A DNA stretch of 64,000 nucleotides from Achromobacter sp. AONIH1 (lineage in GTDB: Bacteria > Pseudomonadota > Gammaproteobacteria > Burkholderiales > Burkholderiaceae_B), in the NCBI RefSeq assembly GCF_002902905.1, contig NZ_CP026124.1, forward strand, positions 4,340,001 through 4,404,000, read 5' to 3'. Below are positions 1 through 64,000 of the stretch, piece by piece (the stretch's first letter is position 1; every line of letters begins with the position of its first letter). The notes beneath the pieces are model-generated. The model ran no database searches. It worked only from the letters and a program-made list of their open reading frames with translations, and was not told where the DNA came from. The translations under genes were made by a program, and so were the position numbers.

Positions 1-672
1 CGCGCCCGCCAGCTGGGGCGTGTGGCCGCCGTACAGCTCCGGCTCGATGGCCAGGCGCAGCAGATCCTTGCCGGCGGCCAGGTCGCGCACCACGAGTTCA
101 GGCTGCTCGTGCCAAGCCGCCACGGCGCCCTGGCAGTCCAGGAAGCTTGCCGGCTTGCCGTTGGCCCGGGTCAGCGGCTCGATCAGGCCGGTGGCCGGCG
201 TCCAGGCGCGGATCTGGTGGTCGGCCAGCAGCAGGACTCGCTCCTGGCCCGCCACGGGCAGCATGCGCCACAACAAGGTATTCGGCCCGGCAAAGGCAAG
301 GCGCTCGGCGCTGCCGTCCGGAGCGAGGCGCCAGATTTCGTCGCCTTGCCGGGCATCGTCGTAGCGGTTGAGCAGCAGGCCGCCGTCCAGTTCCGCGATG
401 GCCAGGGCGCCGGTGTAGCCGCCGCCCAGATGCCTGAGCATGATGGGCTCGCCCGACGCGGCTGCGGGCGCGACCAGCACCAGGCCCTTGCGCAGGCGCG
501 CGCCTTCTTCCTTGTCCAGGTAGCGACGGGCGCAAGCCGCATCCGCCTGCGGTTTGTCTGTTTCCTTGAGCTTGCCCGGCATGCCGGAAAAGATGGTCAC
601 GTTGATCCCGTCGGTTCGCGTGCCCCAGACTTTGCCGGTGGCGGGATCGTGGAAGCTGCGGATACGGATCAT
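1..672 (-). CDS. WGR-like domain protein (3' end outside window)
   Basis: Open reading frame starting MIRIRSFHDP at 672 and running off the left edge, so only about 224 residues are seen. The first 55 or so residues resemble a WGR-type module (start ..KVWGTRTDGINVTIF.., later the DAACARRYLDKEEG helix), but the eponymous Trp-Gly-Arg triplet is not intact. The rest has repeated short beta-strand motifs (LAFAGPNTLLW, LLLADHQIRAW, LVVRDLAAGKDLL) that suggest a beta-propeller. It lies in the same direction as the alcaligin operon, 159 bases after alcE and beyond a strong hairpin, so it is probably a separate unit. In Bordetella this place is taken by alcR; nothing here resembles that AraC regulator. 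Function unknown. Confidence 0.55.
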   Translation of the reverse strand, partial: MIRIRSFHDPATGKVWGTRTDGINVTIFSGMPGKLKETDKPQADAACARRYLDKEEGARLRKGLVLVAPAAASGEPIMLRHLGGGYTGALAIAELDGGLLLNRYDDARQGDEIWRLAPDGSAERLAFAGPNTLLWRMLPVAGQERVLLLADHQIRAWTPATGLIEPLTRANGKPASFLDCQGAVAAWHEQPELVVRDLAAGKDLLRLAIEPELYGGHTPQLAGA

Positions 673-732
673 GCGGGCCTCTTGCGCGTATGCCGCGTGG
701 CGGCAGAGGGCGGGCGCATGGCGCCGCCGGGT

Positions 733-760
733 CGCCAGCGGGCTGCGTGGCCCGCTGGCG
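733..760 (-). terminator. Hairpin after alcE
   Basis: CGCCAGCGGGC (733-743) and GCCCGCTGGCG (750-760) form a perfect 11-bp stem with a 6-base loop, 72 bases beyond the alcE stop. No T-run follows on the minus strand, so it may stabilise the 3' end of the alc mRNA or end transcription inefficiently. Confidence 0.45.
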
Positions 761-831
761 GTTCCGTCGATTGTAGGGCGGCGCGCCGCCATGGCTCCCG
801 GGAACGGCGGACGCCGGCATGCGGGGCAGGA

Positions 832-1995
832 TCAGGCCGCGCAATTGCCGATGCGCTCGCCCATGACGCGCCGGTACCACTCATGGAAATGCAGCATGCC
901 GTCCTCCATCGGCGACTGGTACGGGCCGCTCTCGGACACGCCCCGGCGCAGCAGGGCGAGCCGGCCGGCGTCCATGCGTTCGCCGATCTCGTCGTCCTCG
1001 ACGGCGGTTTCCATATAGGCGGCGCGCTGGGCCTCGACGAACTCGCGCTCGAACAGCGCGATTTCCTCGGGGTAATAGAACTCGGCGATGTTGATGGTTT
1101 CCTGCGGGCTCTTGGGATAGAGCGTGGACAGCACCAGCACGTGCGGATACAGCTCGATCATGTGGGTGGGGAAGTAGGTCACCCAGATCGCGCCGTAGTC
1201 CGGCGCCGAGCCGCCGCGATAGCGCATCAGCGTGTCGTGCCAGTCGCGGTATACGTCGGAGCCGGGCTTCTCCAGCGAGTCGTGCACGCCGACGCGCTGC
1301 AGGCTGTATTGTTCGGCGAATTCCCAGGACAGGTCCTCGCAGGTCACGAAGCGGCCCAGGCCGGGATGGAAGGGGCCGACGTGGTAGTCCTCCAGGTAGA
1401 CCTCGATGAAGGTCTTCCAGTTGTAGTTGCATTGATGGACTTCCACATGGTCCAGCACGTAGTCGCTGAAGTCGAACTCCGGCCGGCTGAACAGCCGGCC
1501 CAGGTCGGCCAGCGGATCGCGCGGCCCCTCGAACAGCAGGCCGTGGCAGGATTTCAGCGGGAAGCGCGGCAGGTTCAGGCAGGGCGTGCTGGGGAACTGC
1601 GGCGCGCCCAGGATCTGGCCTCGGTTGTCGTAAGTCCAGCGGTGCAGCGGGCAGACGATGTTGCCGCCGGTGGCGGTCAGGTTGCCGGCGGGATTGCCCG
1701 GCCCGGTCACGGCGCCAGTCTGGCCGCCCAGGATCAGGGCCTGGCGGTGGCGGCAGACGTTGGAGATCAGCTCCACGCCGCCGGGGTTGCGCACCAGCAC
1801 GCGGCCGCCTTCCTCGTGCGGCAGGCGGCGCCAGTCGCCGGGCTCGGGCACGCCTTTCTCGTGGCCGACGTAGATGGCGGATTGCTTGAATATGGTTTCC
1901 TGCTCGCGGGCGAACAGCTCTTCGTCGAAATAGGCGCGCACGTGCAGCGGGCTGAGCGCCTGCTGCACATGCGCCAGGCTGGCGATGTCCGTCAT
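832..1995 (-). CDS. alcE: AlcE, Rieske non-haem iron oxygenase of the alcaligin operon
   Basis: 387-residue aromatic-ring-hydroxylating-dioxygenase alpha-subunit-like protein. Rieske [2Fe-2S] ligands are visible as C81-x-H83 (..NVCRHRQ..) and C115-x2-H118 (..VCPLHRW..). The mononuclear iron site includes H205 and H210 in EDYHVGPFHPG. It is the last gene of the alcABCDE order known from Bordetella alcaligin loci. The precursor needs a C-hydroxylation beyond the AlcA N-hydroxylation, and AlcE is the usual candidate; that role is inferred from context. The start is MTDIASLAHV; a longer frame upstream overlaps alcD out of frame and has no coding character. No ferredoxin or reductase partner is nearby. 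Confidence 0.88.
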   Translation of the reverse strand: MTDIASLAHVQQALSPLHVRAYFDEELFAREQETIFKQSAIYVGHEKGVPEPGDWRRLPHEEGGRVLVRNPGGVELISNVCRHRQALILGGQTGAVTGPGNPAGNLTATGGNIVCPLHRWTYDNRGQILGAPQFPSTPCLNLPRFPLKSCHGLLFEGPRDPLADLGRLFSRPEFDFSDYVLDHVEVHQCNYNWKTFIEVYLEDYHVGPFHPGLGRFVTCEDLSWEFAEQYSLQRVGVHDSLEKPGSDVYRDWHDTLMRYRGGSAPDYGAIWVTYFPTHMIELYPHVLVLSTLYPKSPQETINIAEFYYPEEIALFEREFVEAQRAAYMETAVEDDEIGERMDAGRLALLRRGVSESGPYQSPMEDGMLHFHEWYRRVMGERIGNCAA

Positions 1996-2027
1996 GATGC
2001 GACTCCTAGGGCCTGGGCGCGGCCGGC

Positions 2028-2858
2028 TCAGGCGGGCACGGCGCTTTCGGCGTCCAAGCGCGCGATGCGCTCGGCTGTATCCAGTTTGGGGCAGGTGCTG
2101 CAATAGTCGCCGTCGCGCCTGCGGAAGTGATGGCAGCAGACCTGGCGGTCCACGGCGATGACCGGCAGGCCGTCGCGCTGATAGGCCAGGTAGCCGCTGC
2201 GGCCGGCGATGCCCAGCCGCGCCAGCCAGTCGGCCGCGGTCTCGCGGGCCCAGGCATTGGCGGCGGCGGGCTCGCCGCTGCGCGCGGCCAGCAGGGCCGA
2301 CAGCACGCAATCGGCCTGCATGCAGGCGGCGGCGCGGGGATTCAGGCTCAAGACCTGGGTCAGCTCGCGGTAGAACGCGGCGCAGATCTGCCGCAGCTGG
2401 GCGGCGATGGCGTCCATGCGCTGCCGCAGGCAGCCGCGCAGCGGGTCGTGGCGGCCGATGCTGTAGCCGCAGATGAAGCCGTTGACGACCGGCTGGTCGA
2501 GCCGGCCCAGGTCGGGCGCGATGGCGCTGCGGTGCGCGGCGATCATGCCCAGGTAGACGGGCTGCCAGATCAGCAGGCCCCAGCAGCGCAGCGCCAGATA
2601 GTGTGGGCCGGCCTCGGGATGGCGCTCCAGCCACCAGTCGCGCAGGTCGCGGATGGCGGCGGCGTTGTCGGCGCCGGGACGGATGCCGGACGCCGGCCGA
2701 ACGCCGTCCGGGGCTGCCGCCCGGCGGTCAGCCGCGCGTTGCGCCGGACTCCGGAACCCGCTTTCGAATCGCTCCTCGACCGGGTCCTCGACCCGGCCTT
2801 CCAGGCCCGGCACGAGGGTGGCGGTCAGCGCCAGCAGTTCATCCAGCTCGCGGCTCAC
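2028..2858 (-). CDS. alcD: AlcD, ferric siderophore reductase-like protein
   Basis: 276 residues. The C-terminus carries the FhuF-type cysteine pattern C-C-x10-C-x2-C (C241, C242, C253, C256 in CCHHFRR..DYCSTCP), which in FhuF-family proteins binds a [2Fe-2S] cluster used to reduce ferric siderophore in the cytoplasm. The body is rich in Trp and Arg (IWQPVYLGM, FICGYSIGRHDP), as in the family. It lies 10 bases after alcC and 32 bases before alcE in the same direction, so it belongs to the alcaligin operon. The assigned role is iron release from internalised ferric alcaligin, from family knowledge and position. Confidence 0.82.
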   Translation of the reverse strand: MSRELDELLALTATLVPGLEGRVEDPVEERFESGFRSPAQRAADRRAAAPDGVRPASGIRPGADNAAAIRDLRDWWLERHPEAGPHYLALRCWGLLIWQPVYLGMIAAHRSAIAPDLGRLDQPVVNGFICGYSIGRHDPLRGCLRQRMDAIAAQLRQICAAFYRELTQVLSLNPRAAACMQADCVLSALLAARSGEPAAANAWARETAADWLARLGIAGRSGYLAYQRDGLPVIAVDRQVCCHHFRRRDGDYCSTCPKLDTAERIARLDAESAVPA

Positions 2859-2868
2859 CGGGGCCTCC

Positions 2869-4725
2869 TCACGCGGCGGCGCGGACGGCGTCCGCCTCGG
2901 CCTGGTCCAGCCAGCGCGGGCGGAAGCGCGCGATCGGGTTGACCAGGTTGGGGGCCATCTGGAAGCTGCCGATGGGATCGGCCAGGTTGACCATCTGCAG
3001 GTTGTTGGCCAGCTGCAGGCGGTTCAGGCACGAATGGATCATGTCCGGCGCGTACAGGTCGTACTGGCGGTACTTGGCCAGCCGCTGCGGATGCGCGTCC
3101 TGGTAGGCCGCGACGCGGCCGGCCACCAGTTCCCAGAAGGCGTCCTCGTGCATCAGGCCGGTCTCGGCCAGGATGTGGCTCAGGTGGCGGAAGTAGCCTT
3201 CGAACACATCCACGAAGATGGTCAGCAGCTTGTATTCCTCGGGCACGTCGGCGGCCAGCCGGCGGGCGTTCTCGGGCAGCGCGGCGTCAGGATTCAGGAT
3301 CGACGATTCCTCCGCGATGTCCTTCATGAAGGCGCGCACCGGCACATGGTCCTGCACCACCAGGATGACGTTCTCGCCATGCGGCATGAACACGAGGTCA
3401 TGGGCGTAGAAGCAATGCACCAGCGGCGTCAGGTAAGCGTCGACGTAGCGGCGCAGCCAGGCGTCCACCGGCAGGCCCGAGGCGCGCACCAGCTCGGGCA
3501 GCAGCGCGCGGCCCTGCGGATCGACGTGCAGCAGCGCGGCCATGGTCATCAGGCGCTGGCCCGGCGCGATCAGGTTCAGCGGGTTGTCGCGCCACAGCGC
3601 CGAGAACATCTTCTTGTACGGCGTGTCCACCGGGATGGCGGCTTCGTAGTAGTAGTTGCGAAAGCCCAGCGATGCCGCCTCGCGCAGGATGGAAAAGCCG
3701 TTCGCGCGCAGCCAGGGGTCGGACGCGATCAGGCCGTGGATGTACTCGTTGATGGCCGGCGTGCCGGACATGTAGTACGGCGACAGGCCGCGCATGAAGC
3801 CCATGTTCAGGATCGACAGCGAGGTCTTCACATAGCGCCTGGCGGGCTGGCTGATGTTGAAGAAGGTGCGGATCGACTGCTGCGCCAGGTACTGGTCCGA
3901 GCCTTCGCCCAGGCACACGATCTTGCGGTTGGCGACATAGGGGGCGAAGGCCAGCGACAGCTTGTTGAACCACTGCCACGGATGCGAGGGCATGAAGTAG
4001 TAGTCGGCCGGGTCCAGGTTCTGGTCGCGCAGCCGCGCGGTGAAGGCGGCCACGGTCTCCTGGCCCAGCTCCTCGCGCAGCAGGCTGTCGTAGTCCATGT
4101 CGGACAGGCAGGCGAAGTGCGCGTTGTCCTTGTGCACCGCCAGCCACATCACGCGGATCGGCGCGGCGGCCTCGGGGGCGTAGGCGTGATAGTCCTCGGC
4201 GTCGAAGCCCAGGCGGCCGTTGTTGGCGACGAAGCTGGGGTGGCCCTCGATCATCGAGGTCTCGATGGTCTGGTAGTCGGCCAGCGCCAGCTCGGCGGCG
4301 CCCAGGGCGGCGCGGCCATGCTTGTAGGCGCTGCCGTGCAGCGTGCTGGTGATCTCGTCCAGGTAGATGGGCAGGCGGTCGGCGGGCAGGGCCAGGCGGT
4401 CGCGCACCTCGATCACGAATTGCAGCGCGTCCAGCGGCGCGGGCGCGCCGGCCACGGTCTTGGCGATGGATTCGGGCGGGATGCGCCAGTGGCGCATGGC
4501 CATGATCTGCGCGTCGAAGCGATACTCGGCGCCTTCGGCCAGCGCCAGGCGGTAACGGTCGAAGCCGGGCCTGTCGGACGGGCCCAGGCGCTCGGGCTCC
4601 AGCAGCCATTCATGCGCGTATTCCGAGATGGCCTTGCGCACCAGCAGTCGGTTGACCTTGGCCCAGACCTCGGGTTCAAGGTGGCTGGCGACCTGGGACG
4701 GATGTTGCGTGGCGGGGTGGCTCAT
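2869..4725 (-). CDS. alcC: AlcC, alcaligin synthetase (IucA/IucC-type NIS synthetase)
   Basis: 618 residues, normal for NRPS-independent siderophore synthetases. Family signatures are visible: EGHPSFVANNGRLGF at 160-174 (the ATP/phosphate loop, here with Ser where many members have Cys or His), PSHPWQWFNK at 246-255, KTSLSILNMGFMRG, and a downstream MPHGEN motif. The enzyme is expected to join two N-hydroxy-succinyl-diamine units into the macrocyclic dihydroxamate alcaligin using ATP. The start MSHPATQHPS was chosen because its ATG overlaps the alcB stop (ATGA), implying translational coupling; the in-frame extension further upstream lies inside alcB and is not coding. Chain end abuts alcD. 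Confidence 0.92.
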   Translation of the reverse strand: MSHPATQHPSQVASHLEPEVWAKVNRLLVRKAISEYAHEWLLEPERLGPSDRPGFDRYRLALAEGAEYRFDAQIMAMRHWRIPPESIAKTVAGAPAPLDALQFVIEVRDRLALPADRLPIYLDEITSTLHGSAYKHGRAALGAAELALADYQTIETSMIEGHPSFVANNGRLGFDAEDYHAYAPEAAAPIRVMWLAVHKDNAHFACLSDMDYDSLLREELGQETVAAFTARLRDQNLDPADYYFMPSHPWQWFNKLSLAFAPYVANRKIVCLGEGSDQYLAQQSIRTFFNISQPARRYVKTSLSILNMGFMRGLSPYYMSGTPAINEYIHGLIASDPWLRANGFSILREAASLGFRNYYYEAAIPVDTPYKKMFSALWRDNPLNLIAPGQRLMTMAALLHVDPQGRALLPELVRASGLPVDAWLRRYVDAYLTPLVHCFYAHDLVFMPHGENVILVVQDHVPVRAFMKDIAEESSILNPDAALPENARRLAADVPEEYKLLTIFVDVFEGYFRHLSHILAETGLMHEDAFWELVAGRVAAYQDAHPQRLAKYRQYDLYAPDMIHSCLNRLQLANNLQMVNLADPIGSFQMAPNLVNPIARFRPRWLDQAEADAVRAAA

Positions 4726-5327
4726 AGGGTGGACTCCTGAAGTTGGGCCTGCTCGAATTGGGCGCGGGTGCAGAAGGCGAGGCTGGCGGTTTTCTCGCGG
4801 AACCGGGCCTGCCCGGCGTAGACGAAACCCATGGCCAGGTTCAGCGCATGGATCTTGGCGTTGTTGGCGTCCGGCTCGACCACCACGCGGGCGGCGTTGA
4901 GCCGGTCGAACAGGAAGCGCATGACCAGGGCGAAGACGTCGCGGCTGAAGCCCGGAATGCGTTGCGTGGGGGGACCGATGAAGATGTGCATGCCGATGTC
5001 GCCCGGACGCACGGGGTAGTGCTCGCCAATTTGGTCGTGGGCGGGGTCGTAGCACTCGACCAGGAAGGCGGGGCGGCCCTGGTGCGAGCCGAGCCAGGCC
5101 TGGGCATGGCCACTGCCGCACAGCGCGGCGTAGAAGTCGCGCACCTGCGACACGCTGTGGTCCTGCATGGACCAGAAGCGCGCGTAGTCCATCGCGAACC
5201 AGCGCTGCAGCAGCGGCGCGTCGGCCTCGGGGTCCAGCGGGCGCAGCGTCAGGCCGGCGCCCTCGTCGTAGCATTCGCGGGCGTGGCGGTCGATCTCGCC
5301 CAGGAAGGTGGCCATCATGGTCATCAT
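4722..5327 (-). CDS. alcB: AlcB, N-acyltransferase of alcaligin biosynthesis
   Basis: 201-residue GNAT-fold acyltransferase of the IucB/AlcB siderophore family. Seen: RPLDPEADAPLLQRWF near the N-terminus, GDIGMHIFIGPP and the acetyl-CoA-site stretch PDANNAKIHALNLAMGF toward the end. It should transfer succinyl from CoA to the hydroxylamine made by AlcA, giving the hydroxamate. I start it at the ATG at 5327 (MMTMMATFL), preceded 7 bases upstream by GAGGG; an upstream in-frame ATG at 5348 overlaps the alcA stop and would add seven residues (MNREGTT). The stop overlaps the alcC start as ATGA. Confidence 0.9.
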   Translation of the reverse strand: MMTMMATFLGEIDRHARECYDEGAGLTLRPLDPEADAPLLQRWFAMDYARFWSMQDHSVSQVRDFYAALCGSGHAQAWLGSHQGRPAFLVECYDPAHDQIGEHYPVRPGDIGMHIFIGPPTQRIPGFSRDVFALVMRFLFDRLNAARVVVEPDANNAKIHALNLAMGFVYAGQARFREKTASLAFCTRAQFEQAQLQESTL

Positions 5328-5344
5328 CGTGGTTCCCTCGCGAT

Positions 5345-6745
5345 TCATACGGTGGCGGCGCGATGGCCGTCCATCATGGGCATCAGCTCGGTCGCGGCGG
5401 CATGCAGGCGCTTGCCGGCGGCGCGCCGGTCCTGGCGATGCGCCAGCACGCCGCTGGCGGGCGGGCGGAACTCCTGCAGCGCGGTGTGGGCCTCGACCGG
5501 GTAGTGCTCCACGCCGGTCAGCTCGCGCAGGATCAGCGAGTTGCGGTGGCAGCAGAAGCCCAGGTCCGGGTTGGTGACGCCATGGCTGAGCAGGCCGGTG
5601 TTCTGCACGTAGATCTCGCCGCCGTCGTGGTCGATGGCGTAGTTGCGGCCGATCCGGTAGCTGCCGTCCTCGTTCCAGGCGATGCGGTCGTGGATGGGGT
5701 TGATGCACGCGGGGATGCTGTGCGCGTAGCCGGTGGCCAGCACCAGGCCGTCGGTGACGTGGCTGAAGGGCTGGGCGTAGTCGACGTGCTGGAATTCCAG
5801 GTGATAGCGCGCTTGCGCGCGGTCGTAGCGGCAGGCGCGCAGCTCGGAATTGGTGAGCAGGGTGTAGCGCCGGTCGCCGTCGTGGATCTTCTCGTCCAGC
5901 AGGTCGTAGATCTGGTTGATGAGCGAGGCGTTGATGCCTTTGTACAGGCTGCTCTGCTGCGCCAGGATCTGGCGGCGGCGCGCTTCGGGCAGATCGTAGA
6001 AATACTCGGTGTAGTCGGGCGAGATCAGTTCCAGCGTGAGCTTGGTGTTCTCCATCTGGAAAAAGCGCGGCGAGCGCGTGATCCAGGCCAGGCTGTAGTC
6101 GTGTCCGGCGCTGTCGCGCAGCAGGTCGTGAAAGACCTCGGCCGCGCTCTGGCCGCTGCCCACGATGGTGATGGCGTCGCGCTGCTGCAGCTGCGCTTTG
6201 TTGCGCAGGTAGTCGGCGCTATGGATATAGGGCGCGGCGCGGCGGTCGCAGCAGGCGGGCAGGGACGGCTGCGACCCCAGGCCCAGCACCAGCTTGCGGC
6301 AGCGGACCATGAAGCGCTCGCCGGTGGCGGCGTGCTGGCCGGTGACCAGGTAGGTGTTGCTGTCCGGATCGTGCAGCACGCCCTGTACTTCGCTGTTGAA
6401 GCGCAGATTGGGCAGGCGGGCCACCACCCATTGGCAATAGCGGTTGTACTCGGCGCGGCTCAGATAGTGGTTCTCGCGCATGTAGTACGAATAGATGCGG
6501 CCGGTCTGCTTGCAGTAGTTCAGGTAGCTGTACTCGCTGCGCGGATCGGCCAGGCTGACCAGGTCCGCCAGGAAGGGGTTCTGCAGCGTGGAGGCCTCGA
6601 TCAGCATGCCCGGATGCCAGTCGAAGCCGGGCTTTTTCTCCAGGAACAGCGCGCGCACGCCGGGCAGCGGCGCGGACAGGCAGGCCAGGCTGAGGTTGAA
6701 GGGGCCTAGGCCGATAGCCACGAAGTCATAGATTTCTCGATTCAT
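5345..6745 (-). CDS. alcA: AlcA, diamine N-monooxygenase of alcaligin biosynthesis
   Basis: 466-residue FAD/NADPH N-hydroxylase of the lysine/ornithine N-monooxygenase family. The FAD site is VAIGLGPFNLSL (9-20, GxGxxN type), the NADPH site ITIVGSGQSAAEVF (192-205), and the C-terminal FAD contact TDGLVLATGY (331-340). FDWHPGMLIEASTLQNPFLADLVS is typical of siderophore N-hydroxylases. In the alcaligin pathway this step oxidises putrescine to N-hydroxyputrescine. It is the first gene of the operon, preceded by an AT-rich region with a Fur-like site (6929-6948), which fits iron repression. Confidence 0.92.
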   Translation of the reverse strand: MNREIYDFVAIGLGPFNLSLACLSAPLPGVRALFLEKKPGFDWHPGMLIEASTLQNPFLADLVSLADPRSEYSYLNYCKQTGRIYSYYMRENHYLSRAEYNRYCQWVVARLPNLRFNSEVQGVLHDPDSNTYLVTGQHAATGERFMVRCRKLVLGLGSQPSLPACCDRRAAPYIHSADYLRNKAQLQQRDAITIVGSGQSAAEVFHDLLRDSAGHDYSLAWITRSPRFFQMENTKLTLELISPDYTEYFYDLPEARRRQILAQQSSLYKGINASLINQIYDLLDEKIHDGDRRYTLLTNSELRACRYDRAQARYHLEFQHVDYAQPFSHVTDGLVLATGYAHSIPACINPIHDRIAWNEDGSYRIGRNYAIDHDGGEIYVQNTGLLSHGVTNPDLGFCCHRNSLILRELTGVEHYPVEAHTALQEFRPPASGVLAHRQDRRAAGKRLHAAATELMPMMDGHRAATV

Positions 6746-7139
6746 GATTGGAGTCGCCTTTGCTGAGTCTGCGTTGCGCGTGCGCTGCGTACGGCACGGG
6801 GAAGGGAAGCGCCCGGGACCGGGGTCAATCGGGCGGGATGGGCCGGCACAGGTAGACCTGCCGGAGGGCGCGCGCGATCAGCGGGGGACTGCCTTTGCCG
6901 GAATTGCAATATCTTGTAATGCACATGGGTGTGATTTTCATTTGCAATGACGCAACTCTAGCAAATACGGGTTTGTGCTGACACGCGCCGCGCCGGCTTG
7001 CGAGCGCCCGGCATATGCAGGGTGGCGGTCGGCATAGGGGCGTGGCCTGCGCCCCGGCGCGTGTGGGACAATGCCCGCGAACTGTTCCGTGGCGCGGCTG
7101 CGCGCCGGTGGCGCAACGGCGGGACGAAAGGGAATCAGG
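6746..7139. other. Divergent intergenic region between alcA and the fet genes
   Basis: 394 bases with no supported gene. Most is GC-rich, but 6900-6975 is conspicuously AT-rich and holds the Fur-like site and several TTGCAA/TTGTAA words, so both the alcA promoter (minus) and possibly the fetA promoter (plus) should lie here. Short frames across it have no homology that I recognise. Confidence 0.5.
6929..6948 (-). promoter_or_regulatory. Candidate Fur box upstream of alcA
   Basis: On the minus strand the site reads ATTGCAAATGAAAATCACAC, an imperfect match to the Fur consensus built of NAT(A/T)AT hexamers (AAATGA-AAATCA core). It lies about 185 bases upstream of the alcA start in the only AT-rich part of the gap. 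Iron-Fur repression of alcABCDE is established in Bordetella; this exact site is my inference. Confidence 0.45.
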
Positions 7140-7226
7140 ATGGAATCCAGGCATATCAAGCCGCGCGCGGCGCGCATCCACACCGTCGCCGGCGCGGCGG
7201 GGGACGAGGGCCGCGCGCATGGCTGA
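7140..7226 (+). CDS. Possible 28-residue upstream peptide overlapping fetA
   Basis: ATG at 7140 (MESRHIKPRAARIHT..) opens a 28-codon frame that ends with TGA at 7224-7226, five bases inside the fetA start at 7219. A purine stretch (GAAAGGGAATCAGG) lies just before it, better than anything in front of fetA itself. It could be a translation-coupling leader for fetA or chance. It is strongly basic with three His. No family recognised. Confidence 0.25.
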   Translation: MESRHIKPRAARIHTVAGAAGDEGRAHG

Positions 7227-7833
7227 CATGCGGCCGCGACTGGCGCTCAAGGCGGTGCGCAGCGCCAGGCTGGCCGCCGTCGATCTGGCGCTGGCGCCCG
7301 GCGAGTGCGCGGCGGTGATGGGGCCGTCGGGCTCGGGCAAGTCCTTGCTGCTGCGTCAGGTCGCCGACCTGGACCCGGGCGAGGGCGAAGTCGAACTCGA
7401 CGGCGCGCCGCGTTCGGGCATGGCGGGATACGAATGGCGCCGCCAGGTCATTTATTGCCAGGCCGAGGCGGGCTGGTGGGAAGAGCGCGTGGCCGCGCAC
7501 TTTGACGACGCTGCCGCCGCCGTCGGGCTGGTGGAGCGGCTGGGGCTGGCGCCCGAAAAAATGCAGGCGCTGGTGCGCGAGCTGTCCACCGGCGAACGCC
7601 AGCGCCTGGGCCTGGCGCGCGCCTTGGTGAAACGGCCGCGCGCGCTGCTGCTGGACGAACCCACGGCGGCCCTGGATCCGGACGCCACCGCGCGTGTCGA
7701 GACCGAGGTCCGCCGCTATCTGGACGAAGGCGGCGCGGCGTTGCTGGTGACGCACAGCGAGGAACAGGCGCGACGCCTTTGCCGGCGCGCGTGGCGGATG
7801 CGGCAGGGCAAGCTGGAGACGCTATGGACGTGA
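7219..7833 (+). CDS. fetA: FetA-type ABC transporter ATPase
   Basis: 204-residue ABC ATPase. Walker A GPSGSGKS is at 35-42, the signature appears as LSTGERQRLGLARAL, Walker B as ALLLDEPTAALD and the switch His in LLVTHSEEQ. Its small size and the adjacent UPF0014 permease match FetA/FetB (YbbL/YbbM), an iron exporter giving oxidative-stress resistance in E. coli. The start at 7219 (MADMRPRLAL) gives a normal N-terminus; a longer in-frame frame from 7015 is Arg/Gly-rich and not credible. It overlaps fetB by 10 bases. Placement opposite an iron-uptake operon fits a role in iron homeostasis, but substrate is inferred. Confidence 0.85.
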   Translation: MADMRPRLALKAVRSARLAAVDLALAPGECAAVMGPSGSGKSLLLRQVADLDPGEGEVELDGAPRSGMAGYEWRRQVIYCQAEAGWWEERVAAHFDDAAAAVGLVERLGLAPEKMQALVRELSTGERQRLGLARALVKRPRALLLDEPTAALDPDATARVETEVRRYLDEGGAALLVTHSEEQARRLCRRAWRMRQGKLETLWT

Positions 7834-8624
7834 TACGGCTGCAAGCCACGGACCTGCTGGTCGCTTCCTGTCTGGTGCTGCTGTGCGCGGCCATTTCCTT
7901 CGCGCTGCGCCTGGGCATGCAACGCCAGACGCTGTGGGCGGCGGCGCGCACGGTGGTCCAGCTGCTGCTGGTGGGCCACATCCTGAAGCTGGTGTTCGCG
8001 CATGCCGCGCCCTGGCTCACCGCGCTGGTGGCTGCGGCGATGATGGGCCTGGCCGCGCGCGAGGTCGCGGCGCGGCCCAAGGCGCGGCTGGCCGGGCACG
8101 GCAACGGCTGGGTCGGGGCGGCGGCGGTCGGCGCCACCACGCTGGTGACGGCGCTCTTCATTCTCAACACGGCGCTGCGGCCGGATCCTTGGTACGACCC
8201 GCGCTACGTGATCGCGCTGGTCGGCATCGTGCTGGGCAGCGTGCTCAATGCCGCCAGCCTGGCGCTGGACGGCATGCTGGCCGGCGCGTCGCGCGAAAAG
8301 CTGGCGATCGAGGCGCGCATCTCGCTGGGCGCGCCGTCCCGGCTGGCCTTCGCCACGGTGCTGCGCGAGTCGGTGCGACGCGGCATCCTGCCCAGCATCA
8401 ACCAGATGTCGGCGGCGGGCATCATCACGCTGCCCGGCATCATGACGGGCCAGATCATCGCCGGCATGGATCCGGTCGAGGCGGCCAAGTATCAGATCCT
8501 GCTGATGTTCCTGCTGTGCGGGGCCAGCGGCATGGCGGCCATGGGCGCTGCCTACGGCGCCATGCGGCGGTTGAGCGACGGGCGCGGGCGGTTGCGGCTG
8601 GACAGGTTGCGCATGCCCGATTGA
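7824..8624 (+). CDS. fetB: FetB-type ABC permease (UPF0014)
   Basis: 266-residue polytopic membrane protein of the UPF0014/FetB family. About seven hydrophobic segments are apparent (LLVASCLVLLCAAISFAL, VQLLLVGHILKLVF, WVGAAAVGATTLVTALFI, YVIALVGIVLGSVLNAASLAL, ILLMFLLCGASGMAAMGAAYG). The family-specific EARISLGAPSRLA and SINQMSAAGIITLPGIMTGQIIAG regions are present. It is the membrane partner of the preceding ATPase, starting inside its last codons, which implies translational coupling. Confidence 0.88.
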   Translation: MDVIRLQATDLLVASCLVLLCAAISFALRLGMQRQTLWAAARTVVQLLLVGHILKLVFAHAAPWLTALVAAAMMGLAAREVAARPKARLAGHGNGWVGAAAVGATTLVTALFILNTALRPDPWYDPRYVIALVGIVLGSVLNAASLALDGMLAGASREKLAIEARISLGAPSRLAFATVLRESVRRGILPSINQMSAAGIITLPGIMTGQIIAGMDPVEAAKYQILLMFLLCGASGMAAMGAAYGAMRRLSDGRGRLRLDRLRMPD

Positions 8625-8939
8625 GTGCATGCGGCGACGGGCGGGGCGGGCTTCGCCCGCCGCGTCTGCCCGGCCACCCGGCCTGCTACGGTCGGTCACC
8701 AATTCAATGAAAACTCGACGCGCGCCGGGTGATAATGCGCCGGCGCGGAAATGCCTCCGCGCCGCGTTCGCTCAGGCGGGTGCGCCGCGCCGTGGCGCGC
8801 CTTCCTTCAGCGGAGACGGCAGCGCGCCATGCGATGCGGGATCGCCAGGGCCTGCCGCTTCCTCGGGAGTCGTCTGGCCCCGGGGGGAGTAGGCAAATAA
8901 CGCCGGCCTGACCGGCATGAAAACGGGATCGTTACATTG
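8625..8939. other. Intergenic region fetB-dedA with a short hairpin
   Basis: 315 bases without a supported gene. GGCGGGC (8645-8651) and GCCCGCC (8655-8661) form a 7-bp stem with a TTC loop soon after the fetB stop, a plausible transcript end. The remainder is very GC-rich with several short inverted repeats (for example GCCGG 8902-8906 / CCGGC 8912-8916 before dedA), perhaps a structured 5' leader. No known riboswitch could be confirmed. Confidence 0.4.
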
Positions 8940-9575
8940 ATGAGCATTACCGAAATGTTTGCGTGGCTGACCAGCGAGAACGGCCTGATGGCCCTGCTGG
9001 CGCAGAACTGGGTGCTGGGCACCCTGATCATCGCCCTCATCATCTTCGTCGAGACGGGACTGGTGATCATGCCCTTCCTGCCGGGCGATTCACTGCTGTT
9101 CGCGGCGGGCGCCTTCCTCGGGCTGGCGGGCATCGATCCGCTGACCTCCATCGCCATCATCACGGCCGCCGCCATCGCCGGCGACGCGCTCAACTACACG
9201 ATCGGTTCTTCCCGCTGGGGCCAGAAGCTGGCGCACAGCCGATGGATCAAGCCCGCGCACATGGAGCGCGCGCGGGAATACTTCGCGCGCTTCGGCGCCA
9301 TGACGATCACCGTCGCCCGCTTCGTGCCCATCGTGCGCACGCTGGCGCCTTTCGTGGCCGGCCTGTCGCAGATGCCGCGCGGCCGCTTCTACGCCTACAA
9401 CGTGGTCGGCGGCGTCGTCTGGTGCAGCTCGATGATGCTGGCCGGCTATTGGCTGGGCTCGATTCCCTGGGTCCGGGCCAACCTGCATTGGGTCTCGGTC
9501 ATCATCATCGGCCTGTCGCTGATCCCCGTCGCGCTGCAATGGCTGCAGGTGCGACGCCTGGCGCAGCAGCGCTGA
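8940..9575 (+). CDS. DedA family membrane protein
   Basis: 211-residue inner-membrane protein of the DedA (SNARE-associated/VTT) family, which are proton-coupled proteins involved in lipid-carrier flipping and membrane homeostasis. Family signatures: ETGLVIMPFLPGDSLLFAAGAF, the conserved acidic/Gly region AGDALNYTIGSSRWGQKL, and the FARFGAMTITVARFVPIVRTLAPFVAG block with the essential F-x-R-F-x-P-x-x-R motif. Hydrophobic helices follow. ATG at 8940 is preferred over the adjacent TTG at 8937. It is transcribed alone, convergent with the MATE gene 18 bases downstream. Confidence 0.93.
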   Translation: MSITEMFAWLTSENGLMALLAQNWVLGTLIIALIIFVETGLVIMPFLPGDSLLFAAGAFLGLAGIDPLTSIAIITAAAIAGDALNYTIGSSRWGQKLAHSRWIKPAHMERAREYFARFGAMTITVARFVPIVRTLAPFVAGLSQMPRGRFYAYNVVGGVVWCSSMMLAGYWLGSIPWVRANLHWVSVIIIGLSLIPVALQWLQVRRLAQQR

Positions 9576-9593
9576 CGCCAGGCGCCGGGCTGG

Positions 9594-10967
9594 CTAGACC
9601 AGGCGCTGCGGCGTCCGGCGGCGCCAGCCCAGCATGAAGTAGCCCGACTGCAGGACCAGCATCGCCATGAAGGCCAGGGCGTAGGCCCACCAGATGCCGG
9701 ACAGGCCGATGCGCGCGTCCAGCCACCAGGCGGCGGGCAGTTCCACGCCCACGATGGCCAGCACGCCCAGCGTGGCGGGCACGAGCACCGTGCCGCTGGC
9801 GCGCATCACGCCCGACAGCACGGACGCGCAGCCCAGCGCCACCACGCTCCACGCCACGATGCGCAGCAATTCGCCGGCCTGCGCGGCGGCGGCGCCGTCC
9901 TTCAGGAACAGGCCGATGGCGTAGGGCGCCAGTGCATAGGCGGCGCAGACGAACAGGCCCGTCACCGCCACGTTCATCATCAACCCGGTGCGGGCGATGG
10001 CGCCCAGCCGGTGGCCGCGTCCGGCGCCGATGGCGTGGGCGGCCAGGATGGTGGCGCTGATGCCCAGCGACATCGCGGGCAGTTGCAGCCAGCTCATCAG
10101 CTGCGTCACCGCGCCATAGGCCGCCGTGGCCTGCGCGCCGTGTCGATTCACCAGCCCCAGCAGCGCGATCTCGGCCGCCGCCATGGTCAGCATCTGCAGG
10201 GCGGCCGGCACGCCGATCTTCAGGATCGAGCGCGTCAGCGCTGGGTCGAAGCGCAGTTCGCGCAGCAGGGCTGCATTGGGCGCCAGGGGATGGCCCCGGC
10301 GGCGCCAGCGCCACGCCAGCCAGCCCAGCGCCAGCGTGAAGCCGAGCAGCGTGGACACGGCCGGGCTGAGGACATCGAGCCTGGGCAGCCCCGCCCAGCC
10401 GGCGATCAGCGCGGGCGTGCACAACAGCGCCACGCCAGTCGCCAGGATCAGCGCCCACATGGGCGAGACGGCATCGCCCACGCCCCGGCTGATGGATGTG
10501 GCCAGCCACAGCAGGAAGATCAGCGGCGCGCCGACCAGCATCACGCGGGCGTAGCGCACCGCGTCATCGAGGATCTCGGGCGGCGTGTCCAGGGCCTTGA
10601 GCAGCATGGGGGCGGTCAGGCCGCCGATCACACTGACGATCAGGCCCACCGCCAGCACCAGCGCCAGGGCCGTGCCGGCGACGGCGCGCGCGCGGGTCGG
10701 ATTGCGGGCGCCCCAGGCCTGGCCGGCCAGCACGGTGGCGCCGACGCTCAGGCCGATGATGATGGCCAGCAGAAAAAAGAACACGGGAAAGAAGGCCGAG
10801 ACGGCGGCGATCGCTTCCAGGCCGATCATCTGGCCGAGATAGATGCCGTCGATGGTGCCGGCGGCGGCCTGCAGCGTGTTGGTCAGCATCATGGGCGCCA
10901 GGATGGCCAGATAGGCTTTCCATAAGGGCGGGGCTTGCAAGGGAGGCAAGGTGGTTGCCTGGGTCAT
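9594..10967 (-). CDS. MATE family multidrug/sodium exporter
   Basis: 457 residues with the 12-helix pattern of multidrug and toxic compound extrusion transporters. Seen: MMLTNTLQAAAGTIDGIYLGQMIGLEAIAAVSAFFPVFFFLLAIIIGLSVGATVLAGQAWG, the typical first two helices with the GQ-x-x-G region, and PAALQMLTMAAAEIALLGLVNRHG starting the second half. It is probably an antiporter driving out cationic compounds. About 150 bases upstream lies a pair of TACCCGGACA/TGTCCGGGTA inverted elements (11116-11152), a likely repressor operator for this gene. No regulator gene is adjacent. Confidence 0.9.
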   Translation of the reverse strand: MTQATTLPPLQAPPLWKAYLAILAPMMLTNTLQAAAGTIDGIYLGQMIGLEAIAAVSAFFPVFFFLLAIIIGLSVGATVLAGQAWGARNPTRARAVAGTALALVLAVGLIVSVIGGLTAPMLLKALDTPPEILDDAVRYARVMLVGAPLIFLLWLATSISRGVGDAVSPMWALILATGVALLCTPALIAGWAGLPRLDVLSPAVSTLLGFTLALGWLAWRWRRRGHPLAPNAALLRELRFDPALTRSILKIGVPAALQMLTMAAAEIALLGLVNRHGAQATAAYGAVTQLMSWLQLPAMSLGISATILAAHAIGAGRGHRLGAIARTGLMMNVAVTGLFVCAAYALAPYAIGLFLKDGAAAAQAGELLRIVAWSVVALGCASVLSGVMRASGTVLVPATLGVLAIVGVELPAAWWLDARIGLSGIWWAYALAFMAMLVLQSGYFMLGWRRRTPQRLV

Positions 10968-11109
10968 CGCGTTTCCTTGGGCGATACGGGGCCTGTCCGC
11001 GACGGAAAGGGTTCCGGCGGAAGGTCATGGGTCCGTGGGGAAGTGGTTGGTCCGCCTGTCCGGGAGGCGGCGCGTCAGTGGCGCGCAATCGGGCCGGGCA
11101 GGCAGGTGC

Positions 11110-11161
11110 AAATATTACCCGGACAAAATAATCAAATCAATATGTCCGGGTAAAAATATTT
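11110..11161. promoter_or_regulatory. Long inverted repeat with TACCCGGACA arms, probable operator
   Basis: TACCCGGACA (11116-11125) and TGTCCGGGTA (11143-11152) are perfect inverted 10-mers 17 bases apart. The symmetry continues outward as AAATATT before the first and AAATATTT after the second. Each arm is itself a near-palindrome around CCGG, as in TetR-family operators, so this may be two dimer sites. It sits in an AT-rich island about 150 bases upstream of the MATE gene start. Confidence 0.6.
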
Positions 11162-11232
11162 GAAGTAGACCTGGGCAGCCGTGGCGGCGGCACGGGGCAC
11201 CCGGATCGGAGGCGGCCGGGCGGTGAAGCGGG

Positions 11233-11272
11233 ACAAAAAAACGGCGGCCCCTCGCGGGACCGCCGTTCTCTT
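11233..11272 (-). terminator. Rho-independent terminator of icd
   Basis: On the minus strand AACGGCGGTCCC, a GCGA loop and GGGGCCGCCGTT form a GC-rich stem followed at once by a run of seven T. It lies about 50 bases after the icd stop. Confidence 0.85.
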
Positions 11273-11319
11273 TGCTGGCGCATCCGCGCGCAACGCGGAT
11301 CGCCGGGCAGGGCAGAGGC

Positions 11320-15577
<4,258 letters not shown>

Positions 15578-15584
15578 AAACGGG

Positions 15585-15609
15585 CGGACCGCCATGGCGT
15601 GGCGGTCCG
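15585..15609. terminator. Bidirectional hairpin between ilvA and the MBL gene
   Basis: CGGACCGCCA (15585-15594) and TGGCGGTCCG (15600-15609) form a perfect 10-bp stem, loop TGGCG, in the 57-base gap between two convergent genes. No T-run, so termination is likely but not certain. Confidence 0.5.
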
Positions 15610-15634
15610 GATCGCGCGGGGGAGAGAGGGGGCG

Positions 15635-16705
15635 CTAGGCGCGCGAATCGCCCATGCGCGGTTGCTGGCCGGCGCCCGCGGCATGCGGCTGCCGCCACCA
15701 GCGCTGGCCCGCGTGCGGCGCGGCGATGTCGATGCGTTCGCCCATCATCGGCGTGGTGACCTGGATGCCGCGCGGCGCGGCCAGCGCCACCACCTGCTGG
15801 AACGGATCATCCCAGGCGTGCATCGCCAGATCGAAAGTGCCGTTGTGGATCGGCAGCAGCCAGCGGCCGCGCAGATCCTGGTGGGCCTGCACGGTTTCGG
15901 TCGGCTGCATGTGCACGTAGGGCCACTGCGGATCGTAGGCGCCGGTTTCCATCAGGGTCAGGTCGAAGGGACCGAAGCGCCGGCCGATTTCGGCGAAGCC
16001 GTCGAAATAGCCGCTGTCGCCGCTGAAGAAGACGCGCAGCTCGTCGTCCTCGATCACCCAGGACGACCACAACGTGCGATTGCTGTCGGCGAGGCTGCGT
16101 CCGGAAAAATGCTGGGCCGGCGTGGCCGTCAGGCGCAGGCCGTCGATTTCGACGTCTTGCCACCAATCGAACTGGCGGATCCGGTCCGCCGACACACCCC
16201 AGGCGGCCAGGCGGTCGCCCACGCCCAGCGGCGACAGGAATACCTCGGTCTTGCTCGCCAGCGCCTTGATGGCGCGGCGGTCGAGGTGGTCGTAGTGATC
16301 GTGCGACAGGATCACGCCGCGTAGCGGCGGCAGCTCGGCCAGGGAAATCGGCGGGGCATGAAAGCGCTTCGGTCCCAGGAACTGCACCGGCGAGGCGCGC
16401 TCGCTGAACACCGGATCGGTCAGCCACCAGCCGCCGCGCAGCCGCAGCAACACCGTCGAATGACCCAGCCGGTACAGACTGCGGTCCGGCGCCAGGCGCA
16501 GCGCCTCGCGCGTCAGCGGGTGCACGGGCACCGGCGCGGGCGGCGTGGTGTTGGCCGGCTTGTTGAAGAAGAAATCCCACATGATTCGGGCGCTGGACGC
16601 CGGCGCCTTGGTGGGCTTGGGCGTGGCGTTGCGGAAGCGGCCGCCGCTGGCTTGTGGCGAGCTGGCGTAGTCGCCGGTGGCGGCACAGGAAAAGGGATTG
16701 CGCAT
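15635..16705 (-). CDS. MBL-fold metal-dependent hydrolase (NAPE-PLD/UlaG-like)
   Basis: 356 residues. The core has the metallo-beta-lactamase metal site ILSHDHYDHLD (HxHxDH), a later GDSGYFDGF (bridging Asp) and the final metal His in LLPIHNGTFDL, the layout of the NAPE-phospholipase-D-like subgroup (LGPKRFHAPPISL, RLGHSTVLLRL). The first 45 residues are low-complexity; MWDFFFNKP could be an alternative start of the conserved part. The ATG at 16705 was chosen over ATGs at 16714 and 16717 because GGAG lies only 3 bases before the former. Substrate unknown; many such proteins act on phosphodiesters or lactones. Confidence 0.82.
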   Translation of the reverse strand: MRNPFSCAATGDYASSPQASGGRFRNATPKPTKAPASSARIMWDFFFNKPANTTPPAPVPVHPLTREALRLAPDRSLYRLGHSTVLLRLRGGWWLTDPVFSERASPVQFLGPKRFHAPPISLAELPPLRGVILSHDHYDHLDRRAIKALASKTEVFLSPLGVGDRLAAWGVSADRIRQFDWWQDVEIDGLRLTATPAQHFSGRSLADSNRTLWSSWVIEDDELRVFFSGDSGYFDGFAEIGRRFGPFDLTLMETGAYDPQWPYVHMQPTETVQAHQDLRGRWLLPIHNGTFDLAMHAWDDPFQQVVALAAPRGIQVTTPMMGERIDIAAPHAGQRWWRQPHAAGAGQQPRMGDSRA

Positions 16706-16858
16706 CGAGACCATCAACTCCGTATACAGGGCGGGGCGGCGGGCCGGCGGCCTGGGCGGCCGGCGGATCGCCCCGGATTGCCCAGAGCTTAAGGGCTGGA
16801 TGGGGAACGATCCATGCTTTAAAGTCGTTATTTCTTTGTTGATCGTACGGAATCTGTC

Positions 16859-17791
16859 TTGGATCCTTTGTCAGACGTGCTTTCTCTGCTCAAACCGCAA
16901 AGCCAGCTTTACGCGGGTTTCGACGTGGCGGGCGAGTGGTCGTTCGCTTTTCCTGCGCACGACGGCATCAAGTTCGCCGCCGCCCTGCGCGGATCGTGCT
17001 GGGGCAGGGTGGCGGGGCAGGACGCGCCGATCCGTTTCGACGAGGGCGACTGCTTCCTGGTGAACCGGGGATGCCGCTTCGTGATGGCGTCGGACCTGGC
17101 GCTCGCGCCGGACGACCCCTCCCATCTCTTGGAAGCCGTGGTGCGCGACGGCATCGCCGTCCACAACGGCGGCGGCGAGCAGTTCCTGGTCAGCGGCAAG
17201 GTGAACTTCGACAGCCATCACGCGGCGCTGCTGTTCGACGCCTTGCCGCCCCTGATCAAAGTGCCGGGCGCTTCGCCGCAGGCAGCCGTGCTGCGCTGGG
17301 CGCTGGAGCAGCTGGCCTCGGAGTTGCGTAGTCCGGGTCCCGGCGGCGCGCTGGTATCGACCCATCTGGTCCATCTGATGCTGGTGCAGATCCTGCGCAT
17401 CCACCTGGGCGCGCTGTCTTGCGGCGCACCGGCGGGCTGGCTGTCGGCGCTGGCGGATCCCAGGATCGGCGCGGCGCTGGGCGCCATCCACGCCGAACCG
17501 GGACGCGGCTGGACGCTGGAGGCGCTGGCCCGCGTCGCCGGCGTGTCGCGCACGGTCTTCGCGCAGCGCTTCAAGGCGCTGGCGGGAACCACGGTGATGA
17601 ACTACCTGACGCGCTGGCGCATGCACACGGCGGCCGAACGGCTGCGCAGCGGCGACGAGAGCATTTCCGCCATCGCGTTTTCGCTGGGCTATGAATCCGA
17701 AAGCGCCTTCAGCACGGCGTTCAAGCGCGCCATGCTGTGCGCGCCGTCGCAGTACCGGCGCGGGGGCGGGGCGCTGCCGCTGACGGTCTGA
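16859..17791 (+). CDS. AraC-family regulator with cupin_6-type sensor
   Basis: 310 residues. N-terminal half: a cupin-like ligand domain of the type found in regulators of redox or aromatic pathways (LKPQSQLYAGFDVAGEWSFAFP.. FDEGDCFLVNRGCRF). C-terminal half: two helix-turn-helix units, WTLEALARVAGVSRTVFAQRFKALAG and the second with SISAIAFSLGYESESAFSTAFKRA. The start is TTG at 16859; no in-frame ATG gives a full domain. It is divergent from the MBL hydrolase gene with a 153-base gap and may control it. Confidence 0.85.
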   Translation: MDPLSDVLSLLKPQSQLYAGFDVAGEWSFAFPAHDGIKFAAALRGSCWGRVAGQDAPIRFDEGDCFLVNRGCRFVMASDLALAPDDPSHLLEAVVRDGIAVHNGGGEQFLVSGKVNFDSHHAALLFDALPPLIKVPGASPQAAVLRWALEQLASELRSPGPGGALVSTHLVHLMLVQILRIHLGALSCGAPAGWLSALADPRIGAALGAIHAEPGRGWTLEALARVAGVSRTVFAQRFKALAGTTVMNYLTRWRMHTAAERLRSGDESISAIAFSLGYESESAFSTAFKRAMLCAPSQYRRGGGALPLTV

Positions 17792-18030
17792 GGGTGCGCA
17801 TGTAGCGGCTTGCCGGCGTCCGATGGCGTCATCGCATGTCAGCCGGACGGCCTAGCGCGAAGGATCCAGGCATCGTCCATCAGGCCTAGGGCATGGGTCG
17901 GGAACCGCTACTTTTGGCGGCTTTTCGGCGTCCTGGTCCGGCGCCAATAATCGCTTCATCTGGCTTGACCGGGTTGCCGGCCAAGAAAGGGCGATGTCCT
18001 GCATGGGGCATCCACTCATGGAGCAGACTC

Positions 18031-19059
18031 ATGGTTGGGACCGAGACGATTCTTGTCACCGGCGGCGCTGGCTTCATCGGTTCGCATACCTGCGTGGAAC
18101 TGCTGGCGCAAGGCTACCGGGTCGTGGCGTTGGACAGCCTGATCAACAGCCATCCGGAAGCGATCGCGCGCATACGCCGCATCGCCGGCGGCGAGCTGGC
18201 CTTCGTGCGCGGCGACGCCTGTTCCCTTGAAACGCTGGAGCAGCTGTTCGACGCGCATCGCATAGACGGCGTCATCCATTTCGCGGCGCACAAGGCCGTG
18301 GGCGATTCCGTCCGCACGCCGCTGGCCTACTATCGCAACAATCTGATCAGCCTGCTGAATCTGCTTGAGGTCATGCGGACGCGGCAGGTCAAGACCTTGG
18401 TGTTCAGTTCGTCCGCGACGGTGTATGGCGATCCGGCCACGGTGCCGCTGGACGAGACCGCGCCGCTTTCGGCAACCAACCCCTATGCGCAGACCAAGCT
18501 TGCCGGCGAGCGGATCCTGGCCGATCTGGCCGCGTCCGACCCGGCCTGGCGCATTGCCACGCTACGGTATTTCAATCCGGTGGGGGCGCACGAGAGCGGC
18601 CTGATCGGTGAAGATCCGTCGGGCATTCCCAACAACCTGATGCCTTTCGTGGCCCGCGTGGCGTCGGGACGCCTGCCCTTGCTGCGCGTGTTCGGGCGCG
18701 ACTGGCCGACGCCGGACGGCACCGGCGTGCGCGATTACGTCCATGTGGTCGATCTGGCGCGCGGTCATATCGCGGCGCTGGCGGCCCTCAAGCGCGGGCC
18801 GAGCGGCTTCACGGTCAACCTGGGCACCGGACGCGGGTACAGCGTGCTGGAGGTCATCGCCGCGTTCGAGCGCGCCAGCGGCCGGCAGGTGCCCTATGAA
18901 TTCACGGAGCGCCGTTCCGGCGATGTGGCGGTCTACTATGCCGCGACCGGACTGGCCCGCGCCTTGCTGGGTTGGGAGGCCAGTCTTGATCTTGACCGCA
19001 TGTGCGAGGATGCCTGGCGCTGGCAGAGCCGCAATCCGGCGGGCTATCGGTCCGCGTAG
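18031..19059 (+). CDS. galE: UDP-glucose 4-epimerase
   Basis: 342-residue short-chain dehydrogenase/reductase. The NAD-binding motif TGGAGFIGSH is near the N-terminus, the catalytic pair is S-S-A-T (FSSSATVYG) and Y-x3-K in NPYAQTKLAGE, and RYFNPVGAHESGLIGEDP and RRSGDVAVYYA are typical of GalE. It interconverts UDP-glucose and UDP-galactose for surface polysaccharides. ATG 18031 has GGAG nine bases upstream; the longer frame from 17893 has no such site. Monocistronic, in a 239-base and 30-base setting between an AraC and a GntR gene. Confidence 0.92.
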   Translation: MVGTETILVTGGAGFIGSHTCVELLAQGYRVVALDSLINSHPEAIARIRRIAGGELAFVRGDACSLETLEQLFDAHRIDGVIHFAAHKAVGDSVRTPLAYYRNNLISLLNLLEVMRTRQVKTLVFSSSATVYGDPATVPLDETAPLSATNPYAQTKLAGERILADLAASDPAWRIATLRYFNPVGAHESGLIGEDPSGIPNNLMPFVARVASGRLPLLRVFGRDWPTPDGTGVRDYVHVVDLARGHIAALAALKRGPSGFTVNLGTGRGYSVLEVIAAFERASGRQVPYEFTERRSGDVAVYYAATGLARALLGWEASLDLDRMCEDAWRWQSRNPAGYRSA

Positions 19060-19089
19060 CCCAGCCGGGACGCGAGCCGGACGCTCATC

Positions 19090-19821
19090 TCAAGCGCTGG
19101 CGTCCGCCAGCAGCGGCCGCGCGGCCAGCGCGCCGCGAAACGATTCCAGCAGCACGCGCTTGTTCTCGCGGCTGCGGTAGGCGTGCTCGCGCATCAGGTT
19201 CTCGGCGCGCACCGCCTCGCGCCGGGTGATGGCGCGCAGCAGGTCTTCGTGGTCGGCCTGGGCGCGCAGCACGAAGGGCGTTTCCAGCAATGAGGGGGTG
19301 GACGGCAGCGTCAGCGCGGCCGGGCCGGCCAGCGGCGTCTTGTTGTTGTGTTCCAGCGCCGACAGCAGCGCGCGGTTGCCGGCGGCCTCGCACAGGATTT
19401 CGTGAAAGCGCCGGTTGATCTGGCCCCATGCGCGCGCGTCCACCGTGGTGTTCGGATCCAGCCGCGCCGGCGCCAGCAGCTGGCGGCCTTCTTCCACCGC
19501 CTGCTCCAACTGCGCCAGCACCTCGGGCGGGGCGCCGCGCTCGGCCAGCAGCCGCGCGGCCATGCCTTCCAGCACGCCGCGCACGTCCACCGCGTCGCCG
19601 ATCTCGTCCACCGTGAAGGCGCGCACGCGAAAGCCGCGCGACGGCAGCCGTTCCAGCAGGCCTTCCTTTTCCAGCTCGGTCAGCGCGATGCGCAGCGGCG
19701 TGCGCGATACGCCCAGCCGCGCCGAGAACTGCAGCTCCACCACGCGCTCGCCGGGCTGCAGGGCGCCGGACAGCACCATGTCGCGGAGTTCGGAAATGAC
19801 TTTGTCGATCTGTGCGGCCAT
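19090..19821 (-). CDS. GntR family (FadR/FCD type) repressor of the aromatic operon
   Basis: 243 residues. A winged helix at about 5-70 (DKVISELRDMVLSGALQPGERVVELQFSARLGVSRTPLRIALTELEKEGLL) is followed by an all-helical FCD ligand domain with the expected metal/ligand residues (D-x4-N/R..F.HE.L: INRRFHEILCEAAGN; later ADHEDLLRAI and REHAYRSREN). It is transcribed away from the catabolic operon, and the gap contains three TTGCATGCAA palindromes, one only 49 bases from its own start. It very probably represses both itself and the operon, released by a pathway metabolite. Confidence 0.9.
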   Translation of the reverse strand: MAAQIDKVISELRDMVLSGALQPGERVVELQFSARLGVSRTPLRIALTELEKEGLLERLPSRGFRVRAFTVDEIGDAVDVRGVLEGMAARLLAERGAPPEVLAQLEQAVEEGRQLLAPARLDPNTTVDARAWGQINRRFHEILCEAAGNRALLSALEHNNKTPLAGPAALTLPSTPSLLETPFVLRAQADHEDLLRAITRREAVRAENLMREHAYRSRENKRVLLESFRGALAARPLLADASA

Positions 19822-19869
19822 GCGGCAAGGTCCTGGGGTGGTCGGGGAAGGATTCAGTGTACCCGCGAA

Positions 19870-19881
19870 ATTGCATGCAAT
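19870..19881. promoter_or_regulatory. GntR operator O1
   Basis: Perfect 12-bp palindrome ATTGCATGCAAT, 49 bases upstream of the GntR gene start, where it can block that gene's own promoter. Confidence 0.75.
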
Positions 19882-19906
19882 CTGTCGATAAATATCTGAT
19901 CTGCCC

Positions 19907-19936
19907 TTGCGATTTCTCAAAATTGCATGCAATAAT
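19907..19936 (+). promoter_or_regulatory. Candidate promoter of the catabolic operon
   Basis: TTGCGA (19907-19912), an 18-base spacer and AATAAT (19931-19936) fit a sigma-70 promoter. The -10 region runs into operator O2, so a bound repressor would occlude polymerase. Transcription would begin about 88 bases before the first gene. Confidence 0.4.
19922..19933. promoter_or_regulatory. GntR operator O2
   Basis: Perfect palindrome ATTGCATGCAAT, exactly 52 bases from O1 and from O3 (centre to centre), overlapping the likely -10 of the catabolic promoter. Confidence 0.8.
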
Positions 19937-19973
19937 TTATAAAAACAACGAATGGGCGTCAGAAAAAGCCAGG

Positions 19974-19985
19974 ATTGCATGCAAA
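19974..19985. promoter_or_regulatory. GntR operator O3
   Basis: ATTGCATGCAAA, identical to O1 and O2 in the central ten bases TTGCATGCAA. Lies 46 bases before the first catabolic gene, downstream of the likely promoter. Confidence 0.75.
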
Positions 19986-20031
19986 ACCGGGTACGGATGC
20001 ATGCCTTCAGTCCGAACCGACAGGAGACAAG

Positions 20032-20907
20032 ATGAAGCTGATGAGCTTCGAGCAGAGGGGCCGCCAGGCCTGGGGCGTGGTGCGCGGCGAGGAGGTCGTT
20101 GACCTGTCCGGCGTGTGGCCCGACTTGCGGACCGCGCTGGAGGACGGCGCCGGGCGCATCGCCCGGGAGGCCGACCGCGCCGGCATGCCCTGTACGCCCC
20201 TGGCGGGCCTGCAATGGCTGCCGCCCGTGCCCAACCCGCGCAAGATTCTGTGCGTGGGCCTGAACTATGGCCGCCACGTGCTGGAGGCCGGCCGCGAGCT
20301 GCCGGCGCATCCCTCGCTGTTCATCCGCTACGCCGACAGCTTCGTCGGCCACGGCCAAGACATGTGGAAGCCGCGCGCCTCCGACCGCTACGACTATGAA
20401 GGCGAGCTGGCCGTGGTCATTGGCCGGGCAGGGCGCCACATCGCGGCGCGCGACGCGCTGTCGCACGTGGCCGGCTACACCTGCATGGCCGAGAACTCGG
20501 TGCGTGACTTCCAGAAGCACAACGCCCAGGTCACGCCCGGCAAGAACTTCGAGCGCAGCGGCGCGCTGGGCCCCTGGCTGGTCACCGCCGACGAGATCGG
20601 CGACCCGGCGCGCTTGCGGGTGATGACGCGGCTGAACGGCGAGACCCTGCAACAGGGCGAGGTCTCGGACCTGATTTTTCCCATCGCCGAGCTGATCGCC
20701 TACGTCAGCGCCTTCACCCCCCTGTCGCCGGGCGACGTGATCGCCACCGGCACGCCGGAGGGCGTGGGCTCCAGCCGCAAGCCGCCGCGCTTCATGGCCG
20801 TGGGCGACACGCTGGAAGTGGACATTCCAGGCGTGGGCACGCTGGTCAACCGGGTGGCGGACGAACCCGCCCCGGCACATCAAGAACAAGGAGACGCGCA
20901 TGGCTGA
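20032..20907 (+). CDS. FAH family hydrolase (fumarylpyruvate hydrolase-like)
   Basis: 291 residues with the fumarylacetoacetate hydrolase fold. Metal ligands are in DYEGELAVVIG (Glu-x-Glu) and the acid/base His in the loop GLNYGRHVLEAG; NSVRDFQ, GKNFERSGALGPWLV and GDVIATGTPEGVG are family signatures. Members cleave C-C bonds of 2,4-diketo acids such as fumarylpyruvate or decarboxylate/isomerise related compounds. AGGAG lies before the ATG at 20032. It is the first gene of the GntR-controlled operon and overlaps the next by 8 bases. In this operon it should act after ring opening by the cupin dioxygenase. Confidence 0.85.
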   Translation: MKLMSFEQRGRQAWGVVRGEEVVDLSGVWPDLRTALEDGAGRIAREADRAGMPCTPLAGLQWLPPVPNPRKILCVGLNYGRHVLEAGRELPAHPSLFIRYADSFVGHGQDMWKPRASDRYDYEGELAVVIGRAGRHIAARDALSHVAGYTCMAENSVRDFQKHNAQVTPGKNFERSGALGPWLVTADEIGDPARLRVMTRLNGETLQQGEVSDLIFPIAELIAYVSAFTPLSPGDVIATGTPEGVGSSRKPPRFMAVGDTLEVDIPGVGTLVNRVADEPAPAHQEQGDAHG

Positions 20908-21898
20908 TGCGCTGCTGTACCTGACGGAACGCGACGTGGTCTCGGTGCTGGACATGCGCCGCGCCATCGACGCGCTGCACGGCATGCTGGTGGCCCAGGG
21001 CCGCGACGAGGCCCGCAACCTGCCCAAGGCGCTGGCGACCTGGGGCGATGGCAGTTCGATGCACGCGCTGGGCTCGGTACAGACGGGCGAGGGCGGCTAC
21101 GCCGGCTTCAAGACCTGGGTCCATACCAAGGCGGGCGGCGGCTCGGTGTTCAGCCTGTTCGACGCCCGCACCGGATTCCTGCGCGCGGTGATCGAGGCGC
21201 GCGCGCTGGGCATGCTGCGCACCGCCGCGATCAGCGGCGTGGCCACCCGCGCCCTGGCGCCGCAAGACGCCAGCCGCGCCGCGCTGATCGGCACCGGACC
21301 GCAGGCCGTGACGCAGCTGGCGGCGCTGGCCGAAGTGCGCGAACTGCGGCGGGTGCGCGTGTACAGCCCCACGGCGGAAAAGCGCCGCGCCTTCGTCGCG
21401 GCGGCCTCGGCCCGATACGCCTTCGAGATCGAGGAGTCCCCCACGCTGGCGCACGCGCTGGCCGATGCCGAGATCGTGACCCTGATCACGCGCGCCGTCG
21501 AACCCTTCGTGGATGCGGCCCAGCTGGCCGACTGCCGCCACCTGAACGCGGTGGGCGCGATCTTGCCGGCCAAGGCCGAGTTCGCGCAGGACGTGTTCGA
21601 ACGCGCCGACCGCGTGGTGGTCGACGACCTGGAGAACGCCAGGCGCGGTTCGCGCGAGCTGCGCGAGCGCTACGGCGTCGATGCGCCGTCCTGGCCCGGC
21701 GTGTCGCGGCTGAGCGATGTGCTGGCGGCCGGCGAAACGCGCGCCCCGGATGCGCGGCTGACGCTGTTCAAGGGCATGGGCATGGGCCTGTCCGACCTGG
21801 CGATGGCCACGGTGGTGTACGAGCAGGCGCTGGCGCGCGGCCTGGGCGTGGCGCTGCCGCCGCAGACCCGCGAGAACCTGCTGCTGGCGCAGGGCTGA
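20900..21898 (+). CDS. Ornithine cyclodeaminase/mu-crystallin family enzyme
   Basis: 332 residues. Rossmann NAD(P)-binding motif ALIGTGPQAVTQLAAL lies mid-chain, preceded by GGGSVFSLFDARTGFLRAVIEARALGMLRTAAISGVAT, the hallmark of the family, and followed by NAVGAILPAKAEF. Relatives deaminate amino acids with a bound NAD or reduce imines. Finding one inside an aromatic ring-cleavage operon suggests that a pathway intermediate is an imine or enamine, that is, that the starting compound has an amino group. That is inference; no substrate can be read from the sequence. Confidence 0.85.
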   Translation: MADALLYLTERDVVSVLDMRRAIDALHGMLVAQGRDEARNLPKALATWGDGSSMHALGSVQTGEGGYAGFKTWVHTKAGGGSVFSLFDARTGFLRAVIEARALGMLRTAAISGVATRALAPQDASRAALIGTGPQAVTQLAALAEVRELRRVRVYSPTAEKRRAFVAAASARYAFEIEESPTLAHALADAEIVTLITRAVEPFVDAAQLADCRHLNAVGAILPAKAEFAQDVFERADRVVVDDLENARRGSRELRERYGVDAPSWPGVSRLSDVLAAGETRAPDARLTLFKGMGMGLSDLAMATVVYEQALARGLGVALPPQTRENLLLAQG

Positions 21899-21953
21899 CA
21901 CCAACATTCAATGAGACAGCCGGCGCGAGCGCCGGCGGCAACAGGAGACAAGC

Positions 21954-23054
21954 ATGTTCATCGACGTCAGCGGGGCCGCGCCCCGCGAACAGGACAAGTG
22001 GCCGTCCATCGTGATCCCCAAGGAGGCGATCGACCTGGAAATCGCCCGCCTGATCGACGCGCCCAAGCCGGACAACGGCCGCCGCGCCTCCCTCATCGTG
22101 CATCCGAACGCGCGCGCGCCCGGCCTGGGCCTGGCGCCGGGAACCGACGTGACCATCAACGTGGTCAACCCCGGCGAGCGCACCTGGAACCTGCGCAAGA
22201 ACTCCAACATGCTGGAGATCTGCATCAGCGGCGAGGGCGTGGCCACCGTGGCGGGCCGCGATATCCGCGCCGGCCGGTGGGACGTCTGGAACACGCCCGC
22301 CATGCAGGTGCATTCCTACCGCAACGAAGGCAAGGAACCGTGGGTGCGCCTGTCGTACTCCAACGCGCCGCTGCTGGAAAAGCTGGAGATCCATTACGTC
22401 GAGGAATTCGAGGGCGACGTGCCGCCGGCCGACGCCAACACCAAGCCGGTGCCGGCCCGCGCTCCGGGCGCCGCGCGCTCGCGCGACCTGGCGCTGCGCG
22501 AGCAGATCACGCCGGAAGGCGCCTGGCTGATGGGCTATGAGTGGCTGATCGATATCGACGTGCTGGAATCCAAGGCGCTGCACTGGCCCTGGGCCGAGGT
22601 CTCGCGTCACCTGCCGACGGTGGAAGACATCGCGCGCGGCTACAACGGCCGACGCCTGTTCGTGCTCTACAACCCGGCCACCGAGCGGCGCATCGGCACC
22701 ACGCACAGCTTCTTCGCCACCATTTCGTCCTCGCCGCCGGACAACCATCACGTGCCGCATCGCCACAGCTCGTCGGCCATCAACTACTACCTGCGCGGCA
22801 ACGGCTACAGCAAGGTCAGCGGCGAACGGCTGGACTGGAAGGCCGGCGACCTGATCCTGTCGGCGCCGGGCTGGGCCATGCACTCGCACCATTCCGGCAC
22901 CGAGACCACGTCCGCGCTGACCGTGCAGGACCATCCGCTGCAGATCGCCATGGAATCGCTGATCTGGCAGGAGCGCATGCAGGAGCCCATCCTGGCGCTG
23001 GGCAGCCAGAGCGGCTTCGAGAGCAACCGCGCGCAGCTGGCCGCCGCGTCCTGA
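21954..23054 (+). CDS. Double-cupin protein, gentisate/salicylate 1,2-dioxygenase-like
   Basis: 366 residues with two cupin domains. The first (about 60-130) includes RTWNLRKNSNMLEICISGEGVATVAGRDIRAGRWDVWNTPAM. The second (about 255-330) holds metal-type histidines HHVPHRHSSSAINYYLRGNGYSKVSGE and GWAMHSHHSGTE, resembling the gentisate 1,2-dioxygenase group, which opens hydroxybenzoate rings with Fe(II) and O2 without a catechol. It is somewhat divergent from classical gentisate dioxygenases, so the ring substrate may be an aminated or substituted salicylate. It stands between the deaminase-like gene and the Rieske oxygenase genes. Confidence 0.75.
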   Translation: MFIDVSGAAPREQDKWPSIVIPKEAIDLEIARLIDAPKPDNGRRASLIVHPNARAPGLGLAPGTDVTINVVNPGERTWNLRKNSNMLEICISGEGVATVAGRDIRAGRWDVWNTPAMQVHSYRNEGKEPWVRLSYSNAPLLEKLEIHYVEEFEGDVPPADANTKPVPARAPGAARSRDLALREQITPEGAWLMGYEWLIDIDVLESKALHWPWAEVSRHLPTVEDIARGYNGRRLFVLYNPATERRIGTTHSFFATISSSPPDNHHVPHRHSSSAINYYLRGNGYSKVSGERLDWKAGDLILSAPGWAMHSHHSGTETTSALTVQDHPLQIAMESLIWQERMQEPILALGSQSGFESNRAQLAAAS

Positions 23055-23076
23055 GCGCCGCCGCGCCGACACCGAC

Positions 23077-23586
23077 ATGAACCCTGGATCCGACATGACC
23101 CTGACCGAGCTTTCCGACGCCCCGGCGCTGCGCGCGCGCCTGCGGGATTTCTATGAAGACTACGCCCACTGCCTGGACGAGGACCGGCTGGAGCAATGGC
23201 CCGACTTCTTCACCGAGGACTGCCATTACCGCGTGCTCTCGCGCGAGAACCACGACGCCGGCCTGCCGCTGGGGCTGATCTATTGCATGAACAAGAACAT
23301 GGTGCGCGACCGGGTCACCGCGCTGCGCGAGACCACCATGTTCGAGCCGCGCGCGCTGCGCCACTTCATCAGCGGCGTGCGCGTGACCGAGGTCGATGGC
23401 GACCGCATCGTCGCGCAGGCCAATTTCGCGGTGATGGAGTCGCTGTCCGACCGCGAGCCCACGCTGAACATGGTCGGCCGCTACCTGGACGAGCTGCGCG
23501 TGACGCCGCAGGGGCTGGCGTTCAGCCGCCGCGACTGCGTCTACGACAACTACCGCGTGCGCACCTCGCTCATCGTCCCCATCTGA
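23077..23586 (+). CDS. Aromatic ring-hydroxylating dioxygenase, small (beta) subunit
   Basis: 169 residues, the size and fold (NTF2-like cone) of oxygenase beta subunits: LRDFYEDYAHCLDEDRLEQWPDFFTEDCHYRVLSRENHDAGLPLGLIYC, then MVRDRVTAL and RRDCVYDNYRVRTSLIVPI at the end. It builds the hexamer with the alpha subunit encoded 22 bases downstream. The second in-frame ATG (23095) is an alternative start. Beta before alpha is an unusual order for dioxygenase operons. Confidence 0.88.
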   Translation: MNPGSDMTLTELSDAPALRARLRDFYEDYAHCLDEDRLEQWPDFFTEDCHYRVLSRENHDAGLPLGLIYCMNKNMVRDRVTALRETTMFEPRALRHFISGVRVTEVDGDRIVAQANFAVMESLSDREPTLNMVGRYLDELRVTPQGLAFSRRDCVYDNYRVRTSLIVPI

Positions 23587-23608
23587 ATCCGCCGCAAGGA
23601 AATCCGTC

Positions 23609-24880
23609 ATGACCTGTCCCGACGCCGCCACGCGGCAAGAAGCGCCCGCCGCGGCCCCCGTCCATATCGAGCGCCGCTGGCCCAAGGAAGGCTATACGCG
23701 CATCCCCAACTGGGTCTACACCGATCCGGCCATCTTCCAGAAGGAGATGGACGTGTTCTTCGGCGGCAAGACCTGGAACTACGTGGGCCTGGAATGCGAA
23801 GTGCCCGAGACCGGCTGCTTCAAGCGCAACTGGATCGGCAACCGTCCCGTCATCATGGTGCGCGGTGAAAACGGTGATATCCACGTGCTGGAGAACCGCT
23901 GCGCCCATCGCGGCGCGCAGATCTGCTGGCAGAACACCGGCAAGGTGGCCGATTTCACCTGCCCGTACCACCAATGGAACTATGACCTGGAAGGCAATCT
24001 GCAGGGCGTGCCGTTCCGGCGCGGCGCGCTGGGCAAGGGCGGCATGCCGCGCGACTTCGATCCCAAGCAGAACGGCATCCGCAAGCTGCGCAGCGTCAAT
24101 CGCGGCGGCTCGGTCTGGGCCACCTTCGCCGAGGACGCGCCCAGCTTCGAGGACTACTGCGGTCCGGAAGTGCTGGCGGAGATCGATCACATGCTGCCGG
24201 GCAAGCCGCTCAAGCTGCTGGGCTACAGCCGCCAGCTGATCCCCAGCAACTGGAAGATGTACCTGGAGAACCTGAAGGATCCGTACCACGCGACCCTGCT
24301 GCACACCTTCTACATCACCTTCGGCCTGTGGCGCGCGGATTCCAAGTCCGAGTGCATTCCGACCGGCGGCGGCGCGCACAGCGTGATGGTGTCGCACAAC
24401 GAAGGCAAGAAGAAGACCGAGGCCACCACCGAGATGAGCCGCTTCCGCGAGGACCTGGAGCTGCTGGACCTGGAGACGGTCACGCCGCGCGCCGAGTTCA
24501 ATCGCGGACGCGTCGGCGGCGCCTGGGTGTTCCCGGCGGCGCAGTTCGGCATCCAGGCCAATTCGCTCAAGACGCGCCACGTCATTCCGCGCAGCCCCAC
24601 CGAGCACGAGCTGGTGTTCACCTACTACGGCTACGAGGACGACGACGAGGAAATGACGCGCCTGCGCCTGAAGCACGCCAACCTGCTGGGGCCGGCCGGC
24701 TTCGTGTCCATGGACGACAGCGAGATGCTGAACCAGGTGCAGATCGGCGTCACCGGCTACCCGGAAGCGCGCGGCATCGTCGAAATGGGCGGCCGCGACA
24801 CCGAGCCGGCCGACTACATGGTGACCGAGGTGCTGATCCGTTCGTTCTACGACTACTACCGCAAGGCGATGGGGCTGTGA
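23609..24880 (+). CDS. Aromatic ring-hydroxylating oxygenase, large (alpha) subunit
   Basis: 423 residues. Rieske ligands C98-x-H100 and C118-x2-H121; mononuclear iron site with D224, H227 and H232 in NLKDPYHATLLHTF. The sequence around GVPFRRGALGKGGMPRDFD, LLHTFYITFGLWRADSKSE and LKHANLLGPAGFVSMDDSEM strongly recalls salicylate 5-hydroxylase (NagG) and anthranilate dioxygenase (AndAc) large subunits, so a benzoate bearing an ortho hydroxy or amino group is the likely substrate. Electrons come from the ferredoxin and reductase encoded immediately downstream. Confidence 0.9.
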   Translation: MTCPDAATRQEAPAAAPVHIERRWPKEGYTRIPNWVYTDPAIFQKEMDVFFGGKTWNYVGLECEVPETGCFKRNWIGNRPVIMVRGENGDIHVLENRCAHRGAQICWQNTGKVADFTCPYHQWNYDLEGNLQGVPFRRGALGKGGMPRDFDPKQNGIRKLRSVNRGGSVWATFAEDAPSFEDYCGPEVLAEIDHMLPGKPLKLLGYSRQLIPSNWKMYLENLKDPYHATLLHTFYITFGLWRADSKSECIPTGGGAHSVMVSHNEGKKKTEATTEMSRFREDLELLDLETVTPRAEFNRGRVGGAWVFPAAQFGIQANSLKTRHVIPRSPTEHELVFTYYGYEDDDEEMTRLRLKHANLLGPAGFVSMDDSEMLNQVQIGVTGYPEARGIVEMGGRDTEPADYMVTEVLIRSFYDYYRKAMGL

Positions 24881-24882
24881 GC

Positions 24883-25203
24883 ATGGAAACCTGGAAACGC
24901 GTGGCCCAAGTGGGCGATATCTCGCCCGACACCAATACCCTGCGCGTCGTGCTGGACGGCGAGGGTGTCTGTCTCTATGACTTGCAAGGCGAGATCTGCG
25001 CCACGCAGGACCGCTGCCCGCATGGCAACGCCAGCCTGGCCGACGGCTACCTCGAGGACGGCACCATCGAATGCCCGCTGCACCAGGGCGTGTTCGACAT
25101 CCGCAGCGGCAAGCCGAAATGCCCGCCCGTCACGACCGACCTGCGCCGCTACGAGGTGAAGGTGGACGGCGATGTCATCTACCTGAAGGCGGAAGCCGCG
25201 TGA
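24883..25203 (+). CDS. Rieske-type ferredoxin of the ring oxygenase
   Basis: 106 residues, METWKRVAQV... Rieske motifs C45-x-H47 (DRCPHGNASL) and C64-x2-H67 (IECPLHQGVFD). It carries electrons from the reductase to the oxygenase. It starts 2 bases after the alpha-subunit stop (a GTG at 24877 overlapping that stop is an alternative), and its stop overlaps the reductase start. Confidence 0.92.
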   Translation: METWKRVAQVGDISPDTNTLRVVLDGEGVCLYDLQGEICATQDRCPHGNASLADGYLEDGTIECPLHQGVFDIRSGKPKCPPVTTDLRRYEVKVDGDVIYLKAEAA

Positions 25204-26426
25204 ACGCCGGCGCCATCGTCATCGTCGGCGCCGGCCAGGCGGGCGGCTGGGCCGCCACCACGCTGCGCGACCGCGGCTACGACGGCCGCATCGTGCTGCT
25301 GGGCGACGAGCCGCACGCGCCCTACGAACGGCCGCCGCTGAGCAAGGCGGTGCTGTCCGGCCAGGCCCTGGCGGAAAGCACCGAGCTGTTCGCCGCGCGC
25401 AAGCTGGAGTCGATGGGCATCGAGTTCGAGTCCGGCGTCGCGGCGCTGCGGCTGCGTCTGGCGGACAAGCGGGTCGATACGTCGGACGGGCGGGCGCTGG
25501 CCTACGACAAGCTGATCCTCTGCACCGGCGGCCGGCCCACGGTGCCGGCGCTGCCGGGCGTGGACCATGACGGCGTGCATGTGCTGCGCACGCGGGCCGA
25601 CGCCGAACGGCTGCGCGCCCGGCTGGGCCCCGACCGGCATGTGCTGATCGTGGGCGGCGGCTGGATCGGGCTGGAGGTTGCCGCCACGGCGCGCCAGTCC
25701 GGCAGCAAGGTCACGGTGCTGGAGCGCGAGGCGCGGCTGTGCGCGCGCAGCGTGCAGCCGGGCGTGTCGGCGCATCTGGCGACGCTGCACGCGGCCAACG
25801 GCGTGGCGCTGCGGCTGAACGCCGGCCTGCGCGCCGTGGGCGGATCGGCCGACGGCCGGCCCGTGGCGGAGCTGGCGGATGGCTCCTCGATCGCCGCCGA
25901 CGCGATCGTGCTGGGCGTGGGCCTCACGCCCAACGATGCGCTGGCGCGCGACGCCGGCATTGCCTGCGATCGCGGCGTGCTGGTGGACGAGCGTTGCCGC
26001 ACGTCGGCACCGGACGTATACGCGGCCGGCGATGTGGCCGTGTCCGCGCGGCCCGGCGGCGGCCGCTTGCGGCTGGAGTCCTGGCAGAACGCGCAGGATC
26101 AGGGCACGGCGGCGGCGCTGTCGGCGCTGGGCCTGGGCGAAGCGTATCGGCCGACCGGCGCGGTCTGGTCGGAGCAATACGACGCCATGGTGCAGATCGT
26201 CGGCTTTCCGGCGCTGGCGGCCAGCGAGGTGCTGCGGCCGCAGGCGGATGCCCGCGCGCTGCTGTCGGTGGCGCTGGATGCGGAAGGCCGCGCCGTGGCG
26301 GGCGTGACAGTGAACGCGGCGCGCGAACTGCGCCAGCTGCGTAAATGGATCGCGCAGGGCGCGGTGCTGGATCCGGCGCTGCTGCGCCGGTCCGATGCGC
26401 CGCTGGCCAGCGCCCAGATCGGATGA
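25200..26426 (+). CDS. FAD-dependent ferredoxin reductase of the ring oxygenase
   Basis: 408 residues with two dinucleotide folds: FAD site IVIVGAGQAGGWAATTLRD at the N-terminus and NAD site HVLIVGGGWIGLEVAATARQ mid-chain, plus PYERPPLSK and the C-terminal VYAAGDVAV, all typical of BphA4/AndAa-type reductases. The start is GTG at 25200, whose TGA overlaps the ferredoxin stop (GTGA). It completes a three-component oxygenase. Confidence 0.92.
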   Translation: MNAGAIVIVGAGQAGGWAATTLRDRGYDGRIVLLGDEPHAPYERPPLSKAVLSGQALAESTELFAARKLESMGIEFESGVAALRLRLADKRVDTSDGRALAYDKLILCTGGRPTVPALPGVDHDGVHVLRTRADAERLRARLGPDRHVLIVGGGWIGLEVAATARQSGSKVTVLEREARLCARSVQPGVSAHLATLHAANGVALRLNAGLRAVGGSADGRPVAELADGSSIAADAIVLGVGLTPNDALARDAGIACDRGVLVDERCRTSAPDVYAAGDVAVSARPGGGRLRLESWQNAQDQGTAAALSALGLGEAYRPTGAVWSEQYDAMVQIVGFPALAASEVLRPQADARALLSVALDAEGRAVAGVTVNAARELRQLRKWIAQGAVLDPALLRRSDAPLASAQIG

Positions 26427-26458
26427 TGGCGACCCCGGAACCGGGCAAGGAGCATGCA

Positions 26459-26872
26459 ATGGAACTTGAACACCTGCTTACCAAGGCCGCCTGCGAAGAA
26501 ACCGTGCTGGCGTTTTTCCATGCGCTGGACACGCGCCGGCACGAAGCCGCCGCCGCGCTGATGACCGAAGACGGCTGCTGGGAACGGCAAGGACGGCTGC
26601 TGTCCGGCCGCGAGCAGATCCTGGACGCGCTCAATGGCCGCGCGCCGGATCGCGCCACCTGCCATGTCGTGACCAATCTGCGGCTGGCCACGCTGGACGG
26701 ATCGCGGGCCACGGTCGCCTATTTCCTGACCGCCTATGAGAGCCGGCCGACGGAGCAGGGCGGGGCGCCACGGCTGGTCGCGATCCGCGAATGCCAGGAC
26801 ACGCTGGTGGCCACCGCGCAGGGCTGGCGGCTGCAGGACAAGCGCAGCCGCCGCCATCTGCCGCCCGAATGA
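26459..26872 (+). CDS. NTF2-like (SnoaL-type) protein
   Basis: 137 residues, MELEHLLTKAACEETVLAFFHALDTRRHEAAAALMTEDGCWERQG.., a nuclear-transport-factor-2-like cone domain. AAGGAG lies just before the ATG. Related domains form oxygenase beta subunits, ketosteroid isomerases and cyclases, so it may handle an unstable ring-cleavage intermediate or be a second small subunit. No catalytic residues can be assigned. Confidence 0.75.
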   Translation: MELEHLLTKAACEETVLAFFHALDTRRHEAAAALMTEDGCWERQGRLLSGREQILDALNGRAPDRATCHVVTNLRLATLDGSRATVAYFLTAYESRPTEQGGAPRLVAIRECQDTLVATAQGWRLQDKRSRRHLPPE

Positions 26873-26954
26873 GCGCCGGATGTCGAGCCTCAGGCACTGA
26901 ATCGCAGCTATCGAATCACAGCCCCCGAATTCCAATCATCCCGGAGAACCTTCC

Positions 26955-27755
26955 ATGGATTCCGCCACCATCAAGGCGCTGGCGCAGCGCCTGGACCAGG
27001 CCGAGCGCGGCCGCAGCCAGGTGCGCCAGCTGTCGCTGGACCATCCCGACATCACCATCGCCGACGCCTACGCCATCCAGCGTGAATGGGTGGCCTCCAA
27101 GATCGCGGCGGGCCGGCGGCTGGTCGGCCACAAGATCGGCCTGACCTCGCGCGCCATGCAGCTGTCGTCGCAGATCGACGAGCCGGACTACGGCGCGCTG
27201 CTGGACGACATGCTGTACGGCGACGGCGCCGAGATCCCGCGCGACCGCTACATCGTGCCGCGCGTCGAGGTGGAACTGGCCTTTATCCTGGAGCGCCGCC
27301 TGCAAGGGCCGGACGTGACGCTGTTCGACGTGCTGGACGCCGTGCGCTACGTGATTCCCGCGCTGGAAATCATCGACGCGCGCTCGCACCAGATCGATCC
27401 CGACACCAAGCGCCTGCGCAAGGTCTTCGACACCATCGCCGACAACGCGGCCAACGCCGGCGTGGTCATGGGCGGCCGCCCTGTGCGGGTCGGCGACACC
27501 GACCTGCGCTGGGTCGGCGCCATGATGTCGCGCAACGCCGTGATCGAAGAGACCGGCCTGGCGGCCGGCGTGCTGAATCATCCGGCCAACGGCGTGGTCT
27601 GGCTGGCCAACAAGCTGGCCGAGCACGATGTGGCGCTGGAGGCCGGGCAGATCATCCTGAGCGGCTCCTTCACGCGGCCGGTCTACGCCGAGCGCGGCGA
27701 CACCTTCCACGTCGACTACGGCGCGCTGGGCGCCGTCAGCTGCCGTTTCGTCTGA
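26955..27755 (+). CDS. 2-oxo-hept-3-ene-1,7-dioate hydratase-like enzyme (HpaH/MhpD family)
   Basis: 266 residues closely matching the hydratase family of meta-cleavage pathways: [30 protein letters not shown], the metal-binding stretch [16 protein letters not shown] and [41 protein letters not shown]. These enzymes hydrate 2-oxo-enoic diacids before aldol cleavage. With an FAH-family enzyme and a cupin ring-cleaver in the same operon it suggests a C7 2-oxo-diacid intermediate, as formed by direct 1,2-cleavage of salicylates. Confidence 0.9.
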
Positions 27756-27844
27756 GGAAAGCCGGATCCAGGAATACCCGCAGCAACCCGCGCGCCACAT
27801 ATCCACTACACAGGGCGCGCGCTACCATTGAACAGGAGACAAAC

Positions 27845-28825
27845 TTGAAACCCTACAAGAGCTTGATCGGAACGGTCGCCGCCGCCTGCGCGTCGCTGGC
27901 GTTCTGTACGGCCCAGGCCGAGCCGGCCTGGCCCACCCACGCCATCACCCTGGTGGTGCCCTTCGCGGCCGGCGGCGGCGGCGACACGCTGGCGCGGCTG
28001 ATGGCCGAACCGCTGGGACGCGAGCTGGGCCAGACCATCATCGTGGAAAACCGGCCGGGCGCCGGCGGCAATATCGGCACGTCCATCGCCGCGCGCGCCA
28101 ATCCCGACGGCTACACGCTGGCATATGGCACCAACGGCACGCAGGCCACCAATCACTGGCTTTACAAGAGTCCTGGCTACGCGCCGGGCGACTTCGAGCC
28201 GGTGTCGCGCTTCACCATCATCGCCGCGGCCCTGGTGGTGAACAGCGCCGATGAACGCTTCAAGACCCTGGAGCAGCTGATCGCCTACGCCAAGTCGCGT
28301 CCGGGCGAACTGACCTGCGGCTCGGCCGGCAACGGCACCTCGTCGCACCTGGCCTGTGAACTGCTCAACCAGATGGCGGGCATCAAGGTCATGCACATCC
28401 CGTACAAGGGCGGCGGCGCGGCCATGACCGACCTGCTGGGCGGCCGCATCTCGTTCATGATCGACGTGATGCCCAACGTCTCGGGCCAGATCGCCGCCGG
28501 CAAGCTGCGCGCGCTGGGTGTGACCACGCCGGAACGGGTGGCGTCCAATCCGGACATTCCCACCGTCAGCGAGGCGGGCGTGAAAGGCTACGAGTTCTAC
28601 GCCTGGGACGGCCTGTACGCGCCCAAGGGCACGCCGGTCGCCGTGCTGGACAAGCTCAACGCCGCCCTCAACCAGGTGCTGCAGAAGCCCGAGGTGCGCA
28701 AGATGCTGGAATCGCGCGGCGCCATTCCGTCGCCGACCACGCGGGCCGGCCTGAAGGACTTCGGCGCCGAGGAATACGAGCGGCTGGGCAAGGTGGTGAA
28801 GACCGCCGGCGCGTCGATCGACTGA
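27845..28825 (+). CDS. Tripartite tricarboxylate transporter substrate-binding protein (Bug/TctC)
   Basis: 326 residues. Signal peptide of about 25 residues (KPYKSLIGTVAAACASLAF..TAQA), then the Bug fold: WPTHAITLVVPFAAGGGGDTLARLMAEPL, the IIVENRPGAGGNIGT phosphate-loop-like signature, and GSAGNGTSSHLACELLN. It binds an organic acid in the periplasm for uptake. Start is TTG at 27845, with AGGAG six bases upstream and no ATG in place. It closes the operon, so it may present the aromatic substrate. No membrane subunits (TctA/TctB) are nearby, as is usual for Bug expansions in this bacterial family. Confidence 0.9.
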   Translation: MKPYKSLIGTVAAACASLAFCTAQAEPAWPTHAITLVVPFAAGGGGDTLARLMAEPLGRELGQTIIVENRPGAGGNIGTSIAARANPDGYTLAYGTNGTQATNHWLYKSPGYAPGDFEPVSRFTIIAAALVVNSADERFKTLEQLIAYAKSRPGELTCGSAGNGTSSHLACELLNQMAGIKVMHIPYKGGGAAMTDLLGGRISFMIDVMPNVSGQIAAGKLRALGVTTPERVASNPDIPTVSEAGVKGYEFYAWDGLYAPKGTPVAVLDKLNAALNQVLQKPEVRKMLESRGAIPSPTTRAGLKDFGAEEYERLGKVVKTAGASID

Positions 28826-28836
28826 GCGGGGCCAGG

Positions 28837-28864
28837 GCAGGCGGTGCGCAAGCGGACCGCCTGC
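28837..28864 (+). terminator. Hairpin ending the catabolic operon
   Basis: GCAGGCGGT (28837-28845) and ACCGCCTGC (28856-28864) form a 9-bp stem, 11 bases after the Bug gene stop and 16 bases before the end of the convergent gene. An alternative pairing GTGCGCA/TGCGCAC exists. No T-run. Confidence 0.45.
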
Positions 28865-28880
28865 GCACTGCGCGACCGGA

Positions 28881-29918
28881 TCAGCCCAGCATCCGCAGCG
28901 CCATGGCGACGAGCCACTGCGCGTCGGCGGGCCTGGCATGCTCGCGGGCCTGCGAGTCGGCGCCCACCGCCACGAAAGGCGCCCGCACATGGGCGCCGAT
29001 CTGGCCGGCGATGGGCTGGTGGTAGTCCGTGACCGCGAGCACGGGGCGCGCATCGCCGTTCAGGCAGGCGTCCAGATGCGAGGTCCGGGGCGTCATCAGG
29101 GGGTTGAGCCCGTTCCAGCGGTCGGCGGCGCCGGCGTCGCGCGCCAGGCGCGTATAGCTGGGGCAGCTCCAGATCTCGCTGTCTATGCCCCAGTCACGGC
29201 GCAGCCACCCGGCCGCCTGGATCACGCGCGACAAGGCCTTGCCCGCGCCGCACAGCCGGATCCGCGCGTCGGCCGACGCCGGGCCGATGCGGTACATCCC
29301 GCGCCAAGCGGCTTGCGCGTCCGGCTCGCTGAGCGGATCCGCGCCCGCGTCATCGCCATGCAGCGTCAGGTAGCAGCAGCCGGCGTCACCATCCACATAC
29401 AGGGCTTGCAGCGCGCCCCGCAGGATCGCGCGGGCCTCGTCGGCCGATGCCGGGTCATACGGCGTGCAGGGCAGGTAGGCATTGAGCCAGACCGGCACAT
29501 CGGGCATCACGCCCTTGGTCCAGCGCGACGGCGTGGTTTCCGCCAGGTTCAGGATGATGCCGCGATCCTGCGTTTCCCAGCAGGCCGCGCGCAGCGCGCT
29601 GGCGGCGCTGGCGCGCAAAAAATACAGCAGCGGTTTTTCATGGCCTGGCTCCGCGCCGCCGAAGCGCAGCGGCCAGGCCGCCGCGAGGCCCGCGTCGGGC
29701 ACATCGTCCGCGCCGGGGCCCTTGACCAGCGACAGGTGGCTGGCGTCCCCGGCTTCCGCGAGCAGCGTGCGCGCCAGTCCCCGAGCCATCGCGGCCGGCG
29801 ACTCCCGTGCTTGATGCGCCGCGCCGGAACGGCGGGCGGCCATGCGCGCCAGGCACGCCTGTGCGGCGGCGCGGGTGCTGGCCGAAGGTCGGGGCCCATT
29901 GTGCGTGTGGCTGGACAT
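28881..29918 (-). CDS. Stand-alone C-terminal part of a pyruvate dehydrogenase E1 (AceE)-like protein
   Basis: 345 residues. From about residue 80 it follows the second half of homodimeric AceE: FGGAEPGHEKPLLYFLRASAASALRAAC, DVPVWLNAYLPCTPYDPASADEARAILRGALQALY, then the C-terminal transketolase-like domain GAGKALSRVIQAAGWLRRDWGIDSEIWSCPSYTRLARDAGAADRWN, VLAVTDYHQPIAGQIGAHV and VAVGADSQAREHARPA. Full AceE is near 890 residues and binds thiamine pyrophosphate in the part missing here. It has its own start and no frameshift is evident, so it is either a degraded paralogue or a domain with a new role. Divergent from the GST gene. Confidence 0.65.
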   Translation of the reverse strand: MSSHTHNGPRPSASTRAAAQACLARMAARRSGAAHQARESPAAMARGLARTLLAEAGDASHLSLVKGPGADDVPDAGLAAAWPLRFGGAEPGHEKPLLYFLRASAASALRAACWETQDRGIILNLAETTPSRWTKGVMPDVPVWLNAYLPCTPYDPASADEARAILRGALQALYVDGDAGCCYLTLHGDDAGADPLSEPDAQAAWRGMYRIGPASADARIRLCGAGKALSRVIQAAGWLRRDWGIDSEIWSCPSYTRLARDAGAADRWNGLNPLMTPRTSHLDACLNGDARPVLAVTDYHQPIAGQIGAHVRAPFVAVGADSQAREHARPADAQWLVAMALRMLG

Positions 29919-30023
29919 GTGTGTTTGCTCGGCGGATGCACACGGCGGTGCGTGCTTTGATTAGAATTGCATTTGCAACTATTGTAGCGGCAAGTATTTC
30001 ACGCAATCAAACCGGAGCGCGCC

Positions 30024-30659
30024 ATGGCAGCCGAAAACCGACATCCCATCACCTTCTACACGGCCAATACGCCCAACGGCCTGAAGGTCGGCATCTACCT
30101 GCATGAGGCGGGCCTGGCACACCAGCGTCATCCCGTGGACCTGGGCGCGGGCGAGCAAAAGCGGCCCGAATACCTGAAGATCAACCCGAACGGCAAGATT
30201 CCCGCCATCGTCGACCACGAGGCCGGGCTGACGGTGTTCGAATCGGGCGCGATTCTTTCGTACCTGAGCAACAAGACCGGCCATCTGCAGCCGGACACGC
30301 TGGCCGGACAGCTGGCGGTGCAGCAATGGCTGCATTTCCAGATCGGCGGCATCGGCCCCATGCTGGGGCAGCTCTGGTGGTTCCTGCATGGCTCCAAAAG
30401 CGGCAACGAAGAGGCGATCGAGCGCTACCGCAAGGAGTCGCTGCGCCTGCTGGACGTGGTGGACCGGCGGCTGGGCGAATCGCGCCATCTGGCCACACCG
30501 GATTACTCGATCGCGGACATCGCCGCCTTTTCATGGCTGAGATCGGCTGAGGAGCTGCAGCTGGACATCGCGCCGTTCGAGCACGTGGGCCGGTGGCTGG
30601 AGGCCATCGAGGCCAGGCCGGCGGTCCAGGCGGCGGTGAGGGCAAACCAGGGCGGGTGA
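30024..30659 (+). CDS. Glutathione S-transferase (YfcG/Ure2-like)
   Basis: 211 residues. N-terminal thioredoxin fold FYTANTPNGLKVGIYLHEAGL with NPNGKIPAIVDHEAGLTVFESGAILSYLSNKTG (cis-Pro and glutathione ESGAIL motif), then a helical domain ending PDYSIADIAAFSWLRSAEEL..EHVGRWLEAIEARPAVQAA. The N-terminal TxN-G rather than Ser/Cys is as in YfcG-type disulphide reductases. An imperfect palindrome TTGCATTTGCAA (29967-29978) sits in the gap to the divergent AceE-like gene. Confidence 0.92.
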   Translation: MAAENRHPITFYTANTPNGLKVGIYLHEAGLAHQRHPVDLGAGEQKRPEYLKINPNGKIPAIVDHEAGLTVFESGAILSYLSNKTGHLQPDTLAGQLAVQQWLHFQIGGIGPMLGQLWWFLHGSKSGNEEAIERYRKESLRLLDVVDRRLGESRHLATPDYSIADIAAFSWLRSAEELQLDIAPFEHVGRWLEAIEARPAVQAAVRANQGG

Positions 30660-30762
30660 TTGAGGACGGAACTGTCCGCAATGTTGCGCCCGCCGGCTGC
30701 TTTTTCCAACGGGTTCCCGGGCGCACACTGCCGTCCGTCATCACCCCTAAGGAACCCAGACC

Positions 30763-31107
30763 ATGACATCCCCGCACGTCGCCGCCTTCGTTGCCGGCCC
30801 CCAGCCCACCGTCTTCATCGTCAACGTCATCCATGCCCATCCCGGCAAGCAGGAGCAAGCCTTCAGCGCCATCCAGGACGTGGTGCACTACGTCGCCCGC
30901 ACCAAGCAGGGCTTCCTGTGGAGCAATCTGTCCAAGAGCACCGACGGCAAGACCGTGGTCAACATCGAGGCCATTTCCGGCGCGAACAAGGTGGACGAGT
31001 TCTTTTCCGATCCGGTATTCCTGGAGAAATTCCGCCGGCTCGACGAGGTGTCCACGAGCGAATTCCATACCTATCGCGTGGATGACCTGGTGCTGCCCGG
31101 GGCATGA
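30763..31107 (+). CDS. Antibiotic biosynthesis monooxygenase (ABM) domain protein
   Basis: 114 residues with one dimeric alpha/beta barrel domain: TVFIVNVIHAHPGKQEQAFSAIQDVVHYVARTKQGFLWSNLSKSTDGKTVVNIEAISG. Members are cofactor-free quinol oxygenases or haem-handling proteins; the function here is not known. AAGGAA is placed well before the ATG. Same direction as the GST gene, 104 bases after it, and convergent with the borosin-type cluster. Confidence 0.75.
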   Translation: MTSPHVAAFVAGPQPTVFIVNVIHAHPGKQEQAFSAIQDVVHYVARTKQGFLWSNLSKSTDGKTVVNIEAISGANKVDEFFSDPVFLEKFRRLDEVSTSEFHTYRVDDLVLPGA

Positions 31108-31159
31108 CCTCGTGCGGCTTGAGCGCCCCAGGGCTGGCGGGCGCGAGGCGCACTGAGCA

Positions 31160-31669
31160 TCATGCATCCGCCCGCCAGCGCCACGGGCAGCCGGCCACGA
31201 TGCCCTGGGCGGCCAGGGCATCGCCATCGCTGGCCGACGCGTCGGCGTAGTCGATGGGGGCTTCGGCATTCGGCCGGTTGTGCCAGAGGGCGCGTTCGGG
31301 CGGACAGACCGCATGCAGGCTGGTCACCAGCCATAGGGCGCCGCTGCGGGCCAGCGACAGGGTGGCGTCGCAAATGATGCCGTCGCGGCTGGCTTGCGTG
31401 CCGCGTTGTCCGATCAGGGCGTAGCGGCCGGTCAGGACCAGCGCGTCGTCCCGCGCCCGCAGGTCCAGCACGCGTTCCAGCACCAGATCCGTCAGCACGA
31501 ACCGGCGGACATGCAGGAAGCGCTGGAACGATTCGACCGTGGTCGCGCTGCCCTTGATGCTGAACTGCGCATGCGCGAACGTGGCGCGCAAGGCCGTCCA
31601 GTCACCGTGGATGAAGGCGCCGCGCAGTTCGCGCAACAGAGCCAGCGCCTCCGGCGGCGGCGTGTCCAT
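31160..31669 (-). CDS. NTF2-like protein, last gene of the borosin-type cluster
   Basis: 169 residues, MDTPPPEALALLRELRGAFIHGDWTALRATFAHAQFSIKGSATTVESFQRFLHV.., resembling SnoaL/NTF2-like small proteins. Its ATG shares one base with the preceding stop (TGATG), so it is translationally coupled. Such proteins in biosynthetic clusters often act as cyclases, isomerases or chaperone-like partners. A weak similarity in layout to the first gene of the cluster (51922-52632) is noted. Function unknown. Confidence 0.6.
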   Translation of the reverse strand: MDTPPPEALALLRELRGAFIHGDWTALRATFAHAQFSIKGSATTVESFQRFLHVRRFVLTDLVLERVLDLRARDDALVLTGRYALIGQRGTQASRDGIICDATLSLARSGALWLVTSLHAVCPPERALWHNRPNAEAPIDYADASASDGDALAAQGIVAGCPWRWRADA

Positions 31670-32670
31670 CAGCGCAGGAAGCTGGCGGCGGCCGGTTGTG
31701 CGAACGGCACGGCCGGCCTGGCCGGGTCGGCTTGGCGGGCACGGCGCCGGATGAGGCGGGCGACCGAGGCACCGTAGCGCATGTCGGTGTCGCGGATGCC
31801 CAGCCAGGCCACGTGCGAGTCGCCGGCGGTCGCGCGCACCCGATTGCCTTCCCAGAAGACGTAGCGCCCGTCGGGCAGGCGGCTGTAGTCCAGCGCGATG
31901 ATGTCCAGGCCCACCGCCCGGGCCGCCGCCAACACGCGTTCCGGATGCGGCTCGCCCTCCAGGCGGAACACCTCGTCCATCGAGCAGGTCTGCGCCCACA
32001 GGGCCGCATCCTTGTAGTTGACGAAGGCGGATATCGAGCGCATGAAGTGGGCGGGAATCACCTCATCGTCCACGACATAGCTGCGGAATTTGTGGAAGTA
32101 GAGCCCGGAGCGCTCGGTCTCGACGAACTCGATGGCGAGATTCAGGGGCAGCATGCCCTTCGCGTCCGGATAGGTCTGCAGGGCGAGCCGGCGCTGGGTC
32201 TCGATGGTGCGCTGCGCGTCCTCGGGCGTGCGCGCCAGATACATGCCCGACCCCCGATGCATGCCGTCGCGCCGCAGCACCAGCGGGTACGTCAGGTCGG
32301 TGATGTCCTCGAAGGCCGAGAAATGCTGGTACTTCGCGCATTCGATGCCGGCATCGGCCCAGCGGCTCAGGTAGAAGGAATGCAGGCTGTGCGCGTTCTC
32401 GACAGTGCCTATGACGGGAAAGCCGCGGGCCAGCAGTTCCGCTTCCCGGCGCGCGCCGTAGTAGACATAGTTGCGGTTGTAGTATCGGTAGACCGAGACG
32501 TACATCGCGTCATAGCGGTCGAGCCGGGGCAGCGGGTTCCATGGGTTGTACAGGTGCCATTCGATGTTCTGCTCGTCCAGCCCCCAGACGATGGAGCGGT
32601 GTTCCATGGGCAGCATGAAGCCGGTCAGGGTTTCGAAGCCGGTCATGATGAGCACGCGCAAGCGCTTCAT
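31669..32670 (-). CDS. ATP-grasp-like protein
   Basis: 333 residues. N-terminal pre-ATP-grasp fold (RVLIMTGFETLTGFMLPMEHRSIVWGLDEQNIEWHLYNPW), then features of an ATP-grasp ligase: YPLVLRRDGMHRGSGMYLARTPEDAQRTI (lysine-poor glycine loop), AIEFVETERSGLYFHKFRSYVVDDEVIPAHFM and ALDYSRLPDGRYVFWEGN where Mg-ligands D and E/N are expected. Relatives join an acid to an amine or form peptide bonds and macrolactams; a few, as in graspetides, modify peptides. ATGA overlap with the P450 gene, TGATG with the next. Confidence 0.65.
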   Translation of the reverse strand: MKRLRVLIMTGFETLTGFMLPMEHRSIVWGLDEQNIEWHLYNPWNPLPRLDRYDAMYVSVYRYYNRNYVYYGARREAELLARGFPVIGTVENAHSLHSFYLSRWADAGIECAKYQHFSAFEDITDLTYPLVLRRDGMHRGSGMYLARTPEDAQRTIETQRRLALQTYPDAKGMLPLNLAIEFVETERSGLYFHKFRSYVVDDEVIPAHFMRSISAFVNYKDAALWAQTCSMDEVFRLEGEPHPERVLAAARAVGLDIIALDYSRLPDGRYVFWEGNRVRATAGDSHVAWLGIRDTDMRYGASVARLIRRRARQADPARPAVPFAQPAAASFLR

Positions 32671-33875
32671 TGCTGTCCTCCGTTGGGGAAGGCGGGAGTC
32701 TGCGTCACCGGCAGATGCCGCAGACCGTGGAAGCTGACCGTGGGATGCCAGAGCGGCGCGCCCGCCAGCGACAGGCGGGGAAAGCGCGCGACGATGGCCT
32801 GCAGCGCGCGCTGGCCCTGCATGCGGGCAAACCAGCCGCCCAGGCAGGCATGGCGTCCCAGGCCGAAGGCCACGTGCCTGTTGTTCGTGCGGGTGATGTC
32901 GAAGCGCTCGGGATCCTCGAAGACCTCGGGATCCCGGTTGGCCGCGCCCAGCACCAGCATGAGCTGGTCGCCGGCGGCAATCCGCTTGCCCGCCAGTTCG
33001 TGGTCCTGCGTCGCCACCCGCCAGGCGATCTGCTGGGGCGATTCGACACGCAATATTTCCTCGATGGCCTTGGGCCAGAGATCGGGCTGCTCCCGCAGCA
33101 GGCGTCGCTGCTCGGGATGGCGCAGCAGCAACAGCAGGCCGTTGCCGATGAGATTGACGGTGGTCTCATGTCCGGCGGGGAACATAAGCACCAGATTGGC
33201 CAGCGCGTCCTCGAGCCCGACGGGATGCTCCTGCATGGAACGCATCAGATCGCCCGCCAGTCCGGCATCCTCGGGGCATTCCATTTTCTCGCGCAGATAT
33301 TCCTTGAACGCGGCGATGCCGGCCGCGGCATCACCGAGCACCGGGGCCGCGGGCAGCGGTTCGATCAAGGAGGCCACCTGGTTGGACCAGGCCTTGACCC
33401 GGGCCTGGTCGGCGGAGGCGACATCGAATACGCGGCAGACCGTGCTGACGGGCACGGGCAGCGCGAAGTCGCCGACGGCATCGAAATCCTGGTCGCCGTC
33501 CAGCGCGTTCAGCCGCTGGTCCAGGATGTCATCGATCATCCGCGCCAGGCGTCCTTCGCTGGCCGGGCTGAACGCCTGGATGATGGCCCGCCGCAGCGGC
33601 TTGTGATCCGGCTCGTCGCGGTTCAGCACGGAGTGCGTGAGCAGCCACGCCACGCCGGGGCGCGAGCGGTAGCGCTGGGCAAAACCGGGCCAGCGCGAGA
33701 CTTCCGAGCTGTATGAAGGATCGCGCAAGACCTGGCTGACTTCCGCATAGCGGGTCAGCACCCAGATGCCCATGGCGCTCCTGTGCACGGGATCCTGCTC
33801 GCGCAAGTCCCGGTAGTGGGCATAGGGCGCGGCCGAGAAATCCTTGGCAAAGGGGTTGAAGCGCATGTCATTCAT
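32667..33875 (-). CDS. Cytochrome P450
   Basis: 402 residues, a soluble bacterial class P450. I-helix AGHETTVN (normal Glu/Thr pair for O2 activation), ExxR helix as EEILR, and haem loop FGLGRHACLGGWFAR with the haem-binding C344. It has no fused redox partner and none is in the window. Start at 33875 (MNDMRFNPFA) with GGAG eight bases upstream. As part of the cluster it should hydroxylate or cross-link a biosynthetic intermediate. The stop overlaps the ATP-grasp start. Confidence 0.93.
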   Translation of the reverse strand: MNDMRFNPFAKDFSAAPYAHYRDLREQDPVHRSAMGIWVLTRYAEVSQVLRDPSYSSEVSRWPGFAQRYRSRPGVAWLLTHSVLNRDEPDHKPLRRAIIQAFSPASEGRLARMIDDILDQRLNALDGDQDFDAVGDFALPVPVSTVCRVFDVASADQARVKAWSNQVASLIEPLPAAPVLGDAAAGIAAFKEYLREKMECPEDAGLAGDLMRSMQEHPVGLEDALANLVLMFPAGHETTVNLIGNGLLLLLRHPEQRRLLREQPDLWPKAIEEILRVESPQQIAWRVATQDHELAGKRIAAGDQLMLVLGAANRDPEVFEDPERFDITRTNNRHVAFGLGRHACLGGWFARMQGQRALQAIVARFPRLSLAGAPLWHPTVSFHGLRHLPVTQTPAFPNGGQQ

Positions 33876-34396
33876 GATCCGTTCTCCAGCCAGTCGAGCA
33901 GGGCGCCATCGTCGCGCGGCCGTTCGCCGTGCGCCCGCAGCAGGATCTCGGCGGCCAGTCCGAACGGCAGCGTGACGATCAGCCCGCGGGGCTTGAAGCT
34001 GGCCAGGTAGATCGCCGCTTCCGCCACGCTGTCGATGCGCGCGAGCATGGCGCGCAGGTCTTCCGAGGATTGGATGCGCCAGCGCCGGCTGTAGGTGCGC
34101 GTGCGTTCTCGGGCGTGCGGGTCCAGCGCCAGCATGGCCCTGGCGAGGTCGACCAGGGCCAGCGCCGTGGCGCGGGTCTGTCCGCTCGCCAGGGCGCCGA
34201 TATCGCGCCACAGTTGCGGTTCCAGCCGGCAGCGGAAGGCCCGCGCGGCGGGCACCGGCGCCTGCGCGCGCAGGGAGCGGACCACGTCGGTCATGTCGGT
34301 GGGCGCGGCGCCCACCAGGCGGGCGGCGAGCGCGCGCAATTGTGGCGACAGCGCATCGCTGCCCACGTGGGCCACCGGGGCGTCCAGGGTCGTCAT
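33872..34396 (-). CDS. Unknown protein in the borosin-type cluster
   Basis: 174 residues, MTTLDAPVAHVGSDALSPQLRALAARLVGA... Not recognised. Predominantly helical, Arg- and Ala-rich, one Cys (in RAFRCRLEP), no signal peptide. The C-terminal part has a more hydrophobic stretch KPRGLIVTLPFGLAAEILLRAHG. Its start and stop both overlap neighbours by ATGA, so it is certainly part of the operon. Could be a scaffold or a degenerate transferase partner. Confidence 0.7.
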   Translation of the reverse strand: MTTLDAPVAHVGSDALSPQLRALAARLVGAAPTDMTDVVRSLRAQAPVPAARAFRCRLEPQLWRDIGALASGQTRATALALVDLARAMLALDPHARERTRTYSRRWRIQSSEDLRAMLARIDSVAEAAIYLASFKPRGLIVTLPFGLAAEILLRAHGERPRDDGALLDWLENGS

Positions 34397-35070
34397 CGGA
34401 TGGTTGACTCGAAGGGGTGGATGGCCACCGGCCGTGGCCAGAGCGCGTAGGCGCGCAGCTGGCCGCTGGCGGTCAGCCTGGCCAGCAAGCCGTCGCTGGG
34501 ATAGCGCATGCCGCGCAGATGTTCCAGCAGCTTGCGGGCGCCGCGCTGGGTCACCAGATAGCAACTGGCGCCGCCACAGGACCAGGCCTCGTAGACCGAC
34601 AGGGCGCCAGCCCGGCGAACGGGCGTGTCCCGCTCGGGATTGAAGGCGGGCCGGATCGAGGCCAGCGTCTCGTCGTTGAGATAATGCAGGTAGACTAGGT
34701 CGCCATCGCCAGGAAGCCCGCGCAGCAGCGTCCACAGATCCAGCGAGGGCGGCAGCACGAGGTCGTCTTCGCACACCAGTCCATAGCGCCGGTCGGACTG
34801 GCACAGCATGCGCCAGACGTGGGCATGGGACAGCGCGCAGCCCACTTCCGCGTGCGACATGGGGCCGGACAGTCCTTCATTCTGCGGATGCAGCTCGCCG
34901 GCGCCTCGCATGGCGTCGAGGTCGAGATCCGCGCCTTCCACCGCGTCGACGAAGGTCGCCGGCCAGCCCAGGCGGCCGAATTGCCTTTCCATATGCCGGC
35001 GGCGCGCACCGCTGCGCGGCAGGCTGATGCAATAGACGCCGCAGGGCAGCCCCAAATGGCCCGCCATCAT
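34393..35070 (-). CDS. Glycosyltransferase family 25-like protein
   Basis: 225 residues. N-terminus GVYCISLPRSGARRRHMERQFGRLGWPATFVDAVEG is the typical GT25 (LPS galactosyltransferase-like) opening; the VGCALSHAHVWRML motif and acidic metal site YGLVCEDDLVLP follow, then GGASCYLVTQRGARKLLEHL. It probably adds a hexose from a nucleotide sugar to the cluster product. Overlaps both neighbours by four bases (ATGA). Confidence 0.82.
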   Translation of the reverse strand: MMAGHLGLPCGVYCISLPRSGARRRHMERQFGRLGWPATFVDAVEGADLDLDAMRGAGELHPQNEGLSGPMSHAEVGCALSHAHVWRMLCQSDRRYGLVCEDDLVLPPSLDLWTLLRGLPGDGDLVYLHYLNDETLASIRPAFNPERDTPVRRAGALSVYEAWSCGGASCYLVTQRGARKLLEHLRGMRYPSDGLLARLTASGQLRAYALWPRPVAIHPFESTIR

Positions 35071-36905
35071 GCGGCTCTCAGGTGCGACACCAGCCGCTGC
35101 AGCTCGTCGAATTCCTCGGACGCCTGCGGATCCGGGTGGGCCGTGGCTTGCGGCTTGAGCGTCAGCCGCTGCCCGAGCAGCAGGCCATCCATGCCGCAGG
35201 ACCGATAGCATTCGATCGCGTCGGCGGCGGTCTCGACGATGGGCTTGCCCGCCAGATTGAACGACGTGTTCAGCAGCACCGGCACGCCGGTGAGCGCGCC
35301 GAACGCCTCGATGATCTCGTACAGCCACGGATTGTGTTCACGGCGCAGCGTCTGCACGCGCGCGGTGCCATCCACGTGCGTGATGGCGCCGAGCTGGTCC
35401 CGCAGCGCTTCCCGGACGGGGAACACGCGCAGCATGAACGGGCTTTCGTCATCGCCGGCCTCGCCCAGGTCAAACCATTGCCGCGCCTGCTCGTAGAGGA
35501 CCACCGGGGCGAACGGCCGGAACAGTTCGCGATGCTTGATGCGGGCGTTCACGATATGGGTCATGGCCGGGCTGCGCGGGTCGGCCAGGATGCTGCGATT
35601 GCCCAGGGCGCGCGGCCCGTGCTCTGAACCATGCTGGAACAGACCCAGGATGCGGCCCTCGGCCAGCAGGGCCGCGATGTCTTGCGCGCTGGCCTGGCGC
35701 GTCGAGATGCCGTGGTCGGCCAGCGTGCGTTCCAGCGCCTGCGAAGTCTCGGCGGGCGGGCCGAGGTAGTCGGTGGCCACCGGCGCGCGCGGATGTCCCG
35801 CCAGGATCTGGGCGCCATACAGCGCGCAGGCCAGCGCATGGCCGTTGTCGCCGGGGTTGGGCGCGATGTAGAGCTGGCGAAACCCCGCCTCGTCGGCGAT
35901 GCGCTGATTCGCGCAGCTGTTCAGCGCCACGCCGCCGGCCAGGCAGATGGCGTCCACGTCCGGCAGGCGGCGGCGCAGCGCGCCGGCCGCGTTGAGCATG
36001 ATCTCCTCGATCATGCGCTGGATCGCGAAAGCGATGTCGGCATGTCCGGGCAGCAGCGCGCCATCCTCGCGGCGTGGCGCGTAGCGCGCGACCTGGGGCA
36101 GGTATTCGGCCGCCGGCGGGAAGGAGAACGAGCCGTCCTCGTGCAGCCCGAGCGCCGGCCGCAGCTTGCGGTAGAGCGTGTCGCGGCCATAGGAAGCCAG
36201 GCCCATGGTCTTGCCTTCGTCGCCCGCGTAGAACCCCAGATGGCGCGAGAATTCGGCGTACAGCAGTCCGGGGCTGCTACCGGGATGCAGGTGTTCCTGC
36301 AAGACCTCCATCCTCAGGCCATGCGCATGGCTCAGGGTCATGGCGATCCGCGATTCGTCCATGCGCCCCAGATCCTCGCCGCTCTCGTCGGCGGTCAGCA
36401 CGGCGGCGCGCTCGAACGGACTGGGCAGGTAAGCCTGCCATTGATGGATCTGGTGGTGTTCCAGGCCGCGCACGACCTCGGCATTGGGGAACAGGCATTC
36501 CAGCAGCGTGCCGACGCGTCCCCAGTTGAAGGCGAAGTGGCAGTCGGCGGTGACGATCATGTCGATGTCCTCCGGCCCCAGCGGCAGGCCGCCGAGCAGG
36601 TGGCGCACGAATGGCAGCAGCGCGTCCTCGGAGATGAATGACGGCGGAAAGCCGTTGAATGAATAGTCGAGCGCGTCGCGGATGGCGTGGTCCACGTCGG
36701 ACTCGCCGCTGTGGATGTCGGTCAGCTCGCGCCGGCTGAACAGCAGCGAATGCTTGCAGCCGGTGTAGCGGTCCAGCGTCAGGGCGCGCACCCCGTGGCG
36801 GGCGGAGACCAGGGCCGCGGCGGCGCCATGGCCGGTGGAGCAAAGGCCCAGCACGTTTGCCGCGCTGTGCCGGGGCGTATCGGGCGTGGTTTCAGGACCA
36901 GTCAT
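35067..36905 (-). CDS. Carbamoyltransferase (NodU/CmcH/TobZ family)
   Basis: 612 residues. Kae1-like N-terminal domain NVLGLCSTGHGAAAALV with the metal/nucleotide residues in GLEHHQIHQWQAYLPSPFERAAVLTADESGED and GDEGKTMGLASYG, IQRMIEEIMLNAAGAL and CLAGGVALNSCANQRI; C-terminal YrdC-like part GPRALGNRSILADPR and PVLLNTSFNLAGKPIVET. These enzymes make carbamoyl-AMP and move the carbamoyl group to a hydroxyl, usually of a sugar or polyketide. Adjacent to the GT25 gene, so a carbamoylated sugar is likely. Overlaps the upstream gene by 14 bases. Confidence 0.93.
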   Translation of the reverse strand: MTGPETTPDTPRHSAANVLGLCSTGHGAAAALVSARHGVRALTLDRYTGCKHSLLFSRRELTDIHSGESDVDHAIRDALDYSFNGFPPSFISEDALLPFVRHLLGGLPLGPEDIDMIVTADCHFAFNWGRVGTLLECLFPNAEVVRGLEHHQIHQWQAYLPSPFERAAVLTADESGEDLGRMDESRIAMTLSHAHGLRMEVLQEHLHPGSSPGLLYAEFSRHLGFYAGDEGKTMGLASYGRDTLYRKLRPALGLHEDGSFSFPPAAEYLPQVARYAPRREDGALLPGHADIAFAIQRMIEEIMLNAAGALRRRLPDVDAICLAGGVALNSCANQRIADEAGFRQLYIAPNPGDNGHALACALYGAQILAGHPRAPVATDYLGPPAETSQALERTLADHGISTRQASAQDIAALLAEGRILGLFQHGSEHGPRALGNRSILADPRSPAMTHIVNARIKHRELFRPFAPVVLYEQARQWFDLGEAGDDESPFMLRVFPVREALRDQLGAITHVDGTARVQTLRREHNPWLYEIIEAFGALTGVPVLLNTSFNLAGKPIVETAADAIECYRSCGMDGLLLGQRLTLKPQATAHPDPQASEEFDELQRLVSHLRAA

Positions 36906-39900
36906 CGGGACCCTCGTAGATGCGTGGATGGCTGCGGGCGACGTCGCCGGCGGTGACGCTCTGGGCCACCAGCGAATCGATGTAGGCCTGCAGGCCGGCA
37001 TTGGCCCGCAGCATGGAGTTGAAGACCGAATTGACCCAGGTCAGGCAGTCAAGCTGGCATTTGTCGATCAAGGCGCCGAAATTGGAAGGCAGCGGATTGG
37101 CGGCCAGCGCCGTGATGATGGCTTGCAGGTCTGTCGCGACTTGTTGCCTGGAGGTGGCGTCCAGGCCCTGCTGCGCCTGCAAGGCCGTCAGCAGTGCCTG
37201 GGTCTGGGCGCTGATCTGAGCCACCGGAATGGAGGTTTCGGTGGCGGCCTCGCCCACGCCCTTGATGCGGCTCCATATCTGGTAGACCAGCGCGATCGGC
37301 GCCGAGAACAGGCTTTGCAGATAGACGGCGTCCAGCAGCCGTCCGGACATGCGGGTCAGGTTGTAGAGGCGCTTGGCGACCTTGCCCAGGTTGTACTTGG
37401 CCTTGCCCGGCGTGCCGAACTTCTTCACTTCCAGCGCCAGCTGCGCCAGGTAGTACGCGCGCAGGTCGGCGCCGATCGCGGCGTACAGGCTCGCGACCAG
37501 CGATTCCTGGCGGGTGTCCAGGTAGATCTCCTGGAGGAAGGCGTCCTGGGCGCCGTCCATGGTGGTGATGTTGCCCACCGGATCCTGCCAGGTCGGGTCG
37601 AGCACGTTGCTGGTGTTCATCACGATCTGCTGAGACGGGTTCGAGAAGATCCAGTCGAACTTGATCCAGCCCGGATTGCTGCTGGCGTCGGCCCAGGCGA
37701 TGGTGGCGGACTGCCCGGTGTCCGTGCGCGTGCCCGTGATCTGGCCGGCCGTGATCTGGGCCGGAGTCCAGGCGATGGGCGCGCCCTTGGGGCCGACGTC
37801 GCTGCTGCCCGTGGCCTGGAATGGATAGGGGTAGATGCCGAACTTCAGCTCGACCAGCTGCGCCAGGATGCCGGGGACATTGGGCGTCGTCATCCCCCGG
37901 CTGCGCACGATCGTGCCCAGCGTGGCCTGGGCCTGGGCCAGCGTGGCGGCGTTGATGTTGACCCGTTCGGTGAAGTCCAGATCGCCCGGATAGAGCTGGA
38001 AAGTGTCCTGGGCGGTGGAACCGGACATGGCCAGGGCGGTCTGCACGCCCGCGGGCACGGGCGAGCCATTGCCGCCGACGGCCACCACCGCCGTCACGCT
38101 GGAGGCCAGCGGCAGCGAGCTGCCGTTGAAGTCGATCATCGCCACGTTGGGACCAAACACGGCGTTGGCGCTGTCGCGCACGAACCAGGTGCCCAGGCAG
38201 TTGATTGTGGCGGCCCTGACCCAGGCGCGCGTGGTCACGCCGTTGTAGGGCAGGCTTTGCTGGGTCAGCAGGGCGCCGACCTGGTCCGGTCCCCAGCCGG
38301 CGATCGCGGTCGGCGCCGGGGACAAGGCCAGCGCGGCGCTGGGCAGGTAGATCTCGCCGCCGGTCGTGCCCGAGGCGCTGGGCAGCGCGTAGGAGCCGGA
38401 CGGCCCGGGCATGGCGCTGGCGATGGCGGGCAGGGGCGAGGGCAGGGCGCTGACCAGCGCGGGCGTGCCGGCAAAATTGCCCTGGGGATAGAGCGCCGCG
38501 TCGGCTTCGTTCACCATCGCGCTGGCGCCCAGGGCGGCGCTGGCGGTCGCGGTGCCGGTCTGCCGCCAGCGCCGCGCGCCCGTGTACAGATCGAAGGCCG
38601 ACAGATTGCCCGCGCCGTCCTGCACCATCAGCGTCGTGCCCCACAGCGTCGGCGTGGCCGAGAGCGGCTGCGACAAGGTCACGGACCAGCACTGCCACCA
38701 GGTGCCGGGCAGGTCGATGAAGGTCCAGGCATACACCGCCAGCTGGCCCGAGCGCGCGGGCACGACGAGCCGGTCGCCCACCAGTAGCACTTTGGAGAAA
38801 TCGATGCCCGTGATGCCGGGGGGGACCACATTGGCGGCGACGGCCTTGGTGGCGGTATCCACCACGTCGAAGCTGTCGCCCTGGCCATTGAGCAGCGCCT
38901 GTCCGGATCCGGGGCTGGCCAGCAGGGTGACGGCGGCGGGCCGCGCGAGCGTCCAGCTGGAGCCGTCGGCGTTGAAGCCGTAGAGCGTGCTGCCGGCCGC
39001 GGCCAACGGCAGGCCGGCGGCGAGCGTGGCGCCGCACGCGGAGAAGTCGGTGCTGGTGCGCGCGCTCCACTTGATGGCGGGTTGCGAACCCAGCGTCAGC
39101 GCATAGACGCCCATGCTGGATACCGCGTACAGCGTGGCGCCATCGCTGCCCAGCAGGGTGGCGGTCACCTTCGATTGCGAGGCGGCGTTCATGAAGGTGA
39201 GCGCGGACTGGACCCCGGGCGTGGCGGGGGTGGTCATGTCCACCGAGACCAGGTTTCCCTGGCCGGTGCAGAACCACACCGTGTTGCCGGTGGCGACCGG
39301 CGTCGCGTCCACCGGGCCGCTGACGATGGGCGCGCTGTAGGTCCACAGGTCCTGGCCCTGGTAGGTATCGTAGGCATGCAGCGCGGACATCTGCGCGCCG
39401 CTTTCGCCGAACATCGCCAGGCGGCCGTATCCCAGCGGTGGCGCGGTCACCGGAGATTGCACCAGCGGAGCCATGCCCGGGAGCACGCTGCCGTCGACCG
39501 TCTGATAGAAGTTCAGCAGCGTGCCGACGGTCGGGATCGCGATGCCGCCGGGGGCTGGCGGTGGCGGCGGCAGTTCCAGCAGCGGGTACAGCGCCTGTAC
39601 GTAGTTCATCGCGCTGACCGAGGCGGATGCCGGATCGCTGGCCGCCAGGGCCTGGGCGCCCGACAGGCTGGAGGATCCCTCGAAATCGAGCAGTCCGGCA
39701 TATGCCACGCCCAACTCATGCATCAACGATGCCGCCAGCGCGATGGTGCCGGACGCGGAATCCAGATACACCTGCTGCCAGCAGGCGTCCAGGACCTGGG
39801 CGGTGTCGGTCGTGGTGGTGGAATTGACGATCTGCATGCAGATGCCGTCCATCATCTGCACCGACAGCGGCTTGGTCAGGTCAAAAGTGATGGTCAACGT

Positions 39901-40092
39901 GCCGATCCGGGCGAGCACGGCGGCGTAGTTGCCATTGACGGTGGCCGGCGACGTGCCGGCGCCGAACAGGGCCTGCAAGGCGGGCGAGGCGGGCAAGGTC
40001 GTGGCCGAGCCCAGCGCGTCGGTCAGCAAGGCCGCCGCGGCATTCAGCACGGCTTGCTGCCGCGTAGTCCCACCGATGAATGCGATTGGCAC
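36892..40092 (-). CDS. PQQ-type beta-propeller protein of unknown function
   Basis: 1066 residues, no signal peptide. Residues 1-180 are mostly helical with PPPPPAP linker; about 190-470 form a beta-propeller of PQQ-like repeats (SGPVDATPVATGNTVWFCTGQGNLVSV, GGTT-type blades with ALHAYDTYQGQDLWTY). A Ser/Thr/Ala-rich middle follows, and the last 250 residues are helical with basic patches (EVKKFGTPGKAKYNLGKVAKRLYNLTRMSGRLLDAVYLQ). The blades are clearly paralogous to those of the neighbouring PLD fusion (VDATPV..WF.T.QGNL.SV in both). No catalytic motif recognised. Possibly an assembly platform for the cluster enzymes. Confidence 0.7.
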   Translation of the reverse strand: MPIAFIGGTTRQQAVLNAAAALLTDALGSATTLPASPALQALFGAGTSPATVNGNYAAVLARIGTLTITFDLTKPLSVQMMDGICMQIVNSTTTTDTAQVLDACWQQVYLDSASGTIALAASLMHELGVAYAGLLDFEGSSSLSGAQALAASDPASASVSAMNYVQALYPLLELPPPPPAPGGIAIPTVGTLLNFYQTVDGSVLPGMAPLVQSPVTAPPLGYGRLAMFGESGAQMSALHAYDTYQGQDLWTYSAPIVSGPVDATPVATGNTVWFCTGQGNLVSVDMTTPATPGVQSALTFMNAASQSKVTATLLGSDGATLYAVSSMGVYALTLGSQPAIKWSARTSTDFSACGATLAAGLPLAAAGSTLYGFNADGSSWTLARPAAVTLLASPGSGQALLNGQGDSFDVVDTATKAVAANVVPPGITGIDFSKVLLVGDRLVVPARSGQLAVYAWTFIDLPGTWWQCWSVTLSQPLSATPTLWGTTLMVQDGAGNLSAFDLYTGARRWRQTGTATASAALGASAMVNEADAALYPQGNFAGTPALVSALPSPLPAIASAMPGPSGSYALPSASGTTGGEIYLPSAALALSPAPTAIAGWGPDQVGALLTQQSLPYNGVTTRAWVRAATINCLGTWFVRDSANAVFGPNVAMIDFNGSSLPLASSVTAVVAVGGNGSPVPAGVQTALAMSGSTAQDTFQLYPGDLDFTERVNINAATLAQAQATLGTIVRSRGMTTPNVPGILAQLVELKFGIYPYPFQATGSSDVGPKGAPIAWTPAQITAGQITGTRTDTGQSATIAWADASSNPGWIKFDWIFSNPSQQIVMNTSNVLDPTWQDPVGNITTMDGAQDAFLQEIYLDTRQESLVASLYAAIGADLRAYYLAQLALEVKKFGTPGKAKYNLGKVAKRLYNLTRMSGRLLDAVYLQSLFSAPIALVYQIWSRIKGVGEAATETSIPVAQISAQTQALLTALQAQQGLDATSRQQVATDLQAIITALAANPLPSNFGALIDKCQLDCLTWVNSVFNSMLRANAGLQAYIDSLVAQSVTAGDVARSHPRIYEGPDDWS

Positions 40093-40116
40093 GGGCGCTC
40101 CTTCAAGCGGCGGGGC

Positions 40117-42924
40117 TCATAGGAATTGGGAGGGGTCGACAAAGGTCGTCAGGAACGACCAGGTGTAGCTGACCGGCTTCTGGGGCAGCGCGCTGTAGCG
40201 CAGCGGCAGCACGCCAACGCTGTTCGTCGTGGTTGTCGCATAGCTGTTGGCGTCGTTCCACCAGGCCGAGGGCGTCGTCATGCCCCAGTGCTGGAACAGG
40301 CGCTGGCGGATGCCCAGGGCGGTCGCGGAATCATTGATGAAGACGCTCATTTCGCCGTCCATGCGCAGGCTGCGGGGCGAGAAATTGGCGCTGCCCACCA
40401 CCGCGACGCGGTCATCGAACAGGGCGAGCTTGGAATGGACGTAGATGCCGCGGTAGTTGGCCGGCTGGCCCTGGAGCGCCTTGCCCGTGTCGGACGGCGG
40501 TGTGGCGAAGTAGCGCGCCGGGGAGCAGAAACAGACCTGCGGTTGCGTCGCGCTGTCGTGGATGTTCCAGACCTCGTGTATCCATACCCGGCGCGTTGTC
40601 CCGCCTTTGGTGAAGGTCACGGTGGTGTATTCGATGCCGCGCGGATCGAAGTTCAGCGAGGTGGTGTCCTGACTCGTGATGATGTCGCCGGCCTGCAGCG
40701 CGTAGTAGTCCCAGTCCTGCGAAGCGAGCTTCAGCGCGGCATAGGCATAGCGGATCAGTTTCAACTGTCCCTGTTCGATTGTGAAGTCGTCGCGGTACTC
40801 GCTCACGGTCGGATGAGGCACCATGACGATGACGCGGAAGCTGGCCGGCTGGGAGATCAGCCTGGCCGCCAGCGCCGCCACGATCTCGGAGGACGTGAAG
40901 GTGAAGTTCTCGAAGTAGATGTAGGACGTGGCCTTGTTGATGTTGACGATCAGCTGATCCAGGATTTGGTGCACGTCCGTCAGCAGCGCCTGGAGCTTGG
41001 AGGCCGAACCGCTCAAGTCCATCCGTTCGTTGCAGGTGATGGCCACTTGCGCGGGCACCTGCGGGGTCGAGGGCAGCGGCGAGACATACGGCGGCGGGGT
41101 GCCGGCCGGGCCGATGATGGAGTTGCGCGCGATCATCCAGTTGGCCACCTTGACATAGGTATTGCCGGACGGCGCGGGCTTGCTGTTGGCCTTGGACCAG
41201 CGGCGGTCGAATTCGGCTTCGATCAGATCGACGGCGGGGCCGGTCAGGGCCAGGCCGGTATCGTGCCAGCTGGCGCCGTCGTAGTTGCCGCTCTGGTCCA
41301 GCATGGTGTGGGCCTTGCTGTCGTAGTACGAGGGCGTGATCGTATTAAAGCCGGATACCAGGGCGATGCGCGTGCCGTTGACGCTGGCGATCACGATCTT
41401 CTGGTGGTTCGAGCCGAGTTCGGCAGGCAGGGGATACCAGTTCGGCCATTGCGCCTGGTAGTTTTCCAGGTAGACGGACACATTCGATGCCCCCTTGAGA
41501 CCCAGCGCGGTCTGGGCGTTCAGGCGATGGTCGCCCTTGAATGCGCCGTTGGTATCGAACAGCTTCTGGAAGAGCACCGCGCCCAGCGTCGTGGCGATCT
41601 GTGTGTTGGCCCAGTTGCCGATGTCGGTCATCGCATACGCGATGGATGTGTTCCACATCATGACGTAGGCGTTGTGGCCGGCGCTGCCGATGGCCTTGAT
41701 CAGGCCCTCGAACGAGACATCGGCGGGCAGGCTGGCCGGCGTGGCGAAGGACCCGTTGAGCACCGCGATCAAGACGTTGCGCATCGTCGGGAAGTACTCT
41801 TCGCCGTCGAGCAGGAAAGTCACGCTGGCGCTGTTCGGTCGCTGGATCACTTCCATGGCGGTCATCGCGGCCGAGGAAGCGCCGCTGGCCAGCACGGCCG
41901 CGCCGGACAGCACCGTGTTTTGCGACTGCAGATCGTAGGTGTAGAGCTTGCCGTCCGTCCCTATGCCGGCGACCAGCCCGCCAATCCGCACGGGTGGCGA
42001 TATGAAGCTGGAGAGACTGGTCATGTGCCACGCCAGGGTCGGGTCCAGCGTGCCGTCGGGATCGACACTGACCGTATTGAGCGTGAGCGTGCCATTGGTC
42101 GCGAACGACAGCAGGCTGTGGCCGAGTTCTCGCGTCCACGGCACCGCGCCCGCGCTGCTGGACAGGGTGAAGCGGCCCAGGCTCTGTTCATTTACGGTAT
42201 CAAGCAGCACGTATGCGCCATTCACGCTACCCATCAGCAGGCGGTCCTGGTCCAACGGGATCAGCACGCCGATGGCGGCTTCGGCTTCGATGGCCTTGGG
42301 CGCTTGTATGCCGTTGGGCGCCAGTGTCACCTCATACAGCGTCGACCCCGAAGCCACGAACAGCTGGTTGCCAAGCAGCGCGGGAGCCACGACCGTCAGG
42401 TCCACCCCGCCCAGGGTGGACCACAGCACCGTTGCCGTCGTGCCGGATACGGCCGCGCCGAACAGACCCTTGGCGGTGACCAGCACCAGCGTGCGATGGT
42501 CTCCCGTCGACAGCAGGGCCGACACCTTGCCCGGCGCCGTGCTGCCGCAGACATAGACAGGCGTGCCCAGCACGGGCGACGCGCTTTGCGGGCTGCTGAC
42601 GCTGATCAGGTTGCCCTGGCTGGTGGCGAACCACAGGACGCCGTCCATGACCACCGGCGTGGCATCCACGCTGCCGCTCACCGATACGGTGTTGGCCCAG
42701 CCGTCGGCGACCGGCGAAACGGCGGGGTCGTAAGCGTGCAGCAGCGTCGTCGACTGGGTGGTGCTTTCCCCGGCGTAGAGTATGCCGTTCCAGGCGAGTC
42801 CGGGCGCGGACAGGTATCCGCGCGACAGTGTGACCGTGCCCAGGACGGCGCCGGTGGCGCTGTCGGCGAACGCCAGGTTGCCCCGGTTGTCGCCGATGGC
42901 CAGAACATTGATGGGGGCCGTCAT
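40117..42924 (-). CDS. PQQ-type beta-propeller fused to a phospholipase D domain
   Basis: 935 residues. Residues 1-360 carry propeller blades (INVLAIGDNRGNLAFADSATGAVLGTV, GSVDATPVVMDGVLWFATSQGNLISV). From about 390 a phospholipase D superfamily domain: first HKD-like motif SNHQKIVIASVNGT near 506, second VHSKLALFDDRVAVVGSANFSPRS near 829. The second has the complete H-x-K-x4-D; in the first the Asp is Ser. PLD-fold enzymes cleave or exchange phosphodiesters through a phospho-histidine. In this cluster it may attach or transfer a phospholipid-like group. ATGA overlap with the FAAL gene. Confidence 0.85.
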   Translation of the reverse strand: MTAPINVLAIGDNRGNLAFADSATGAVLGTVTLSRGYLSAPGLAWNGILYAGESTTQSTTLLHAYDPAVSPVADGWANTVSVSGSVDATPVVMDGVLWFATSQGNLISVSSPQSASPVLGTPVYVCGSTAPGKVSALLSTGDHRTLVLVTAKGLFGAAVSGTTATVLWSTLGGVDLTVVAPALLGNQLFVASGSTLYEVTLAPNGIQAPKAIEAEAAIGVLIPLDQDRLLMGSVNGAYVLLDTVNEQSLGRFTLSSSAGAVPWTRELGHSLLSFATNGTLTLNTVSVDPDGTLDPTLAWHMTSLSSFISPPVRIGGLVAGIGTDGKLYTYDLQSQNTVLSGAAVLASGASSAAMTAMEVIQRPNSASVTFLLDGEEYFPTMRNVLIAVLNGSFATPASLPADVSFEGLIKAIGSAGHNAYVMMWNTSIAYAMTDIGNWANTQIATTLGAVLFQKLFDTNGAFKGDHRLNAQTALGLKGASNVSVYLENYQAQWPNWYPLPAELGSNHQKIVIASVNGTRIALVSGFNTITPSYYDSKAHTMLDQSGNYDGASWHDTGLALTGPAVDLIEAEFDRRWSKANSKPAPSGNTYVKVANWMIARNSIIGPAGTPPPYVSPLPSTPQVPAQVAITCNERMDLSGSASKLQALLTDVHQILDQLIVNINKATSYIYFENFTFTSSEIVAALAARLISQPASFRVIVMVPHPTVSEYRDDFTIEQGQLKLIRYAYAALKLASQDWDYYALQAGDIITSQDTTSLNFDPRGIEYTTVTFTKGGTTRRVWIHEVWNIHDSATQPQVCFCSPARYFATPPSDTGKALQGQPANYRGIYVHSKLALFDDRVAVVGSANFSPRSLRMDGEMSVFINDSATALGIRQRLFQHWGMTTPSAWWNDANSYATTTTNSVGVLPLRYSALPQKPVSYTWSFLTTFVDPSQFL

Positions 42925-44951
42925 GCCTCGGCTCCCGTCGCCAGGGCGGCGTCGGCCAGCTCGGCGGCCCCCAACCGCGCCGGGTCCACCAGGAACTCGG
43001 ACAGCATCGTGCAATTGGGATAGTCCCAGAACAAGGTGGCCTCCAGATCGACGCGGGATTGATCCCCGATGTGCATGGCGAGGTTGACCGCGGCGAACGA
43101 ATCCAGCCCGTACACGCCGAAATGGGTGTCCGGATTGATGTCCGCCTTCTGCATGTTCAGTTCCGCGGCCAGCAGCGCGGCCAGCCAGTCGCGGATCTGC
43201 GCCAGGGCCGTCTCGCGCGGCAGGCTGGCGAGGGCCGGCATGGCAGGCAGGGGCGGGCGGGTGCGCGACGTTTCCTGGCAGTGCGCGCGCCAGGACGACA
43301 GCGGGCTCAGGCGTCCGGCCCGGTGCGCGGCCGCCACGGCGCTGCGCCGGATCTTGCCGCTGGGCGTGCGCGCCAGGCTGCGTTCGCGCACCAGCACGAC
43401 CTCGTCGACGGCGATGCCGTGCTGCTCGGCCAGCGCGCCGCGAACCCGTTCCAGCAGGCCCGGCATGTCGGGATGCCGGCGGGGGACTTCCAGCACCACC
43501 GCGATGCCGGCCTCGTCGTCGCCGAAGGCGGCCGCGCCCATCTGCGCCAGTGCCGGCTCCAGCGCCCGGCAGCTGGCTTCCATGTCCTCGGCGTGATGAT
43601 TGCGGCCGCGAACGATGACGATGGCCTTGCTGCGGCCCACCACATAGAGTTCGCCCTTGTAGACGAAGCCCAGGTCGCCCGTTCTGACGTACTGGGCCGG
43701 ATCGTCCGGCAACTGTGCGTGGAAGGCGGAATCCTCGTCGCCCACGGGTTCGGCGACGCTGTCGCCGGCCACCCATATCTCGCCCACGTCATAGGGCGAC
43801 GCCTCGCTGCCATCCTGCTTGATGACGCGCACCGCCTGCAAGGGCGTGCCCAGTCCGACCAACCTGCGGTGTTCGCGGTCGGCTTTGGTCGTCAGCCGGA
43901 TCTGGCCGGCGGCCAGCGCGTTGCGGTCCACGTCCAGCAGGGACGGCTTGTGCAGATGGCTGCTGGCCGAAACGATCAGGGTCGCCTCAGCCAGGCCGTA
44001 GCAGCTGGTGAAGGACGCCATGCGGAAGCCAAAGCGGCGGAACCGGGTGGCGAACTGCCGCAGCGTGGCCGGGTTGACGGTTTCCGCACCATTGAAGGCG
44101 ACCAGCCAGCGGCTCAGGTCCAGGTTCGCGCGCTCGATCTCGTCGTCGGAGGCCGCCAGGCAGGACTCGTAGGCGAAGTTGGGGCCGCCCGAGGTGGTCG
44201 CGCCGGTCATCGTGATCGCGCGCAGCCAGTTCAGCGGCGAGCGCAGGAAAGTGCGCGGCGCCATCAGCGTCGTGCGAAAGCCGGCGTACAGCGGCTGCAC
44301 GATGCCGCCGATCAGGCCCATGTCGTGATAGGGCGGCAGCCAGACCAGTCCGCGCTGCTTGGAGGTATGCACGAACGCGCGACGGATCAGCTCGCTGTTG
44401 TGCAACAGGTTGCGATGGGAAATCCGCACGCCATGCGGCACGCCGACCGTGCCGGAACTGTATTGATGGATCGCGATGGCGTCCGGCCGGTTGCCGGACG
44501 GGCCGGCATCGGGCGGGCCGGCCAGGCAATCCTCCACCGCCAGCCAGCGCAGCGATGCCGGCTGCAGTGCCGGATCCCGCGTGGCCAGCGTCGCCCGGGT
44601 GGCGATGCCCCAGGTGGCCGCGCTGCCGGCGGCCACGTGCTCCAGCCTGGCGATGGCGTTCTTCTCGGTCGGCGGCTGCGTGGGCAGCGCCACCGCGCCG
44701 GCGCGCAGGATGCCGTAGAACGCGCGGACGAAATCCAGGCCCGGCGCGCAGGCCAGGATCACCGGCGCACCCGGCGCCACGCCAGCGGCGCGCAAGGCGG
44801 CGGCGACCCGGCTGGCCGCGAGGGCCAGGGTGGCGTAGCTGTCGGTGTCGACGATGTCGAGCCGGCTGTCCATGAAGGCGAATGCGGGCAGATCGGGTTG
44901 GTTCTCTGCGCGCCAGTCCAGCAGGGCGTCCAGCGACTGTGTTGGGTTCAT
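42921..44951 (-). CDS. Fatty acyl-AMP ligase fused to acyl carrier protein
   Basis: 676 residues. Adenylating domain of the FAAL type: P-loop-like YSSGTVGVPHGVRISHRN (the usual Lys of TxGxPKG is His), LPPYHDMGLIGGIVQPLYAGF, SCYGLAEATL, RTGDLGFVYKGELYVVGRSKAIVIVRGRNHHAEDME and the final lysine in ARTPSGKIRRS. The C-terminal 85 residues are a carrier domain with phosphopantetheine serine S618 in YGLDSFAAVN. It should activate a fatty acid as acyl-AMP and load it on its own carrier domain. No PKS or NRPS gene is near, so the acyl group may go straight to an amine or hydroxyl of the product. Confidence 0.92.
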   Translation of the reverse strand: MNPTQSLDALLDWRAENQPDLPAFAFMDSRLDIVDTDSYATLALAASRVAAALRAAGVAPGAPVILACAPGLDFVRAFYGILRAGAVALPTQPPTEKNAIARLEHVAAGSAATWGIATRATLATRDPALQPASLRWLAVEDCLAGPPDAGPSGNRPDAIAIHQYSSGTVGVPHGVRISHRNLLHNSELIRRAFVHTSKQRGLVWLPPYHDMGLIGGIVQPLYAGFRTTLMAPRTFLRSPLNWLRAITMTGATTSGGPNFAYESCLAASDDEIERANLDLSRWLVAFNGAETVNPATLRQFATRFRRFGFRMASFTSCYGLAEATLIVSASSHLHKPSLLDVDRNALAAGQIRLTTKADREHRRLVGLGTPLQAVRVIKQDGSEASPYDVGEIWVAGDSVAEPVGDEDSAFHAQLPDDPAQYVRTGDLGFVYKGELYVVGRSKAIVIVRGRNHHAEDMEASCRALEPALAQMGAAAFGDDEAGIAVVLEVPRRHPDMPGLLERVRGALAEQHGIAVDEVVLVRERSLARTPSGKIRRSAVAAAHRAGRLSPLSSWRAHCQETSRTRPPLPAMPALASLPRETALAQIRDWLAALLAAELNMQKADINPDTHFGVYGLDSFAAVNLAMHIGDQSRVDLEATLFWDYPNCTMLSEFLVDPARLGAAELADAALATGAEA

Positions 44952-45751
44952 TGCCGCGTCCCGGTGCTGGCTCGCTCGAAGAACGGCGTTTCGCGCGGGT
45001 CGAGCCAGTAGTTGTAGGTAAAGGCAGGCGCCAGGCATTCGACGAAGTGGGCCCAGCCCATGGGCAAGAGCAGCAGGTCGCCGGGGTACAGATCCAGGGC
45101 CACGGTGGGCACCGGATGGCCGGCCTCGCGGGGATCAAGCGGACTGCGCAGGAACGCGCTGCCCATCACCGATTCGGCCTGGATGTCCGGCAGCGCGCTG
45201 GGCGGATGCAGCCAGAAGCGCTTGTGGCCGATGACGCACAGCACGAAATTGTCCTGCGGGTCGGTGTGCAGGTTGGAGCACGAGCCCGCCGCGCCCATCC
45301 AGATGCAGGGCAGGTGCACCTCGTGCGGACGCAGGAAGGCCGGCCGCAGCAAGCCCAGCGCGTTGCGGAACTCCAGCGGCACCCGCAGGTTCCGGAATCG
45401 GACATAGAGATCCTGGCGCACCGTCTCGCCCAGGACAGCGGCGGCGAGATAGTCGTCCAGGCTGATCCGCGCGTCATTGGCGCTGCTGTCGATGGTGTTG
45501 TAGATGTGCGAGGGCTTCCAGCGCGGGTCGAGCATGAGCGCGCCCGCCCTGGCCCGCACGTCCTCGAAGGTGATGCCGTCCAGCGGGGTGCCGGCCAGGT
45601 AGCCGCGCACCACGACGGGCCGGGCCGCGCCGTTGAAGTGCGCGAGAATGTCCTCGTCCGGCGTATGCGCGCGCTCCAGGATCTCGACCCTGTCGAAGGG
45701 GCCCCGCCAGGTCCGCATCAGCCGCTGGATCTTGGCCGGATAGGCGCTCAT
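44948..45751 (-). CDS. JmjC/cupin_8-type Fe(II)/2-oxoglutarate hydroxylase
   Basis: 267 residues. The facial triad is H162-x-D164 (SNLHTDPQDNF) and H235 (MGWAHFVE), with K177 (GHKRFW) as likely 2-oxoglutarate contact. VVVRGYLAGTPLD near the N-terminus and YPGDLLLLPMGWAH are family signatures of FIH-like and RiPP-tailoring oxygenases that hydroxylate amino-acid side chains, often Asp or Asn. The gene lies directly after the acidic Asp-repeat protein gene with an ATGA overlap, so that protein is an attractive substrate. Confidence 0.85.
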   Translation of the reverse strand: MSAYPAKIQRLMRTWRGPFDRVEILERAHTPDEDILAHFNGAARPVVVRGYLAGTPLDGITFEDVRARAGALMLDPRWKPSHIYNTIDSSANDARISLDDYLAAAVLGETVRQDLYVRFRNLRVPLEFRNALGLLRPAFLRPHEVHLPCIWMGAAGSCSNLHTDPQDNFVLCVIGHKRFWLHPPSALPDIQAESVMGSAFLRSPLDPREAGHPVPTVALDLYPGDLLLLPMGWAHFVECLAPAFTYNYWLDPRETPFFERASTGTRQ

Positions 45752-46083
45752 GGACGTTCGTCCCCGTCGAGTCCCTCCGCGCCGGTCACGAAGTCGATGC
45801 CGGGTTCGGTGCGTTCCAGATCCTCCTCCAGGAACATTTCGAGCGTGACATCGACGTCGACATCGACGTCGACCTCGGTCTCGATGTCCGCCTCGACATC
45901 GGCGTCCACGTCGACGTCCACGTTGGGATCGTCGGGAATCTCGACATCGTCGCCGATGTCCAGCTCCTCTGGATTGTTCAGGCTGGCATCGTCCGAGGCA
46001 TTGTCGAATTCTTCGGATTGTTCGTCGAAATCGTCTTCCAGGTCCTGGCAGGTACCGCCTTCCAACAGTCGAGTGTTCGCCAT
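45748..46083 (-). CDS. Very acidic Asp/Val-repeat protein, possible precursor or scaffold
   Basis: 111 residues, 43 of them Asp or Glu and only three Arg, no Lys or His; predicted pI extremely low. Residues 55-79 are an almost pure (D/E)-(V/A/I/T) alternation (NVDVDVDADVEADIE..), coded by a degenerate GTCGAC/GTCGAT hexamer repeat. One Cys (C12). No signal peptide, no known domain. Coding is supported by the stop overlap with the JmjC gene and its place 42 bases after the borosin gene. Candidate roles: substrate of the JmjC hydroxylase, metal or cation buffer, or precursor peptide. Confidence 0.75.
   Translation of the reverse strand: MANTRLLEGGTCQDLEDDFDEQSEEFDNASDDASLNNPEELDIGDDVEIPDDPNVDVDVDADVEADIETEVDVDVDVDVTLEMFLEEDLERTEPGIDFVTGAEGLDGDERP
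45847..45921 (-). repeat. In-frame hexanucleotide repeat (Asp-Val codons)
   Basis: About 75 bases made of degenerate six-base units, GACGTC/GACATC/GATGTC types, encoding alternating acidic and hydrophobic residues 55-79 of the acidic protein. Unit changes keep the frame, so length may vary among strains. Confidence 0.8.
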
Positions 46084-46125
46084 GTCAGTGTCCGGGCTAT
46101 GAGTCAGATTAGGGGCGGGCGGGCG

Positions 46126-49100
46126 TCATTGGCATTTCTTTTCCCACATTTCGATGCTGTCGTCGGTCGCGAGCCGCTGGTAGCCGCTCACCCGGGCGCG
46201 CCACAGCAACAGTCCGCCCACGCCCAGGGCGCCGATGCCCAGGCCGATCAGCAGGTAGCCCCACCACGGGAAGCCGGGCGAGGGCGGGTTGGGGGTGTTG
46301 CCCGCGGGCGTGCCATACCAGTTGATCGCGGTCGGCGCGGGCTTGTTGGCGTAGAAGATTCCCTTGAAGGCGCGCTGCTGCTTGCGCGGATCGAGGTAGA
46401 ACGAGATGGCGCCGTTGTTGTAGCTGCTGTCGCCGCTGACGTTCTCCCCCGACCAGTACAGCGTGTTGCCGGTGGTCTGGTACTTCGGATTCTGCAGCGT
46501 CGTGGTGGACCCGTTCACGGTGATCTGCACGGTGAAGGCGCTGGCGGTCCCCGAGAGCGTCAGCGTCGGCCCGCCCGCGGTCAGACTGCCGTTGCCGGCG
46601 TCGACCAGGAACGTGCTGTACGTACCCAGCCATTGCTGGGCGTCGTTGCTGAGCTGGCTGGAGTCCCATTGGTGCTGGGCGCTGTTGACGGTCTGCGTGC
46701 CGGTGAAGGCCGTGACGTACTGCGGCGGGGTGTGCGATCCCTGGGTCACGTACTTGAATACGGCGTTCAGCTTCAAGCCGCTGGGCGTGGTGCCGCTCAA
46801 CTGACCCGTGAAGAAGCTGTAGGTCACTTTCTCCGAGCCGTAGGTCACCTGGATGCTATTGGGATCGCCGCCGATGCTCAGGACCTGTGCAGGCTGCTGG
46901 TCCAGCGTGGTGTTGTAGTTGCCGACGAAGTTGGCCGGGGAATTGGCCGAGGCGATGCCCTGGAAGTTCGGCGACGTGGGCTTGGTGGCGCCGTTGGCCC
47001 AGGTAACCCCGACAAAGCAGGCGGCATTGGTCAGCGCGTTCACCGATAGCGACAGCTGGCCGTTCGGGATCTGCGAGGGGCCGTTGCTCCAGGTCAGCTG
47101 GCGGTTGGAGAACTGGGCGGTGAAGGACTGCGCGCCAAGCCAGGCCGTGCAGGTCGTGGAACCGCTGGCCGGCGCCGTGAAACCCAGCTGATAGAACGGC
47201 TGCCATACGTTCGCGCCCTTGACGGACACCACGAGCTGGGTCGCGTACTGGCCCGCGAAGCCCGTCGCGCTGCTGGCCACCGTGTTGCCGGTGATGGGGC
47301 GTCCGGCAATGTTGCCGCTCACGGTCAGGGCGCCGGTGGTGCTGGCGTTCAGCGCGAAGCTGAGCTGTCCTCCCGACCACGTGATGGTCGGGTTGACGAA
47401 GGTGGTGCCGCTGATCTCCTGGCCGTCGATGTAGAGTGCCGGAGACGGATTGGCCGTGGACGGCAGAAAGACCGCGACCCCAGGCCCCGCCTGTTGATTG
47501 TCCGTGTACACGGTGGTGTACTCGCCCGTCCAGACAGACAGCGGATTGCTGGGCAGCGGTTGCAGCGTGGCCGTGAAGTTGTTCGACGCGGGCTTGCCCT
47601 GGCTGTCCTGCCAGAGCATGCCAGACACCGATTGCGGCGTGGAGGCGCCCGGATTGGCGAAGGTCAGCGAGCCATTGCAGGGATTGCCGTCCTTCTGGCT
47701 GAAGGTCAGCTGGCCGCCGGAGAACGACACCTTGAACAGCGGCGAGGCATTGAGATAGACCGTGCCGCTGGTCACGGTGCTGGTGTCCACGCCGTCTCCC
47801 GGCGCGCCGGCCATCACGAACAAGGCCTGGGGCTGGTTGCCGCTGGTCGCGTAGACGCCGTTCCACATCAGCAGCAGCCAGGCCTGGGTGCTGGCGACCG
47901 CGTCGGACACATCGGACAGGGCCAGGCCCTGGTAATTCTGCGACAGCCAGTCCTCGACCGGCTGCCAGTTCTTGGGACTGGCCTTGACGGCCGTGTTCAG
48001 CAGTTGCATCCATTGGTTGGCGACGGCGGGCTTGGTCTCCAGGTCGATCACGAACTGCTCGCCGGGGGAGATGCTGACGGCGGCGCCGCGCGCGGCCCGC
48101 TGGGTGCGCGCGGTGCGGCGGCTGGCCAGCTGCTTGCGTTCTTCCGCGCTGAGACCGGGAAACGAGGCCAGGGCGTGCTCCGGATTGGCCTCGAAGCGCC
48201 GGCGCAGTTCGGGCTGTTCGGACAGGGCCAGCAGGAAGCGGGCCGCTGCCGTGTCGGTCTGGAAGTGATAGTCGGCCGGCGGGCGGAAGTCCTTGAGCGC
48301 CGCGATGGCGCGCATTTCGCGCGGGCCGTAGCGGTCCAGCGGGCGCGACAGGCGCGGCTTGCCGACATGCTGGCCTGGCTGGATCAGGCCGACTTCGCGG
48401 GCAAAGTCCACGTCCACGGCGCGCGCCTGCGCCGGCGGAACATAGAACGTGGAGATGCCGGTGATCAGGGCGTGAACCTCCGGATTCAGGAGCTCGTCCA
48501 GTGTGTAGCGCTCGATTACCGGCGGCAGGGTCGGATAGCGGGACGCGATGTAGTGCACGATCTTGTGATCGGGCTTGTAGTAGCCGCGCAGATACTCGAC
48601 CAGATAGTCGAAGCGGCGATTGTGAAAGCCGCGGCGGCGAAATCCCATCTCGGCGATCAGGCCGACCTGCCACAGGACCACGTGCGAGCCGGGGTCGATG
48701 GCGCGCCGGCGCAACAGCATGTCGGTGGCCTCGAAGGTCTGCATGCCGGGGTAGGCGGGGTCGATCCCCAGGTCGGCGCAGAGCCAGTCCAGCGCCGAGA
48801 CGCCGGGCCGCAACTGCGCGCGATGCCCTTCGCGCCGCGCGATCGCCACGGCGCGGTGCGTCGACAGCACGAAGATGCCCGGGTGGCCATAGAACACCGC
48901 GGCCACGCGCCTGCCACGCCGCACGTGGTACAGCATGGCCTCGGTCATCTGCATGTAGGTGTGATAGCGCGGCTTGCGGTCGTCGTAGAGCGCGAATAGA
49001 TCGATGGCGTCGGGACGCCGGTCGCGCAGCCAGACCTGTGTCGCGGGATCCGCCACGCAGAAGACCACGTGGTCGGCGTCGTCGATGTATTGCTCGGCGT

Positions 49101-49275
49101 CGCGGGTAAAGCCCATGACGCCGATGCCGGATCCGATGATGGTGAGCTCGCCGGTCGCCGTCGCCGGTTCGCGGGCGGCGGTGTCGCTCAATGAGGGAAT
49201 GTCGGCATAGATCTGGTGGGCCAGTTCCATCCACGCGGAATCGGCTTCGCTGCGGGTAGGATATCCAAGGGACAT
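46126..49275 (-). CDS. Borosin-type alpha-N-methyltransferase with C-terminal hydrophobic core-like tail
   Basis: 1049 residues. Residues 42-300 are a tetrapyrrole-methylase-fold SAM methyltransferase of the borosin (OphMA) type: LTIIGSGIGVMGFT, FCVADPATQVWL, VFYGHPGIFVLSTHRAVAIA, LRPGVSALDWLCADLGID and ITGISTFYVPP. Y97, R103, Y107 and Y129 fall at the spacing of the OphMA catalytic Y66, R72, Y76 and Y98. Residues 335-390 (AARFLLALSEQPELRRRFEANP..) look like the helical borosin substrate-binding region. Residues 471-988 contain five repeats starting (W/F)-x-G-x-Y-x-T at 471, 582, 673, 783 and 882. The tail from 1001 is GFPWWGYLLIGLGIG.. then Leu-rich, RAR and a charged end. It may be a self-methylated core or a membrane anchor. 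GGGAG precedes the ATG. Confidence 0.88.
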   Translation of the reverse strand: MSLGYPTRSEADSAWMELAHQIYADIPSLSDTAAREPATATGELTIIGSGIGVMGFTRDAEQYIDDADHVVFCVADPATQVWLRDRRPDAIDLFALYDDRKPRYHTYMQMTEAMLYHVRRGRRVAAVFYGHPGIFVLSTHRAVAIARREGHRAQLRPGVSALDWLCADLGIDPAYPGMQTFEATDMLLRRRAIDPGSHVVLWQVGLIAEMGFRRRGFHNRRFDYLVEYLRGYYKPDHKIVHYIASRYPTLPPVIERYTLDELLNPEVHALITGISTFYVPPAQARAVDVDFAREVGLIQPGQHVGKPRLSRPLDRYGPREMRAIAALKDFRPPADYHFQTDTAAARFLLALSEQPELRRRFEANPEHALASFPGLSAEERKQLASRRTARTQRAARGAAVSISPGEQFVIDLETKPAVANQWMQLLNTAVKASPKNWQPVEDWLSQNYQGLALSDVSDAVASTQAWLLLMWNGVYATSGNQPQALFVMAGAPGDGVDTSTVTSGTVYLNASPLFKVSFSGGQLTFSQKDGNPCNGSLTFANPGASTPQSVSGMLWQDSQGKPASNNFTATLQPLPSNPLSVWTGEYTTVYTDNQQAGPGVAVFLPSTANPSPALYIDGQEISGTTFVNPTITWSGGQLSFALNASTTGALTVSGNIAGRPITGNTVASSATGFAGQYATQLVVSVKGANVWQPFYQLGFTAPASGSTTCTAWLGAQSFTAQFSNRQLTWSNGPSQIPNGQLSLSVNALTNAACFVGVTWANGATKPTSPNFQGIASANSPANFVGNYNTTLDQQPAQVLSIGGDPNSIQVTYGSEKVTYSFFTGQLSGTTPSGLKLNAVFKYVTQGSHTPPQYVTAFTGTQTVNSAQHQWDSSQLSNDAQQWLGTYSTFLVDAGNGSLTAGGPTLTLSGTASAFTVQITVNGSTTTLQNPKYQTTGNTLYWSGENVSGDSSYNNGAISFYLDPRKQQRAFKGIFYANKPAPTAINWYGTPAGNTPNPPSPGFPWWGYLLIGLGIGALGVGGLLLWRARVSGYQRLATDDSIEMWEKKCQ

Positions 49276-49290
49276 GCTCGGCTCCCGAGA

Positions 49291-50247
49291 CTAGGGTTGG
49301 GTTTCGTTCAGGCGTAGCGCGGCGCGATGGGTATCGTTCAACGAGGCGGCCAATGCGTCGCCAACCTCCTCGGGCAGGTCTTCCATCAGCGCCAGAATGG
49401 CCGACACTTCCTGCGCGCAGATATCCAGGATGTCGTCGGGCGTGCAGACCCAGGTGCACAGGTTCGGCTGGCCGGCGGACGAGTCGGCGTCATGGTCGAC
49501 GATGTCGTTCAGGTACTGGGCCAGCCGGGACAGGTGCGCGGTGGCCTGAAGCACGGTCGTGCGCAGCGGCGTCGGGCAGGGGTCCAGCAGGTTGCGGTAC
49601 AGGATCTCGTCGTACCAGATCGACTTCATCTGCAGGATTTCCTGGTATTCGGCCAGGTTGGCCTGACCCGAACCCATTCCCTCCAGCAGGATGCCGGGCG
49701 GAATCCGCTCGCAGATCCTGAGCGTGGTCAACGCGGCCGCTTCTCCCGCATGGCGATGCAGGCGCTCGATGCCCGCCAGCATGATCCAGGTGCCTGCCAG
49801 CATGGCATAGGCGCGGCGCTGGCCGTCGTCGAGCTGAGGGTGGCTCTGGGCCAGCGCGCCGACCAGGGTGGTGCGCTTGCCCTTATAGGTGTGGTGGTTG
49901 TCCAGCGCGTCGTCCATGACCCGTGGGCCGGCATAGACCAGCATGGCAGCCGCGAGGCGGCGCGTGTCGGCGTCGCCGCTCAGTCCCAACGGCATGGCCA
50001 GATGGCTGGCGCACCAGCTCGACCATCCCAGCCAGCCGACGTACCCGCCCAGATGCTGGACGAAGGCGGCGGCGCCGGCGCGTGTGGCATCGGCCGAGAA
50101 CGCCTGGCGCGTGCGCGCCACTTCCACCTGGAACTGGGCCTCGACGCGCAGGCGGAAATCCCGCAATCCCGCGCCGTGACGCTCGGCATGCGTGGCCGCG
50201 CGCGTGCGCACCGTCGCGTCCAGCAGATCAATGGGCAGCGTGATCAT
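49291..50247 (-). CDS. Isoprenoid-synthase-fold protein (prenyl/terpene synthase-like)
   Basis: 318 residues, all helical. Two metal-type motifs face the usual positions: DDALDN at 112-117 (followed by HHTYKGKRTT, like the DDxxD..R/K of prenyl synthases) and NDIVDHDAD at 247-255. It may condense or cyclise an isoprenyl diphosphate, or act as a head-to-head synthase. It starts inside the last 20 bases of the upstream glycosyltransferase gene and ends 15 bases before the borosin-type gene. Sequence is divergent, so substrate is open. Confidence 0.7.
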   Translation of the reverse strand: MITLPIDLLDATVRTRAATHAERHGAGLRDFRLRVEAQFQVEVARTRQAFSADATRAGAAAFVQHLGGYVGWLGWSSWCASHLAMPLGLSGDADTRRLAAAMLVYAGPRVMDDALDNHHTYKGKRTTLVGALAQSHPQLDDGQRRAYAMLAGTWIMLAGIERLHRHAGEAAALTTLRICERIPPGILLEGMGSGQANLAEYQEILQMKSIWYDEILYRNLLDPCPTPLRTTVLQATAHLSRLAQYLNDIVDHDADSSAGQPNLCTWVCTPDDILDICAQEVSAILALMEDLPEEVGDALAASLNDTHRAALRLNETQP

Positions 50248-51916
50248 TGTTGCTCCACAGAGAGGGGGCCGCCAGGCCGAGCAGCCTGAGGAAATTGGAA
50301 CGCGACAGCAGGTCCCTTTCGTGCGGCGAGTTGTGATCCTGCAAGCGCGGCCGCCGATACGGCCAGGAATAGCGGTCGTCCAGCCGTTCGAGCGCGCGTT
50401 GCACGCCGTGCGGCAGGGCCTGCCAAGCCTGATCCAGCAACGCCACCGTGTTGGCGGCGCCGAGGCCACCGGATTGCGCCAGCGTGGACGCGGCGTGCGC
50501 CAGTCCGGCGAAGGGCAGGCCGGCGCGGGCTTCGGGATCCAGCAAGCGAGTGACGGCGCGGGCCGCCTGCATCACGCTTTGTGGCCCGGTCTGGAGGTTG
50601 AACCAGAACGTCCAGGGGGAGGGCGCCCAGAAGCGCGGGTTGTGTTCCAGGCACAGGGCGATGGAGGGCGTGCCTGTCTCGGCCGCCAAGTGGGCGGTAT
50701 ACGTGTCGATGCCGAGCAGCAGGTCGGACCTGGCCAGTTCGCCGGCGACGTAGCCCATGGCGTTGTCCGCGGTCAGCATCAGGCCGTCGGGATGGGCAAG
50801 CTCGGCGTGGCCACGGCCGTTCAGGCGATAGCTGACCAGGCGGGCAATGTCCTGCGCATGCGAGCGGCACTCCGCCGTCAGGCCGGGCAGCACCGTGCAG
50901 CGCACCGGACGCCGTCCGGGCAGCGCGCGCGCCATGGCGGCAACGCATTCGGCCCAGTCGTGGGCGGTGTGCGGCGAGCGCTTGGACGTGAACGGACTGA
51001 TCAACATTCGGAAAGGCGCGCCGCGCGTCCAGGGCCGGCGGGCCGGCGAGGGCGCGGCCGTGGACAGCGGCGCATCGCCGCGCGGCAGGATGTGGCTGCC
51101 CATCCGATGCAGCGCACGGCTCAGGCAAGGATGATCCAGGTCCATGCCGCACCAGTGCATCTCCGATCGCTGTCCGTGACGGTGGATGGAGATCTCGCCC
51201 GAGCCGACCGAGATGTCCAGCACGTCGTGCCAGTCCTCGTAGGGCAGCATGGTGCGCAGTCCGTTGCGGCGCAGGAAGTTGCAGAAGACCATCAGCACCT
51301 GGCCGGCCACGGGATGGGCGTCGCGCAAGGCCGTAAGGCGATCGAACGCCGCCATGGGCTGACTGCCGAGATCGCCTGTCCGCCAGTCGCCCTGCAGGGT
51401 GCGCCAGATGGCCGGGCAGTACGAAAAGACGTGCATCGCATCCGCCGGAACGGCGAAGTGCCGCTCCAGCCGCTGCAAAAGCGGCCGCAGCTTGATCTCG
51501 TCGCCGATGCCCAGGCCCGGGCCGATGGCCACGACGATCGCGCGCGGGCGCATGCCGCGCAGCGGATCGGCAGGGGCATCGGTGCGGGGCCGGTCCACGC
51601 GCATCAATCCGGCATACAGGCCAAAGGACTCGCGTATGTAGTGCCCGCAGGCGTGGATCGCGTCCTGCCCCGGCGCGAGCGCCACCGCCCGCAGCTGCCG
51701 CGCCAGGTCGGCGGCCTGCGCGCCATGCGGCGCAGCCAGCGAGCCCCGTAAGCCATCCAGCCGGTCGGCCAGCATGCCGAGATTGCGCAGGCAGGCGTCG
51801 ACGAACGGGGTGTTGGCGTGGCTGAGCGGGCGGCCGACCAGTGTCTCGACGGTCACGCGCGCGATATGCGCCGCATGGATGGCATCGCAATGCGGCGCGG
51901 CCGTGGCGGTGCGCAT
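50228..51916 (-). CDS. Glycosyltransferase (GT9/heptosyltransferase-like)
   Basis: 562 residues. The C-terminal half has the GT-B donor site of heptosyltransferases: ISPFTSKRSPHTAHDWAECVAAMARAL and SDLLLGIDTYTAHLAAETGTPSIAL (the DTG-x-x-H-x-A-A motif appears as DTYTAHLAAE). The N-terminal half includes GPGLGIGDEIKLRPLLQRLERHF, again as in GT9. The first 120 and last 90 residues are extensions. Likely transfers a sugar to the cluster product. Lies 5 bases after the first gene and overlaps the next by 20. Confidence 0.75.
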   Translation of the reverse strand: MRTATAAPHCDAIHAAHIARVTVETLVGRPLSHANTPFVDACLRNLGMLADRLDGLRGSLAAPHGAQAADLARQLRAVALAPGQDAIHACGHYIRESFGLYAGLMRVDRPRTDAPADPLRGMRPRAIVVAIGPGLGIGDEIKLRPLLQRLERHFAVPADAMHVFSYCPAIWRTLQGDWRTGDLGSQPMAAFDRLTALRDAHPVAGQVLMVFCNFLRRNGLRTMLPYEDWHDVLDISVGSGEISIHRHGQRSEMHWCGMDLDHPCLSRALHRMGSHILPRGDAPLSTAAPSPARRPWTRGAPFRMLISPFTSKRSPHTAHDWAECVAAMARALPGRRPVRCTVLPGLTAECRSHAQDIARLVSYRLNGRGHAELAHPDGLMLTADNAMGYVAGELARSDLLLGIDTYTAHLAAETGTPSIALCLEHNPRFWAPSPWTFWFNLQTGPQSVMQAARAVTRLLDPEARAGLPFAGLAHAASTLAQSGGLGAANTVALLDQAWQALPHGVQRALERLDDRYSWPYRRPRLQDHNSPHERDLLSRSNFLRLLGLAAPSLWSNNDHAAH

Positions 51917-51921
51917 GGCGG

Positions 51922-52632
51922 TCAGGATCCGAGGATGGCCTGCAGTGTTTCGCCGTCGATGATGACGGGCATGTACACGACGTGACGTGATTTGCCCGCT
52001 GGTGGCGGATGCGAGGGCGCGGCGGCCTCGGCCTGGCGAGTGTCCGGGTTGACGAAATAGAGCGCTTTCGCGTCCACGGCGGCTTCCAGCGCGGGGCCGC
52101 CGTGCCCTTGGGATTGCGCCTGTCCGGCCTGGGGGCTGATGGGTTCCGGGATGTCTCCGGGCGCGGTGGCGCGCGCGACCGGCGCATTCCCGTCGACATC
52201 CAGGTTGCGGTCGATGACGAGCTGCTCGGCCACCCAGGTGGCGCGGCTGGCGCGCAGGACGGCATGCACGACGATGTGCTCCTGGCGTTCCTGCCAGTCC
52301 GGTAGCGCGGTCCAGTACAGATCCAGGGCGAAGGACATGCGACGGCTGCCGTCGCGCAGGATCTTGTTGCCGATCTGGCGCTGGTTGATTTCGATGTCGC
52401 AGGCGTTCTTGAACTGGTTCTGCAGCGTCTGTACGGCATCTTCCAGCGGCGTCGGCTGGCCGAAATAGTAGATTTCGTCCAGGTTCAGCATCTGTTTGAA
52501 CCCGTTCCAGTCGCGCAACTCAATGGCGCGCGTCCACCCGCGCATCAAGCCGGACAGCCAGCGATCATCCTGTTCCGAGGCGGCATCGACATTCAAGAGG
52601 CCCACTGTCGATTGCGAATTTGTATCGTTCAT
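51922..52632 (-). CDS. NTF2-like protein, first gene of the borosin-type cluster
   Basis: 236 residues from MNDTNSQSTVG. Residues 30-150 resemble an NTF2/SnoaL-like domain (WTRAIELRDWNGFKQMLNLDEIYYFGQPTPLEDAV..LQNQFKN). A Pro/Gln/Gly-rich linker follows, then SRHVVYMPVIIDGETLQAIL. The ATG at 52632 has AAGAG seven bases before it; ATGs at 52638 and further upstream are alternatives. It opens the operon behind a long AT-rich region. Function unknown. Confidence 0.6.
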   Translation of the reverse strand: MNDTNSQSTVGLLNVDAASEQDDRWLSGLMRGWTRAIELRDWNGFKQMLNLDEIYYFGQPTPLEDAVQTLQNQFKNACDIEINQRQIGNKILRDGSRRMSFALDLYWTALPDWQERQEHIVVHAVLRASRATWVAEQLVIDRNLDVDGNAPVARATAPGDIPEPISPQAGQAQSQGHGGPALEAAVDAKALYFVNPDTRQAEAAAPSHPPPAGKSRHVVYMPVIIDGETLQAILGS

Positions 52633-53377
52633 CGGCATGCTCTTTTGAAAGCGGGAGACTTCTGGAATCGTCACGGGCACGTCGGGCGCAATAATGGACA
52701 GCGTTCGGTTTTATATACCGAAGCAATCGAATAATGGCCTGAATTTGCGACGAGGCACCGATAATGCTCGCAAGAAAAATATTTAGCAAGAGAAAATAAT
52801 CGGCGGCTAGGGAATGCCCTGAATCACGGAAAGGCGACTGTAGACATTTATATGTTTTCTGTATTTCGGATTTATTGCCGATTTATATCGGCCAGGCTTT
52901 GTCATGAGTGCAGCGCCGGGATGGCCCATTATTTGAGTCATGCATTCTTGCTGTCATGTGGCGGAAGAGCAGAGTGCGCTTCGGCGCGTTGACATTCCCG
53001 TGCAATGTCCCGGGCAGCAAGAGGAAACGCATGTCCCTCGGTCGTCGGCGGGCGGGCGCAATTATTGGCATATACATGCTTTGAAAATATAGGTCAGCCC
53101 GACGATTCGCAATCTGGCGAGTATATGCACGTACCGATACCTTGGCCGCATTGCGCCGCGAGGATGTGATCTTAGGAGTTTTCGATTTATGGATTTTCAA
53201 TGAATTGGAATGAAATCGGATATGCGGACGCGCGCCGAGATAATCGGGTTTCCGCATTCAGGCAGGCAAGGGGAGGTGGGAATACGCTGAGACCTGGCGC
53301 GTCGCGACGCTGATATGCGATGATGCCGTCCGCCCATTCACAGGGGCGCCCCAGGCTGTCAACCATTCGGAGAAAAC
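52633..53377. other. AT-rich regulatory gap upstream of the borosin-type cluster
   Basis: 745 bases without a supported gene, clearly more AT-rich than its surroundings, especially 52690-52900 and 53060-53240. It holds an inverted repeat TTCGGT-N7-ACCGAA (52704-52722) around TTTATAT, a good candidate operator or promoter for the leftward cluster about 75 bases away. A 124-codon minus frame (52883-53257) is very basic and has no recognisable domain, so I do not call it. The ribosome site CGGAGAAAAC of the rightward GST gene lies at the right end. Confidence 0.55.
52704..52722. promoter_or_regulatory. Inverted repeat before the cluster
   Basis: TTCGGT (52704-52709), seven bases TTTATAT and ACCGAA (52717-52722). 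On the minus strand the centre reads TATATAAA, usable as a -10 element for the cluster. Confidence 0.4.
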
Positions 53378-53989
53378 GTGAAGCTCATCGGCATGCTGGA
53401 TTCCCCCTATGTACGGCGCACCGCCATATCGCTGCGTCTGCTCGGCGTCGATTTCGATCATCAGCCGCTATCCGTCTTCAGCGCCTTCGACGAATTCAAG
53501 GCCATCAATCCGGTTGTCAAGGCGCCCACGCTGGTGTTGGACGATGGCACGGTACTGATGGATTCCACGCTCATCATCGACTATGCGGAGCATGCCAGCG
53601 GACGCACGCTGATGCCGGATTCCCTGGCGCAGCGGCGCCAGGCCACGGCCGTCATCGGGCTGGCATTGGCGGCTTGCGAGAAGACGGTGCAGATCGTCTA
53701 TGAACGAAATCTGCGTCCGGCGCAGAAGCAGCACGAGCCCTGGGTGGCCCGTGTGCAGGGCCAGTTGGACGCGGCCTACGCGACGCTCGAGACCGCCTTG
53801 CACAAGACATGGACGCCGACGCTGCCCTTGAAGAAGGTTGGCCAGTTCGCCGTGACGGCGGCGGTGGCGTGGCGGTTCACGCAGGCCTTGTTGCCAGGAG
53901 CCATCCAGGCCCGGAACCATCCCGGACTGGCGCAGCTGTCGGCACAAGCGGAAGCCTTGCCCGTGTTCCAGGCATTTCCGCACGATTAG
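53378..53989 (+). CDS. Glutathione S-transferase
   Basis: 203 residues. N-terminal thioredoxin-like domain KLIGMLDSPYVRRTAISLRLLGVDFDHQPLSVF with NPVVKAPTLVLDDGTVLMDSTLIIDYAEH (cis-Pro and DST glutathione motif), then a helical C-terminal domain. Start is GTG at 53378 after CGGAGAAAAC. The S-P-Y of SPYVRR is the probable catalytic/thiol-activating Ser region. Divergent from the cluster; no evidence that it belongs to it. Confidence 0.9.
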   Translation: MKLIGMLDSPYVRRTAISLRLLGVDFDHQPLSVFSAFDEFKAINPVVKAPTLVLDDGTVLMDSTLIIDYAEHASGRTLMPDSLAQRRQATAVIGLALAACEKTVQIVYERNLRPAQKQHEPWVARVQGQLDAAYATLETALHKTWTPTLPLKKVGQFAVTAAVAWRFTQALLPGAIQARNHPGLAQLSAQAEALPVFQAFPHD

Positions 53990-54064
53990 CGCTTGAACGA
54001 CGGCCGCGCCGGCAGGCTGCCCATTTTCCATGAGGCCGTGGCGGGACGGCTCGCCCGGCTCGAC

Positions 54065-55006
54065 CTAGCCGCGCCGCGCCTCGCTGGGCCGCATGCCGAA
54101 CCTGGCCTTGAACGCATTGCTGAAATGCGAAGAGCTGCTGAAACCCAGCGAGTAGGCGATGTCCGTGATCGAGCGGTGCATTTCCTGCGGCGAGCGGATC
54201 AGGTCATGGCATTTCTGCAGCCGCCGGCTCCAGATCCATTCCGCGGGCGATTCACCTTCCTGGCGGAACAGATGATGCAGCAGGCGCACCGAGATGTTGT
54301 GATGCCGGGCGATCGCTTCGAGCGACAGTTCAGGGTCGGACAGATGCTGCTCGATCCAGGACTGGATCAGGCTCAGCCGCGCCTGCCGATGCGGGTCGCC
54401 ATCCGTATCCGGACCCGGGTCGCGGTCCAGCGCCAGCGCCACGATGTTGAGCAGTTCGCCGCCCAGCCGGGCCTTGTCGGCATGCGTGATGGCGCGGCTT
54501 TCCGCCGCCAGGTTGACGCATAGCTGCGCGGCCAGCTTGCCGACGCCGCTGCCGATGCCGACGTTGCCCGCGATGGGGAAATCCTGCCGCGCCAGGCGGC
54601 TTTTCAGGCTTTCACGCGGGATCTCCAGATAGAGCGCGCGGATGTCGGCCAGGCATTGCAGGTCGTAGGGCTCGCCGGAATAGAACATCGCGGCGACCGC
54701 CTGATTCGACGGCAGTTCGTGCCTGCCCTGGACGAGCTGCGCGTGGCCTTTCTGCAGGATCTGCAGGTAGTAGCAGTCCTTGTCGAGCTGGGCCAGATGC
54801 TGCCTGCGCCGGCGGATCACGTGTTGCGACAGCCGGATGTCGGTGATCGACACCGGACCGAAATCATCCTTGCTCAGGCTGCCCTGGTAGTCGTTGGTGC
54901 CCGGCAGTTCCGCATCCAGCGCGATGTAGGCGCTGCACAGCGCCGTCTGCCATAACTCGCGCCGTTGCGGCAGCGCATGCTGCCGGGCATCGAAAACCAA
55001 CTGCAT
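54065..55006 (-). CDS. AraC-family regulator of the ketone-degradation operon
   Basis: 313 residues. N-terminal ligand domain of the AraC-binding-like type (LSQHVIRRRRQHLAQLDKDCYYLQILQKGHAQLVQGRHE), C-terminal double helix-turn-helix: DPELSLEAIARHHNISVRLLHHLFRQEGESPAEWIWSRRL and SITDIAYSLGFSSSSHFSNAFKARFGMRPSEAR. Divergent from the MFS-BVMO operon with a 194-base gap, so it is the probable activator, responding to a ketone or alcohol. Confidence 0.9.
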   Translation of the reverse strand: MQLVFDARQHALPQRRELWQTALCSAYIALDAELPGTNDYQGSLSKDDFGPVSITDIRLSQHVIRRRRQHLAQLDKDCYYLQILQKGHAQLVQGRHELPSNQAVAAMFYSGEPYDLQCLADIRALYLEIPRESLKSRLARQDFPIAGNVGIGSGVGKLAAQLCVNLAAESRAITHADKARLGGELLNIVALALDRDPGPDTDGDPHRQARLSLIQSWIEQHLSDPELSLEAIARHHNISVRLLHHLFRQEGESPAEWIWSRRLQKCHDLIRSPQEMHRSITDIAYSLGFSSSSHFSNAFKARFGMRPSEARRG

Positions 55007-55200
55007 ATGTCTCTCCTGGAGGATGTCTTTGCAGCCTGGCGCAAGTCGCTTGCGCGTTGATGCAAGACTCGGCTCTGGGGCCGGCGATACGCTCCCGTCT
55101 CCTATGTGGATTTTATTCCATATGTCTTGAGCGCGATCAAGCTTGATGCTCGCGCTTTCCCCAAGACAGACAAGAAATCGGTTACCAGGAGGAGGTCGGC

Positions 55201-56577
55201 ATGGCCATCAGCAATAGCGCGGGCGTCGCCCCGGCGGGCGGGATTACCGCGCAGCAATCAGGCAACAGTGAAATCAAGAAAGTCGTGGCCGCCTCGATGG
55301 CCGGGACGGTCGCGGAGTGGTATGAGTTCTTCATCTACGGCGTGGCCAGCACCCTGGTGTTCGGGCCGCTGTTCTTCCCCAAGGTCGACAGCCCCCTGAG
55401 CGCCATCATCGCCGCGTTCGCGACCTATGCCGTCGGCTTCATCGCCCGGCCGCTGGGCGGCATCGTCTTCGGCCATTTCGGCGACCGGCTGGGCCGCAAG
55501 AAGCTGCTGCAATTCAGCTTGCTGCTGGTGGGGTCTTCCACCTTCCTGATGGGATGCCTGCCCGGGTTCCAGGCCATCGGCTTCGCGGCGCCGGCGCTGC
55601 TGGTATTGCTGCGCTTCATCCAGGGCTTCGCCGTGGGCGGGGAGTGGGGCGGGGCGGTGCTGCTGATCGCCGAACACTCGCCGCCCGACCGGCGCGGCTA
55701 TTGGGCCAGCTATCCGCAATCGGCGGCCTGCATCGGCAATGTGCTGGCCTCGATCGTGCTGTTCGGCCTGTCCTCGCTGCTGTCCAAGGAGGCCTTCCTG
55801 GATTGGGGCTGGCGCGTGGCCTTCTGGCTGTCCGGGATCATCGTTTTCGTCGGCTATTACATTCGCCGTTCGGTGGAGGACGCGCCGATTTTCGTGGAAT
55901 CCTATCGCCGGCAGAAAGAGGCGCGCAAGAAGGCGGCCTCGCTCAAGGACGCGCTGGCCGCCTATCCGGGCAAGACCTTCTTCAGCATCCTGCTGCGGGT
56001 GGGCGAGAACACGGTCTATTACGTGATCGTGGTGTTCTCCATCACCTATCTCACCGTGCATGCCAAGCTGCCGTCGCAGACGGTGATGTTCATCATGTTC
56101 ATCGCGAACATCTTCCAGTTCTTCTCGATGCTGTTCGGCGGCTACCTGTCCGACCGCATCGGGCGCAAGGCCTGCATCGCGCTGGGTTATGCCGGCTTGC
56201 TGGTCTGGGCGTTCCTGTATTTCCCTGGCCTGGATTCGGGCTCGAACGTTCATATCCTAGGCGTCATCTGCATGGGGCTGTTCTTCCAGGCGCTCTGCTA
56301 CGGCCCGCAGGCGGCGTACTTCTCGGAGATCTTCCCGACCTCGATGCGCTATGCCGGCGCATCGTTCTGCTACCAGATCGCGACCATCGTGGCCGGTTCG
56401 ATCGCGCCGCTGGTCGCGACCCTGTTGCTGCGCGACTACGGCGGCACCGGACCCATCGTGACCTATCTGGCCGGCACCGTGGTGCTGTCCCTGCTGGCGC
56501 TGGCCGTGCTGTCGGAAACCCGCAATGTGTCCCTGCACGAGGTGGACCGCGCCCACCAGGACCGTCACGGCGCCTGA
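55201..56577 (+). CDS. MFS transporter, metabolite:H+ symporter type
   Basis: 458 residues, 12 transmembrane helices. Signatures of the metabolite/H+ symporter branch: AGTVAEWYEFFIYG, RPLGGIVFGHFGDRLGRKKLL, RFIQGFAVGGEWGGAVLL and GGYLSDRIGRKA in the second half. It probably imports an organic acid or the operon substrate. AGGAGG lies eight bases before the ATG. First gene of a four-gene operon. Confidence 0.92.
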   Translation: MAISNSAGVAPAGGITAQQSGNSEIKKVVAASMAGTVAEWYEFFIYGVASTLVFGPLFFPKVDSPLSAIIAAFATYAVGFIARPLGGIVFGHFGDRLGRKKLLQFSLLLVGSSTFLMGCLPGFQAIGFAAPALLVLLRFIQGFAVGGEWGGAVLLIAEHSPPDRRGYWASYPQSAACIGNVLASIVLFGLSSLLSKEAFLDWGWRVAFWLSGIIVFVGYYIRRSVEDAPIFVESYRRQKEARKKAASLKDALAAYPGKTFFSILLRVGENTVYYVIVVFSITYLTVHAKLPSQTVMFIMFIANIFQFFSMLFGGYLSDRIGRKACIALGYAGLLVWAFLYFPGLDSGSNVHILGVICMGLFFQALCYGPQAAYFSEIFPTSMRYAGASFCYQIATIVAGSIAPLVATLLLRDYGGTGPIVTYLAGTVVLSLLALAVLSETRNVSLHEVDRAHQDRHGA

Positions 56578-56598
56578 TTCGACTGGAGTAGAAGCATC

Positions 56599-58074
56599 AT
56601 GAGTGAACGCATTACGCATTTCCGCACGCTGATCCTCGGCGCCGGCTTCGGCGGCCTGGGCATGGGCGCCCAGCTGGCGCGCAACGGCGACGAGGATTTC
56701 GTCATCCTGGAGCGCTCCGGCGATATCGGCGGCGTCTGGCTGGACAACAATTATCCGGGCGCGGCCTGCGACACCGAAGCCCACCTCTATTGTTATTCGT
56801 TCTTTCCGCACCTGCGCGTCAGCCGCATGTACGCGGGGCGGGAAGAGCTGCTGGGCTATATGCACCGGCTGGCCGACGCCTATGGCCTGCGCGCGCATCT
56901 GCGCCTGAATCACGAGATCACCGAGGCCCGCTGGGATGGCGAGAGCCGCCTGTGGCGCTTCGAGACGCGCGGAGGGGAACGCTACACGGCCACGTACTTC
57001 GTGCCGGCGTGGGGGCAGCTGAACCAACCGTCGATTCCCGCCTTCCCCGGCCTGGAAACCTATCGGGGCGCGAGCTTCCATTCCGCGCGCTGGAATGGCG
57101 CCGTCGAACTGCGCGGCAAGCGCGTGGCCTCCGTCGGAAATGCCGCGTCGGCGGTGCAGTACGTGCCCGAGATCGCGCCAGAAGTGGCGCACCTGACGGT
57201 GTTCCAGCGTTCGGCGAACTGGATCATGCCACGCAATCAGCAGGCCTTCACGCAGGAGCAGTTGGATGCCTACGAGGCCGATCCGGCCACCTTTGAGGCG
57301 TCGCGCCGGCATCTGCATGCGTTCCGCGAAAACGGCTTTCGCCGTACGCAGATGGGCACCGACGAACAGCGGCAGGGCGTCGACGTCGCCAAGGCGCACC
57401 TGGCGGCGCAGGTGGCCGACCCGCAGCTGCGCGCCAAGCTGACGCCGGACTACGAGCTGGGCTGCAAGCGCATCCTGCGCTCCGACGATTTCTACCCCGC
57501 GCTGACGCGGCCCAACGTGACGCTGGAAACGCGGCCCATCAAGCGCTTCTACGCGCAAGGCATCGTGACGGCCGATGGCGAGGAGCTGCCGTTCGACGCG
57601 GTGGTGTTCGGCACTGGCTTCGCCAGCCAGGCTTTTCATGGCGATCTGGCCGTGCTGGGCGCGGCGGGCGCGAACCTGTCGCAGGCGTGGGAAGAGGGCG
57701 CGGCCGCCTATCTGGGCATGGCCGTGCCGGATTTCCCGAACATGTTCCTGATCTACGGGCCCAACACCAATCTGAATCACAACTCGATCATCACCATGCT
57801 GGAAATCCAGCAGCGCTACATCGTCGAGGCGCTGAGGGCAGGGCAGGAGCAGGGCGCGGCGCTGAGCGTCAAGCCGCCGGTGTACGCCCGCTACAACGAG
57901 CGCTTGCAGGCGGACATGACCACGTCGGCGTTTTCCGCCAACTGCTCCAGCTGGTACAAGAACGCGGCGGGCAAGGTCATCAACAACTGGTCCGGGACCG
58001 CTGATCAGTACCAGGCGGCCGTGCGCTGGAACGCGGACGACTATCTGTGGCTGCGCGCGGAGACGGCGCGATGA
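56599..58074 (+). CDS. Flavin monooxygenase, Baeyer-Villiger type
   Basis: 491 residues. FAD motif LILGAGFGGLGMGAQL; second motif GKRVASVGNAASAVQYVPEIA for NADPH (first Gly-x-Gly-x-x-G altered to VGNAAS); between them GLETYRGASFHSARW, which matches the F-x-G-x3-H-x3-W Baeyer-Villiger fingerprint. DIGGVWLDNNYPGAACDTEAHLYCYSF is also typical. It should insert oxygen next to a carbonyl, giving an ester. The following esterase and alcohol dehydrogenase would process that product. Confidence 0.9.
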   Translation: MSERITHFRTLILGAGFGGLGMGAQLARNGDEDFVILERSGDIGGVWLDNNYPGAACDTEAHLYCYSFFPHLRVSRMYAGREELLGYMHRLADAYGLRAHLRLNHEITEARWDGESRLWRFETRGGERYTATYFVPAWGQLNQPSIPAFPGLETYRGASFHSARWNGAVELRGKRVASVGNAASAVQYVPEIAPEVAHLTVFQRSANWIMPRNQQAFTQEQLDAYEADPATFEASRRHLHAFRENGFRRTQMGTDEQRQGVDVAKAHLAAQVADPQLRAKLTPDYELGCKRILRSDDFYPALTRPNVTLETRPIKRFYAQGIVTADGEELPFDAVVFGTGFASQAFHGDLAVLGAAGANLSQAWEEGAAAYLGMAVPDFPNMFLIYGPNTNLNHNSIITMLEIQQRYIVEALRAGQEQGAALSVKPPVYARYNERLQADMTTSAFSANCSSWYKNAAGKVINNWSGTADQYQAAVRWNADDYLWLRAETAR

Positions 58075-59078
58075 GCGAACGGCGCAAGCAGGACGTCGAG
58101 CGCGTCCCGCTATCCTCGATCGCCCCGGATGCGCGGGACCTGATCCAGGCCTATCGGGAAAGCGGCGAGATTTCTTTTCAGGACGTGCCCTTGGCCACCG
58201 CGCGGGACAACTACCTGCGCGGCTGCGAGGCCAATGGCCTGCCGCGCGCCGATTGCGCCGTCGTCCGCGATCATGAGGTGCCGGTTCCAGGCGCGACCCT
58301 GCGCGTGCGTGAGTATCGCCGCGACGCATCGGGCAAGCCGCCGGCAGTGCTGTTCATGCACGGCGGAGGCTGGGTGATCGGCAACCTGGACACGCACGAT
58401 GCCATCTGCCGGACGCTGGCCAGGGAAAGCGGAGCCGCGGTGTACGCCGTCGACTATCGTCTGGCGCCCGAGCATCCGTTTCCAACACCGCTGGACGATT
58501 GCGCCGCCGCGTTGCGCTGGCTGGTCGATCATGCCGCGAGCCTGGACGTGGATGTTTCGCGGCTGGGCCTGGCGGGCGACAGCGCCGGCGGCAACCTGGC
58601 CGCGGTCCTGGCGAACACGCAGGTTCTGTTGCCTCGGGCTTGCATCGTCCGGGCGCAGGTGCTGTTCTATCCCGTGACCGATCTGCGTGGCGAGACGGCT
58701 TCGTACCAACGCATCGTCGCCGGATTCCCACTGACCGCCAACTCGATGCACTGGTTCCGCGACCACTACCTGCGACCGGGTACTTCCTTGGACGACGCGC
58801 GTTTTCCCTCGCTTTTTTCTCCGCTTCTTTCTCCACTCCTGGCGCCGCGCCCGTCCAACGCTTCCCTGTTCCTGCTGAGTTGCGGGCTGGATCCCCTGGC
58901 GGACGAGGGCGTGGCCTACGCCGCGCGAGCCATCGCGGCCGGCGCGCGTGTCGAACATCACCACCTGCCAGCGCACGCGCATGGCATCATCACGTCGGCG
59001 GGCCGTATCGATACCGGGCGCGTCATGCTGATCCGGGCCGCCGCGTTCCTGCGTGAAACCTTGCTGCATAACTCCTGA
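58071..59078 (+). CDS. Alpha/beta hydrolase (hormone-sensitive lipase-like esterase)
   Basis: 335 residues. Oxyanion motif LFMHGGGWVIG, nucleophile elbow GDSAGGN, acid in CGLDPLADEG and His in HAHGIITSAGR, the full HSL-family catalytic set. ATG at 58071 overlaps the monooxygenase stop (ATGA). It probably hydrolyses the ester made by the Baeyer-Villiger enzyme to acid plus alcohol. The stop shares a base with the next ATG. Confidence 0.93.
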   Translation: MSERRKQDVERVPLSSIAPDARDLIQAYRESGEISFQDVPLATARDNYLRGCEANGLPRADCAVVRDHEVPVPGATLRVREYRRDASGKPPAVLFMHGGGWVIGNLDTHDAICRTLARESGAAVYAVDYRLAPEHPFPTPLDDCAAALRWLVDHAASLDVDVSRLGLAGDSAGGNLAAVLANTQVLLPRACIVRAQVLFYPVTDLRGETASYQRIVAGFPLTANSMHWFRDHYLRPGTSLDDARFPSLFSPLLSPLLAPRPSNASLFLLSCGLDPLADEGVAYAARAIAAGARVEHHHLPAHAHGIITSAGRIDTGRVMLIRAAAFLRETLLHNS

Positions 59079-60262
59079 TGCATCGTCCTATGAACGCTTT
59101 CCAATTCCAGACTGTCCCGACCATCATTTCGGAATTCGGCGCGGCGCGCCAGCTCGGCGCCTTGCTGCGCAAGCAGTATCCGGCGCAGGTCCGGCTGTGC
59201 GTCGTCACCGATGGCTTCCTGCACAAGAGCGGCCTCCTGGCGCCGGCCCTGGCCGACCTGGCCAGGCATGGCTGGCAGGTGACCGTGATCGACGACGTGG
59301 TCGCCGATCCTCTGGAATCCGTCGTGCTGGACGCCGCCGAGCGCGCCCGCCAGGCAGACGCGGAGGTGGTGCTGGGCCTGGGCGGCGGCTCGTCCATGGA
59401 CGTGGCCAAGCTGTTGGCCGTGCTGCTAGCGGGCCAGCAGCCCTTGGCGGACATGTATGGCGTCGGGAAAGTATCCGGCCAGCGCCTGCCTCTGGTGCAG
59501 ATGCCGACGACCGCCGGCACCGGTTCGGAAGTGACGGCGGTATCCATCGTGACGACCGGGGAAACCACCAAGATGGGCGTGGTCGCGCCGCAGCTGTACG
59601 CCGATCTGGCGATTCTGGACGCGGAACTGACCCTGGGACTGCCCGGCGCCGCCACGGCCTATACCGGCATCGACGCCATGGTGCATGCCATCGAGGCCTA
59701 CACCTCGGCGCATCTGAAGAACCCGGTGTCGGACATGCTGGCCATCAAGGCGCTGGAGCTGCTGTCCCGCCATATCCTGACCGCGTGCCGGGACGGCGGC
59801 AATAAAGAAGCGCGCAGCGCCATGCTGCTGGGCGCCATGTTCGCCGGCCAGGCCTTCGCCAATTCGCCGGTCGCGGCCGTGCATGCGCTGGCATATCCCA
59901 TCGGCGGCATTTTCCATGTTCCGCATGGGTTGTCGAACGCGCTGGTGCTGGCGCCCGTGCTGAAATTCAACGCGCCGGCCGCCAGCAGGCGCTATGCCGA
60001 AATCGCCGAGGTAGTGGTTCCGGGCGTGACGGGCAGCGACGAGGCCAGGACGGCTGCCTTGGTCGGCTATTTTGAACGGCTGGCTGTCGACACGGGGATT
60101 CCGCGCAGCCTGGGCGAGGTCGGCGTCAAGCGGGGAGATCTGGCGCGGATGGCCAGCGATGCCATGCGGCAGACGCGATTGCTGGTGAACAATCCTCGGG
60201 AAGTGACCGAAGCCGATGCGCTGGCGATCTATGCGGCGGCGTTCGAGCCGGTCGGCGGGTAG
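59078..60262 (+). CDS. Iron-containing alcohol dehydrogenase
   Basis: 394 residues, group III alcohol dehydrogenase. NAD motif LGLGGGSSMDVAKL, PTTAGTGSEVT, and metal-binding histidines in GIDAMVHAIEAY, AVHALAYPIGGIFHVPHGLSNAL. An internal ATG at 59090 (MNAFQFQ) matches the usual family start and may be the true one. Oxidises the alcohol released by the esterase; last gene of the operon. Confidence 0.92.
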   Translation: MHRPMNAFQFQTVPTIISEFGAARQLGALLRKQYPAQVRLCVVTDGFLHKSGLLAPALADLARHGWQVTVIDDVVADPLESVVLDAAERARQADAEVVLGLGGGSSMDVAKLLAVLLAGQQPLADMYGVGKVSGQRLPLVQMPTTAGTGSEVTAVSIVTTGETTKMGVVAPQLYADLAILDAELTLGLPGAATAYTGIDAMVHAIEAYTSAHLKNPVSDMLAIKALELLSRHILTACRDGGNKEARSAMLLGAMFAGQAFANSPVAAVHALAYPIGGIFHVPHGLSNALVLAPVLKFNAPAASRRYAEIAEVVVPGVTGSDEARTAALVGYFERLAVDTGIPRSLGEVGVKRGDLARMASDAMRQTRLLVNNPREVTEADALAIYAAAFEPVGG

Positions 60263-60433
60263 CCGGCACGGGACGAGCGATTGTGGATTCCTTGGCGTTG
60301 GTCGGGCGGCGGATCCTGGCTCGCCGGGGATCCGGGCGGCGAATCCGTAGGGAGATGGAGACAGCGTTTGGATCGCGGGTCGAAAGCGTGGAACGCTGAC
60401 AGGATCCCGTCTCTATTGTTTATACCCGTAATG

Positions 60434-60469
60434 CGCATAATGTGTATTATGTAAAGTACGAATTATGCG
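60434..60469. promoter_or_regulatory. Repeated CATAAT/ATTATG elements in a convergent gap
   Basis: CGCATAAT (60434-60441) and ATTATGCG (60462-60469) are perfect 8-base inverted arms; a further ATTATG (60446-60451) makes an inner palindrome CATAAT-GTGT-ATTATG. The region is AT-rich in a GC-rich genome and lies between the ends of two convergent genes, so its target is unclear. Confidence 0.4.
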
Positions 60470-60544
60470 GATTCCGGGCAGTGCCTCCCTGCAGCCGCGC
60501 TTTGCCGGCTTAGTCCCCGTGTTCCCCGTCGGGCTGGCGCCGCT

Positions 60545-60982
60545 TCAATCCGCTTTATTCACGCTTCCCAGCTTGTCCGCCCGTCTTTGATGGCGTCCGC
60601 CTTCGAATGGCGTATCCCGGAATGCCCGGACGCAATCGCACGCGACCTCGAGCCCGACGATCCTGCTGCCCAGCGCCAGCACGTTCGCGTCGTTGTGCTG
60701 GCGGCTCAGGCGCGCCATGGTGGCGTCCGTGCACAAGGCCGCCCGCACCGCCGGATACCGGTTGGCGGCAATGGAAATGCCGATGCCGGATCCGCAGATG
60801 ACGATGCCCTGCGCGGCTCTCCGCCCAGTGATCGCCTCGCCCATGGCAAAGCCGAAATCGGGATAGTCCACCGACGCTTCGCCATCCGTGCCCAGATCCA
60901 GCCAATCGATGTCGCCAAATGCGCTCTTGAGCTGTTCCTTCAGTTCGTATCCGGCGTGGTCGGACGCAATGGCGATCTGCAT
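60545..60982 (-). CDS. rpiB: Ribose 5-phosphate isomerase B / galactose-6-P isomerase family
   Basis: 145 residues, full length. Active-site motifs [42 protein letters not shown] and [19 protein letters not shown] are those of RpiB, which interconverts ribose 5-phosphate and ribulose 5-phosphate or similar sugars. Monocistronic, divergent from the metal-sensor gene. Confidence 0.93.
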
Positions 60983-61110
60983 GACTGGTCTCGCTGGTTC
61001 AGTGGTGTCTTCTGGAGCGTGGATTGTATTGTGGCGTGCCCGTTCCAGCCGGCTCGCCGCTGGTGCATCCCAGGCTCCGATCCCATGCCAGCCTCATGGC
61101 CTTCCTGTTC

Positions 61111-61131
61111 ATATCCCCCCGGGGGGGATAT
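61111..61131. promoter_or_regulatory. Metal-sensor operator, ATAT-C6/G7-ATAT palindrome
   Basis: ATATCCCCCC followed by GGGGGGGATAT, a near-perfect palindrome with a G/C tract flanked by AT, as in operators of the RcnR/CsoR/FrmR family. It ends on the first codon of the sensor gene, so bound repressor would block its own transcription and that of the exporter. Confidence 0.85.
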
Positions 61132-61141
61132 GATGCGCGAC

Positions 61142-61420
61142 ATGGAAAAAACCAATCCCCACCACCATCACGATGCCGTCGCCAAGCGACTCAAGCGGGC
61201 ACAAGGCCATCTGGGCAGCATCCTGCAGATGATGGAAGCGCATCGTCCCTGCCTTGATCTGGCCCAACAGCTGCATGCCGTCGAAAAGGCAATCTCGCAG
61301 GCCAAGAAGATCCTGATCCAGGACCACATCGATCATTGCCTGCAAGACGCCGTGGGCGATCTGGACGTGGACAAGCAGCGCACCATCGACGAATTCAAAG
61401 AGATCACCAAGTACCTCTAG
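61142..61420 (+). CDS. RcnR/DmeR-type metal-responsive repressor (CsoR family)
   Basis: 92 residues, all helical. KRLKRAQGHLGSILQMMEAHRPCLDLAQQLHAVEKAISQAKKILIQDHIDHCLQ carries the family metal ligands: Cys in RPCLDL, His in LHAVEKA and DHIDH, and an N-terminal PHHHH cluster as in nickel/cobalt sensors DmeR/InrS. Apo-protein binds the C/G-tract palindrome upstream; Ni or Co release it. Upstream in-frame ATGs at 61130 and 61133 lie inside the palindrome and would add three or four residues. Confidence 0.9.
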   Translation: MEKTNPHHHHDAVAKRLKRAQGHLGSILQMMEAHRPCLDLAQQLHAVEKAISQAKKILIQDHIDHCLQDAVGDLDVDKQRTIDEFKEITKYL

Positions 61421-61434
61421 GGGCCATTTCTCCC

Positions 61435-62580
61435 ATGTTGTCGTTTGCCAAGCTGCTTGCCCAGGGTGCATCGCACGCCTGGCTCTTCATTCCCAGCGCC
61501 ATCCTGCTGGGCGCCCTGCACGGCCTGGAGCCCGGCCATTCCAAGACGATGATGGCCGCCTTCATCGTCGCGATCCGGGGGACGGTGTGGCAGGCCGTGC
61601 TGCTGGGCGTCACCGCGACCATTTCGCACACGCTGATCGTGTGGGGCATCGGACTGGGCGGCATGTATTTATGGCGAGGCGTGGCTGCCGAGGCGTTGGA
61701 GCCTTACTTCCAGCTGGCCTCGGGCGCGGTCATCGTGCTGATCGCGGCCTGGATGTTCTGGCGAACCTGGCGGGAACAGCATGGCGACGCGCACGACCAC
61801 TCCCATCACAATCATGAGCACGACGGGCACACCCACGGTCTGGAGCGATACGAGGTCGACACCGGGCACGGCCGCGTCGCCCTCGAAGTGTTCGAGGACG
61901 GCGTACCTCCTCGGTGGCGTCTGACCAACCTGCGAGGGAGTCACTGTCAGGCAGAGGATGTGACGCTGACAACCGAACGAACCGATGGCCGTCAGCAGGT
62001 GTTCCTGTTCGTGCAGAAGGATGGCTACCTGGAGTCACTGGAACAGGTACCGGAACCTCATGAGTTCATTGCACGCCTGGCGTTGACTCACGGTGGCCGC
62101 GTCCACAGCTATGACGTCGCGTTCCTGGAGCCAGATAACCACCAGCACGATCACATTCACGAACCGTTGCGCGGATTGGATGTCGCGGCTGAGCAATACC
62201 AGGACGCCCACCAGCTGGCGCATGCCAACGACATCCGTCGGCGATTCGCGAACCGGAATGTGACCAACTGGCAGATCGCTTTGTTCGGACTGACGGGAGG
62301 TCTTATTCCCTGCCCTGCGGCCATCACCGTGTTGCTCCTGTGTTTGCAGTTAAAGGAGTTCACCTTAGGGGCTGTGCTGGTGTTGTGCTTCTCGATCGGG
62401 CTCGCCATCACCCTGGTTACTGTTGGGGCAGTTGCGGCGCTTAGCGTGCGGCACGTTACCCAGCGTGCTCCCTGGTTCAGTGCAATAGCTCGGCGGGCTC
62501 CCTACCTGTCCAGTGTGCTGATCATCGCAGTCGGCATTTACGTTGGCGCCCATGGATGGCTTGGACTGCCTTCCGCCTAG
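61435..62580 (+). CDS. Nickel/cobalt exporter, NicO/RcnA family
   Basis: 381 residues. Helices with LLGALHGLEPGHSKTMMAAFIVAIRGT (the HxxxPGHxK metal-path motif) and ISHTLIVWGIGLG, then a long cytoplasmic or periplasmic His-rich loop (HGDAHDHSHHNHEHDGHTHG), a roughly 120-residue soluble insert (GRVALEVFEDGVPPRWRL..HEFIARLALTHGGRVHSY) and a final block LTGGLIPCPAAITVLLLCLQL. The insert distinguishes it from E. coli RcnA and resembles DmeF-neighbour NicO proteins. Lies 14 bases after the sensor gene in one operon. Confidence 0.92.
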   Translation: MLSFAKLLAQGASHAWLFIPSAILLGALHGLEPGHSKTMMAAFIVAIRGTVWQAVLLGVTATISHTLIVWGIGLGGMYLWRGVAAEALEPYFQLASGAVIVLIAAWMFWRTWREQHGDAHDHSHHNHEHDGHTHGLERYEVDTGHGRVALEVFEDGVPPRWRLTNLRGSHCQAEDVTLTTERTDGRQQVFLFVQKDGYLESLEQVPEPHEFIARLALTHGGRVHSYDVAFLEPDNHQHDHIHEPLRGLDVAAEQYQDAHQLAHANDIRRRFANRNVTNWQIALFGLTGGLIPCPAAITVLLLCLQLKEFTLGAVLVLCFSIGLAITLVTVGAVAALSVRHVTQRAPWFSAIARRAPYLSSVLIIAVGIYVGAHGWLGLPSA

Positions 62581-62709
62581 CGTCGGAAGGGAGGGCCAGC
62601 ACCGCTCCGCTTGTTGCTGCTTGACGACTATTGCGCATGCTCTTTCATCGCTCTGCATTATGCAAACCAACGACGGCCGCCTCTTTTCCCGGCATCCGCC
62701 CGGCGTCGC

Positions 62710-63546
62710 CTAGTGAGAAAAAAACACCGGCAAGGTCATCGCCTCCAACAGCGAGCGCGTGGCGCCTCCCATGATCCATTGGCGCGTGCGGCTGTGTCCG
62801 TATGCCCCCATGACGATCAGGTCCGCGCCGAAATCGGCGGCCGCGCTCAGGATGGCGTCTCCGATGCCGGCCTCTCGTGCGTCGCGGAACTCCGACTCCA
62901 GCTGGGGAAAGCCGTGGCTGGCGCAGTAGGCGGCCAGGTCTTCGAAGGAAGCCCGCAGATCCGGATCGGCCGGGGCCCCGTGGCCCAGCGTCAGGGCGCG
63001 CAGCGCGCTGGCGCCGCGCAGCAAGGGCGCCGCGTCGGCGATCGCGCGGGCCGACTCGCGGCTCTGGTTCCAGCAGTACAGCACCCGCGCGCCTGCGTTG
63101 CGGAAGGACCCCGCCGTCGGCAGCACGATGACGGGACGCCCGGCGGATAGCAGCACCTGCTCAACGAAGTCGTTGCCGGTGGCGGCTTCCACGTCGCCGG
63201 CATTCTCCTGGCCCAGGATCAGCACATCCGAATGACGCGCGTGCCGGACGACGCACTCGGCGGGCATGTCCTCGCCCTGGCGCCAGGACGCGGCCACGCC
63301 GGCCTGCGCCGTGGCTTCGCTGAACGCCGCCTGCACTGCCATGCGTCCCTTGGTGTTGAGTTCCTTGACGAGGTCGAGCGCGCGGACCCACATGCCGCCT
63401 TCGTCGTAAAAGTAGCGCGGCAGCATGTAGCTGGCGAATATGCCGGTGAGATGGGCATCGTGCGGCCTAGCCATCTGCAGGGCGAATTCAACGCGGCGGC
63501 GGCAGTCGATGCCGTTGTCGAGATGTACGGCGATGCGGCGGAACAT
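62710..63546 (-). CDS. Universal stress protein, two tandem UspA domains
   Basis: 278 residues, two Usp folds. First domain starts FRRIAVHLDNGIDCRRRVEFALQMARPHDAHLTGIFAS; second domain ends with ADLIVMGAYGHSRTRQWIMGGATRSLLEAMTLPVFFSH, where G-x2-G-x9-G(S/T) nucleotide loop is intact; the first domain has a degenerate loop. Related tandem Usp proteins support survival without oxygen. The start at 63546 (MFRRIAVHLD) fits the family. Two FNR-type boxes lie in the divergent gap. Confidence 0.92.
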   Translation of the reverse strand: MFRRIAVHLDNGIDCRRRVEFALQMARPHDAHLTGIFASYMLPRYFYDEGGMWVRALDLVKELNTKGRMAVQAAFSEATAQAGVAASWRQGEDMPAECVVRHARHSDVLILGQENAGDVEAATGNDFVEQVLLSAGRPVIVLPTAGSFRNAGARVLYCWNQSRESARAIADAAPLLRGASALRALTLGHGAPADPDLRASFEDLAAYCASHGFPQLESEFRDAREAGIGDAILSAAADFGADLIVMGAYGHSRTRQWIMGGATRSLLEAMTLPVFFSH

Positions 63547-63649
63547 GGCGAATATCTCCCCGTGTTTGCATGGGTTGCCGGCGGCCGGCTTGCGCGCCCT
63601 GCCCGGCCTGGTCTGTCCTGCCATCTTGCGCCGGCGGTCCGGCTCCGGG

Positions 63650-63663
63650 TTGACGATAGTCAA
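63650..63663. promoter_or_regulatory. FNR/ANR-type box 1
   Basis: TTGAC-GATA-GTCAA, a symmetric FNR-family half-site pair (consensus TTGAT-N4-ATCAA). Its centre is about 110 bases upstream of the leftward Usp gene, which allows a class II position about 41 bases before a start site near 63615. Confidence 0.65.
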
Positions 63664-63713
63664 GCGAAAAACAGGGACGAACGTCGAGGCCGGGCGCAAA
63701 AGAGCGCGCCAGC

Positions 63714-63727
63714 TTGACCGCCGTCAA
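63714..63727. promoter_or_regulatory. FNR/ANR-type box 2
   Basis: TTGAC-CGCC-GTCAA, the same arms as box 1 and 64 bases from it. Centre about 84 bases before the rightward Usp gene start, again permitting class II activation. Confidence 0.65.
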
Positions 63728-63804
63728 GGGCGCGCGCCGTGGCGGCGCGATGATGGGCGCATGCCTGCCCTTCCCCGCTACATCCTGCTCCGCCTGGAGG
63801 CGCC

Positions 63805-64000
63805 ATGAAGAATGTACTCATCCCGGTCGACGGATCCGCCAATTCGCTGCGCGCCGTGCACTACATGATCGACCATGTCCGCGAGCATGGCGCCTGCAAC
63901 TTGCATCTGCTGAACGTGCAGCCGCCGATCGTCTCGGGCACGGTGCTTGCCTTTGTGTCGAGCGATATGATCCAGGAGTACTACGAGGACGAAGCCAGGA
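63805..64000 (+). CDS. Universal stress protein (3' end outside window)
   Basis: First 65 residues of a UspA protein, MKNVLIPVDGSANSLRAVHYMIDHVREHGA, with the ATP-fold start and the following CNLHLLNVQPPIVSG strand. GGAGG lies five bases before the ATG. Divergent from the tandem Usp gene and sharing the FNR-type boxes. Cut by the window edge. Confidence 0.88.
   Translation, partial: MKNVLIPVDGSANSLRAVHYMIDHVREHGACNLHLLNVQPPIVSGTVLAFVSSDMIQEYYEDEAR

Follow-up and report, generated by a model that had tools for sequence, protein, structure and literature searches.

A borosin-type methyltransferase with a probable membrane anchor and a proposed, separately encoded Asp/Val precursor in Achromobacter sp. 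AONIH1

The locus described here lies in a window of 64,000 nucleotides (the whole stretch of DNA that was analysed) from the genome of Achromobacter sp. AONIH1, and it raises the question of where a long bacterial borosin carries the core peptide that it methylates. In a preliminary description of the same DNA, an omphalotin-like core was placed at the C-terminus of a single-chain enzyme, here called P0001. Based on the comparison of this enzyme with its relatives, we consider it likely that P0001 is an anchored borosin with the enzyme and the binding domain in one chain, that its core is a separate 111-aa protein, that the neighbouring genes serve in tailoring and that this arrangement was split from a fused form. 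The enzyme family, the gene layout, the homology between the split gene and the fused tails and the sharing of the cluster with one other contig (L044) can be regarded as established at the level of sequence (Table 1).

Table 1. Genes of the cluster and parts of their products, in window positions.
Feature	Positions	Strand	Remarks
252-aa protein without family, probably the first cluster gene	51922..52680	-	L044 homologue 22.5%, E 5e-13
Glycosyltransferase-9-like protein (weak)	50228..51916	-	E 0.0048, below cut-off; L044 homologue 34%
392-aa open reading frame, true start probably further in	49291..50469	-	L044 homologue 41%
Borosin-type alpha-N-methyltransferase P0001	46126..49275	-	1049 aa; PF00590 E 2e-12; OphMA E 4.8e-78
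Methyltransferase domain (residues about 43-300), including Y97, R103, Y107 and Y129	48376..49149	-	OphMA match, alignment, model
Clasp / borosin-binding helices, residues about 318-396	48088..48324	-	OphMA alignment to residue 383; helices in model
Second helical bundle, residues about 404-471	47863..48066	-	Structure model; region aligned in relatives
Beta modules in tandem (residues about 473-990), at least partly with a small-barrel fold	46306..47859	-	
Probable membrane anchor: hydrophobic segment GFPWW...LLLW (residues 1001-1025)	46201..46275	-	Hydropathy and flanks; internal in fused relatives
Proposed precursor with the split-off core, an acidic protein of 111 aa	45748..46083	-	Alignment with fused tails; free-standing homologues P0122-P0125
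Proposed core: run of alternating acidic and other residues, 56-79 (DVDVDADVEADIETEVDVDVDVDV)	45847..45918	-	
Cupin_8/JmjC hydroxylase-like protein, HTD motif	44948..45751	-	L044 homologue 44%
Fatty-acyl-AMP-ligase-like (FAAL) protein with carrier-protein domain	42921..44954	-	L044 homologue 44%
PLD-domain protein, BamB/PQQ-like N-terminal part	40117..42957	-	Start chosen inside longer ORF; L044 homologue 30% over 1006 columns
PQQ/beta-propeller protein	36892..40092	-	Partial L044 matches only
Carbamoyltransferase (NodU-like), start uncertain	35067..37001	-	
Cytochrome P450, start uncertain	32667..34211	-	L044 homologue 48%
333-aa protein	31669..32670	-	Sub-threshold ATP-grasp (RimK) match, E 0.023; L044 homologue 56%

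The reading frame of P0001 begins with an ATG, has no internal stops and encodes 1049 aa on the minus strand. Residues 39-383, a stretch of 345 residues that comprises the methyltransferase and the clasp/binding domain, matched OphMA with an E-value of 4.8e-78, which is far better than chance would give, and the comparison with the SonM methyltransferase domain gave an E-value of 1.4e-42. A TP_methylase fold together with an OphMA-type sequence was found in P0001 by Pfam, the sequence match and Foldseek, in which only borosin methyltransferases were among the matches listed (best 50). The presence of the borosin residues Y97, R103, Y107 and Y129, as stated in the preliminary description, was confirmed; they are invariant across a 60-sequence alignment and correspond at a single constant offset of +24 to Y73, R79, Y83 and Y105 of the bacterial borosin KchMA, whose catalytic and SAM-site residues S136 and Q179 also have counterparts at this offset. 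P0001 is a bacterial borosin methyltransferase that carries the binding domain on its own chain; its expected activity would be backbone N-methylation. OphMA, a type I borosin, is about 400 aa long with the core at its C-terminus. Its length is given as 417 (PMC8429565), whereas P0001 extends for about 660 residues beyond the OphMA match and has its proposed core encoded by another gene. According to the structure model, an extra helical bundle (residues 404-471) precedes a beta region of ~520 residues (473-990); the earlier statement of about 600 residues of beta repeats was thus right about a long beta region, but overestimated its length.

The protein search with P0001, in which only the 7993 candidates sharing most words were scored, yielded at least 301 relatives, and the best 120 of 301 were listed. 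In P0002 (95%), P0003 (57%) and P0006, the chain ends soon after a hydrophobic segment, as it does in P0001. Seven others (P0004, P0005 and P0007-P0011) share the layout of P0001 and then continue in the same chain into an acidic tail that contains alternating runs of the Asp/Val type, the hydrophobic segment being internal and well ahead of this tail. The remaining listed relatives are mostly shorter, about 600-980 aa, and P0014 has 1049 aa.

The proposed extreme C-terminal motif, GFPWWGYLLIGLGIG, is present in P0001 at residues 1001-1015, but the chain runs on to residue 1049 and its final residues are WRARVSGYQRLATDDSIEMWEKKCQ. The motif opens the hydrophobic segment, which is followed by a charged tail; the hydropathy is 1.97 over 19 residues, there are no charges in the 20 residues before the segment and three positive and three negative ones in the 20 residues after it, and the charges nearest to it on the C-terminal side are two Arg. 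The last 50 residues have a low model confidence (block means 40-58). The segment is found at the same place in all 11 proteins P0001-P0011, which are P0001 and the ten nearest among the relatives listed. When P0001 and its listed relatives (121 proteins) were scanned for a 19-residue stretch with a hydropathy above 1.6, 17 proteins had one; in ten of them, P0001-P0006 and P0008-P0011, it is directly behind the beta region, while in the other seven the best stretch has another location (the N-terminus in one, various sites ahead of the C-terminal end in six). In P0007, the segment is present but below the cut-off. In the ten proteins, the 20 residues that follow the segment contain 2-5 positive charges and those that precede it 0-2, and acids are also behind it in six of the ten. 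The segment of P0001 is probably a membrane anchor, with flank charges that are ambiguous, and the protein may be inserted into the membrane through it. For a SAM enzyme without a signal peptide, a cytoplasmic location is expected. A Cys is found at residue 1048 of P0001 and, likewise, near the end of the enzyme chain in P0001-P0011.

The preliminary description called GFPWWGYLLIGLGIG similar to the start of the omphalotin core, and P0001 does contain the GFPW tetrapeptide and a run rich in Gly and aliphatic residues. As the core of a single-chain borosin, this sequence would reach the active site of the dimer partner across the beta region, and the C-terminal core of the long bacterial borosin KchMA provides a precedent (PMC11395268). 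We consider this extremely unlikely, since the hydrophobic segment is kept in P0001-P0011 whatever comes after it, its motif varies (GLPWWAW, GIPWWVW, GGFPWQA and GQGWILG), it is well before the acidic tail in the fused relatives, and a DV (Asp/Val) protein that matches this tail is encoded by the adjoining gene. Moreover, a type I core is hydrophobic and lies at the C-terminus close behind the clasp, and in P0001 about 600 residues lie between. Because the equivalents of GFPWWGYLLIGLGIG in the P0001 group (GLPWWAWLLIGG, GIPWWVWVVVG, GGFPWQAVLIAIG and GQGWILGVVLG) differ in sequence and yet keep the same character, the resemblance to the omphalotin core is best explained by a membrane-interface motif that looks similar by chance. 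The description of a single-chain borosin thus holds for the methyltransferase and the binding domain but is not supported for the core. Alternatively, the main substrate could be the DV protein, with the hydrophobic segment methylated as well or, instead of being in the membrane, packed on the enzyme. This would fit the ambiguous distribution of the flank charges and a weak likeness of the last domain of P0001 to the C-terminal GLPxWAW...GGLFLW element of the ~800-aa relatives (140-residue profile, E 9e-6). When the last 62 residues alone were compared with that element, 9 of 300 shuffles scored as high for P0001, making the similarity unconvincing; for the other ten proteins, the number ranged from 0 (P0009) to 139 (P0006), and P0003 gave no match. 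The hydropathy of 1.75-2.55 over 19 residues in ten of the 11 proteins is like that of a membrane span, and we regard the packed or additionally methylated segment as improbable.

The acidic tail leads to the gene that we propose as the precursor. It starts 42 bp downstream of the P0001 gene, with a separate ATG at 46083 (the P0001 stop is at 46126-46128), and a check by eye revealed no clear ribosome-binding site ahead of it. Its 111-aa product consists of 39% D+E and has 12 alternating acidic/other pairs in a row, whereas 20000 shuffles of its sequence gave 9 at best. Homologues that are likewise free-standing (P0122-P0125, four proteins of 105-112 aa) were found, and together with the 111-aa protein and the seven fused tails they were aligned in one frame. 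An invariant Cys column, an acidic stretch and the alternating run are common to the 111-aa protein and all seven tails; the DPNVD-like start of the run is kept only loosely among them, and the FVSG (FVxG) end is matched only by the tails of P0004 and P0005. This alignment argues for homology of the 111-aa gene to the fused tails, and its product would be the substrate of P0001. Close to where the DV part begins, the 111-aa protein has a Cys (residue 12) that does not vary in the alignment; this Cys and the one near the end of the enzyme chain might, for example, serve in a linkage or as acyl acceptors. In the 6.65-Mb genome of Achromobacter sp. AONIH1, the (DV)4 coding pattern has a single match, which is inside the 111-aa gene, but this rarity alone is weak evidence because the pattern occurs in three of 60 other genomes and a reversed control pattern in eight of 61. 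In these three genomes the (DV)4 runs occur without this enzyme, which would suit a DV protein that is not the substrate (e.g., a metal-binding or chaperone-like partner) and a methyltransferase that acts on another protein. Such a role is very unlikely in our opinion, as the DV part belongs to the enzyme chain in seven relatives, is fused in L044 within the same cluster and has a precedent in KchMA (PMC11395268).

In a midpoint-rooted tree of the methyltransferase domain, P0001-P0003 formed one group (100/99) with P0004 and P0005 as its sister (100/87), and all five were together at 100/98. P0002 and P0003 are probably split forms, as is suggested by the missing tail. The fused and the split labels need two changes each, a number that was as low in 41 and 45 of 500 shuffles of the labels (about 8-9%), so that the direction from fusion to fission is not fixed by the tree; fission on the way to P0001-P0003 would be its simplest reading.

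The cluster in the window has the order 252-aa, GT9-like, 392-aa, methyltransferase, DV, JmjC, FAAL, PLD, PQQ, carbamoyltransferase, P450 and 333-aa, with the ATG of the JmjC-like gene overlapping the stop of the 111-aa gene. On L044, a 16.7-kb contig from the same phylum, the DV part is fused to the methyltransferase, and the only other DV match has an E-value of 0.086. Ten of the 12 cluster genes have counterparts there, the methyltransferase and DV genes being counted and present as one gene, and among the genes compared the 333-aa protein has the top identity. The carbamoyltransferase had no match on this contig of only 16.7 kb. The order also differs: the 333-aa and P450 genes are at the other end, ahead of the 252-aa gene, and the PLD gene is ahead of the JmjC gene. 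The shared cluster is known from two genomes only, that of the window and that of L044. The 392-aa reading frame gave no Pfam match above the cut-off and no PDB match; its Asp-rich motifs DDALDNH and NDIVD (DDAIDNH at the first and ND..D at the second in the L044 homologue), read by eye only, suggest a divergent isoprenyl-diphosphate-synthase-like enzyme. At 36892-42957 (minus strand), two large propeller-like proteins adjoin that are 34% identical over 183 residues, one of them with a phospholipase-D motif. The region 54072-60240 (an AraC-type regulator, an MFS transporter and the following genes) aligns with one same-genus genome at 74% and the cluster does not, which makes the cluster look accessory. 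Among 36 same-genus genomes searched, no relative of the P0001 methyltransferase was found.

A wider survey covered 19 loci from named genomes with more distant relatives of the methyltransferase. A DV-repeat reading frame adjoins the relative in 15 of them, with a size of 94 aa in the two Pseudoalteromonas loci and of between about 600 and 1041 aa in the remaining 13. In the two Paenibacillus loci (L002 and L004), there is no DV reading frame beside the relative. By eye, the relative in L002 and L004 stands behind reading frames resembling an ABC transporter and other maturation genes. At L015 and L016, an upstream gene could not be seen because the available DNA starts just 649 and 327 bases before the match. 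The locus L013 contains, in addition to its DV reading frame, one of 986 aa with a long Asp-Gly repeat (4346-7306). None of the window's other cluster genes was found in the 19 loci by tblastn, and the 111-aa protein gave one weak match, on the opposite strand of L017 (E 6e-4).

The preliminary description took the known bacterial borosins to be mostly split, but long ones have been published: KchMA (WP_084224105.1) is a bacterial type III fused borosin methylated on residues 742-796 (PMC11395268). It resembles P0001 in being a long bacterial chain with a borosin methyltransferase, and eight of its nine pivotal residues are kept in P0001, the exception being Y70, which is F94 by offset from the published numbering. 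In type III cores, acidic residues alternate with others (same source), as they do in the run of the 111-aa protein. The difference is that the KchMA core is fused to the enzyme with no separate precursor gene (PMC11395268), whereas in the window the genes are separate and the core is proposed to be in one of its own. The term transmembrane is absent from the main text of that paper. A class 2 borosin has the methyltransferase and the binding domain in one protein and a separate core (Fig. 1 legend, PMC11395268); P0001 unites both domains, and the 111-aa gene, homologous to the fused tails, would encode the core on a separate protein. PruM and PmoM are named there as type VII/VIII split borosins, and a long methyltransferase with an adjoining DV-repeat protein is likewise found in L001 and L003 (Pseudoalteromonas) and L010 (Pseudomonas mosselii). 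Judging from the species names, L001 and L010 are probably PruM and PmoM; unlike P0001, the L001 protein (P0024) has no hydrophobic span at its C-terminus. In SonM/SonA (type IV split), the precursor is on a separate gene, as proposed for the window, but the binding domain is on the precursor rather than on the enzyme (PMC8429565). Most of the novelty first seen in P0001 is gone because the long bacterial KchMA and the split types had already been published (PMC11395268). In the literature searched, which was incomplete, there was no description of an anchored subgroup, a fused/split precursor pair or a shared tailoring cluster, and within that literature we consider new a subgroup with a probable membrane anchor, a fused/split pair of one precursor and a shared tailoring cluster.

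In the mechanism that we propose, P0001 would consist of the catalytic and borosin-binding domains in one chain, tandem beta modules and a probable membrane anchor, and, by homology, would work as a dimer whose enzyme chain bears the binding domain. As in class 2, the 111-aa core, being separate, would come into the channel from outside, and the backbone amides of the nonpolar residues in its alternating Asp/Val run would probably be methylated, which fits the preference of KchMA for mainly Ala, Val and Leu and some Asp (PMC11395268). The JmjC-like protein is a candidate hydroxylase for this peptide, acylation is suggested by the acyl-AMP ligase and its carrier domain, and the P450, the carbamoyltransferase and the ATP-grasp-like protein may act in its oxidation or other tailoring; we infer all of these tailoring steps. 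The layout most likely arose when a fused core tail split off behind the anchor. It is possible, if rather doubtful, that there is a whole line of anchored borosins in which the core has moved between the enzyme tail and a free gene and is beyond the span in the fused members, and whose product, formed at the membrane, would be an Asp/Val strand with N-methylation and perhaps hydroxylation and fatty acylation. If so, methylation would have to precede membrane insertion in the fused members, because the core is beyond the span from the active site.

These findings call for caution in that a hydrophobic C-terminal stretch of a borosin chain is not necessarily its core. A natural fused/split pair of one proposed precursor in a shared cluster points to the core without chemistry and offers a ready test system. 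Finally, the neighbours of the borosin enzyme include an acyl-AMP ligase, a JmjC-like hydroxylase, a P450 and a carbamoyltransferase, and from this combination an N-methyl peptide that is both lipidated and oxidised would be predicted.
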